From contig JAEEUB010000011.1 in the NCBI GenBank assembly GCA_016286785.1, positions 1 to 36,617 of the forward strand: 36,617 bases of DNA, written 5' to 3'. Both the position numbers and the translations under genes were made by a program. Source of the stretch: Candidatus Saccharimonadota bacterium. GTDB taxonomy: Bacteria > Patescibacteriota > Saccharimonadia > Saccharimonadales > Saccharimonadaceae. The notes under the pieces are model-generated. The model worked only from the letters and a program-made list of their open reading frames with translations, did not search any database and had not been told where the DNA came from. Below, in pieces: positions 1-36,617 of the stretch. Each line of letters opens with the position of its first letter. The stretch's first letter is position 1.

Positions 1-194
1 CATTAGCCACACACCTAAGCTCTAATCATAAACTTATCATTTCTCCTCCCATGCCAGCTTTTCATGAACGCACAACTAAAGGATACACCTGGCAAATCAT
101 TGTTCGCTCTACCTCTAGAAAAGAGCTCACTAGGGCCTGTCAAAATTTAGATCAAAATTTTAAAATCACATTAGATCCGCCGAGCCTCCTATAA
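1..194 (+). CDS. priA: Primosomal protein N' (PriA helicase), C-terminal end
   Basis: An open frame entering from the left edge (codons in phase with position 3) ends at TAA 192-194. The visible 63 residues include PPMPAFHERTTKGYTWQI and end in LDPPSLL. This matches the C-terminal domain of PriA, where a xxPAP...R..YRWQ block is followed by a basic segment and a terminal DPxSLL/DPxSFL. PriA reloads the replicative helicase at stalled forks. Only the last part of the protein is present, so its helicase motifs cannot be checked. The next gene starts 76 nt downstream with its own promoter-like box. Confidence 0.72.
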   Translation, partial: LATHLSSNHKLIISPPMPAFHERTTKGYTWQIIVRSTSRKELTRACQNLDQNFKITLDPPSLL

Positions 195-227
195 AAACTC
201 GCTGCACTTTTTTAGTTATGAATATTT

Positions 228-236
228 TTATGCTAA
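228..236 (+). promoter_or_regulatory. Extended -10 promoter-like box before the amidase gene
   Basis: TGCTAAAAT resembles an extended -10 element (TGnTAAAAT). No clear -35 is seen. It lies about 35 nt before the ATG at 271, which has a GGAGG ribosome binding site (ACGGAGGACCCA). Confidence 0.4.
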
Positions 237-270
237 AATCATAATAAGCATAATCAAAACGGAGGACCCA

Positions 271-1218
271 ATGTGCACGGGGATAAGATTCGATGACGCA
301 AACGGAAATATGTATTTTGGTCGCAATTTAGACTGGACAGAAAGCTATGGCCAAAAAGTAGTCATCACACCGCGAGGATACAAATACAAGTCAGCTTTTC
401 TGGGAGAAATGGCTAATTCTCCAGCCCTTGTCGGCATGGCAATCATAGCAGAAGACGCTCCTCTTTATTTCGATTGCGCCAACGAACATGGCCTAGCAGT
501 GGCCGGCCTAAATTTCCCTGGTTACGCCTCCTACGCCCCAAGCGCCATCGATGGCAAAATCAACGTCGCAACATACGAATTTCCAACCTGGGTAGCGCTA
601 AATTTTACATCTGTGGATGACGTCGAAAAAACACTTAAAGACGTAGCGATTGTAGCAAAACCAATCAATCAAAATTATTCAGTTTCCGAACTACATTGGA
701 TTATCGCAGACTCTAAGCGTTCAATAGTCGTCGAATACACTAAAAATGGCATGGAAGTCTTTAAAAACGACGTGGATATTTTAACAAACCAACCAAGTTA
801 CGACTGGCACAAAGAGAATTTGCGAAACTACATGAATTTATTCCCCAATATGCCAAAAGAGGTAAAGTGGGGCAAAGCTTCAATGAAAGCATTTGGTAGC
901 GGTTCTCTCATGCAGGGCCTTCCAGGCGACTATTATCCGCCTTCTCGTTTTGTTAGGGCCGCATACCTTAACACCCATTACCCAACCCAAAAAGACGAAG
1001 CATCAAACATTTCTCGCCTTTTCCATACCCTAGCCGGAGTCGCCATGATTGACGGCGCCGCCGTAGCAATTGACGGCTCCTTCGAAAAAACCATCTACAC
1101 CGGAGGTTATTCCTCTAGAACAAAAACCTACTATTACAATACATACGAAGATCCCACCATTAAAAGCGTAGCACTAAAGGATTATGATCTTGATTCCACT
1201 AGATTAATAATCGCCTAG
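271..1218 (+). CDS. Linear amide C-N hydrolase (choloylglycine hydrolase / penicillin acylase-like Ntn hydrolase)
   Basis: A 315-residue protein starting MCTGIRF, so Cys2 becomes the N-terminal nucleophile once Met1 is removed, as in the cysteine Ntn hydrolases (bile salt hydrolase, penicillin V acylase). Family active-site positions are matched: Cys2, Arg18 and Asp21 in GRNLDW, Asn81 in GLNFPGY, Asn173 in LTNQPSYDWH and Arg226 in PPSRF. Length is normal for the family (about 315-330). There is no signal peptide, so the enzyme is probably cytoplasmic. The substrate cannot be read from the sequence: bile-salt, penicillin V or N-acyl-homoserine lactone amides are all known in this family. The start is supported by GGAGG 7 nt upstream. 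Confidence 0.85.
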   Translation: MCTGIRFDDANGNMYFGRNLDWTESYGQKVVITPRGYKYKSAFLGEMANSPALVGMAIIAEDAPLYFDCANEHGLAVAGLNFPGYASYAPSAIDGKINVATYEFPTWVALNFTSVDDVEKTLKDVAIVAKPINQNYSVSELHWIIADSKRSIVVEYTKNGMEVFKNDVDILTNQPSYDWHKENLRNYMNLFPNMPKEVKWGKASMKAFGSGSLMQGLPGDYYPPSRFVRAAYLNTHYPTQKDEASNISRLFHTLAGVAMIDGAAVAIDGSFEKTIYTGGYSSRTKTYYYNTYEDPTIKSVALKDYDLDSTRLIIA

Positions 1219-1256
1219 TACAGTTATCAGATATTTCTTCTACCCCTAAAATATGA

Positions 1257-1262
1257 TATAAT
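1257..1262 (+). promoter_or_regulatory. -10 box of a leaderless def transcript
   Basis: TATAAT ends exactly 6 nt before the def ATG at 1269, which puts the expected transcription start at or next to the start codon. No Shine-Dalgarno is present. The same 6-nt spacing recurs at 13995, 17967 and 22226 in this window. Confidence 0.6.
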
Positions 1263-1268
1263 AGGCTT

Positions 1269-1841
1269 ATGAAAATCATTACCACGCCAGACAAAAGGCT
1301 AAGGGAGAAGTCAGAAAAAGTCCGCGCTATCGACGACGATATCCTAAAAATCATCGCCGATATGAGAAAACTCTCTTTAGATTGGGAGACTAAGCACCCT
1401 TACGAGCTTTCAGCCGCAATGGCCGCCCCTCAAATGGGGGTTAATAAGCGTATTATTATCATTCGAGATGATATGGAAAACAAGAAAAACGCATCCTTCA
1501 CCGCTCTTATCAACCCAGAAGTCATTCGAGCCGAAGGCAAAATAAAAACCGATTACGAGGGATGCCTTTCCGTTCCCTCAATCTATGGCATGGTCCCAAG
1601 GGCTACCAAAGTTAGAGTAAAAGCAAAACTAGAGGATGGGACAGAGGTACGTATTAAAGCCAAAGACGAGCTAGCCCGCACGCTCCTTCACGAAATAGAT
1701 CACTTAAATGGCATTTTGTTTATCGATCACATTAAAAACGAGCCAGATGCGTTTTTTAAGATGAATGACAAAGGCGATTTGGTGCCAATCAAAGACTATG
1801 AGAAAGAGATTCTAAACAACCCCAAACTATGGGGTGAGTAA
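1269..1841 (+). CDS. def: Peptide deformylase
   Basis: A 190-residue protein with the three deformylase motifs: AAMAAPQMG (Gln55; usually G-x-G-LAAPQ, here the glycines are replaced by SAAM), YEGCLSVPS (Cys99, metal ligand) and LLHEIDHLNGILF (His141, Glu142, His145; HExxH). It removes the formyl group from the N-terminal Met of new proteins using Fe2+ or Zn2+. It is followed 20 nt later by fmt, the enzyme that adds the formyl group, so the pair is probably one transcript. The start is chosen because a TATAAT box lies 6 nt upstream, suggesting a leaderless mRNA. Confidence 0.95.
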   Translation: MKIITTPDKRLREKSEKVRAIDDDILKIIADMRKLSLDWETKHPYELSAAMAAPQMGVNKRIIIIRDDMENKKNASFTALINPEVIRAEGKIKTDYEGCLSVPSIYGMVPRATKVRVKAKLEDGTEVRIKAKDELARTLLHEIDHLNGILFIDHIKNEPDAFFKMNDKGDLVPIKDYEKEILNNPKLWGE

Positions 1842-1861
1842 AAAACTTATACAGGAAAAAG

Positions 1862-2650
1862 ATGCAAAACAACAGAGATAAAATCATATTTTTCGGTAAC
1901 GGGCCACTAGCAAACTATGCCCTTAAAGTGTTGGAACTAAAATTTGATATTATTTACCACGCAAGAGCAAAAGAAGACTTAGAAGAAGTGCGCCAGCTCA
2001 AACTAGCAAATCCTAGCGTCCACGGCGTTCTAGCGTCATTTGGGGTTTTAATCCCCGAAACAATTTTAGAGCTATTTGAGCCCGAAGGAATCTTAAATAT
2101 CCACCCCTCATTGTTACCTCTCTATCGTGGGGCTTCCCCTATCGAAAGCGCTATTTTAGCCGGAAACGATAATTTTTCCGTTTCAATCATGAAATTAGCC
2201 AAAAAAATGGATGCCGGACCAATATATTGGCAGACAACTCTAACAAACCTTCCATTAAATAAAGATTTTATCTATAAATCCCTAGCCGAAGCTGGGGCCA
2301 CCTGGCTATGTCAAAACCTTAAAAACTTACCCACCCCAACAGAACAAAACGATAACGAAGCTACTTTTTGTGGTAAACTAGATAAATCAATGTCTTTCCT
2401 TTCACCCGAGAAAGACTCTGCAACCAAAACCTTACGCAAAATCATTGCTTTTCAAGTCTTCCCTAAGCCAAAATATGCCTTCTACGGCCAAAATTGCATC
2501 ATTTTAGAGGCCCACATCATGAAGACGGGCGAGAACGCACCTTTAAAACTAAAATGTTCAGACGGGCAAATAATCGCAATAGACAAAATCCAGCCAGAAG
2601 GCCGAAAACCAATGGATGTTAAAAGCTTCCTCAATGGCAACAAGCACTAA
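1862..2650 (+). CDS. fmt: Methionyl-tRNA formyltransferase
   Basis: A 262-residue protein with a formyltransferase N-terminal domain: IIFFGNGPLANY at the start, LNIHPSLLPLYRGASPI (Asn79 and His81, catalytic) and KKMDAGPIYWQ (Asp117, catalytic). The short C-terminal part (about residues 180-262) corresponds to the tRNA-contacting domain. It is shorter than the roughly 310-residue E. coli enzyme, as is common in reduced genomes. It formylates Met-tRNAfMet for initiation and works as a pair with the upstream def. AGGAAA lies 4 nt before the ATG. The stop overlaps the convergent gene's stop by a few bases. Confidence 0.92.
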   Translation: MQNNRDKIIFFGNGPLANYALKVLELKFDIIYHARAKEDLEEVRQLKLANPSVHGVLASFGVLIPETILELFEPEGILNIHPSLLPLYRGASPIESAILAGNDNFSVSIMKLAKKMDAGPIYWQTTLTNLPLNKDFIYKSLAEAGATWLCQNLKNLPTPTEQNDNEATFCGKLDKSMSFLSPEKDSATKTLRKIIAFQVFPKPKYAFYGQNCIILEAHIMKTGENAPLKLKCSDGQIIAIDKIQPEGRKPMDVKSFLNGNKH

Positions 2651-2943
2651 TTTGGGCGAACCAATTTATCGCGATTAGCACGTATTTCTGCCTTCATATC
2701 TTCAATCGTGCGGTTCACTATTTCTCTATAATCTGGTCGGTTTTTCTCCAACCATTTTGCAGCTTCTCCTGGATCAGATATCTGGTCAAATTCGTTGAGC
2801 TGCTCCTCTGTTAATCCCCTAGAGATACGCTCTCCTATCCTAACTTCTAACTCCTCCTGTACATAATCAAGGAATTTCTGCTTTTGTTCTTCCGGCATTG
2901 CCGAAAGCCCCATTTCAACCAAAAATTGTTCGTCAAATTGCAT
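2647..2943 (-). CDS. Small conserved protein, DUF5663-like
   Basis: A 98-residue, charged, helix-rich protein (MQFDEQFLVEMGLSAMP start; then EEQKQKFLDYVQEELEVRIG and GLTEEQLNEF). This resembles the DUF5663 family (a FL.eLGL...eeeK..ll..i...le.Rv pattern), which is common in Patescibacteria and of unknown function. The family call is from memory of the pattern, not a search. AAGGAG sits 9 nt before the ATG, and TATAAT (rc 2969-2974) lies upstream, so it has its own promoter in the 49-nt gap after infB. It converges with fmt. Confidence 0.65.
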   Translation of the reverse strand: MQFDEQFLVEMGLSAMPEEQKQKFLDYVQEELEVRIGERISRGLTEEQLNEFDQISDPGEAAKWLEKNRPDYREIVNRTIEDMKAEIRANRDKLVRPN

Positions 2944-2992
2944 TTTCTATTCTCCTTATGCTTCCATTATAGCATAAGTTTTAAAACAAGGA

Positions 2993-4759
2993 TTATAGTG
3001 TGCGTTTTTTAGACTCTCGGGTAAAGAATTTGAGCCGATCGCCAATCTGCAAATCAATCTTTTGATTAGTCTTTAGAGCTAAACCACCAGTTTCTCCAGC
3101 GACCAACTCTTTTACATCCATTTTTTCTTTTTGGACCGACACCACCTCTGCCTCACCAAGATATTTTTTATCTCGCACTACGCGAGCAAGATACTCGGGC
3201 TTTACATCGCCATCTAGTACTTCCCCACCAGCAATCAAGTTTGTCTTCTCTGTTCTAAAAACCCCAAGAACCTTTAGTTCGCCCTTATCCTCCTCAATTA
3301 TTTCAACATCAAGCAGATTCTCCATTTCATGTTTAGCATCATCTAGAAGCTCATAAATTACCTTATAGGTTCGAATCGGTACATTATCGCGCGCTGCCAT
3401 TTTAGAGATATTGATTGGAACAGTCACGTTAAACCCATAAACCACTGTATTACCACCCGCGGCCATATAAACATCATTTTCGTTGATGTCGCCAACTCCA
3501 GTAGAAACAATATTTAGATTTATCTCGCCATGAGTGTCAATTAACTTTAGGCTGTCTACTACCGAAGTTACCGAACCGAGCACATCGCCTTTTATAATCA
3601 CGTTAAACGTCTTAGAGTTGTCCGCCACATTCATCATCCTTAAAAGATCAGTACTGGTAACATTAGCCGAAGCCGACTCGTTAGCAATATCTTGTGCATT
3701 TAGAAGAGCCATTTTACGAGCAGTTTTTTCATCCTTGGCCTCCATAAACCTGTCGCCAAAATTCGGCAAATCTTTAAAACCAGTTACTGTAACAGGAGTA
3801 GAAGGAGTAGCTTTGCCCTTAGGTTTCCCTTGCCAATCCAGCATTGTGCGCACCTTGCCGTACGTTGAGCCAGCCACGATGAACTCTCCGGTCTTTAATT
3901 CCCCACCAGTTACCAGTAGATTCACCACGGAACCTTTTCCGACCTCCATATGCGATTCAATCACTAACCCCTCAGCCGGAATATTAACATCGGCTTTTAA
4001 TTCTTCGATATCGGCAGTTAAAAGAATCATATCTAGCAACTTATCAAGGTTCTGATTCTGCTTTGCAGAAATTGGCACCATTACGATATCGCCACCCCAT
4101 TCTTCTGGCTGCAAACCATTATTACTAAGATCGGCCTTAGTGCGATCAATATCGGCACCCTCCCGGTCAATTTTATTTATTGCAACAATAATCTTAGCAT
4201 TGGCGGATTTAGCAAAATTTATCGCCTCAATAGTTTGGGGCTTCACACCATCATCCGCTGCAACCACAATCACTACGATATCAGTAAGCATTGCACCATG
4301 CTGACGTATGGCCGCAAAAGCTTCGTGTCCTGGCGTATCAAGAAAAGTAATCAGGCGATCATTATGCTTAAGCTGATAAGCCGAAATATGCTGTGTAATT
4401 CCACCAGCCTCCGCCTCAACCGTCTTTTTATTAAGCAAGGTATCAAGCAAGGTAGTTTTACCATGATCTACATGCCCCATCACGGCAACCACTGGTGGAC
4501 GCGTTACGGCTTTATCCGATAGTTCCCTATGAAAATCAGAAGTCTTAGTAGAAGTATTCTTTTTTTCTAACTTAACATTCTTAAGCCCCAATTCATCAAT
4601 TATGATAGATGCAGTCTCAAAATCAAGACGCTGATTGATGGTAGCAACAATTCCGTTTTTAAAAAGCGTACCAATCAATTCGGTCACAGAAAGGCCAAGC
4701 GCCTGCGAAAGTTCATCAACGGTAATAGAGCCAGCAATTTGAATTGTCTTTTCTTCCAT
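2993..4759 (-). CDS. infB: Translation initiation factor IF-2
   Basis: A 588-residue translational GTPase. G motifs are clear: GHVDHGKTT (G1, about 95-103), GGITQH (G2, 119-124), DTPGHEAF (G3, 141-148) and NKID (G4, near 195). Domains II, III and C2 follow (for example VVNLLVTGGELKTGEFI). Before the G domain there is only about 85 residues containing one IF2_N-type helical module (ITVDELSQALGLSVTELI), so the long variable N-terminus of many IF-2 proteins is absent; this is typical of small genomes. It positions initiator tRNA on the 30S subunit, in line with nearby def and fmt. AAGGAG lies 6 nt before the ATG. Confidence 0.96.
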   Translation of the reverse strand: MEEKTIQIAGSITVDELSQALGLSVTELIGTLFKNGIVATINQRLDFETASIIIDELGLKNVKLEKKNTSTKTSDFHRELSDKAVTRPPVVAVMGHVDHGKTTLLDTLLNKKTVEAEAGGITQHISAYQLKHNDRLITFLDTPGHEAFAAIRQHGAMLTDIVVIVVAADDGVKPQTIEAINFAKSANAKIIVAINKIDREGADIDRTKADLSNNGLQPEEWGGDIVMVPISAKQNQNLDKLLDMILLTADIEELKADVNIPAEGLVIESHMEVGKGSVVNLLVTGGELKTGEFIVAGSTYGKVRTMLDWQGKPKGKATPSTPVTVTGFKDLPNFGDRFMEAKDEKTARKMALLNAQDIANESASANVTSTDLLRMMNVADNSKTFNVIIKGDVLGSVTSVVDSLKLIDTHGEINLNIVSTGVGDINENDVYMAAGGNTVVYGFNVTVPINISKMAARDNVPIRTYKVIYELLDDAKHEMENLLDVEIIEEDKGELKVLGVFRTEKTNLIAGGEVLDGDVKPEYLARVVRDKKYLGEAEVVSVQKEKMDVKELVAGETGGLALKTNQKIDLQIGDRLKFFTRESKKRTL

Positions 4760-4810
4760 ATTCTCTCCTTTCTGTTTAAAAACACACTAGTAGTGTTTAT
4801 TTATAGAATC

Positions 4811-4831
4811 CACATTTTGAGTCAAAATGTG
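4811..4831. promoter_or_regulatory. Perfect 21-bp palindrome between infB and tRNA-Asn
   Basis: Arms CACATTTTGA and TCAAAATGTG flank one central G. On the minus strand it contains TTGACT with TATAAA 14 nt further on, so it overlaps the likely infB promoter. It lies about 40 nt before the tRNA-Asn -10 box. It looks like a repressor or activator operator. Confidence 0.5.
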
Positions 4832-4871
4832 CAATATCACTTAATTTTACCACATTTTCAAAAAATATGCT

Positions 4872-4877
4872 ATAATG
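4872..4877 (+). promoter_or_regulatory. -10 box of tRNA-Asn
   Basis: TATAAT lies 10 nt before the mature 5' end of the tRNA. No good -35 is visible. Confidence 0.5.
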
Positions 4878-4887
4878 AGGATACTTT

Positions 4888-4961
4888 CCCCGGTAGCTCA
4901 ATGGTGGAGCAAGAAGCTGTTAACTTCGAGGTTGCCAGTTCGAGTCTGGCCCGGGGAGCCA
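4888..4961 (+). tRNA. tRNA-Asn (GTT)
   Basis: A full cloverleaf folds: acceptor TCCCCGG/CCGGGGA, D stem GCTC/GAGC, anticodon loop CTGTTAA giving anticodon GTT, T stem GCCAG/CTGGC with loop TTCGAGT, discriminator G and encoded CCA. The top pair of the anticodon stem is an A-G mismatch. Confidence 0.93.
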
Positions 4962-4973
4962 CAAAAATAAAAG

Positions 4974-4998
4974 AATGCCCATAAGGCATTATTTTATT
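4974..4998 (+). terminator. Terminator of tRNA-Asn
   Basis: Stem AATGCC/GGCATT with a 5-nt loop, followed by ATTTTATT, 12 nt after the tRNA CCA. Confidence 0.6.
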
Positions 4999-5104
4999 GC
5001 TACAACATTTATCCGAAAAGTCACGATGAAATATGTGCATCTCAGATAATTACGAATAGCCGTCACCTTTTCAAGTTGCATGCAAACTACAACAATCTCT
5101 AAGT

Positions 5105-6577
5105 TTAGTTGTTATGAACTATTTGTGGCAAAGCTTTCTTAAGATTAGATAATGATGGATTATTAGCATGAGCTTCGTAAAGTGCACCACTACTTCCTCC
5201 AATTAATAAATTATCTGTGCCAGGAATAGGAGAGATGGACTTAGCCCGAGTTGGTTTGCCATTTGCATTTACAAACCCATCAATCCTTTCTCCTAACCGA
5301 TATGAGCCATCTGGTTGTTTTTGGTATTCGTAAAGTGCGCCGTTATTTCCTCCAATTAATAAATTATCTGTACCAGGAATAAGAGAGATGGGAAAAGCCC
5401 AAGTTGGTTTGCCATTTGCATCTACGAATCCATCAATCCTTTCTCCTAACCGATATGAGCCATCTGGTTGTTTTTGGTATTCGTAAAGTGCACCGTCATT
5501 TCCTCCAATTAATAAGTTATCTGTACCAGGAATAGGAGAAATGGAATAAGCCCAAGTTGGTTTGCCATTTGCATCTACGAATCCATCAATCCTTTCTCCT
5601 AACCGGTATGAGCCATCTAGTTGTTTTTGGTATTCGTAAAGTGCACCTTTTTCTCCCCCGATTAATAAATTATCTGTACCAGGAATAGGAGAGACGGAAG
5701 AAGCATTAGCTGGTTTGCCATACGCATCTACGAATCCATCAATCCTTTCTCCCAACCGATATGAGCCATCTGGTTGTTTTTGGTATTCGCAAAGTGCGCC
5801 GTTATTTCCTCCAATTAATAAATTATCTGTACCAGGAATAGGAGAGACGGAATTAGCCCGAGTTGGTCTGCCATTTGCAGCTACAAACCCGTTAATCCTT
5901 TTTCCTAGCCGATATGATCCATCTGGTTGTTTTTGGTATTCGCAAAGTGCGCCGTCATTTCCTCCGACTAATAAGTTATCTGTACCAGGAATAGGAGAGA
6001 TGGAATTAGCCCAAGCTGGTTTGCCCTTTGCATTTACAAACCCATCAATTCTTTCCCCTAACCGATATGAGCCATCTGGTTGTTTTTGGTATTCGTAAAG
6101 TTCGCCGTTATTTCCCACGATTAATAAATTATCTGTACCTGGAATAGGAGAAATGGAATGAGCCCAAGCTGGGTAGCCATTTGTATTTACAAACCCTTCA
6201 ATCCTTTTTCCCAACTGATATGAGCCATCTAGTTGTTTTTGGTATTCGTAAAGTGTACCTTCATCTCCCCCGATTAATAAATTATCTGTACCAGGAATAG
6301 GAGAAATGGAATAAGCCCAAGCTGGATTGCCATTTACATTTACAAACCCTTCAATTCTTTTTTCAAATGTTATGAGTCTTAATCCTGGATTCTTTTCGCA
6401 GAAATCATCCATGTATTTCTCTAATACTTGATCTGTCGCACTAGTAGCGTTATCTTTAGCTAATTCTATCGCTATTCTACCTAATCCTGTTTCGGTGGCA
6501 GCATCCACCTTCTTCTTTAACAAATCGCGTAGAGATTTTAATCTTTTTATATCTTGGTTTAGCTCTTTACAGTTCAT
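5105..6577 (-). CDS. Propeller-like repeat protein with eight 51-residue repeats (third gene of MoxR-VWA operon)
   Basis: A 490-residue protein. Residues 1-72 are a charged helical head (MNCKELNQDIKRLKSL...). Eight near-identical 51-residue units follow, each running from K/ERIxGFV through SISPIPGTDNLLIGG and ALYEYQKQPDGSYRLG. A short tail (SLSNLKKALPQIVHNN) ends it. The unit length and alternating hydrophobic pattern fit beta-propeller blades, but the family is not recognised. No signal peptide is visible. It starts 8 nt after the VWA stop, so it is the last gene of the MoxR-VWA operon. Two paralogues with 7 and 6 units lie beyond the operon at 10955 and 12296. The repeats are also very similar at DNA level (153-bp period), implying recent duplication or gene conversion. 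Role is unknown; a binding or adaptor partner of the MoxR-VWA machine is a guess. Confidence 0.8.
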   Translation of the reverse strand: MNCKELNQDIKRLKSLRDLLKKKVDAATETGLGRIAIELAKDNATSATDQVLEKYMDDFCEKNPGLRLITFEKRIEGFVNVNGNPAWAYSISPIPGTDNLLIGGDEGTLYEYQKQLDGSYQLGKRIEGFVNTNGYPAWAHSISPIPGTDNLLIVGNNGELYEYQKQPDGSYRLGERIDGFVNAKGKPAWANSISPIPGTDNLLVGGNDGALCEYQKQPDGSYRLGKRINGFVAANGRPTRANSVSPIPGTDNLLIGGNNGALCEYQKQPDGSYRLGERIDGFVDAYGKPANASSVSPIPGTDNLLIGGEKGALYEYQKQLDGSYRLGERIDGFVDANGKPTWAYSISPIPGTDNLLIGGNDGALYEYQKQPDGSYRLGERIDGFVDANGKPTWAFPISLIPGTDNLLIGGNNGALYEYQKQPDGSYRLGERIDGFVNANGKPTRAKSISPIPGTDNLLIGGSSGALYEAHANNPSLSNLKKALPQIVHNN

Positions 6578-6585
6578 ATCTAACC

Positions 6586-8643
6586 CTAAATAACAATATC
6601 GTTCAGTTGCTCCGACAATGAAGACATTAAGCTGTCAGGCAATTTAGAAATATCACTTCCAATAAAAATACCTTTTTTGTTTGGATTTTCACCTTGACCA
6701 TTCCAAATCCATTCGAATGCTTCCCGTTCGCGATCATTAACATTTCCTATTTGAAAACCAATCACGATCACGCCTTCGCCAGCAAGTTGACTGAGCCTTT
6801 CAGCGGTTTTGCAAGAAGAAGCATTATTAACCTTACGATAATCATCTGGCATGCCGTCGGTAATTTCAAAAACTATCTTCTTGAGCTTCTTTTTCTTTAT
6901 TCTAGACTTCATTTCGGTAGTAAGTTTGGAAAGAATCGAACCTAAAGGCGATTCATTGTCTGTTCTGTTACGATTGCCATCAATAATTGAAATTGTTTTA
7001 ATAATTTCCGCATCATTGGTATCGCGATCATTTGCTCTATCAAATGACTTTGTTTCTTCATAATCGCTGCCAAAAACTATAACCTCAGTATCAACCTTTA
7101 GCTTAGACCGTGTCTCCCTGCGCTTCGCTTCCAATTCACCGTTAAAATCCTTAATTGAATACATCAAAAGCGCAGCGGCCTTCCTAGCTGCCCTCACCTT
7201 GCTATCATCCATCGAACCAGAACAATCCACAAGTAGCGTAATTTCAATAGATTCAGGTTGGTCAACTATTCGACGTTCTACCCCATTACGCTCATATATT
7301 TCCAAACTTCGCAAATTTCCGTTTCTCTGAGAGTTAATTATTTCGGAATAATCCCTAATAAAACTTTCTATACTTAAACGACCGCGCCGTTGTCTTTTAA
7401 TAAGAGTTGGTCGATATTCAATAGATTTACCAATCAATCGCCGCCAAAAACCCCGCATCTTTCTTCGAGCATCCTCAATTTCAAGTTTAATTTGTTCGTT
7501 TATCCTGCGTTGCTCATTAGTAATACCATGCTCTTGATCAAATTCTCGCATTCCTTTTTTTCTCTGGTATTCGGCACGTTCATCCGGGGACATTTGCGAA
7601 ACATCGTCAGCCTCTTTAAAGCTTCGCAAAACATCTTTGGTTGTTTGTTCAGAATTTTCTCCATGATCCAAAATGTCCGTTGAAGCCCTGCTATCATCTT
7701 CCTCATGAAAAGGATTAAAATCATCGCTTTGCCCCGACTCGGTATTTTGTATTTTTTTCTGCTGCTCATCCAGCGCCACAGTTAATAAATCTAAATATTC
7801 TGGCAGTATAAGAGTTTGGATAATTATGTATCGCTCCCCAGGGTCTTTCAGAATTCCACCTCTAGGCTTTAGTTTAGAGTCAATTAAACTACGTAAACTC
7901 ACACCAAGCTTCTTTTTTCGGAAAACAGCTTCAACCCTAGAATCAACAATACTTTCACCGTGCGTATCTCCCAACATTTCATCTCTAAGCAAAGCATAAA
8001 TAAATTGATGGTGTAATGGTTGCTCCGTAAGATTAGCTTCACTAAAACCTATTTTTTCATATAAAGATCTCACCGCCTCTCTTCCATCACCACGGTCAAA
8101 GAAAGGATTACGAGCAAACACTACGTTATTTACATATATATCATCCAGGCAATTATATAAGCTATGGATTTCTCGATAAAAAAAATTTTTAACGGCATCA
8201 AATGAAGCCGAATTTGGATGGCTCGCCAAATAGTCATTAGCTAATCTTCTTGCTTCTTGTTCCATATTTTCAAAACCATCAATAAAAGCTTGCGGATTTT
8301 TACGCATATCAATAAAGTGAGCGATTTCGTGATGGTTGGCAAAATCAAGCTCGTCTTCAGTATACTTTTCGTTAGCAAACCAGCTCAGCGGAACCTCTAC
8401 TTTAAATTCCTTAGGATAAAAAGCGAAGGTATCAGCATTTTCTGATGGCACAAACCGAAGTGATGAATCTTTCGCAAAAAGACTCAACATCGACCCATGT
8501 CGCCGAATAAACGACCTAGCGACATCCTCTTGGCTTTTCATGTCATCAGGCGACGCAGGACCAACCACAAAATCACTACGCAAAGAGCCCCCCCTTTGTT
8601 CCTCCTCCATCACCCGCCGAAAAGCGTTACTCTCCCCATTCAT
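6586..8643 (-). CDS. VWA-domain protein with N-terminal HExxH metallopeptidase-like domain
   Basis: A 685-residue protein. Near the N-terminus, NHHEIAHFIDM carries HExxH (His105, Glu106, His109), a zinc-peptidase signature. The middle is acidic and disordered-looking. The C-terminal third is a von Willebrand A domain with a MIDAS motif DCSGS (Asp473, Ser475, Ser477). This layout recalls DUF2201-type and NorD/CoxE-like proteins that work with MoxR ATPases. I place the start at 8643 (MNGESNAF) because GGAGG lies about 9 nt upstream and the ORF then overlaps the MoxR stop by only 17 nt; an upstream in-frame ATG at 8700 would overlap by 74 nt. It is translationally coupled to MoxR. Confidence 0.85.
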   Translation of the reverse strand: MNGESNAFRRVMEEEQRGGSLRSDFVVGPASPDDMKSQEDVARSFIRRHGSMLSLFAKDSSLRFVPSENADTFAFYPKEFKVEVPLSWFANEKYTEDELDFANHHEIAHFIDMRKNPQAFIDGFENMEQEARRLANDYLASHPNSASFDAVKNFFYREIHSLYNCLDDIYVNNVVFARNPFFDRGDGREAVRSLYEKIGFSEANLTEQPLHHQFIYALLRDEMLGDTHGESIVDSRVEAVFRKKKLGVSLRSLIDSKLKPRGGILKDPGERYIIIQTLILPEYLDLLTVALDEQQKKIQNTESGQSDDFNPFHEEDDSRASTDILDHGENSEQTTKDVLRSFKEADDVSQMSPDERAEYQRKKGMREFDQEHGITNEQRRINEQIKLEIEDARRKMRGFWRRLIGKSIEYRPTLIKRQRRGRLSIESFIRDYSEIINSQRNGNLRSLEIYERNGVERRIVDQPESIEITLLVDCSGSMDDSKVRAARKAAALLMYSIKDFNGELEAKRRETRSKLKVDTEVIVFGSDYEETKSFDRANDRDTNDAEIIKTISIIDGNRNRTDNESPLGSILSKLTTEMKSRIKKKKLKKIVFEITDGMPDDYRKVNNASSCKTAERLSQLAGEGVIVIGFQIGNVNDREREAFEWIWNGQGENPNKKGIFIGSDISKLPDSLMSSLSEQLNDIVI

Positions 8644-10831
8644 TACCTTGACCTCCACCATCATAAAGCTGCGCGCCAGCATCTTCATCATCGGAGCCAT
8701 TTAAGTCGCATCCACACTGCTCTCCCAAAATCTCCAAAGCTTTAATTGAATCATTCATTTCCCGCAGCTGCGCTTTACACTCACTTAAATACTCAGCTGA
8801 AGTTTCATCATTAACTGCTTCTTCCAATTCGTCAAAACTAATATCCGGATAAATCTCACGCTTTGGACCTGGACCATAAAGAACCTCAACAACTTTTCTA
8901 ATACTATAAGTCTCAAGGGGAGAACTTTGAAAACTAAATGGACCAGGATGAGCCTCCCTTAATGAAATAGGGCCAGAACCCCTTTCGCGCAGCTCAATCT
9001 GCCAACCATCTTGCTCAGAAAAGAAATTATGTTTCTTTGCCATGGCTAAAATGAAATTTTGATCATCACTATTGGTTATCCCCTCAATAAACCCATCCCA
9101 AAGCGCTTTATCAAAATCTTTTTCATCTCCTTTGCGCCATTCTTTAAGTACTTTTATGACATTCCGAATCGATAAAACAGACTTTTCCAATCTCGGCTCA
9201 ACCTTGTCTCCAGGCGACGTCGATAGCATATTGCTTTCTCGCCACTTACCTTCAAATACTAGCTGAGTTTCATGAGCTAACTGACACAATGAAAATAACT
9301 TTTCAAGCGACTCATCAATATTTGGCAATTCTAAATTTCCTTGCCTATCAGCCAAATACGATATCATCACCTGAAATAATTCATTCTCATTTGGAGCCAT
9401 CTGACTTCTGTAGCTACGATCAGTTTCAGACATCGGCAAGTAATCATGCTCTATAGGGTCCAAACGAGACAGAAAGGCCGGATTTAAATCCTCAGTGCCA
9501 AGATAATCAATCGAACCAGAAGATAAATTCCCAGTCATAATAATCGAAAAACCTGGCTTCATTTTTACCGGACCTATTCCTGGCACATAGCAACTCTGAC
9601 CTGGTCTTTTTTGCAAAATATCATTTAGAGAAATCAATACCGCGGCAGGTATAGCATTGATCTCATCAATTATTACCGGTCGCCCCTCCTCAAGGCCACG
9701 GCAAACTTCTTTGCTGATAGTTTCCACTTCCGTGCCAAACGCCTGATTTTTAAGTTTATAAACTTCCAAAATCTCATCCGCCGCCCTCCTTGCCTTTTCC
9801 GGATCCCTTACTTCTTCTGGATGTTTTGCCTGCCATTTAGCCATTTCCGCATCTATATCATCAACATGTTCTAATACAGATTTTCCATTAAATTTAGTTA
9901 ATTTTAGCGATTTCTCTACGAATAAATCTTGACTAGTTAAGTCCTTTGAACCTGAAATAAGCAAAGGAGAAAACCTCTCTTGGGCAGATGCATTCCCCTC
10001 CAAAAAAGCATCTCTAAATGCGGCTTGATGCTGACGATAATATTTCCCAAGCTCCGCGCGTCTATCCGCTGACGACGAATTAGGATTATCCCGTATAAAC
10101 CTAATAAGATCCGCCTTTGCTTCCTCGATTGCCGCTCTATGTATTGACGCGTTTCTTGCGGCGCTAATTGCAAGCTCAGTCTTACCACTACCGAGATGAC
10201 CATGCAAAAAAGCTGGCTGACCTTCAGCTATATCCCTTTCAATGCGCTCTAAATGTTCTTTTACGTATGGAGTAGTCACCATTTCTCCAGAACGAATTTG
10301 TCCAACGTACTCTCTTAGTTGTAGTCCGTGCGCCAAAGTATAACTTTCGGGAGTCTCATTAGCCAAGCCTTCTTGTTCCTTTTGCAACCGACGAATATTA
10401 TCACGATAATAGTCTGTCACTTTAGTTCTTCCAGATATCGAACGCCCTCTGCGACGAGCCTCATCTCTATCAATTTCTAATGCTAACTGATAATCCGAAA
10501 TCTGTTTCTCTAAACTGGCCCGCCTTCGACCCGCATCCAAAAAATTACTCCAAATTAAACTCCTAATAGCTTCAACCGCTTTCCGCTCATTATCATCGCC
10601 AAAATCTTCAATGGTTTGCTCATCATCTGCATCTATATCGCCCGGACCAAAAAGAAGTGCAGAAAAACTTATATCCTCCGCCAAAGGCTTGCCTGAGACA
10701 ATCGCCTCTACTTGCTTTTCATCTGAATGGCTTTTGAGCACAGCCTCGCCAATACGTCGTGCAGTTTCTTTCTCATATTCATTGTAGTTTTTTTGTTCAG
10801 CCCCTCTAACCAACGAGTCTGCCTGTTCCAT
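8627..10831 (-). CDS. MoxR-type AAA+ ATPase
   Basis: A 734-residue protein. The first 190 residues are charged and helical and are not a known domain. The AAA+ core shows Walker A GHLGSGKT (211-218), Walker B VIIDE (386-390) in RPVIIDEINAIP, sensor 1 in IIMTGNLS (Asn435) and an arginine-finger candidate in FLSRLD (Arg456). A long insert of about 165 residues separates Walker A from Walker B. MoxR ATPases act with VWA partners as chaperone-like remodelling machines; here the VWA gene follows directly. GGAAAGGAAAC precedes the ATG. It is the first gene of a three-gene operon (MoxR, VWA, repeat protein). Confidence 0.88.
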   Translation of the reverse strand: MEQADSLVRGAEQKNYNEYEKETARRIGEAVLKSHSDEKQVEAIVSGKPLAEDISFSALLFGPGDIDADDEQTIEDFGDDNERKAVEAIRSLIWSNFLDAGRRRASLEKQISDYQLALEIDRDEARRRGRSISGRTKVTDYYRDNIRRLQKEQEGLANETPESYTLAHGLQLREYVGQIRSGEMVTTPYVKEHLERIERDIAEGQPAFLHGHLGSGKTELAISAARNASIHRAAIEEAKADLIRFIRDNPNSSSADRRAELGKYYRQHQAAFRDAFLEGNASAQERFSPLLISGSKDLTSQDLFVEKSLKLTKFNGKSVLEHVDDIDAEMAKWQAKHPEEVRDPEKARRAADEILEVYKLKNQAFGTEVETISKEVCRGLEEGRPVIIDEINAIPAAVLISLNDILQKRPGQSCYVPGIGPVKMKPGFSIIMTGNLSSGSIDYLGTEDLNPAFLSRLDPIEHDYLPMSETDRSYRSQMAPNENELFQVMISYLADRQGNLELPNIDESLEKLFSLCQLAHETQLVFEGKWRESNMLSTSPGDKVEPRLEKSVLSIRNVIKVLKEWRKGDEKDFDKALWDGFIEGITNSDDQNFILAMAKKHNFFSEQDGWQIELRERGSGPISLREAHPGPFSFQSSPLETYSIRKVVEVLYGPGPKREIYPDISFDELEEAVNDETSAEYLSECKAQLREMNDSIKALEILGEQCGCDLNGSDDEDAGAQLYDGGGQGNEWGE

Positions 10832-10864
10832 AAGTTTCCTTTCCGTTGCTAATCGCTTAAAAAA

Positions 10865-10893
10865 ATATTAACATAGACTTTTTAGTTTGTACA
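10865..10893 (-). promoter_or_regulatory. Promoter of the MoxR-VWA-propeller operon
   Basis: On the minus strand TGTACA, 17 nt, TAATAT. It is back to back with the plus-strand promoter of the divergent repeat-protein genes: their -35 boxes are 2 nt apart. Confidence 0.5.
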
Positions 10894-10895
10894 GC

Positions 10896-10925
10896 TTGTG
10901 GTTTCTTCTTTCTTTGTGATATAAT
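10896..10925 (+). promoter_or_regulatory. Promoter of the divergent repeat-protein pair
   Basis: TTGTGG, 18 nt, TATAAT, with the ATG at 10955. It abuts the minus-strand promoter of the MoxR operon, so one regulator could control both. Confidence 0.6.
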
Positions 10926-10954
10926 TTTAAAACATAACACACAAGAGCCCTTCC

Positions 10955-12292
10955 ATGAACTGCCAAGAATTAAGCCAAGATATCAAAAGATTAAAATCCC
11001 TACGTAACTCTCTAAAAGAGAAAGTGGATTCTGCTACTGAAACTGGTTTTGGGAGAATAGCGGTAGAATCGGTTAAAGAAGATATTACTAGTGCAGCAGA
11101 TCAAATATTAGAGAAATATGTAAATGATTTCTATGAAAAGAATCCAGAATTATTACATGTTACACTTGGGAAGAGGATTGATGGGTTTGCGGATGCGAAT
11201 GGTAATCCTGCTTGGGTTAGCTCCATCGCTCCTATCCCAGGAACAGATAATCTGCTAATTGGTGGAATTCTTGGTGCACTTTATGAATACCAAAAACAGC
11301 AGGATGGATCGTATAAGCTTGGGAAAAGAATTGATGGGTTTAAACATGCGAGTGGTAATACAACCTCCATTTACTCCATCGTTCACATCCCTGGTACGGA
11401 TAATCTGCTAATTGGTGGGGATGATGGCGTACTTTACGAATACCAAAAACAACAGGATGGAGCGTATAAGCTTGGGAAAAGAATTGATGGGTTTGAGAAT
11501 ATGAATGGTAGTCCAGCCCGCGTTACCTCCATCGCCCACATCCCTGGTACGGATAATCTGCTAATTGGTGGGCATTTTGGTGTACTTTATGAATATCAAA
11601 AACAGCCAAATAGCCCATACAAGCTTGGGAAGATGATTGATGGGTTTGAGGATACAGATGGTCGTCGAACCCACATTAACTCCATCGCTCGCATCCCTGG
11701 TACGGATAATCTGCTAATTGGTGGGAATGATGGCGTACTTTACGAATACCAAAAACAACAGGATGGAGCGTATAAGCTTGGGAAAAGAACTAAGTGGTTT
11801 ACGGGTGCGTATAGTAGTCATCCAGCCTCCATTCGCTCCATCGTTCACATCCCCGGTACGGATAATCTGCTAATTGGTGGAGATTTTGGTGCACTTTATG
11901 AATACCAAAAACAGCAGGATGGATCGTATAAGCTTGGGAAAAGAATTGATGGGTTTAAACATGCGAGTGGTAATACAACCTCCATTTACTCCATCGTTCA
12001 CATCCCCGGTACGGATAATCTGCTAATTGGTGGAGCTGATGGCGCACTTTATGAATACCAAAAACAGCAGGATGGATCGTATAAGCTTGGGAAGATGATT
12101 GATGGGTTTGAGGATTCAGATGGTTATCCAACCTCCATTTACTCCATCACTCATATCCCCGGTACGGATAATCTGCTAATTGGTGGAGGTGGCGGTGCAC
12201 TTTATGAAGCTTGTGCTAATCTTCCATCACTATCTAATCTCAAAAGGTCCTTGCCACAAATAATTAATAAAAATATTCAACAGGATGTCTAA
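10955..12292 (+). CDS. Propeller-like repeat protein with seven 51-residue repeats
   Basis: A 445-residue paralogue of the protein at 5105-6577. It has the same helical head (MNCQELSQDIKRLKSLRNSL), seven repeats with IPGTDNLLIGG cores, and the tail SLSNLKRSLPQI. One repeat is 52 residues and lacks the usual RIDGF start (KRTKWFTGAYSS). Repeats 2 and 6 are nearly identical in DNA and protein (both carry FKHASGNTTSIYSI), a sign of internal recombination. It is transcribed away from the MoxR operon, and the next paralogue starts 3 nt after its stop, so the two are co-transcribed. Function is unknown. Confidence 0.8.
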   Translation: MNCQELSQDIKRLKSLRNSLKEKVDSATETGFGRIAVESVKEDITSAADQILEKYVNDFYEKNPELLHVTLGKRIDGFADANGNPAWVSSIAPIPGTDNLLIGGILGALYEYQKQQDGSYKLGKRIDGFKHASGNTTSIYSIVHIPGTDNLLIGGDDGVLYEYQKQQDGAYKLGKRIDGFENMNGSPARVTSIAHIPGTDNLLIGGHFGVLYEYQKQPNSPYKLGKMIDGFEDTDGRRTHINSIARIPGTDNLLIGGNDGVLYEYQKQQDGAYKLGKRTKWFTGAYSSHPASIRSIVHIPGTDNLLIGGDFGALYEYQKQQDGSYKLGKRIDGFKHASGNTTSIYSIVHIPGTDNLLIGGADGALYEYQKQQDGSYKLGKMIDGFEDSDGYPTSIYSITHIPGTDNLLIGGGGGALYEACANLPSLSNLKRSLPQIINKNIQQDV

Positions 12293-12295
12293 ACT

Positions 12296-13463
12296 ATGAA
12301 TTGCCAAGAACTAAACCAAGACATCAAAAAACTAAAATCCCTACGTGACTCATTGAGAGAGAAAGTAGATATTGCCATTGAAACAGGATTAGGTAGAATA
12401 GCGATAGAATTAGCTAAAGATAACGCTACTAGTGCGACAGATCAAGTATTAGAAAAATACATGGATGATTTCTGCGAAAAGAATCCAGGATTAAGACGCC
12501 TAACGCTTGAAAAAAGAATTGATGGGTTTGTAAATGTAAATGGCTACCCAACTGGTGTTAATTCCATCGCTCCTATTCCAGGTACAGATAATTTATTAAT
12601 CGGAGGAAGTAATGGCGTACTTCATGAATACAAAAAACAACCAGATGGCTCATATCGGTTAGGAGAAAGGATTGAAGGATTCGTAGATGCAGATGGCAAA
12701 CCAACTAGTGCTTATTCCATCGCTCCTATTCCTGATACATATAATCTATTAATTGGGGGAGGTGATAGTGCGCTTTACGAATACCAAAAACAACCAAACG
12801 GATTATATCGGTTAGGAGAAAGAATTGATGGATTCGTAGATGCAAATGGCGGACCAGCTTGGGCTCTTTCCATCACTCCTATTCCAGGTACAGATAATTT
12901 ATTAATAGGGGGAGAATTTGGTGCACTTTACGAATACCAAAAAACAACCAGATGGCTCATATCGGTTAGGAGAAAGAATTGATGGGTTTGTAACTGCAAA
13001 TGGCGAACCAACTCAGGTTTTTTCCATCTCTCCTATTCCTGATACATATAATCTATTAATTGGGGGAGATGATAGTGCACTTTACGAATACCAAAAACAA
13101 CCAGATGGCTCATACCAGCTAGGAAAAAGGATCGAGGGGTTTGTAGATGCGTATGGCGAACCAACTCAGGCTTATTCCATCTCTCCTATTCCTGGTACAG
13201 ATAACTTATTAATCGGGGGAAATAACGGCGCACTTTACGAATACCAAAAACAACCAGATGGCTCATATCAGCTAGGAGAAAGGATTGAAGGATTCGTAGA
13301 TGCAAAGGGCAAACCAACTTGGGCTCTTTCCATCACCCCTATTCCTGGTACGGATAATTTATTAATCGGGGGAGGTTTGGGCGCACTTTACGAAGCTCAT
13401 GTTAATAATCCATCGCTATCTGATTTTAAGAAGGCTCTACCACAAATAGTTCATAACAACTAA
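12296..13463 (+). pseudogene. Third propeller-like repeat paralogue, frameshifted in an A tract (six repeats)
   Basis: The head (MNCQELNQDIKKLKSLRDSL) and two and a half repeats read in one frame from 12296 until a stop at 12982. The rest of repeat 3 and three more repeats plus the tail (SLSDFKKALPQIVHNN) continue in the +1 frame to 13463. The break is at 12939-12944, where CC-A6-C replaces the CC-A5-C found at the same place in other repeats. Removing one A restores a 388-residue, six-repeat protein. It could be a real null allele, a phase-variable switch, or a sequencing error. No other damage is visible, which argues against an old pseudogene. Confidence 0.8.
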
Positions 13464-13505
13464 TAAGAGAGTCGCTGTCCAAACCAGATAACAATAAGAA
13501 TTAAT

Positions 13506-13988
13506 CTAAAACAACCACTTAAACAATCCTAAAGATACCAAAAGCATAATAAGCCCCGCCACCAAAATACCAGTTACAATTGAAAACATCGTCTTTTTAA
13601 AATCTAAATTTAAAATACTCGCCGCTAGGGTACCGGTCCATGCGCCGGTTCCAGGAATCGGGATGGCAACAAAAAGAAATAGTGCAAAATACGTGCCATG
13701 ACTACCAGCCTTTTTTAATAATTTTTCACCACCTTTCTCTCCTTTTTTTAAACAAAAATTACAAAACTCTCTAATCGGCTTCCATTCCCTCTTGCTTCCC
13801 CACTCAAGAAACTTGCGAGCAAAAAGAAAAATAAAAGGCACAGGAATGATATTGCCAACAATCGCAGTGATTAAAACCAGCCATTCTGGCAAGCCAAGAT
13901 CCATCCCCACAGCAATCGGAATCGCCCCGCGAAGCTCCACTAGAGGAATCATTGATATAGCCAAAACAATTAGAATCTTCCAAAACAT
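13506..13988 (-). CDS. Small multidrug export-like membrane protein (Sm_multidrug_ex / COG2426-like)
   Basis: A 160-residue, very hydrophobic protein with about four membrane segments. The first reads FWKILIVLAISMIPLVELRG, followed by AIPIAVGMDLGLP; this ELRGAIP region is typical of the putative small multidrug export family (PF06695). Transport has not been well shown for that family, so the role is open. I choose the ATG at 13988 rather than 13994: TTGCCG, 17 nt, TAATAT ends exactly 6 nt before 13988, the same leaderless spacing seen for def, the ROK gene and trmH. Confidence 0.75.
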   Translation of the reverse strand: MFWKILIVLAISMIPLVELRGAIPIAVGMDLGLPEWLVLITAIVGNIIPVPFIFLFARKFLEWGSKREWKPIREFCNFCLKKGEKGGEKLLKKAGSHGTYFALFLFVAIPIPGTGAWTGTLAASILNLDFKKTMFSIVTGILVAGLIMLLVSLGLFKWLF

Positions 13989-13994
13989 AATCAT

Positions 13995-14023
13995 ATATTA
14001 GCACGCTTACTATTTGTCGGCAA
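13995..14023 (-). promoter_or_regulatory. Promoter of the small export-like gene
   Basis: Minus strand TTGCCG, 17 nt, TAATAT, 6 nt before the ATG at 13988. It implies a leaderless mRNA. Confidence 0.5.
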
Positions 14024-14042
14024 ACGAAGAAAGGTCTCGTGC

Positions 14043-14048
14043 TATAAT
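14043..14048 (+). promoter_or_regulatory. -10 box of the glycosyltransferase gene
   Basis: TATAAT 9 nt before the ATG at 14058; the transcript would have only about 3 nt of leader. Confidence 0.5.
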
Positions 14049-14057
14049 TAAACCATC

Positions 14058-14981
14058 ATGATTTCGTTTATTATCCCCATCCATAACGCCGAAAATTTCC
14101 TTAGCCGCTGCCTAGATTCTGTTATTCGGTCCCTAGACAAAAACAAAGGAGAAATTATACTTATAAATAACAATTCTACCGACAACACATTAAATCTAGC
14201 CCATAGTTATCAAAAAAAATATTCAAAATTAATCCGAGTTTTTGAATGTCGGACCTGGGGAGCTGCCGCCGCAAGAAACCTCGGCACAAAAAAAGCCAAG
14301 GGTGATTACATCTGGTTTATTGACGCCGATGATTTTATAGCTAGCCAAGCAGTCAAAAAACTGCTTGAATTAATAGACAAAGGTAAACCAGATTTAATTA
14401 TGTTTGGCACAAAAAGAGTTTACCCAGATGGCCATACAGACTATCTCTCGCCCGTATCTCCAGATGAATCAAATTTTAAAAGTCGTTTTGCGCGCTACGG
14501 GATGGGTCCATGGCAAGTTTTAATTCGCAGAGAGTGGTGGCAAAAATATAACTTCAATTTCAAGGAAGGTATTATCCACGAAGATATGGAGTTAATGTCT
14601 TCTCTAATTCTCTACACCAATAACCTAGCCAGCATCAATGAACCTCTATACTTTTATATCCAAACCCCAAATTCAGTTTTGCATCAACAAGAGTTTAATC
14701 CCCATGTCTTTGATATTTTTCCAGCCCTAGAAGGATTATATAAGAGATTTGAAAATGCAAAAATGACAACAGAATACCATAGCGAACTAGAATGGTTCTT
14801 TATCTGGAATTTACTACTTGATGCGGCAAATGACTTCTCAAAATTTAAAGAAGCTAGAGCCGGTTTTAAGCGCTCACGTACCTTTTTGAAAGAATACTTC
14901 CCTAACTGGCGAAAAAACAAGTTTCTAGCTCAAAAACCCCTCAAACTCAAACTAAAAGTTATTATGAATTACTATCGCTAA
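14058..14981 (+). CDS. Family 2 glycosyltransferase
   Basis: A 307-residue GT-A protein. The N-terminus reads SFIIPIHNAENFLSRCLDSV, typical of GT2; NNNSTDNT binds the nucleotide, WGAAAARNLG is the usual AxARN block, and FIDADD holds the DxD metal site. A histidine-acid pair (GIIHEDMEL) follows where the acceptor-site base is expected. It transfers a sugar from a nucleotide sugar, probably for cell-surface polysaccharide or glycolipid; the sugar is unknown. There is no C-terminal membrane segment. The last bases overlap the convergent acyl-CoA-synthetase gene by 4 nt. Confidence 0.85.
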   Translation: MISFIIPIHNAENFLSRCLDSVIRSLDKNKGEIILINNNSTDNTLNLAHSYQKKYSKLIRVFECRTWGAAAARNLGTKKAKGDYIWFIDADDFIASQAVKKLLELIDKGKPDLIMFGTKRVYPDGHTDYLSPVSPDESNFKSRFARYGMGPWQVLIRREWWQKYNFNFKEGIIHEDMELMSSLILYTNNLASINEPLYFYIQTPNSVLHQQEFNPHVFDIFPALEGLYKRFENAKMTTEYHSELEWFFIWNLLLDAANDFSKFKEARAGFKRSRTFLKEYFPNWRKNKFLAQKPLKLKLKVIMNYYR

Positions 14982-16696
14982 GATTTATCTTTTTCTTCTT
15001 TTTCGAGATCCCTAAAAGCCACCTTACCAATCTTAGTATGCGGCAATTTATCACGAAATTCATATGCAACCGGCAAGGCATAAATTGGAATGTTGCGCTC
15101 CAGGAGCTCCCGGATTTCACGTTCAATCTTCTTTCCTGCCCTATAGCCAGGCTTCAATACAATAAAGGCTTTTGGCACCTGGCCCTTATAATGATGATCA
15201 ATTCCGATTACCGTAGAAGTCAAAACCGCCTCGTGCGAGTTGATAATAGACTCAATATGGGTAGGATAAATATTATAGCCAGAAGAAACGATGATTCTCT
15301 TAAGTCTTTGTGCAAAATAAATCAGTCCATCCTCACCCAAATATCCAATATCGCCAGTATGAAGCCAGACCCTTCCGTCGTCATGCACCCGAATCACCTG
15401 TGCTGTTTCAGCATCGTTATCTAAATAGCCCATCATCACTAGTGGTCCAGAAATACAAATCTCGCCTTCTTCTCCAGCCGGAAGCTCCTTATGGGTATTA
15501 TTTTTTACAATCTTAAAATCAGTGTCTGGAAAAGGCACGCCAATAATTCCATCCGAAAAGGTATCTTCAGGAGAAAGACATACCGCACCAGATCCCTCAG
15601 TCAGGCCATAGCCAACCCTAATCTTGGCGTCAGAACCATGATTTTTCAAAAACGCATTAACTTTGTCACGCAAAGTCTGATTTAGGGCATCCCCACCACA
15701 AATCACCGCTTTAACAGATTCTAAATCGTCAGATTTTAACTTAGTATTAACTAACGCCTCAAACAGTGTAGGCACCCCCACAATAAAACTTGGGCTATTT
15801 TTCTTGATAATATCTGCAAATTGCCTATGAGAGAACGCCGGAATCAATATACATCCCATTCCTTTGCAGAGTGGCGTATGAATACATACCCCTAACCCAA
15901 AACAGTGAAATAACGGCAAAATCGAAAGCACGGTGGCCCCTGGCGTAACTTGACGTATCATAGTGGCATCGCAAATCGACTCCGCATTGATATTCAAGTT
16001 TGATAGCAAAACAGCCTTAGGCGCGCCCGTAGTGCCTCCAGAATACATAATTACTGCCGGATCCTCACCACCACGCTCTTCATGATAATTGCCCTGATAA
16101 AAATACGAGTTCGCAATAAAATCTTCCCATAGAACTACTCGGCTATCGTTTGACGGCAAACGAACCCTCTTAATGTGCAAGGTATTGTAAAGCTTCTTCT
16201 TTAAAAAACCTAAGCCATCAGAAGGTCGCACTACGATAATGCGTTCAAGCTGAGCCGTGTCTCTTAAGCGATAAATTTTATCGAACACCGCATCAATCAC
16301 GAGTACGTATTTTGAGTCTGCAACCTTTATATAGTACTCGAGCTCCTTCTCAGATGAGAGCGGATGCACCATATTACAAACCGCCCCCACCATATTAACA
16401 GCATACACCATCGTAATCCCCTCCGGAGTATTAGGCATACAGATTGTTACTCTGTCTCCCTCTTTTACACCGTAGTTTTTAAGCGCACGGGCAGTTTTTT
16501 CAATTTTCTTGACAAAATTTTTATAGGTAACTTTGTGTCCATAGTAAACATAAGCAGTATTATCTGGCCATTTCTCGGCCGACTGAATTACCATATCTAC
16601 CATCGAACAATCTGGATAATCTATACTTTTAGGGATACCCTCTTCATCATAAAACTGATACCAGGGATGACCCTTATATTCTTTACTTTTTTTCAC
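14978..16696 (-). CDS. AMP-forming acyl-CoA synthetase-like ligase
   Basis: A 572-residue ANL-superfamily enzyme. The AMP-binding P-loop reads IMYSGGTTGAPKAVLLS, followed by GYGLTEGSG, then the hinge-region block HTGDIGYLGEDGLIYFAQR. The C-terminal domain ends with LPHTKIGKVAFRDL, whose Lys is the adenylation lysine. Such enzymes activate carboxylates, usually long-chain fatty acids, through an acyl-AMP. This is notable in an organism that likely scavenges host lipids. The start is GTG at 16696-16694, set by AAGGAG 6 nt upstream. That ribosome binding site lies inside a hairpin. Confidence 0.87.
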   Translation of the reverse strand: MKKSKEYKGHPWYQFYDEEGIPKSIDYPDCSMVDMVIQSAEKWPDNTAYVYYGHKVTYKNFVKKIEKTARALKNYGVKEGDRVTICMPNTPEGITMVYAVNMVGAVCNMVHPLSSEKELEYYIKVADSKYVLVIDAVFDKIYRLRDTAQLERIIVVRPSDGLGFLKKKLYNTLHIKRVRLPSNDSRVVLWEDFIANSYFYQGNYHEERGGEDPAVIMYSGGTTGAPKAVLLSNLNINAESICDATMIRQVTPGATVLSILPLFHCFGLGVCIHTPLCKGMGCILIPAFSHRQFADIIKKNSPSFIVGVPTLFEALVNTKLKSDDLESVKAVICGGDALNQTLRDKVNAFLKNHGSDAKIRVGYGLTEGSGAVCLSPEDTFSDGIIGVPFPDTDFKIVKNNTHKELPAGEEGEICISGPLVMMGYLDNDAETAQVIRVHDDGRVWLHTGDIGYLGEDGLIYFAQRLKRIIVSSGYNIYPTHIESIINSHEAVLTSTVIGIDHHYKGQVPKAFIVLKPGYRAGKKIEREIRELLERNIPIYALPVAYEFRDKLPHTKIGKVAFRDLEKEEKDKS

Positions 16697-16697
16697 A

Positions 16698-16737
16698 AAA
16701 AACTCCTTATGATAATTGTATCATAAAAGGAGTTTTT
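16698..16737 (-). promoter_or_regulatory. Hairpin covering the ribosome binding site of the acyl-CoA synthetase gene
   Basis: Two arms (16698-16714 and 16719-16737) pair over 17 bp with a 2-nt bulge and a 4-nt loop. The AAGGAG ribosome binding site (complement of 16703-16708) is paired with CTCCTT in the opposite arm. TATGAT and TACAAT on the minus strand within it could also serve as -10 boxes, so it may be a DNA operator rather than an RNA switch. Confidence 0.5.
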
Positions 16738-16747
16738 ATTGAAGATA

Positions 16748-16785
16748 CAAAAAAGCAAACAGTCCAAATTTAGGACTATTTGCTT
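16748..16785 (-). terminator. Terminator of rpsA
   Basis: On the minus strand the stem AAGCAAATAGTCC/GGACTGTTTGCTT (one mismatch, 7-nt loop) is followed by TTTTTT. It lies 13 nt after the rpsA stop. Confidence 0.8.
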
Positions 16786-16797
16786 CTTGTGATCACG

Positions 16798-17865
16798 CTA
16801 TTTAGAAATAGAAAGTGAAATCTTGCGACCCTCTTTATCAATATCTAATACTTTAAAGCTCTTGCGCTCGTTAAGTGTAAATATTTTCTCTGGATCGACA
16901 TCGGATCCTTCACCAAGTTCCGAAACGTGCACCAAAGCCTCTACGGCTGGCGAAATCTGCACAAATGCACCGAATGGGGTAATTCTTGTGATGGTTCCCT
17001 CAACTTTATCCCCCTTCTTTAAATCGGAGACTTCCGAAATCCAAGGATCTTCAACCAACTGCTTCATCGAAAGAGACAGGCGCTCTTTATCAATGGCAAT
17101 AATTTTAGCATCAATAGTATCACCAACCTTTACATAATCCGATGGGTTACTTACGCGCTCCCAAGATATCTCAGAGATATGAACTAGTCCTTCAATACCA
17201 TCAACATTAACAAATACACCAAAGTCTACTACGCCAGTAACAACACCTTTAACGGTGTCTCCGATCTTAAGCTCGGCAAAGCGCTCCGCAAGACCATCCT
17301 TGATTGCTTCCTTTTCTGAAAAGATTAATTTATTCTCTTTCTTATTAGCATCAATAATGCGTGCCCTAATTGGCTTACCTACTAGCGAGTTTAATCTCTG
17401 CAAAATTTCATCTTTGTCGGCAGAACCAACACGAGGATAATGCTCTGCAGATAACTGCGAGACAGGCATAAAACCACGAATCCCTTCGTATTCGACCAAT
17501 AATCCACCTCTATTAGCGTCAAACGGAGTTACCTCAACGATTTCTCCGTCGCCCAACTTGGCTTGAATTTCATCCCAACCCTTATCCTTTACGGCCTTAC
17601 GTAGCGACAGCAAAACATAACCATCGTCCATCTCGGCATCAATAACCGATGTGGTGGCTTCGTCACCAGCCTTAAGGTTTCTCACAAAAGAAGCCTCGCG
17701 GCGCGGAACCAGACCTACCCCTCTAGGACCTAAGTCTATTAATATTTCGTGTTTCTTGACAGATAATACTGTACCCTTTACAGTATCGCCCGCCACTAGT
17801 TTTTTGAGCGAGTCATCCTCTTTTTCTAGGAGCTCGTCCATAGTGATTTTTTTGGCATCAGCCAT
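16798..17865 (-). CDS. rpsA: Ribosomal protein S1-like protein, four S1 domains
   Basis: A 355-residue protein with four S1 (OB-fold) repeats at roughly 26-90, 104-185, 202-268 and 285-354. The third and fourth carry the full motif (GVVDFGVFVNVDGIEGLVHIS; ITPFGAFVQISPAVEALVHVS). E. coli S1 has six, and four is common in other phyla. It helps mRNA binding to the 30S subunit; with many leaderless mRNAs here its exact role may differ. GGAAGG precedes the ATG. A long leader stem-loop and a terminator flank the gene, so it is a single-gene unit. Confidence 0.9.
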   Translation of the reverse strand: MADAKKITMDELLEKEDDSLKKLVAGDTVKGTVLSVKKHEILIDLGPRGVGLVPRREASFVRNLKAGDEATTSVIDAEMDDGYVLLSLRKAVKDKGWDEIQAKLGDGEIVEVTPFDANRGGLLVEYEGIRGFMPVSQLSAEHYPRVGSADKDEILQRLNSLVGKPIRARIIDANKKENKLIFSEKEAIKDGLAERFAELKIGDTVKGVVTGVVDFGVFVNVDGIEGLVHISEISWERVSNPSDYVKVGDTIDAKIIAIDKERLSLSMKQLVEDPWISEVSDLKKGDKVEGTITRITPFGAFVQISPAVEALVHVSELGEGSDVDPEKIFTLNERKSFKVLDIDKEGRKISLSISK

Positions 17866-17882
17866 AATTAATTATTCCTTCC

Positions 17883-17937
17883 TTTAGACCCGTTCAGCGA
17901 TGCACTACAAAATAATCCATCCTTGAACGAGTCTAAA
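17883..17937 (-). promoter_or_regulatory. rpsA leader stem-loop
   Basis: Arms 17883-17896 and 17924-17937 pair over 14 bp in the minus-strand RNA; one pair is G-U, which would be a C-A mismatch if the plus strand were transcribed. The stem ends next to the GGAAGG ribosome binding site. E. coli S1 controls its own leader, so autoregulation is plausible. Confidence 0.55.
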
Positions 17938-17946
17938 ACTCAGATA

Positions 17947-17975
17947 ATTATATCAAAAAACCGTGCTATAATCAA
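17947..17975 (-). promoter_or_regulatory. rpsA promoter, overlapping the divergent ROK promoter
   Basis: Minus strand TTGATT (17970-17975), 17 nt, TATAAT (17947-17952). The plus-strand TATAAT of the ROK gene (17967-17972) overlaps this -35, so polymerase cannot occupy both at once. Confidence 0.65.
17967..17972 (+). promoter_or_regulatory. -10 box of the ROK gene (leaderless)
   Basis: TATAAT ends 6 nt before the ATG at 17979. No Shine-Dalgarno is present. Confidence 0.6.
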
Positions 17976-17978
17976 GAC

Positions 17979-18752
17979 ATGTATCTTGGAATTGACATTG
18001 GAGGCACCAAAACTTTAATCGCACTATTCTCAAAACACGGGCATATCCTAAAAAAGGTTAAATTTAGAACCGCAAAAGGCCAAAAAACTTTTCTCGATAA
18101 CCTATTAGAAAACTTAGTCGCTTTTAAAAAATACCGCATTAAATCAATCGTCGTCGCCATTCCCGGGCTTGTACAAAAAAATTATTCAGTTCAATTTGGC
18201 AACCGAAATTGGAGCAATATCGACATTTTTAACCCAATAAAAGGCTTGTTCGACGTGCCAATTTATTTCGAAAACGACGCTAATTTAGCCGCACTTTATG
18301 AAGCCAAAAAATTAGCTGGCCGCACCGTTTTTCTAACCTTCTCGACCGGCATCGGCGGCGGCATAGTCGAAGATGGCAAAATCTCGCCAGAATCAAGCGC
18401 CTTCGAACCCGGCCACAAGATATACAGCTATAACGGTCAAGATAAAGAATGGGAAGATATAGCCGCTGCAAGTGCTATTGGTGCCTACTATCATATAGAT
18501 CGCGCCACCGACCTCCGCAAAAAAGAAGCAATGCAAGATATTGCTAAACGCATATACTTAGGCCTGCCAGATATCATTAAAGAGTACCATCCAAAAACCA
18601 TCATCCTTGGCGGCCCACTCGGCAGAATCTTCAGGCTATACTCCAAACATCTTCCCAAAATCCCAGAAGTTAAGCTCATTCGCCCCAAACGCCCAAACGA
18701 ATCCCCAATTTACGGCTGCTATGTCTTTGCAAAACAAAAGTCCAAACAGTAA
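17979..18752 (+). CDS. ROK-family protein (sugar kinase-like)
   Basis: A 257-residue actin-fold protein: MYLGIDIGGTKT is the phosphate-1 loop, IPGL and FENDANLAAL include the catalytic Asp100, and FSTGIGGGIV is the phosphate-2 loop. The EPGH motif (Glu143, His146) of ROK proteins is present. It is shorter than most ROK kinases (about 300) and lacks the CxCGxxGC zinc cluster, and it has no DNA-binding head, so it is a kinase rather than a repressor. The substrate, perhaps glucose or an N-acetylated hexosamine, cannot be told. The next gene starts within a few bases of its end. Confidence 0.82.
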   Translation: MYLGIDIGGTKTLIALFSKHGHILKKVKFRTAKGQKTFLDNLLENLVAFKKYRIKSIVVAIPGLVQKNYSVQFGNRNWSNIDIFNPIKGLFDVPIYFENDANLAALYEAKKLAGRTVFLTFSTGIGGGIVEDGKISPESSAFEPGHKIYSYNGQDKEWEDIAAASAIGAYYHIDRATDLRKKEAMQDIAKRIYLGLPDIIKEYHPKTIILGGPLGRIFRLYSKHLPKIPEVKLIRPKRPNESPIYGCYVFAKQKSKQ

Positions 18753-18756
18753 CGCT

Positions 18757-19164
18757 ATGGATAATCTATTAAATCGAATCAAAAAAGATTACCCAGAATT
18801 ATCTATTAAGAATGGCAAGAAGTTTACTTTTCGCCCCCCAAAAACTATCATCATCGGACCATCGGAGCCTAAAATGGAACTACTCCTGCTTCACGAATTA
18901 GGTCATGCCCTACTCCATCATGAAGATTACAAAACTCATGTCGACAGATTAAAAATGGAAAGCGATGCCTGGGAAAAAGCCAAAGAATTATCTCTTAAAT
19001 ATGACGTGGAGTTCGACGACGATTTAATGCAAACCGAACTAGATACTTATAGAGATTGGCTCTACAAAAAATCCCGCTGTCCTATCTGCGGATTAACTAG
19101 ATTTCAAACACCAGATTTTAAATATCACTGCCCAAGATGCGAACTACTCTTAAATAAGAAATAA
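18757..19164 (+). CDS. Small HExxH peptidase-like protein with C-terminal zinc ribbon
   Basis: A 135-residue protein beginning MDNLLNRIKKDYPELSI. LLHELGHALLHHED gives HExxH with a nearby acidic residue, as in ImmA/IrrE-type gluzincins that cleave repressors or act as stress sensors. The end has CPICGL and HCPRCELL, a four-Cys zinc ribbon. An in-frame ATG at 18721 would add 12 residues and overlap the ROK gene; neither start has a clear ribosome binding site. It is probably co-transcribed with the ROK gene. Catalytic activity and target are unknown. Confidence 0.7.
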   Translation: MDNLLNRIKKDYPELSIKNGKKFTFRPPKTIIIGPSEPKMELLLLHELGHALLHHEDYKTHVDRLKMESDAWEKAKELSLKYDVEFDDDLMQTELDTYRDWLYKKSRCPICGLTRFQTPDFKYHCPRCELLLNKK

Positions 19165-19183
19165 TATTTTGAAAAAATTATTC

Positions 19184-19237
19184 AAAAAGCTCCTTCCAGG
19201 ATCAGCGTAACCTTATGTACTTTTCCCAAAAGGAGCT
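19184..19237 (-). terminator. Possible terminator of the KGG protein gene
   Basis: On the minus strand AGCTCCTT pairs with AAGGAGCT and is followed by TTTTT. The loop is long (34 nt), so support is moderate. Confidence 0.45.
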
Positions 19238-19246
19238 ACTTTTAAC

Positions 19247-19450
19247 TTAGGCAGCTTTTTTAGCAGGGCCACGACGGGAGATACGACCGCCTTTAGCGCC
19301 AGCAATACGAGCTAACGCAGGGTTAGCAGCGAAACCGCCAGTATGACCATTCTGGCCACCTTTTTTACCAATACGGGCATAGAATTCTTTACCGTATTTA
19401 GCTTTATTAGTAGCAGCAGCTTTCATGCCACCAGCTTTAGTTCCAGCCAT
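19247..19450 (-). CDS. Small basic KGG-type protein
   Basis: A 67-residue, Gly/Ala/Lys-rich protein: MAGTKAGGMKAAATNKAKYG, then FYARIGKKGGQNGHTGGFA, then AGAKGGRISRRGPAKKAA. It has the KGG pattern of stress-induced proteins such as Con-10/GsiB-like proteins and is common in Saccharibacteria. It is very basic and probably binds nucleic acid or is disordered. The role is unknown. AGGAG lies 8 nt before the ATG, and a perfect consensus promoter lies about 70 nt upstream, so it is likely highly expressed. Confidence 0.75.
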   Translation of the reverse strand: MAGTKAGGMKAAATNKAKYGKEFYARIGKKGGQNGHTGGFAANPALARIAGAKGGRISRRGPAKKAA

Positions 19451-19520
19451 TCTAGAACTCCTATTCTGCCCACCAGATTTAAATTAAAATAAACACCACC
19501 TTTTTAGAGTGTATGTGTCC

Positions 19521-19549
19521 ATTATACCATAGCGCTTACAGTTTGTCAA
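19521..19549 (-). promoter_or_regulatory. Consensus promoter of the KGG gene
   Basis: Minus strand TTGACA (19544-19549), 17 nt, TATAAT (19521-19526), a perfect sigma-70-type match. The 5' leader is about 65 nt. Confidence 0.85.
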
Positions 19550-19637
19550 TACGCTTTTACTAAAAAATATGTCATAATATTTTTTAATTTCCCGAACAAA
19601 TATTTATGAAGTTTTACACAAAATGTGGAAAAAGGTA

Positions 19638-19666
19638 TTGACAATATGCATATGGTGATATAGAAT
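19638..19666 (+). promoter_or_regulatory. Promoter of a candidate small RNA
   Basis: TTGACA (19638-19643), 17 nt, TAGAAT (19661-19666). No plus-strand gene follows; an 85-nt structured segment and a terminator do. Confidence 0.7.
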
Positions 19667-19672
19667 AGAGAT

Positions 19673-19757
19673 AGTTTTAAGTAGACAAAACTGCGAGGCT
19701 ACTTAAAATAAAATGTATGACCTTGGAATCGCCTAAAACAGGCGATTCCTCTTTTTT
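19673..19757 (+). ncRNA. Candidate 85-nt small RNA
   Basis: It starts 7 nt after a good -10 box. The first hairpin is TTTTAAGTAG/CTACTTAAAA (19675-19684 and 19699-19708) with a 14-nt loop. A 16-nt single-stranded stretch follows, then an intrinsic terminator GGAATCGCCT/AGGCGATTCC ending in a T-rich tract. No ORF or ribosome binding site is present. The nearest downstream gene is convergent, so this is not a leader. The first stem is almost the same as part of an inverted repeat at 30248-30307. Confidence 0.65.
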
Positions 19758-19811
19758 GCCTACTTTTTTTACAACCATCCCACCCATACCACAAAAAACT
19801 AGCTATCAAAA

Positions 19812-19838
19812 GTGCCCCCGTAATACACAGGGGGGCAC
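19812..19838. terminator. Terminator at the end of the 225-residue protein gene
   Basis: Stem GTGCCCCC/GGGGGCAC. On the minus strand it is followed by TTTT, on the plus strand by a T7 tract 8 nt later, so it may work both ways. Confidence 0.6.
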
Positions 19839-19872
19839 CAATTGTTTTTTTGAAACACCAATCTACGGCTTC

Positions 19873-20550
19873 TTACTTACGGAATAGCCGATCTACTATC
19901 CTGCGACGTACAGCCACAGTTTCCCAAATCGCTCGGTAAGCTTCATTGTCTTTGGCTCTTAAATAGTTAAAGTCCTCAGTCTTGACAATTCCGGGCGATT
20001 CTATTCTAGCCCATAGCCATCCGCATCCAACCGAAACCATAATCGATCTGCAGGCATCGGCTAGCCTAATCACTTCTCCTTCTGCAAAGACGTTCCCTGT
20101 CGCAGGAAAGAAGACACCGCCGCGATCCGAATGTATTTCCGCGTTCTCAGGGATAAAGACACAAACTTCATCTCCCTTCTTAAAATAGTCATCTTCCCTA
20201 AAAACCACAAAAAGTGGCTTATTGTCTGCAAGGTTAATTGCTTTACCTATCACAGACATCAAGTCATCGATAGTCCTTCCCACTTTATCATCCTCCAACT
20301 CAGGAGGAAAAACTTGTCCCATCTGGGGCACAATATCCGAAACGACAATCGGCTGCTCCGAAACAGGAGCCGTTAGAGCAGCTATTTCGTTGGACGCGCC
20401 GTACGGCGCATCCTTTGCCTCTTTCCAATGCTGTTGGATGTAACTAAGATTCTCCCTCCCAAGAAAAGCCAAATCATCCACAGTTCTTATCTCGACACCC
20501 ATAATCGAAAGCCACGGGACAACATCCCGTATTGCTACTTTCTGTTCCAT
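19873..20550 (-). CDS. Unknown 225-residue protein
   Basis: I do not recognise this protein. It starts MEQKVAIRDVVPWLSIMGVE and has a mixed alpha/beta look. The second half, from PLFVVFREDDYFKKGDEVCV through PATGNVFAEGEVIRLADACR, is strand-rich; the C-terminus is basic (VAVRRRIVDRLFRK). No signal peptide, membrane segment or catalytic motif is visible. AAGGAG lies 7 nt before the ATG, and TTTACA, 17 nt, TATTAT lies about 90 nt upstream. A terminator follows it. It stands alone between the small RNA and the tRNA pair. Confidence 0.6.
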   Translation of the reverse strand: MEQKVAIRDVVPWLSIMGVEIRTVDDLAFLGRENLSYIQQHWKEAKDAPYGASNEIAALTAPVSEQPIVVSDIVPQMGQVFPPELEDDKVGRTIDDLMSVIGKAINLADNKPLFVVFREDDYFKKGDEVCVFIPENAEIHSDRGGVFFPATGNVFAEGEVIRLADACRSIMVSVGCGWLWARIESPGIVKTEDFNYLRAKDNEAYRAIWETVAVRRRIVDRLFRK

Positions 20551-20635
20551 TGCTCTCCTTCTCGACGAACTTAGACCAAACTAGCTTCAAAAAAAACAAA
20601 AAAACTATAGATACGCACTAGCGCACTATTGGCTC

Positions 20636-20664
20636 CAATAATACTACAATCTATCAATCATGTA
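20636..20664 (-). promoter_or_regulatory. Promoter of the 225-residue protein gene
   Basis: Minus strand TTTACA, 17 nt, TATTAT. It lies just after the tRNA terminator. Confidence 0.5.
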
Positions 20665-20679
20665 AAGCCAAAAACCAAT

Positions 20680-20704
20680 AAAAATTCGGCCCTTACCGCC
20701 GAAA
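20680..20704 (-). terminator. Terminator of the tRNA-Ala/tRNA-Ile unit
   Basis: Minus strand TTCGGC/GGCCGAA stem followed by TTTTTA, 11 nt after the tRNA-Ile CCA. Confidence 0.7.
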
Positions 20705-20714
20705 TACAATAACT

Positions 20715-20791
20715 TGGTGGGGATATATGGACTTGAACCATAGACCTCGTCATTATCAGTGACGCGCTCTAACCAGCTGAGCTATATCCCC
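20715..20791 (-). tRNA. tRNA-Ile (GAT)
   Basis: Acceptor GGGGATA/TATCCCC, D stem GCTC/GAGC, anticodon stem CGTCA/TGACG with loop CTGATAA giving GAT, standard T arm, encoded CCA. It lies 10 nt after tRNA-Ala on the same transcript. Confidence 0.95.
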
Positions 20792-20801
20792 ATAATAAAC
20801 T

Positions 20802-20878
20802 TGGTGGAGTAACTGGGACTCAAACCCAGGACCTCTGCCTTGCAAAGGCAGCGCTCTAATCAACTGAGCTATTACCCC
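20802..20878 (-). tRNA. tRNA-Ala (TGC)
   Basis: Acceptor GGGGTAA/TTACTCC (one G-U), D stem GCTC/GAGC, anticodon stem CTGCC/GGCAG with loop TTTGCAA giving TGC, T loop TTTGAGT, encoded CCA. First gene of the tRNA pair. Confidence 0.95.
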
Positions 20879-20886
20879 ATAAGACT

Positions 20887-20914
20887 ATTTTACCAAAAAA
20901 AGAAAAAATGTCAA
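20887..20914 (-). promoter_or_regulatory. Promoter of the tRNA-Ala/Ile pair
   Basis: Minus strand TTGACA (20909-20914), 16 nt, TAAAAT (20887-20892). The -35 overlaps the stop codon of the polysaccharide deacetylase gene. Confidence 0.75.
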
Positions 20915-21726
20915 AGCCCACGATATGCCACGCCATTTTCTAAAGTCGCGCCGTGTTCTCTAGCCAGCTCCGAAACCGTAACGAATTCATAACCACTACC
21001 CCTCATCTCGTCAATTAACCGTGGCACCGCCGCCACCGATGTTTCATAAATATCATGCATTAAAATGATCGCCCCATCAAATGCCTGACTAAGAGCCGTG
21101 GATACAATACTATCAGGATTACGGCTTTCCCAATCCCTAGTATCTACCGACCACAAAACCATCGGCGTATTAACTGTTCTGCTTACATTATCGTCATAAT
21201 TTCCATAAGGCGGTCGCGTAAGACTAGGAATTTCGCCCAAAATCTCTTCAAATACAGATTTTGCCTCATTTATATCAGCTTGTGCCGCATCGTCCGAAAG
21301 ATAAATCAAATTTTGATGATACATCGTATGACTAGCCACCTCATGTCCTTCCCTCGCGGCACGCTTTGCTATCTCCGGATTGCTTCTAATCATGCTACCT
21401 AGCATAAAAAACGTTGCCGGAACGTTTCTTGACTCTAGAATGTCAAGAAGTAAAGGCGTAGTAGTAGCTAAAGGCCCGTCATCAAAAGTTAAAGCAACTA
21501 ATTTTTTCCCATCTAAGCTCCTCTCAATAACCCTAACATGTTTAGACATGGGCGCTATGCTTATTTTTACCTGCGTTTCTCCCGCCCTAGGAACCGTATA
21601 ATCTAATAAATCTAAAATAGCTGCAATTCCAATCAAGATCAAAACAACTAGCTTCAGCCACGGAAAACGCGCATTTATATATCCCAAAAAAGACCTATTG
21701 TAAGATGTTCTGCCTGACGTACTCAT
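20911..21726 (-). CDS. Polysaccharide deacetylase (NodB domain), membrane-anchored
   Basis: A 271-residue protein with one membrane segment at about residues 23-42 and an extracytoplasmic NodB domain. Motif 1 is LTFDDGP (Asp82, Asp83), motif 2 is SHTMYH (His133, His137, metal ligands), motif 3 is RPPYGNYD, motif 4 includes DTRDW, and motif 5 is ILMHD (His224). All catalytic residues are present, so it should be active. It likely deacetylates peptidoglycan N-acetylglucosamine or a related surface glycan. It overlaps the end of trmH by 32 nt and is co-transcribed with it. Confidence 0.88.
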   Translation of the reverse strand: MSTSGRTSYNRSFLGYINARFPWLKLVVLILIGIAAILDLLDYTVPRAGETQVKISIAPMSKHVRVIERSLDGKKLVALTFDDGPLATTTPLLLDILESRNVPATFFMLGSMIRSNPEIAKRAAREGHEVASHTMYHQNLIYLSDDAAQADINEAKSVFEEILGEIPSLTRPPYGNYDDNVSRTVNTPMVLWSVDTRDWESRNPDSIVSTALSQAFDGAIILMHDIYETSVAAVPRLIDEMRGSGYEFVTVSELAREHGATLENGVAYRGL

Positions 21727-22219
21727 ACATTGCTATCCCGGCAGCAACGCCAACATTAACCGAACGCGTAGAACCAAAGCTCTCAATAAATCTCACGTCC
21801 CCCGCTTTTTGTAGTAATTCTTCCGTAATTCCATTATTCTCCGAGCCGAATAATAAAGTAGTATTTTGTTGAAACATTTTTTTATTCAAAGGTTTGGCGC
21901 GCTCTAAATTATTTTCTATAGCCACAAGTTCTCTACCTTCCTGAGTCGCCAAAAAATCCTCGATGCTAGGATGATGTATAATTTCAAGATATTTATCAGT
22001 ACACATTGCACCGCGACGATTATATTTTTTCTTACCAATTATGTGCACTTTACTCACGTTAAACGAGTTAGCGGTACGTACAATAGAACCAATATTAAAA
22101 TCGTGTTCAACATTTTCAATCGCGATTTCTAGCGGAATACGTTTTTTACTCAAAGCCGCAAAAACTTGCTCATTAGCCATGCCTTTGTATTCATCAATTA
22201 GATTTCGCGAATCTTCCAT
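21695..22219 (-). CDS. TrmH/SpoU-family RNA 2'-O-methyltransferase
   Basis: A 174-residue protein with the SPOUT motifs: IENVEHDFNIGSIVRTANSF (motif 1, with the N..R core), LLFGSENNGI (motif 2, SAM-binding knot) and RSVNVGVAAGIAMYE (motif 3, knot). It methylates the 2'-O of a ribose in tRNA or rRNA; the target base cannot be assigned. There is no extra RNA-binding N-terminal domain. TATAAT lies 6 nt before the ATG, so a leaderless mRNA is likely. Confidence 0.85.
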   Translation of the reverse strand: MEDSRNLIDEYKGMANEQVFAALSKKRIPLEIAIENVEHDFNIGSIVRTANSFNVSKVHIIGKKKYNRRGAMCTDKYLEIIHHPSIEDFLATQEGRELVAIENNLERAKPLNKKMFQQNTTLLFGSENNGITEELLQKAGDVRFIESFGSTRSVNVGVAAGIAMYEYVRQNILQ

Positions 22220-22225
22220 ACCCGT

Positions 22226-22231
22226 ATTATA
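22226..22231 (-). promoter_or_regulatory. -10 box of trmH (leaderless)
   Basis: Minus strand TATAAT, ending 6 nt before the ATG at 22219. No convincing -35. Confidence 0.55.
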
Positions 22232-22238
22232 TCACACG

Positions 22239-22264
22239 GAAAACGACCGGATTCCTCCGGCCGT
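22239..22264 (-). terminator. Terminator of the acidic repeat protein gene
   Basis: Minus strand ACGGCCGG/CCGGTCGT stem (one G-U) with a 6-nt loop, followed by TTTTCC. It lies 55 nt after the stop of the 600-residue gene. Confidence 0.6.
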
Positions 22265-22318
22265 TACTCCGCGAATAGTCTTTGATAGAGTCGCTTAACC
22301 TTAGCTGCTGCCAGAGTG

Positions 22319-24121
22319 CTAGTCCTTATGGATGCTACGAGCATAAATCTCCGGAGCAGTACAAGAGCCTTGCTCAGAAACTTTTACGGTCCCATCTGGG
22401 AAAAGCTCCTCAGGCGTAACCCTAAAAAAGCATTCAGGCAAAAGGACGAACCGAACAGTCCCATCTTCAAAGTCCGGTAAAGACGCTTCTCTCCCCTCTA
22501 AATCTCTCGGAATAAACTTCCAATGCACCGTCCTTACCAGTTCTCCTGCGTCCGCCTCAAAATCTCTTACCACGTTTACCCGAGCAGAACCTTGAGGCCT
22601 AAACAACCTGCCACCAAGCCAAATATCACGCCCAAGTAGGTTAACGACAGCAACATGCACGGGCGCAAGCTCCGACTCGTTTGCACTACAATCAGCCTCA
22701 TGAGCCAAAGTTGGCTCCCTGATGCTATCTTCAGGTTCGATGGAGTGCTTCCCCTTAAACCAACCATTCGGGACGGCAACCAGTGGTGTCGACGCAAAAA
22801 ACTGTTCGGTAACCTGCAACACGCCACTCGGAATGGATTCTTTAGAAGAGTAACAGGTAACTGCCTGCGGCAAAAGGAAAAGCGAATTTTCCCCATGCGG
22901 CCAAGGAGTCACGCTCTGCGCCGAGTTTCTAATTGCTAACTTGCAACTCTCCTCCTTCAGTTCTCCACCAACCAATGCATGTGTCGTTACCACAATAGCA
23001 GAACCCTGAGATTCTATAGTAGCGCCGCCAATCTTGATATCATAACCCAAAAAGTTATAGATATCACATAGCGTAGCCCCAAGCACCGGCTTATCTTCTG
23101 AGTCAGATTCCAATTCCAACACTGACTCAGCTACTTCTGGCCCAGTAGATTCCGGCTGGAGCACCGACTCGAACTCAATCTGTTCCGACTCGGGCTGTTC
23201 CGACCCAAGCTCAGCAATGTCCGAATCGGGTTCTGGCTCGGCCTGTTCCGACCCAAGCTCAGCAATGTCCGAATCGGGTTCTGGCTCGGGCTCAACGACG
23301 CCAGGCGCAGCATTCTTCGATTCAAGCTCGGCAACATCTGGTTTGGGACTGTTGATAGTTAAATCGGATACAGCGACACCCAGCTCGGCTTCAACGGTAT
23401 CCGGACTGGGCTCAACAACATCCGGCTCGGCTTCAACGGTATCCGGACTGGGCTCAACAACATCCGGCTCGGCTTCAGCTTCAGCAGCAACTTCAAAACC
23501 ACCACCTTCCGGTTCAGGTTCAATAATCTCAGGCTCCTTTGGCGATCCAACATCGGCCCCAACGCCGACATTGGCCCTAGCTTCAGACTCCTTTGGCGAT
23601 CCAACATCGGCCCCAAAGCCGACATTGGCCCTAGCTTCGTGTTCTTTACGCCATTGACGAGCACGAAGAACCGCTGTCGGAAAAGTACCAAACCTATTAC
23701 AGAACGTCAAATAGTAAGGTGGTACTATGCCGCCTTTCTTCTTCTCAGCCAAATACCAATCTTTATACTGGCTTATCTTAATAGTGTCATCTTCCCCAGC
23801 ATCGTCAATTGCCCGCGCCATCCAGATGAGCAGATCTTCCTCAGAATAGAGTTTTGACATTTCTCGCTCTCTTTCCTTCTCTACTAGTTTCGACATTCCC
23901 GGTTGCTTTCTTAGCTCATCTATCATATTTTCGTATGAACCAAAAAGATCCTCAACCGTTTTCAGACTATAGCCCAGTGTATTTTTTCTTCCCTGCCAAT
24001 TTTCTCGAGACGGAAAATGACCAAGTTGGTTCGCATACTCAGCAGCCCGACTTAAACATATTTCTTTTGCGTCTTCTTCTTGCCCTACCTTACCATTACC
24101 GTCTTGAACATAACGCGACAC
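22319..24121 (-). CDS. Acidic protein with homing-endonuclease-associated repeats and a duplicated C-terminal domain
   Basis: A 600-residue protein in three parts. Residues 15-75 and 92-160 look like two HNH_repeat-type helical modules (YANQLGHFPSRENW...DLFGSYENMI; CNRFGTFPTAVLRARQW). Residues 165-345 are a Glu/Pro/Asp-rich linker built from three separate tandem duplications. The C-terminal part holds two copies of a strand-rich domain, at about 347-445 and 487-590, each starting NFLGYDIKIGG or NLLGRDIWLGG and later containing FLLP or VLLP. No nuclease catalytic site is visible. It starts with GTG at 24121 and has a weak ribosome binding site. TATAAT (rc 24211-24216) is upstream. Function is unknown; it follows a candidate 0.6-kb RNA. 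Confidence 0.7.
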   Translation of the reverse strand: MSRYVQDGNGKVGQEEDAKEICLSRAAEYANQLGHFPSRENWQGRKNTLGYSLKTVEDLFGSYENMIDELRKQPGMSKLVEKEREREMSKLYSEEDLLIWMARAIDDAGEDDTIKISQYKDWYLAEKKKGGIVPPYYLTFCNRFGTFPTAVLRARQWRKEHEARANVGFGADVGSPKESEARANVGVGADVGSPKEPEIIEPEPEGGGFEVAAEAEAEPDVVEPSPDTVEAEPDVVEPSPDTVEAELGVAVSDLTINSPKPDVAELESKNAAPGVVEPEPEPDSDIAELGSEQAEPEPDSDIAELGSEQPESEQIEFESVLQPESTGPEVAESVLELESDSEDKPVLGATLCDIYNFLGYDIKIGGATIESQGSAIVVTTHALVGGELKEESCKLAIRNSAQSVTPWPHGENSLFLLPQAVTCYSSKESIPSGVLQVTEQFFASTPLVAVPNGWFKGKHSIEPEDSIREPTLAHEADCSANESELAPVHVAVVNLLGRDIWLGGRLFRPQGSARVNVVRDFEADAGELVRTVHWKFIPRDLEGREASLPDFEDGTVRFVLLPECFFRVTPEELFPDGTVKVSEQGSCTAPEIYARSIHKD

Positions 24122-24235
24122 TTCTCTTCACCCCCAAACCAAAGCTCCGTTTTACAATACTATTCGCACGTTAAAATACTTGCCCCACCAAACACAAGGA
24201 TATTATACCATAATTACTAGAAACTTCCAGGCTAG

Positions 24236-24848
24236 AAAAAGGCGGACCATTGGGTCCGCCCTGGAGAAGATAAGGTACGGGGATAAGAACCTTTCGGTTA
24301 GTCTTTTAATGCGCAAAGGTTTTCGCCAGTGGCACACTCACCTACACTTGCTAAGACCATCCCCTTATGCAGCTACCGTTCGTAGCCTTGGCCTTTAGGC
24401 CAAACGTTCCGCCCCATTCGCAGTCAATCAAAAGGAGGAAAAGGTTGCGGCGGATCCCTAAGCCCCCTAAATAGGACCCACCGCCATAGCCACTATAACC
24501 CGCAGTTAGAACGGGGGCTTGTGTAAGGCCCCAGGACTCAAGGAATCCAAGATTCCAAAAGCCTGAGGCGGTAAACACTAATTGACGAAACGCGCGTACC
24601 TTACGTCGCAACCAAACTTACCCCATGTCAGCTTCGAGGCACCGTTCTCGGCATCAATCGGGCAAGCGTTCTACCCCATGTCAGCTTCGAGGCACCATTC
24701 TCGGCATCAATCGAGCAAATTGCGTCGAAACGACGTGCTAGAAGGATAGATTATCCTGCTAACATGTCGCTTCGACATATCATAATTTAGCTACATAATG
24801 TTTAGTTTAATCTACTCGCTTTTACAAGTTTCTCCAAACTTTTAGCGC
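24236..24848 (-). ncRNA. Candidate large structured RNA, about 613 nt
   Basis: A promoter (TTGCAA, 17 nt, TATACT) and a strong terminator frame this gene-free stretch on the minus strand. It has many local hairpins, for example TTGGCCTAAAGGCCAA and CTAACCGAAAGGTTCTTA, and two tandem copies of a 43-nt unit near the 5' part (24632-24717). No ORF with a ribosome binding site is present. It lacks the signatures of tmRNA, SRP RNA and RNase P RNA that I looked for. In size it is like the OLE, GOLLD and ROOL classes, but I cannot match it to any of them. Confidence 0.55.
24241..24260 (-). terminator. Terminator of the 0.6-kb RNA
   Basis: Minus strand GGCGGACC/GGTCCGCC with a 4-nt loop, followed by TTTTT. 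Confidence 0.85.
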
Positions 24849-24854
24849 AGTAGA

Positions 24855-24883
24855 AGTATAGCACACTATATTATTCTTTGCAA
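24855..24883 (-). promoter_or_regulatory. Promoter of the 0.6-kb RNA
   Basis: Minus strand TTGCAA (24878-24883), 17 nt, TATACT (24855-24860). Confidence 0.65.
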
Positions 24884-24897
24884 CAGTTTTCTATACA

Positions 24898-25095
24898 AAA
24901 AGCGGGGACTCTTAAAGAGTCCCGCCCAACGTCCTAGCGGTGGATTTAGTAAGTTAGTTGGTTATCTAGACTCACAAATGGTAGCACTCTGTGCTATCCA
25001 TCCGCCTGGCCCTAAAGAAGGGATGATGAGCAGAAATAACCGTTCCAGAGGCAGAAAAGCATTAGGAAGAGCCGCCTAAAAATCGTTCAATTCAG
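24898..25095 (-). ncRNA. Candidate structured RNA, about 200 nt
   Basis: A gene-free stretch ending in a strong minus-strand terminator (GCGGGACTCTT/AAGAGTCCCCGC, then TTTTT, at 24898-24926). A long-range stem GCGGATGGAT/ATCCACCGC (one bulge) encloses the hairpin GGATAGCAC/GTGCTACC. A possible promoter is TTGCTA, 16 nt, TATGCT on the minus strand near 25100-25130. No ORF is present. Not matched to a known class. Confidence 0.45.
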
Positions 25096-25161
25096 CATAA
25101 AGCATAACAAACACATAAATCATAGCAAGTTTTTGATATGGTTCTTATAGTTTCTTGCATT

Positions 25162-25191
25162 AAAAAGCCCCCGGCAAAGTGCGCCGGAGGC
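25162..25191 (-). terminator. Terminator of unit 1
   Basis: Minus strand GCCTCCGGC/GCCGGGGGC then TTTTTA. One pair is G-U only in the minus-strand RNA, supporting that direction. Units 2 and 3 end with the same type of stem. Confidence 0.85.
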
Positions 25192-25204
25192 AGAAAAAGT
25201 GTTG

Positions 25205-25330
25205 ATGGGTTTTGGTTTGCCTTTTGACATCTTAGAGCTCGACATCTATCGGCATGCGCAGACCCAAGAACTGCGCGCTTGAGCACGAGGTCTTTAGGAA
25301 CTTACAGGAGGCGACCTTAGCCTCCGCTTT
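25205..25330 (-). repeat. Structured element copy e5 (3' region of unit 1)
   Basis: A diverged copy of the structured element. It keeps the GCGCAG/CTGCGC hairpin with an 8-9 nt loop and the following TTGAGCA. It also has an H-type pseudoknot: AGGTC (25288), GGAGGC (25307), GACCT (25313), GCCTCC (25320). The motifs TTACAGGAG and CTCCGCTTT of the pseudoknot are shared with copy e2, while the pairing stem has changed on both sides. Confidence 0.55.
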
Positions 25331-25367
25331 ATTCGGGGTGTTCCCTACCCCTACCCGGCGAGCCCCG

Positions 25368-26234
25368 CTACAGTCTCCGGGCGATGGCCGCCCTGCGGAC
25401 GGCTTCGTCGGAATCCGAGGAGCAGACATTGGCACGGCGGAGTATTTCATCCACCAGAGCCTCCGCCTCCTCCAAAGGAAGGTGGGGCGAGAGCTCTTCG
25501 ATGCCCTGCTTGTACCAGTCCGCCATGCGGACCTTGGTAAAGCCGGCATTCTCGAGAGCTTCGCGCCAACCGTCCTCTGGAAGCTCCTCGTCCTCGGTAA
25601 AAGCGTACCGGGTCTGGACATCCGCCGGCATCCACAGTTTTGCAGTCTGCGGATTGCAGCGAAGACCTTTGAGGTCGATCTCGTTGTAGCCGAGAGCACG
25701 CAGCTCCGGCAAGAACGACAGATCGCTCATTCCCGAGATGTACGGGTGTACAATCGGGAAGGCCCGGACGCCATACCGCTTGGCGCGGGCGAGCGTGCGG
25801 AGACGGCTCTTCGTACTGGTCCGTTCGAGAGAATCGAGACCAGTGATTGAGATCGTCAGGCGCACGTTCGGGATCTCCGCAAGGCGGCGCATCTCTTCGT
25901 CGGTGACTTCGAACTTTGTCACCAGAGAGAGAATCTTCGCTACTTGCGGGACCTCTGCGAGGACATAGTCTAGCTCTTTCCGGAATTTCGGCCAGAATGG
26001 ATCCGAAATTCCGTTGAAGCCTACTATGTCTCCCCGCAGAAGTTCCAGCGGGAAGTCATAGAAACTACGCCTCGCAGCCTCGTCGCCGAGGTCGGGCGGG
26101 GGGTTCAATATAGTCACAGACTTATTGACCCCCAGCAGGCTGGATGCCCGCCACTGAGTATTCCTGCGCTCGACTTCAGTCACCACGCAGTACTTGCAGC
26201 CGACGGGACAGCCGTATGTTCCTTGTTCTAGCAT
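25368..26234 (-). CDS. Radical SAM protein (canonical order)
   Basis: A 288-residue radical SAM protein with the cluster motif at the N-terminus: YGCPVGCKYC (Cys9, Cys13, Cys16; CxxxCxxC). Barrel motifs follow: FNGISDPFWP (the GGEP-like position), LVTKFEVT, and RLTISITGLDSLE. The last 90 residues are helical and Asp/Glu-rich. The function is unknown. A strong AGGAGGTG lies 6 nt before the ATG. It is the last gene of unit 1 and pairs with the upstream radical SAM gene, whose C-terminus is related to this protein's N-terminus. GC content is much higher than in the chromosomal genes. Confidence 0.88.
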   Translation of the reverse strand: MLEQGTYGCPVGCKYCVVTEVERRNTQWRASSLLGVNKSVTILNPPPDLGDEAARRSFYDFPLELLRGDIVGFNGISDPFWPKFRKELDYVLAEVPQVAKILSLVTKFEVTDEEMRRLAEIPNVRLTISITGLDSLERTSTKSRLRTLARAKRYGVRAFPIVHPYISGMSDLSFLPELRALGYNEIDLKGLRCNPQTAKLWMPADVQTRYAFTEDEELPEDGWREALENAGFTKVRMADWYKQGIEELSPHLPLEEAEALVDEILRRANVCSSDSDEAVRRAAIARRL

Positions 26235-26314
26235 TTTTTCACCTCCTTCTGGTGTGCTAGAGTTACTGAGGGTATTTAAGCCCGCCCCCTCAGCCCTGGC
26301 AGGGTCGAAGTTTG

Positions 26315-27514
26315 TTATTTCCTCGCCGCCTCGACTTCAGCGAGCTTGTCAATCAGGAGCGCCGGGGCAAAACCCACCCGGCGACCTATCTCGTTTTGGT
26401 TGTAGTACGTATCTACGATACAATACTTACAACCGTAACATCTTTCGATGTTACGAGAGATAGGCCACCAGGAGTTCAGACCCTGGATACCCCCAATCTC
26501 GGGGAAGGCCGGGAAAGTGATTTTCCCGACCTCCTTATCACCGTCGTCATTGCGACCGTATTGCGTCGCCATGACTCCGGAGACGAACCGGATAAACGCC
26601 AGGTCCCCGAGCCTAACGTTCCCCTCTACCGAGATGTGCGCCACCTCTGGCTCACGCCAGCAGGTGGTGCAACAACTCGGGCAGCGGAGCCGGTTCTCTC
26701 CGCTGACTTTACAGAGTCCGTGCCCGGAGGCGGGCACGAACTCCACTTCGTAGCCGAGGTAACGGAGCAGTTCGAGACTGCCCGGCCGCGGCCTCGAGGG
26801 ACCCTGGCAAGTAGCGCGGAGCGGGCAAGCCAGTTCCTCGCACTTGACCAGGTTGGGGGAGTTATAATACGGGTTGTAAGCCCGCTCCTCCCCCAGGACC
26901 GCCGCAACGGCGCAGGCGGTGCGCGTAAACATCTGCGCACCGTACTCCCGCGCCAAATCGCGGCAGTGGGAGTAGACTTCCCCGGGCATAACCTTCACCC
27001 GGAGAGCCCATTCGGTGCGCTGATCAGGGCTCATCGCCTCGACCAACGCCTCATCACCCCGGAATCCGGATATGACGATCGGGCAGCACCCGCGCCCAGC
27101 TGCCGCCACGCCAGAGAAGATCTTGCGAAGCTTCTCCTCCGTCGTGTTATACGGCGGCATGAGCGGCCGGACGGCCGCTACCACCGGCACGCCGGCATCC
27201 GCCAGAAGGCGGATGTTCTCGTACCGGTGTTCCGAGCCGACCCCCTCAAGGGAAGTCAGCTCAGAAATGCTGACCATCACGATGAGACGGAGCCCCGCCG
27301 CTCGGAAAGACTTTAAGTCCTCCAAGTGACGAGGGCAGAGTCGCCCCTTGGTGATAATGCCCACTGGGCCGGTGTGGCCCGAGTGAGCGAGCTCTTTCAG
27401 CGAGGCGACGGTGTCGCTCCACTGGATGATGGGATCCCCGTAGAAGTTGTTCACCGCTACGGGGATCTGACGGAGAAGGTCCCGCCAGATATTCAGCGTT
27501 GCCTCATTCATCAT
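26315..27514 (-). CDS. Radical SAM-related protein with the cluster motif at the C-terminus (apparent circular permutation)
   Basis: A 399-residue protein. It opens directly in the barrel: VAVNNFYGDPIIQW, GPVGIITKGRL, LRLIVMVSISELTSLE, which align with FNGISDPFWP, LSLVTKFEV and VRLTISITGLDSLE of the next gene. The Cys motif lies at the end: RCYGCKYCIVDT (Cys359, Cys362, Cys365; CxxCxxC rather than CxxxCxxC). Joining the C-terminus (LIDKLAEVEAARK) to the N-terminus (MNEATLNIWRDLL) restores the usual order. Two extra Cys groups lie between (225/230/236 and 278-285), perhaps extra Fe-S sites. The start is secure: AGGAGGTG lies 8 nt upstream, after a hairpin. Substrate is unknown. Confidence 0.78.
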   Translation of the reverse strand: MMNEATLNIWRDLLRQIPVAVNNFYGDPIIQWSDTVASLKELAHSGHTGPVGIITKGRLCPRHLEDLKSFRAAGLRLIVMVSISELTSLEGVGSEHRYENIRLLADAGVPVVAAVRPLMPPYNTTEEKLRKIFSGVAAAGRGCCPIVISGFRGDEALVEAMSPDQRTEWALRVKVMPGEVYSHCRDLAREYGAQMFTRTACAVAAVLGEERAYNPYYNSPNLVKCEELACPLRATCQGPSRPRPGSLELLRYLGYEVEFVPASGHGLCKVSGENRLRCPSCCTTCWREPEVAHISVEGNVRLGDLAFIRFVSGVMATQYGRNDDGDKEVGKITFPAFPEIGGIQGLNSWWPISRNIERCYGCKYCIVDTYYNQNEIGRRVGFAPALLIDKLAEVEAARK

Positions 27515-27556
27515 GGGGCAACACCTCCTTTCTTTCCCCTCCTTGCGGGAGGGGGT
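27515..27556 (-). promoter_or_regulatory. Hairpin plus ribosome binding site before the permuted radical SAM gene
   Basis: Minus strand CCCTCC/GGAGGG hairpin, then GAAAGAAAGGAGGTG and the ATG. Three other genes of this region (31117, 30161, 33143) have the same hairpin, purine spacer and ribosome binding site. Confidence 0.55.
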
Positions 27557-27658
27557 TGGAATTGTTAAGGGTCTGATCCTGGTTTTAAACCAGAGGACCC
27601 ATTCCTCTCCACGAAATCATTGCTCTTGGAGAGGATGGATGCTCTGTCTATGGTGTGA

Positions 27659-28984
27659 CTATTTACTCGCAATTTGCTGCACAGCATCTATTAATCGTTC
27701 GGCGTCCTCCCTGTTATTACAAATCGAGAACGAAGCCCTGATAACGCCCGGCATAGACGAAACATCGCCTTTCTCTACGTCTGCGATAATTTGTTTCTCC
27801 TGCTCCGGTGTAATTTTGAGCAAATCTCTTACGACATGATATACACAGAAATTTCCCGCCCTCACGCCGATAGCATATTTATTGTTTAATTCATCTGCTA
27901 CGGCTGTTGCACTTTTGCCTTCAATTACAAAAGGTATAACCGTAGATAGGTGTTTCTCTGGGACTAAGAGCTTTACGCCTTTAATTTCCTTTAGCCCCTG
28001 ATAGGCAAATTTAGTTAATTCAGTTTCGTATTTTTCAACCTTCTCTAAACCAATCTTTTTTAGTTCCTTCAGAGCTAATCCCATTGATACTGCGCCCACC
28101 GCGTTTGGTGTACCTGGATCGTGTGCTAATTGGTTCTTATAGCGGAGGAATCTACCACCAGACGTAATGTATGGCAAATTGCCACCACCAATCTGATATG
28201 GTAAGAATTTGTCTAAAAACTCCTTTGGTCCCACCACGAACCCACCGCCGTAAGGAGCGTAGAACTTATGTCCAGAGGCGACGAGAAAGTCGATGCCCAT
28301 TTCTACCATGTTAATCGGATGATGCTGGATAAATTGACAGCCATCTACAATGTAAAAAGCGCCATATTTATGCACCAATTCTCCTACCTTCTTAATATCT
28401 GGGCAATAACCAGTGAGATTGGAAGAAGCCGTCAAGATAAACACCTTGATGTCTTCTGTTTTCAATAGTTGTTCAATTTTTGCTAAATCGAACTCACCGT
28501 TTTTGTCTAGTCCATAGGTTAGAACTTGCTCCCCACCCAGTTTTTGTACCTCATCGGCGAGATCGCCAACGTTTGTATAATTAACTTGTTCGGCGCCTAG
28601 CGCTTTTTCACCCTCCGTCTTAATCCAAGGGAGCCAAGATGAGCTATGTTCGATACTCGACACTGCAACTTTACCCTTTAAGAAGCTAAAGAAGTGCGCT
28701 AAGATATTCATCCCACCCGTAGTATTGCCCGAGAAGATTACGTACGAATCTTTTGGGGCGCCCACGAAATCCTTAATTATCTCGCGTGATTCTTCGTAGA
28801 TATTGGTTGAGATCTTCGATTTTTCACCAGAACCCCGGTGTACGGAGCCATAGGTCGTAAGGTAGTCTTCTACCCCTTTTTCTACCGCTTTAAGCGGAGA
28901 TGTGGTAGCGGCGTTATCTAGATTGACGTAACGCTTTCCTTTTACCGCAAAATCGGCAATTCTATTATTAAATAAATTGTTCAT
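27659..28984 (-). CDS. Cysteine desulfurase-like class V aminotransferase (SufS/CsdA type)
   Basis: A 441-residue PLP enzyme. Key residues are present: His113 (SSIEHSSSW), Asp214 (IVDGCQ), Lys240 in ASGHKFYAPYGGGF (PLP Schiff base) and Cys380 in VRAGNFCVYH (the persulfide Cys position). Such enzymes take sulfur from cysteine for Fe-S clusters or thiolation. It sits in unit 1 just before two radical SAM genes, which need Fe-S clusters or may insert sulfur. It is AT-rich like the chromosome, unlike its GC-rich neighbours, so the operon is a mosaic. GAAAGGAT precedes the ATG. No SufU/IscU partner is visible. Confidence 0.87.
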   Translation of the reverse strand: MNNLFNNRIADFAVKGKRYVNLDNAATTSPLKAVEKGVEDYLTTYGSVHRGSGEKSKISTNIYEESREIIKDFVGAPKDSYVIFSGNTTGGMNILAHFFSFLKGKVAVSSIEHSSSWLPWIKTEGEKALGAEQVNYTNVGDLADEVQKLGGEQVLTYGLDKNGEFDLAKIEQLLKTEDIKVFILTASSNLTGYCPDIKKVGELVHKYGAFYIVDGCQFIQHHPINMVEMGIDFLVASGHKFYAPYGGGFVVGPKEFLDKFLPYQIGGGNLPYITSGGRFLRYKNQLAHDPGTPNAVGAVSMGLALKELKKIGLEKVEKYETELTKFAYQGLKEIKGVKLLVPEKHLSTVIPFVIEGKSATAVADELNNKYAIGVRAGNFCVYHVVRDLLKITPEQEKQIIADVEKGDVSSMPGVIRASFSICNNREDAERLIDAVQQIASK

Positions 28985-28998
28985 ATAATCCTTTCTTT

Positions 28999-29295
28999 AT
29001 TATCCCCACCTCTTAGTTGAAGCGAGATAGATAGAAATCTATATGGATTCATAAATATCTAGCTTCAAATATGGAAGTGGGTGGGGTACTAGACCCCACC
29101 CAGGAAAAGTGGGTTTTGTTTAGCCCTGAGCTGGGCGAGCGCAGACCCATTACTGCGCTTTCGAGCAAATTGGTCAGTGACGGCCCGACCAGAGCCCCGC
29201 GGAGCTTCCCCGCTCGGTCAACAGTCATGCGGTTTGTCGCATAGCTGCTGCCTTGGTATTAATGCCTCTTTTTTGCGTCATTGGTTGGACGGAGG
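28999..29295 (-). repeat. Structured element copy e1
   Basis: Full copy between the 199-residue protein gene and the desulfurase gene. In plus coordinates it has TTGAAGC/GCTTCAA arms, a GGGTGGGG/CCCCACCC hairpin, GCCC/GGGC, GCGCAG/CTGCGC with loop ACCCATTA, GGTC/GACC, the constant block AGAGCCCCGCGGAGCTTCC, the stem 29220-29250, CCTTGGTATTAATGCC, and a final CGTC/GACG hairpin. Transcription is from the minus-strand promoter, but the stems can form in either strand. Confidence 0.7.
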
Positions 29296-29561
29296 ACTTT
29301 GGTATCCCCGATGCCATAGGTTCGTAAAGCAGACCTACTCTGCTACATGTTTTTTTGTTCTGGTAAGCGGGCATGTTCCGCTTCCTATGTGTAGGGGGGG
29401 TAGAACCCCCTGGTTTAAAGTTTGACGCCTTTGGGGTGGGGGTTGGCGTCGGTTTACCCCCTTATGTGTTACGGGCGTCCCCTCGCCCGAGAGTCAGATG
29501 AAACCCGAGTACATCGGGTCACCTCCTTTCTTGCTCTCCTGGCTAGATGCGGATACAGCGG
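29296..29561 (-). other. Gene-free structured stretch, includes an H-type pseudoknot
   Basis: No ORF with a ribosome binding site. It holds an H-type pseudoknot: GACGCC (29424), GGGGGT (29438), GGCGTC (29445), ACCCCC (29456). Further hairpins are CGGGCG/CGCCCG and CCCGA/TCGGG just before the stop of the upstream gene. It is probably part of the structured RNA between genes. Confidence 0.45.
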
Positions 29562-30161
29562 TTAGGCCGGATCGATCTCACACAGGAGGCCGATGTCGTT
29601 GCCCTCCTCGTCACAGACGAGGAAGGTCCTGTAGGACTCCTCACTTTTAGTGAGGATGTACCCCTTCGGGGTACCATCCGGCGCGAAGCCGGAACGAACC
29701 CAGTAGGCCTGGCCGGGCCACCCGGTCTGGGTACCCCAGCTAGCCCCGTATGACCAGCTGCCATCCGGATTGCGCCAAATGTTGGCGCCCTTGAGGATGG
29801 TAGGGGGCTGGTCCGTCATGGGCTCGGCCTCTAGGACGGTGGCCTTCGCGTAGAAGGTTCCATCCACCTCGACGAGGTTGGTGGCCTCATTGGCTATCCA
29901 CCAGGTGTTCCACCCGGTGGCCGTCTTTTTAGACGGCTCGTAGCCGATGACGGCACCTAGAGGCGCCACCTCGTCGCCCTCGACACAAGTGAGTGCGAGT
30001 TTCCCCTCCACGACCCGAATCGAGCCGCGGAGAAACTCTGGGATGTCCTGCGCGGTGTTAACGCGCACGGCATCCTTCTTCGACCCCGCGGCCTTGTGGA
30101 TGCGCAGGGCGGTGGTCGGGGCGATGGCGGCGGCGGACATGGCGCTGGCGAGGTTGCTCAT
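29562..30161 (-). CDS. Unknown 199-residue protein, GC-rich
   Basis: I do not recognise it. It starts MSNLASAMSAAAIAPTTALR and is rich in Trp, Gly, Thr and Asp in the middle (GWNTWWIANEATN; NPDGSWSYGASWG), with a likely all-beta fold, and ends LLCEIDPA. There is no clear signal peptide; the Ala-rich start is helical. I choose the start at 30161 because the CCCCGTATGGGG hairpin, GAAAGGGG and the ATG follow each other; an in-frame ATG at 30197 would lie before that hairpin. The hairpin plus G-rich site is shared with the 143-residue gene. Second gene of unit 1. Confidence 0.6.
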   Translation of the reverse strand: MSNLASAMSAAAIAPTTALRIHKAAGSKKDAVRVNTAQDIPEFLRGSIRVVEGKLALTCVEGDEVAPLGAVIGYEPSKKTATGWNTWWIANEATNLVEVDGTFYAKATVLEAEPMTDQPPTILKGANIWRNPDGSWSYGASWGTQTGWPGQAYWVRSGFAPDGTPKGYILTKSEESYRTFLVCDEEGNDIGLLCEIDPA

Positions 30162-30247
30162 GGCGAACCCCTTTCTCCCCATACGGGGATATGTCACTGT
30201 TCCATTATTGGATAAAGGGGATACTTTTCCCCACCAGTGACGCTACT

Positions 30248-30311
30248 ATTTTAAGTAGCATTCTAGCGATTTTTCTATATAAAAAACGCCAGGATGCTAC
30301 TTAAAATGGCG
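30248..30311 (-). promoter_or_regulatory. Possible attenuator upstream of the 199-residue protein gene
   Basis: On the minus strand CGCCA/TGGCG followed by TTTTTT (30281-30311) looks like a terminator. A perfect 14-bp inverted repeat (30248-30261 with 30294-30307) would use the loop of that terminator to form a competing stem. The two cannot form together. TTTTAAGTAG/CTACTTAAAA in this repeat is also the first stem of the small RNA at 19673. Confidence 0.5.
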
Positions 30312-30665
30312 ATATTGTTAATGTGCTTACTTATGTATTAAAGTAAGATAACTGCAGATTCAACTGAATTTAAAGATATCTGACTTTAATATGGAATGGG
30401 CGGGGCTTAAAGCCCCACCCGGAGGGTTTTGTTTGGCCCTGAGCAGGGCGAGCGCAGACCCATTACTGCGCTTTAGAGCATTAGTCGGTGACGGCCTGAC
30501 CAGAGCCCCGCGGAGCTTCCCCGCTCGGTCGACAGCCTTTTGGGGGCTGTTACCTTGGTATTATGCCCCAGTTTAACGTCATGGGTTGGACGAGTTGGCA
30601 CTTTCAGGGTGGCGCTTTTGGCAGTTTACAGGAGATGCGCCGATCCTCCGCTTTGCAGGTACTGC
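30312..30665 (-). repeat. Structured element copy e2 with downstream pseudoknot
   Basis: Full copy after the 143-residue gene. In plus coordinates: TATTAAAGT/ACTTTAATA arms, GGGCGGGG/CCCCACCC hairpin, GCCC/GGGC, GCGCAG/CTGCGC with loop ACCCATTA, GTC/GAC, constant block, stem ACAGCC/GGCTGT (30531-30550), CCTTGGTATTATGCC and CGTC/GACG. Then comes a pseudoknot: GGCGC (30611), GGAG (30631), GCGCC (30637), CTCC (30646). The ACAGCC stem replaces the ATGCG stem of e1 with both sides changed. Confidence 0.7.
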
Positions 30666-30685
30666 CTACCCACGCCCGTCACGGC

Positions 30686-31117
30686 CTACTTGGTGTAGAC
30701 CGTGAACTTCTGGGCAGTCATCCGCTTCTCAGCGGGTGGCACACGCTCGAAGCCGGGCGCCGGGCACATGCCCAGCACCCGGCCCGGGTACGCCTGGGCC
30801 GCGATGATTGAGCCGACAATCCGAAGATTGTCATGCCCCTCCTCGCTAGCCCACTGCTCGAGCTGGTCGAGGATAGCTTCCCCTTCAGGGGAGCCGACGA
30901 AGGTGGTGCAGACAAGGTCCTCACCAACCTGCTCCTCTACAACTCGAGCGTTGACGACCCACTCGGAGGTCTTCTCGCCAGGTGCGACCGAGGTCGGTAC
31001 CACAACCGTCTCGCCATCTTTGCTCAGGAAGCAGATGGCGTGAGGTGTGGTGTTTACGATCACCTTGCCGTCGACCTGTGCGGAGAAGGCGGCAATGGTG
31101 CTGAGCGAGGTAGCCAT
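30686..31117 (-). CDS. Unknown 143-residue protein, GC-rich
   Basis: First gene of unit 1. It reads MATSLSTIAAFSAQVDG, then a strand-rich part VIVNTTPHAICFLSKDG and a conserved-looking end (VGSIIAAQAYPGRV, APGFERVPPAEKRM). The VNTTPHAI...PG pattern recalls a small phage or hypothetical-protein domain (VNLTPHxI), and perhaps the NLLGxDI domains of the protein at 22319; both links are weak. There is no signal peptide or catalytic motif. A CCCCGCAAGGGG hairpin, GAAAGGGGTG and the ATG define the start. Confidence 0.6.
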   Translation of the reverse strand: MATSLSTIAAFSAQVDGKVIVNTTPHAICFLSKDGETVVVPTSVAPGEKTSEWVVNARVVEEQVGEDLVCTTFVGSPEGEAILDQLEQWASEEGHDNLRIVGSIIAAQAYPGRVLGMCPAPGFERVPPAEKRMTAQKFTVYTK

Positions 31118-31560
31118 AGGGCACCCCTTTCTCCCCTTGCGGGGATCTTGGCCCGTCGGCCGAAAATGTTATGGCCGGACGGACGTCTCCTTGAGGCCAA
31201 TTGTGAGCTCTATAATTATATAAAGCACACGATTGGCCTTTAGGAGAATACTCTGAAAGGTTTTACCAACTAGATTGTTAAGGTTCTGCTCCGAGTCACT
31301 CTTGTGAGTGTCACGAGCAGAGCTGGAGGAACAGGTGGACCAAAAGGGCCTATTCCTTCGGCTCAGCCCGTGCATATCGGACTGAGTTTTATCCCACCCT
31401 GAGTGTGCCCACCCAAAGTTATCAGGATAATTAAATACATAAAGTAAATGTACTTTAATATCGGTATGGAAGGAACTGTTTAGTTCCCCGCTCACCCACC
31501 ATGATATTAATTCTTACGCAATCTCCCGAATGTTCAACACATTTATTTGATTGTTGCTAG
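31118..31560 (-). promoter_or_regulatory. Long structured leader of unit 1
   Basis: About 440 nt without a gene between promoter and first ATG. Stems include GGCCAAT/ATTGGCC (31192, 31231), CTGCTC/GAGCAG (31286), CTCAG/CTGAG (31362, 31380), and the AAAGTA/TACTTT and GGAACT/AGTTCC hairpins. Its upstream half is duplicated in the unit 2 leader. Confidence 0.6.
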
Positions 31561-31561
31561 T

Positions 31562-31590
31562 ATTATAGCACGAGCATGATATTTTGTCAA
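31562..31590 (-). promoter_or_regulatory. Consensus promoter of unit 1
   Basis: Minus strand TTGACA (31585-31590), 17 nt, TATAAT (31562-31567), a perfect match. Confidence 0.9.
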
Positions 31591-31637
31591 TTATAATAAC
31601 ACTATTTTGTATTTTACAGGGGTAAAATGTGGCGAAA

Positions 31638-31660
31638 TTTGTCGAAGTGGGGTCGACAAA
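31638..31660. promoter_or_regulatory. TTTGTCGA palindrome, copy 1
   Basis: TTTGTCGA and TCGACAAA flank AGTGGGG. It lies about 50 bp upstream of the -35 of unit 1 and marks the end of the duplicated segment. Confidence 0.6.
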
Positions 31661-32464
31661 ATGACGTCCCAGAAGGCATAATCGGTCGATATTGATTACG
31701 CACTAAAGTCGAAAGGATCCCTTTCGAGGGATCAATACGCCAAAATTGAGGTAAAAAACTATAAAAAAATCTCTGGATTGGATTTTAAAACGGAAACTCC
31801 AGAAGAAGCCTTTATGTGCCGATGATATTCTAGGGCTTCATCGAATCATCACTAATTCCCTTTTGAGCGACGCGCGCTCGGGCGAGTTTCGCCATAACCA
31901 AGTTTACGCAGTAGATCAAGATGATGAAGTAGTCTATGAAGCGCCAGAGGCTCAGGACGTTAGACCAATGTTGAAAGAGTTTTTTGCTTGGCTGGACGAC
32001 CCAGAAAACAAGGTTCACCCAGTTATCCCTAGCACATTATGACTTTCGGGAGTCCTTGGTGCTTGATTCTTATTATGCGGTAGATAAAAAAGCTTATTAT
32101 GACACCCTAAAGACTGTCCAGCAGGGATCTTACGAGAAAGCTAAAGAGGCTGATTTAACGCCATGGCTAGAGTATTTTACAGAAGGATTCTTATCGTCGG
32201 TGGAGATACTGATGCTAGAATTGAATGTGCTATCAAACATTCATGGAGACACGGTGCCTAAGGAGGCTATCTAGAGACGAAAGTGATATTGTAAGCTATA
32301 TTGCGGAGTTCGGACCGATTAGCTTATCCGAAGCGCGAGATATACTACCAGAGATCCCACAAAGGACTCTGCAAAGGATTATTAGCGAATTAGTGAATGA
32401 TGGTTACCTGAAGACTGATGGGAATGGCCCAGCTACTAAGTATAAACTAATTGGGGAAAATTAG
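31661..32464 (+). pseudogene. Fic/DOC-family protein remnant, active site deleted
   Basis: Broken pieces of a Fic protein read in order on the plus strand but in different frames. Around 31694-31827 there is SVDIDYALKSKGSLSRDQYA; around 31825-32040 DILGLHRIITNSLLSDARSG, typical of the Fic N-terminal domain; then AHYDFRESLVLDSYY; then a C-terminal winged helix (SRDESDIVSYIAEFG ... TKYKLIGEN). The catalytic HPFxDGNGR motif, expected right after AHYDF, is missing. Several stops and frameshifts are present. AMPylation activity must be lost. It lies between units 1 and 2 and is AT-rich, like the chromosome. Confidence 0.85.
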
Positions 32465-32467
32465 ATT

Positions 32468-32493
32468 AAAAAGCCCCCGGCGTAGCCGGGGGC
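32468..32493 (-). terminator. Terminator of unit 2
   Basis: Minus strand GCCCCCGGC/GCCGGGGGC with a 3-nt loop, followed by TTTTTA. Same type as units 1 and 3. Confidence 0.9.
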
Positions 32494-32509
32494 ATTGAGC
32501 ATTTGAGCT

Positions 32510-32538
32510 GGAGTTTTTAAGGCAGACTCCGCACTGCC
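32510..32538 (-). other. H-type pseudoknot in the 3' region of unit 2
   Basis: GGAGT (32510), GGCAG (32521), ACTCC (32526), CTGCC (32534) interleave. On the minus strand the third loop is A-rich (TTAAAAA), typical of compact H-type pseudoknots. Confidence 0.5.
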
Positions 32539-32544
32539 GTTTGA

Positions 32545-32715
32545 GCATTGGATTTTGATTCCCTTCCAGGGGCGCAGATCCAGAACTGCGATTTTTGATC
32601 GGTGTCGGCCTGATCAGAGCCCCGCGGAACTTCCCCGCTCGGTCAACAGTTGTGCGGTTTGTTGCATAACTGTTGCCTTGGTATTAATGCCCATTTTAGC
32701 GTCGTGGGTTGGACG
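32545..32715 (-). repeat. Structured element copy e3
   Basis: After the 139-residue gene. In plus coordinates: CCC/GGG hairpin, CGCAG/CTGCG with loop ATCCAGAA, TGATC/GATCA (replacing GGTC/GACC), the constant block GAGCCCCGCGGAACTTCCC, CAACAGTT/AACTGTTG, CCTTGGTATTAATGCCC, and CGTC/GACG. It is very close to e4. Confidence 0.75.
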
Positions 32716-32723
32716 GTGGTGTC

Positions 32724-33143
32724 CTAGAGAATGGTGACTCTACCATTCTCTAGTCCTTCTATTAAATCATCCATCACCCCCTTTCTGAGCCGATCGAACT
32801 CGTCCCAAGTCGGGCCCCAAGGGGCCCAATAAAACTTCATTCGATCAACTTCCCCGTACCCTGGGATGTCGATCTTGCCGGAAGCGGCGCAGAAGCACTG
32901 CGCCGCTTCCTCACTACGACTGGCAGCTTTTAGCCGCCAGTCATAATGAATTCCAAACGCCCGGGAGGCCCCGAAAACTAAATAAACACCTCCCTCCGCG
33001 CTACCCGGCCCATCAAGGAGTTCCAGCTCCTTGACGGGGTTACTCCTACCCATGCCCGCTTGGGCATGGGTAGGAGAAGCGTAAGGATACGATTCGTGCA
33101 GGGCAATCCCTGCAACAAAAACCTTATTAATATTTTCGGCCAT
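32724..33143 (-). CDS. Unknown 139-residue protein, only gene of unit 2
   Basis: I do not recognise it. It starts MAENINKVFVAGIALHESYP, contains GGVYLVFGASRAFGIHYDWR and FYWAPWGPTWDEFDRLRKG, and ends in a helix and GRVTIL. It is soluble-looking and has two Cys (QCFCAA). It shows no clear similarity to the two small proteins of unit 1. A CTGGGA/TCCCAG hairpin, GAGGAGG and the ATG define the start. Flanked by structured copies e4 (5') and e3 (3'). Confidence 0.6.
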   Translation of the reverse strand: MAENINKVFVAGIALHESYPYASPTHAQAGMGRSNPVKELELLDGPGSAEGGVYLVFGASRAFGIHYDWRLKAASRSEEAAQCFCAASGKIDIPGYGEVDRMKFYWAPWGPTWDEFDRLRKGVMDDLIEGLENGRVTIL

Positions 33144-33216
33144 GGTGGCCTCCTCTCTGGGATTTCTCCCAGATTACTCCGCTCTTACGCGGAGCCTCTC
33201 GGCCTATCCGAGAGGT

Positions 33217-33387
33217 AGATTTTGTTTGTCCTTCTTTAGGACTCGCAGACCATATACTGCGATTTTTGATCGGTGTCGGCCTGATCAGAGCCCCGCGGAA
33301 CTTCCCCGCTCGGTTGACAGTTATGCGGTTCGTCGCACAGCTGTCACCTTGGTATTAGAGCCCATTTTAGCGTCGTGGGTTGGACGA
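33217..33387 (-). repeat. Structured element copy e4
   Basis: Between the unit 2 leader and the 139-residue gene. In plus coordinates: GTCC/GGAC hairpin, CGCAG/CTGCG with loop ACCATATA, TGATC/GATCA, constant block, GACAG/CTGTC extended stem, CCTTGGTATTAGAGCCC, CGTC/GACG. Two more hairpins lie just before it (CTCCGC/GCGGAG at 33177 and CCTCTCGG/CCGAGAGG at 33194). Confidence 0.75.
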
Positions 33388-33745
33388 TTATTTGGACTCT
33401 CTTATATTTCGGCCTTATAGGTCAAAAAAATAAGAGAGATTATTTTTGATTGTTAATGAGCGAGCCTCGCTTACTATTAATATAGCGCTTGAGGCTCTCT
33501 CCCCACCCGTTTATCAATCGCGGGTTGGGCAGACGGGTCAAATTCGCCTGCTCAGCCCGCGCATATACGAACTGAGTTTATCCCACCCTGAGTGTGCCCA
33601 CCCAAGTTATCAGGATAATAATGCATAAACTAAAGGTACTTTAATATCGGTATGGAAGGAACTGTTTAGTTCCCCGCTCACCCACCATGATATTAATTCT
33701 TACGCAATCTCCCGAATGTTCAACACATTTATTTGATTGTTGCTA
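33388..33745 (-). promoter_or_regulatory. Long structured leader of unit 2
   Basis: About 360 nt from the promoter to copy e4, with no gene. It includes CTCAG/CTGAG, CCCACCCG/CGGGTTGGG (33503-33529), GCGAGCC/GGCTCTC-type pairings and a CTCTCTTAT/ATAAGAGAG stem (33395, 33431). The part near 33456-33540 is repeated at the right edge of the window. Confidence 0.6.
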
Positions 33746-33747
33746 GT

Positions 33748-33776
33748 ATTATAGCAAAAAGGATGTGTTTTGTCAA
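33748..33776 (-). promoter_or_regulatory. Consensus promoter of unit 2
   Basis: Minus strand TTGACA (33771-33776), 17 nt, TATAAT (33748-33753). The spacer differs from unit 1 while the boxes are kept. Confidence 0.9.
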
Positions 33777-33821
33777 TCATGGTAAGGCAATAAATAAAAA
33801 TAACAGGGGTAGAATAGAAGA

Positions 33822-33850
33822 GATTTTGTCGAAAGGGGGTCGACAAAATC
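33822..33850. promoter_or_regulatory. TTTGTCGA palindrome, copy 2
   Basis: Perfect 11-bp arms GATTTTGTCGA and TCGACAAAATC around AAGGGGG, about 45 bp upstream of the unit 2 -35. Confidence 0.65.
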
Positions 33851-33897
33851 ATAAAAAGCTAAAGGTTTCCAAATTCCCTTTTTCTACACATGAGTGT

Positions 33898-33903
33898 TAT
33901 AAT
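33898..33903 (+). promoter_or_regulatory. -10 box of the 840-residue gene
   Basis: TATAAT 7 nt before the ATG at 33911, implying a leaderless mRNA and deciding the start. Confidence 0.5.
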
Positions 33904-33910
33904 AAAGAAT

Positions 33911-36430
33911 ATGAACCTAAGCGAGTCAATTTCGGGTTTTTCTCAGAATTCAAGTGGTGAACTTGATGATTCGAGCAGTTTCTCGACCAAAGTTACTTTG
34001 CCCGATGATGTCGCTATAGAACAATGGAAAGATTATAATCATATACCGTTAATCAATAGTTATAATGCCGCAATAAACACCTCCCGCCCACCAGAGACTA
34101 CTGCAGAAATACTAGAAAGTGAATCCGCCCAGCGTATTCTCCCCTATCTATCTTTGGGGCTTCTTTCCGACCAAGAAAAGGCAAGCCTGATTTCGCTTGC
34201 CGAAGCCGCAGTCAATGGGGCCGATTATATTCATAATAACCATGCCTTATTTGGAGTTACGGATGATTATATTGCTGGAATAGTTCACGAAGGAGAAAGT
34301 CACAGAGAATACAAATTGGCAAACAGATATTGTGAAGCGCGCAAGCTTTTTTGCGCCTGTCTCCTTGATAGCTATAATAAATCCACGCCAGACAAAAAAA
34401 TGCAAATTCGCAAAACGTTTTTTTCCTCTTCACCAGACTTCGCATCTTATTGTGGCGGTCTAGAAGATTCACTTGAGCTCCTCACCATATCAGATCGTAC
34501 AAGTACAGATTATTATAGTCCAATGGACAATCTTAGGGACGAAATCATCTACACTTACTCTTTTGCAAGCTTTAATGCTTTCGATAACATCCTTTCATCC
34601 GAAAATAACCCCATAAAACAGCTCCAGCTTCTGCCAGTCATTTATGATTTAACGAAAAAATGCTCGCCCGAAGACTACACTAGTCCAATTATTTATCGTG
34701 CTTCCGAGGCTTTTTGTAACTTAAGCGATTCTCCAAAAACTCCCCCTTTAGTTAGAATAGTCGCCGATAGCCTTAATCAAAAAATTGAATACGATCTTAA
34801 TCTGGAATGGATCGAGATTGACGTTACCGACCCAAAATATGCCGCTCTAGTTCAATACGATACCGAAAGTCGAGCACGAATAAAAGCCGAGCAAGATGAG
34901 CTTCACCGCGCTTTTCCAGATCTTCCACAAAATCAACACTTGGTTAAAATTGCTCCAGGTGTAGCCACCACGGTAAATAGACACAACTCCCTCGGGCTTA
35001 TTTCTACTAGTGACGGCCGACAATCATCGTTTCTCGATTATTCATCAGACAACTCTCTTGGACTCAATCAAGATGCCGTCTTTTTGCTCTGTTCCGCTCA
35101 TAATCCCGATATAGAATCGCTTATTAGCTCCAAGCTCTCAATTAATCTTTCCGAAATCTCTCTCTCCGCCCAAGTCCAGCTCCTTAAATTCATGACCGAG
35201 GCGGGAGATACTCGCTTTAACTCCTTATGTTCAGTGCTACGCAACGTAAACCCGGAATTAAGGTCAAAATTAGCAGAAAGTTTTCTTGCCGCAGACTTTG
35301 GCGATGATTTTGGCGATTCTCTGCTGGCAATTGCTAGTTCTGAATCTTTGGGTGATGAAGAAAAAGAGAGAATTTTTGATAGCATTAACTCATGCCGAGA
35401 GTCTGTCAGCAAAATAACTGGCCTATACGCCGATATTGATGATGGTCAATTCACTAGGGAGTATGCCAGAGCAACAAATGAAAGATTAACTGATGCGATT
35501 ATGGTCTTTCGAGAAATTGCCGAGAGAGGCATTGCTAAGGTTAATTTAGGATGGGCTGGACAGTTAAGTTTTAGCTACGCAGAGGCGATAGAAGCGTTAG
35601 AGCTAGAAGCAAAGTCACTATTTATAATCAGTGGTGTACTTGATGATGTTATGTCTGGCGCTGAGGGTGTTTTTGCTGAACAAGTTTTGCAACCAGAAGA
35701 TACTGGTCCACACAATCGTTCTTTATATAATTTTTATTCGCCAAGGTACGGATATGCAATGTTACTCACTAGACCAGAAGGGGCGAGTTCTTTTAACCAG
35801 ATGATAGAATTCGGTAAGAATCGCAGCAGATATGATACTAATGCAAAAAACGTTGGAGTTGAAGCTACGATTAGCTTTATCGCTAATCCGATTGATCCAT
35901 TTTCCCTGCCAAATCCATATAGGCCAGATTCGATAGGTTTAAAAGACCCAACTTTTTATGATCCTAGCACTATGGATACCGTAAGTGCGATTCGTTTAGA
36001 TCGCGAAGGTAGAGCTCCAGGGACGGAAGCAAACGATTTAGAAAGAAACCCAAATAATAGTGAAGGGATAATCTCCGTGGATCTTGCGGGAATTTTTAGG
36101 CGTGCAGATACACCACCTGGTAAAATTGCTCGTTTGATAAGCGCTGGCAATAAGCTGCGCGCAGAAAAAGGCGGAGGAGAGTTTTCGTTAAACCATAATA
36201 CAAGGTGGTTTAATCAAGAACGATATGGAACAGCTAGAGGATTTCGCGAGATAGTTGCATACGTTGATATTATAGCGCTAAGGTTATGTGCCGAATATGC
36301 GCCAGGAGAAAAAGTTGCAAGTTTTAGAGGATTGTTTGAAGCAGAGGCAAGGCGTGAACGCCGCCAGGGTTATCGGGGAAGAGGCAGAAAAGCATCAATG
36401 GCAACAAGAGTAAAAGCTCTACATAAGTAG
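33911..36430 (+). CDS. Unknown 839-residue protein
   Basis: I do not recognise this large soluble protein. It is Ser/Asp/Glu-rich and mostly helical in the first 600 residues (for example PYLSLGLLSDQEKASLISLA), with a mixed C-terminal part (FYSPRYGYAMLLTRP, GVEATISFIANPIDPF, LNHNTRWFNQERYGTARGF) and a basic tail (RRERRQGYRGRGRKASMATR). No signal peptide or membrane segment is visible. It may be a lineage-specific protein. An ATG at 33890 is also in frame, but the TATAAT box lies between the two, so 33911 is preferred. It is AT-rich and lies between units 2 and 3. Confidence 0.7.
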   Translation: MNLSESISGFSQNSSGELDDSSSFSTKVTLPDDVAIEQWKDYNHIPLINSYNAAINTSRPPETTAEILESESAQRILPYLSLGLLSDQEKASLISLAEAAVNGADYIHNNHALFGVTDDYIAGIVHEGESHREYKLANRYCEARKLFCACLLDSYNKSTPDKKMQIRKTFFSSSPDFASYCGGLEDSLELLTISDRTSTDYYSPMDNLRDEIIYTYSFASFNAFDNILSSENNPIKQLQLLPVIYDLTKKCSPEDYTSPIIYRASEAFCNLSDSPKTPPLVRIVADSLNQKIEYDLNLEWIEIDVTDPKYAALVQYDTESRARIKAEQDELHRAFPDLPQNQHLVKIAPGVATTVNRHNSLGLISTSDGRQSSFLDYSSDNSLGLNQDAVFLLCSAHNPDIESLISSKLSINLSEISLSAQVQLLKFMTEAGDTRFNSLCSVLRNVNPELRSKLAESFLAADFGDDFGDSLLAIASSESLGDEEKERIFDSINSCRESVSKITGLYADIDDGQFTREYARATNERLTDAIMVFREIAERGIAKVNLGWAGQLSFSYAEAIEALELEAKSLFIISGVLDDVMSGAEGVFAEQVLQPEDTGPHNRSLYNFYSPRYGYAMLLTRPEGASSFNQMIEFGKNRSRYDTNAKNVGVEATISFIANPIDPFSLPNPYRPDSIGLKDPTFYDPSTMDTVSAIRLDREGRAPGTEANDLERNPNNSEGIISVDLAGIFRRADTPPGKIARLISAGNKLRAEKGGGEFSLNHNTRWFNQERYGTARGFREIVAYVDIIALRLCAEYAPGEKVASFRGLFEAEARRERRQGYRGRGRKASMATRVKALHK

Positions 36431-36483
36431 CACAGTCCCCTTTAGCGCACAAAGTGGCGCGATTTTGGCACGAAATTTTGGCA

Positions 36484-36520
36484 TCAAAAGCCCCCGAGCA
36501 AAGTGCGCTCGAGGGCTTTT
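36484..36520. terminator. Terminator of unit 3, also serving the 839-residue gene
   Basis: Stem GCCCCCGAGC/GCTCGAGGGC with TTTT on both sides. As in unit 1, one pair is G-U only in the minus-strand RNA. Confidence 0.8.
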
Positions 36521-36529
36521 GATCTGTTG

Positions 36530-36617
36530 AGCTTAATGAGCGAGTGGATCCTGTTTGCCATTATTGACGTAAACTCTCTCCCCACCCGTTTATCATCACG
36601 GGTTGGGTTGGCGGGTC
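36530..36617 (-). repeat. Start of a third copy of the leader module (unit 3, cut by the window edge)
   Basis: The segment AATGAGCGAG and the block CTCTCCCCACCCGTTTATCA with its CGGGTTGGG partner match the unit 2 leader at 33456-33540. Here the terminator follows the leader directly with no gene, so unit 3 may be an RNA-only copy. Confidence 0.7.

Follow-up and report, generated by a model that had tools for sequence, protein, structure and literature searches.

Predicted hyper-folded operons with covarying RNA cassettes in Candidatus Saccharibacteria

Organisation of the two operons

The window (the whole stretch of 36,617 nucleotides analysed here) holds two minus-strand operons, designated units A and B, of a family that occurs in one genus of Candidatus Saccharibacteria and in a sister genus, with several units per genome. 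The units are chromosomal and lie at a fixed locus downstream of the 16S rRNA, and their cargo varies between strains. Unit A is headed by an exact operator palindrome, TTGTCGA-N7-TCGACAA (33826..33846), located 55-56 bp upstream of the -35 element of a promoter (33748..33776; TTGACA-17-TATAAT, extended -10) that agrees with the consensus at 12/12 positions. The structured leader (33391..33745), which was included in an alignment of 13 leaders and is also found in unit B and on contig C7, is directly followed by the RNA cassette c33 (33216..33388; K core and F) without a gene ahead of it. A hyper-folded open reading frame (ORF) of 139 amino acids comes next (32724..33143; codon-shuffle z -8.5 to -10.1), for which no family was found in Pfam, PHROG or NCBIfam. 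Cassette c32 (32549..32717; K and F) starts 7 nt past its stop codon, and the unit ends at a strong terminator (32467..32493).

Unit B has an operator palindrome of the same type (31639..31659), a promoter of perfect consensus (31562..31590; TTGACA-17-TATAAT, extended -10) and a structured leader (31120..31560), 137 nt of which are 98% identical to leader A. Its hyper-folded 143-aa ORF (30686..31117; z -6.0 to -6.8) is a relative of a phage family (111-aa protein of L019, phrog_30542/21731). This ORF is followed by a hairpin module of the D9 family (30617..30654), cassette c30 (30423..30594; K and F) and a leader-like E module (30335..30420) consisting of the GGGTGGGG hairpin, TTCCATATTAAAG and an AT-rich stem. 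The hyper-folded 199-aa ORF (29562..30161; z -7.0 to -7.9) belongs to no known family and precedes cassette c29 (29110..29293; K and F) and a second E module (29008..29106). The SufS-type cysteine desulfurase gene (441 aa, 27659..28984) has normal GC and is nearly unfolded (z about -2). The strongest folding of a coding sequence (CDS) was observed for the radical-SAM-like protein of 399 aa (26315..27514; z -17.6), which gave weak radical SAM matches and has a relative only in G247. The 288-aa radical SAM protein (25368..26234; z -11.3 to -13.3) carries the motif CPVGCKYC and matches PF04055 with an E-value of 5.7e-6, just under the Pfam cut-off. A mosaic cassette (25200..25330) and a strong terminator (25161..25191) close the unit. 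In agreement with the earlier note, which had proposed the same promoter and terminator types for both units, both promoters are perfect and carry the TG, and both terminators are strong.

The divergent neighbour gene on the plus strand (33890..36430) encodes an 846-aa protein with no assigned family. It is present in 10 of 170 genomes of the genus, 9 of which have units, and its predicted structure (pLDDT 71) gave no PDB fold match with E <0.5. The operator palindrome occurs in its own genome exclusively at the three unit promoters; across the genus, 17 of 174 genomes have the combination of palindrome and promoter, with zero control matches. A TrmB domain scored above the cut-off in both regulators examined (n = 2), the regulator gene having been checked at part of the palindrome sites. 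We infer that a TrmB-type regulator at the locus controls the operons via the palindrome, to which its binding is predicted.

Covariation and modules of the cassettes

The four full copies that had been proposed from the sequence (c29, c30, c32 and c33) were all confirmed on the minus strand. The cassette is about 170 nt long, is encoded on the transcribed strand and has one covarying structure common to the four, in which the order of the stems is kept. The reported stem changes are real: GCCC/GGGC is replaced by GTCC/GGAC, CAACAGTT/AACTGTTG by ACAGCC/GGCTGT, and GGTC/GACC by GATC/GATC. The proposed diverged fifth copy (25205-25330) did not hold as such, being the partial mosaic of unit B, with only the upstream D9 hairpin and the 3' F module, and without the core K. 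Outside the window, four further full copies and one remnant were found in three other Saccharibacteria, while weak R1 matches in G092, G011 and L029 were rejected as cassettes.

The folding of a single cassette copy is only moderately better than that of shuffled sequences (z -2.6), and the case for the cassette rests on covariation. When 8 copies were aligned independently with MAFFT, 98.4% of the cells paired, compared with 25-49% for slid partners as a control. Changes on both sides were counted in 11 cells, a number that none of 500 shuffles reached (shuffled mean 4.3). The model-fitted alignment of 10 rows, which leans to the model and takes in one remnant and one doubtful row, has 96.1% of cells paired and two-sided changes in 24 of 37 pairs. 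The selected structure claimed at the outset thus holds in the larger alignment (96-98% of cells paired). Two-sided changes were also observed for 7 pairs in the alignment of 13 leader copies, and invariant unpaired blocks are present in both the K core and the leader. As anticipated, no named RNA class was found: an Rfam search of the whole window at the gathering threshold matched only tRNAs, the cassettes staying below threshold, and a permissive search gave just sub-threshold matches to unrelated families. Literature searches turned up no account of operons or RNAs of this kind, and the databases contained no matching system.

The cassettes are mostly placed as 3'-UTR elements. Specifically, 7 of the 8 full cassettes follow a stop codon, and several stand directly before a terminator, as K does in L019, where a D9-like hairpin lies just ahead of it. 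G247 shares the 5' modules and has F and E in the order of the c30 region, with another core in place of K. The earlier note had described structured RNA cassettes between genes. The selected structure stands, but the cassettes are not isolated RNAs: each is one module (K core and F, followed by E) within transcripts predicted to be folded along their whole length, CDS included. The K/F/E cassettes are punctuation between the genes of these folded operons. Of the two options left by the note, RNA or folded DNA, the bias to the sense strand and the many G-U pairs predicted in the unit transcripts favour RNA.

Folding of the coding sequences and cargo

Most CDS of the units (SufS being an exception) have minimum free energy z-scores of -6 to -17.6 relative to synonymous-codon shuffles that preserve protein, codon usage and GC, whereas ordinary neighbours are near 0. 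The difference in folding energy per nucleotide is -0.07 to -0.20 for unit genes and -0.065 to -0.087 for phage MS2; the mean deviation over 40 nt is -2.4 kcal/mol for unit genes, -1.6 to -2.0 for MS2 and about 0 for neighbours. An unbiased scan of 771 kb of the own genome returned the units as the longest and strongest folded stretches. In 19 of 20 genes, folding is stronger for the sense strand than for its antisense counterpart, beyond the effect of composition (p 6e-6). Ribosome-binding sites are more open than the ORF in 23 of 25 unit genes, with unpaired fractions of 0.44 at the RBS/start and 0.33 in the ORF, compared with 0.47 and 0.45 in control genes. Conserved specific CDS structures were sought between homologues and hardly any were found, a modest excess being limited to the 399-aa gene; selection in the CDS would therefore be for foldedness itself. 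The CDS of G247 fold less strongly (z about -2 to -8.5), and some cargo of L113 and L117, which have a sister leader type, is almost without folding excess.

The cargo genes are exchangeable, and many of them are related to phages (several phage families). They include STIV_B116-like proteins (AcrIII-1 type fold), an AAA_33 kinase and HD. In particular, cargo of G043 matched PF08960 with 33.5 bits (curated cut-off 26) and is AcrIII-1/STIV B116-like by sequence, while a DUF1874-like assignment of a 114-aa gene of G015 was not confirmed by Pfam. With PADLOC, the STIV_B116-like cargo showed a similarity of the Csx16 kind; the only other match was negligible. Queries with the radical SAM protein, cassette core and leader had no match among viral contigs, and a plasmid search was likewise negative.

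Interpretation and comparison with known systems

The mRNAs of the units in these tiny gut bacteria, transcribed from inducible-looking operons, are predicted to be folded end to end, about as tightly as RNA-virus genomes. The preferred reading, still possible rather than probable, is a TrmB-regulated cargo system whose mRNAs would be folded against RNases, while the cassettes would shield the cistrons and keep them apart. The TrmB-type regulator would act on the palindromic operator of each operon, and the mRNAs would be selected for end-to-end folding with the ribosome-binding sites alone left open. Such folding may guard them against single-strand-specific RNases under conditions that call for the cargo (infection, RNase toxins, dormancy). 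K-F would be a 3'-end protecting structure for the preceding gene and E (or the leader) a 5' structure for the following one; within F, a single-stranded, A-rich linker (CAAAACCC) may be a cut point giving single-gene messages. We infer the transcription, processing and stability of the unit mRNAs from sequence. The RNase-protection view is weakened by the scant conservation of specific CDS structures between homologues, by the unfolded SufS gene inside the operon and by the weaker folding in G247, L113 and L117; strong folding could also slow translation, a further point against it.

The invariant unpaired blocks of K and the leader resemble ligand- or protein-binding sites, and the leader is conserved across 13 copies. 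The cassettes might accordingly be regulatory elements (riboswitch, attenuator or protein-binding site) tuning each gene, with CDS folding slowing or coupling translation. We consider this unlikely, since K lies mostly after genes and can adjoin the terminator directly (L019), a poor placement for control of a downstream start; a riboswitch match in Rfam is absent, and the hyper-folding of entire CDS is left unexplained. The CDS folding, which per nucleotide matches or exceeds that of MS2, could instead belong to cargo RNA made compact so that it can be packaged or exported, in the manner of ssRNA phages; K/F/E and the leader would then serve as recognition sites, and the 846-aa protein might be a partner. 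Selection for foldedness that conserves no particular fold, conserved RNA modules in multiple copies, phage-related cargo genes and the co-occurrence of the uncharacterised 846-aa protein with the units are consistent with it. However, the promoters, terminators and ribosome-binding sites are of ordinary chromosomal type, the locus is fixed, a fold search with the 846-aa model yielded nothing informative, and the tested cargo proteins have no replicase or capsid family, so that we regard this as decidedly unlikely. Slightly less probable still is that the complete mRNAs of this regulated chromosomal operon class behave as compact folded RNA particles, like those of RNA phages, which are packaged or delivered, for instance to the host cells that Saccharibacteria live on; K/F/E and the leader would be handling signals, and the translated cargo would consist of phage-derived effectors. 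As in Leviviricetes (MS2), the coding RNA of the units is folded well in excess of synonymous shuffles and mostly as local hairpins; in contrast to these phages, the units are operons of chromosomal DNA, several per genome, that have sigma-70 promoters and terminators, and families of RNA-dependent RNA polymerase/replicase and coat were absent in Pfam, PHROGs and NCBIfam searches of the window and related cargo.

GC-rich foreign genes or hairpin-generating mutation might produce the folding as a by-product without selection on RNA, given unit GC contents of 52-62% in a genome of 42% and the weak conservation of folds between homologues. This is very improbable, as the excess persists in controls that keep GC, protein and codon usage, the sense-antisense asymmetry exceeds composition, and cassettes and leaders covary. 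Like integron arrays (attC), the units combine a shared promoter and variable cargo with a conserved structured element after each gene. K might be an attC-like site of recombination, folded in single-stranded DNA, and the strain-variable cargo at a fixed locus, the one element per gene and the 5' modules shared in G247 would fit. We rejected this reading, the least probable of all, on the cassette ends, the strand bias and the integrase position. By eye, the 5' GTCCAACCC and 3' GGCCAAACAAAACCC ends are alike and non-complementary, and thus unlike the RYYYAAC/GTTRRRY arms of attC; no integrase adjoins the units, the single tyrosine recombinase of the own genome lying on contig C25; and the sense-strand bias and G-U pairs point to structure selected on the transcript. 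The folding of the CDS would also stay unexplained.

Structured 3'-UTR and intercistronic stabilisers such as REP elements are stem-loops past stop codons and ahead of terminators in polycistronic mRNA. The cassettes are likewise stem-loop modules after stops and before terminators; they differ as 170-nt multi-helix covarying modules with invariant loops, joined to hyper-folded CDS. General selection on mRNA folding leaves the start open and favours stronger folding within the CDS (PMC7063772), but the folding of the units is about as strong as in an RNA virus and confined to one operon set, other genes tested showing none.

Strong folding across whole CDS is a known property of RNA viruses; the present instance is a small group of regulated-looking operons in bacteria, with nothing comparable in the rest of the scanned genome. 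If this is real, these epibionts would face a condition in which folded messages alone work, and their cargo would be rewritten codon by codon to suit it. The units would then offer a natural model for maximally stable bacterial mRNA as well as a new modular family of UTR elements; the operator, leader and hyper-folding together would mark phage-derived cargo in poorly understood bacteria. The units also raise the testable question of what purpose phage-type genes serve in Saccharibacteria.

Folding of the unit coding sequences

The window is an entire contig of a 0.77-Mb genome and carries two minus-strand units, A (promoter 33776–33748, terminator 32493–32467) and B (promoter 31590–31562, terminator 25191–25161). 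The coding sequences of these units are themselves hyper-folded. All folding was computed, and minimum free energies were expressed as z scores against shuffles preserving protein and codon usage. The window genes scored −10 (139 aa), −6.8 (143 aa), −7.0 (199 aa), −17.6 (399 aa) and −12.6 (288 aa), and four ordinary neighbour genes 0 to +1.7. The SufS gene of unit B has normal GC content and is almost unfolded. Cargo genes of relatives gave −5.4 to −11.2 (G038), −13.8 (G138, 210 aa), −12.6 (G043, 146 aa) and −11.0 and −9.9 (G015); folding was weaker in G247 cargo and in cargo of the sister leader type. Genes of the ssRNA phage MS2, used as a yardstick, gave −4.6 to −15.0. The gain over shuffles was 0.07–0.20 kcal/mol per nt in unit genes versus 0.065–0.087 in MS2, and the mean deviation in 40-nt windows was −2.4 kcal/mol, versus −1.6 to −2.0 for MS2 and ~0 for ordinary genes. 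When 771 kb of the own genome and stretches of relatives were scanned without bias, the units ranked top among all 840-nt stretches; therefore, the folding is a property of the units and not of the genome.

Sense folding exceeded antisense folding in 19 of 20 genes, beyond composition (Wilcoxon p ~6e-6). Usable G–U pairs numbered 21 in sense versus 3 in antisense for the 139-aa gene and 29 versus 12 for one G038 gene, an excess absent from some genes. The earlier note had left a choice between RNA and folded DNA; sense-strand bias and G–U pairs speak for RNA over DNA. Ribosome-binding and start regions are computed to be roughly as open as those of ordinary genes, with the remaining ORF closed, and a small hairpin lies immediately 5′ of the Shine-Dalgarno sequence in many unit genes. 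Because individual folds are poorly kept between homologues, selection on the coding sequences would be for being folded.

Structured cassettes beside the genes

The four window cassettes share one structure, as proposed earlier. It starts with a small 5′ hairpin (CGTC/GACG), followed by an invariant TAATACCAAGG, a long hairpin of variable sequence, an invariant block ACCGAGCGGGGAAG(C/T)TCCGCGGGGCTCTG, a GGTC/GACC-type stem enclosing AGGCCG(A/T)CAC and, in the 3′ part, a CGCAG/CTGCG hairpin and then a GCCC/GGGC hairpin with AAACAAAA at its end. The first part is named K and the last F. The supposed fifth copy (25205–25330) contains F and the upstream hairpin module D9 and lacks K; thus, the modules move separately. 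A covariance model added four full copies and one remnant in three other Saccharibacteria (two in G038, two in RGIG482/L019, the remnant in G047), and no Rfam family matched the cassettes. Covariation was strong on the model-fitted alignment and on one built without the model, where 98.4% of cells were paired versus 25–49% in slid controls and two-sided changes numbered 11 versus 4.3 expected. Seven of the eight full cassettes lie 3′ of a stop codon, often <100 nt away; the exception, c33, comes after the leader, which would fit the loss of a gene. In L019, K lies immediately upstream of the terminator. The named contigs among relatives are Candidatus Saccharibacteria, two from ruminant guts (cattle and goat duodenum), and the sequences, as far as named, are metagenome assemblies.

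Operator, leader and neighbouring genes

Both units have the same promoter type, in agreement with the earlier note, matching the sigma-70 consensus at 12/12 positions with an extended −10. Each −35 lies 54–56 bp downstream of the palindrome TTGTCGA-N7-TCGACAA, which in the own genome occurs only at its three unit promoters, the third on contig C7, which ends inside the leader. Across 174 genomes of the genus, the palindrome with TTGACA turned up 24 times, in 17 genomes (0 in reversed controls); outside the genus, only one sister genus in the same family had it. The complete loci that were read have a TrmB-type regulator (the domain was tested with Pfam at two loci), which is transcribed divergently from the unit and lies beyond the 3′ end of the 16S rRNA. 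The opposite side is flanked by an 846-aa-type protein of no recognised family, present in 10 of 170 genomes, nine of them with units (raw counts, kinship ignored).

The leader is conserved and covaries across 13 copies; in contrast to the coding sequences, K and the leader conserve specific structures. A second leader type (TATAGTTAGTAAAGC...) follows the same operator and promoter in L120, L121, L113 and L117 (G055, G143, G220, G017), with mostly less folded cargo. Between 16S rRNA and the regulator, L027 (1995–2558) and L028 (13467–14036) encode a protein with HVTT/HITL motifs that gives the impression of a 2H phosphoesterase; a Pfam search with it returned no match. Elsewhere in the window, decayed ORFs between units B and A (31638–32464) resemble a broken Fic-type gene, two 47-bp direct repeats (96% identity, spacing 53 bp) occupy 24619–24718, and related genes rich in IPGTDNLLIGG repeats lie at 5105–6577 and 10955–13463, one apparently split by a frameshift.

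Cargo turnover and possible function

Such operons were not described in the open-access literature searched. The same site holds different cargo between strains, including phage families (phrog_30542/21731, phrog_23674, phrog_4074, phrog_5063), AAA_33 polynucleotide-kinase-like, HD, nucleoside deoxyribosyltransferase-like and STIV_B116-like (AcrIII-1 type) proteins, radical SAM proteins and SufS. G247 has three units in tandem, and these include relatives of the window 143-aa, SufS, 399-aa and 288-aa genes; its 288-aa protein is 91% identical to that of the window and its 846-aa-type protein 46%, which points to horizontal movement. The 399-aa protein occurs in 2 of 170 genomes only (the window genome and G247). 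Its gene (26315–27514) adjoins the normal 288-aa radical SAM gene; the product is radical-SAM-like, with the rSAM-like sequence at its N-terminal end and a CxxCxxC-like motif (CYGCKYC) close to its C-terminal end, and is possibly circularly permuted.

G247 keeps F and E (the leader-like module 3′ of F) with a different core in place of K, and many of its genes share a 5′ module through codon 4 (ATG GCT AAC TCC). Its cargo array in L122 (G247:C11, 600–13700) has seven 71-nt copies of this module, comprising hairpin, Shine-Dalgarno and first codons ATGGCTAACTCC; the genes diverge beyond codon 4, a pattern that capture of new genes behind a constant start would give. In L019, ~1 kb behind operator and promoter (703–1769) holds no convincing ORF (longest 46 aa) and is perhaps a large non-coding regulon member. 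Behind the unit terminator, L015 (6584–6985, G038) and L016 (6791–7177, G047) each have a gene of a 128–133-aa family (MDT..YDIVGGPSLDRI), and G138 has a similar 115-aa gene.

Several readings of the established anatomy, covariation, folding excess, strand bias, operator and cargo turnover were weighed. Integron-like DNA sites, set against the sense bias, are highly improbable, and a compositional artefact is very unlikely for a bias that goes beyond composition. Packaging or export of the RNA, which folding at or above the MS2 yardstick would suit, seems doubtful. That the covarying cassettes are regulatory RNA elements, with hyper-folding extending into the genes themselves, is rather unlikely.

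We tentatively favour a combination of TrmB regulation and RNase protection through the predicted folding. The TrmB protein would regulate the units, and end-to-end folding would shield their messages from RNases. In this arrangement K–F would cover the 3′ flank of a cistron, and E or the leader the 5′ flank of the cistron that follows.
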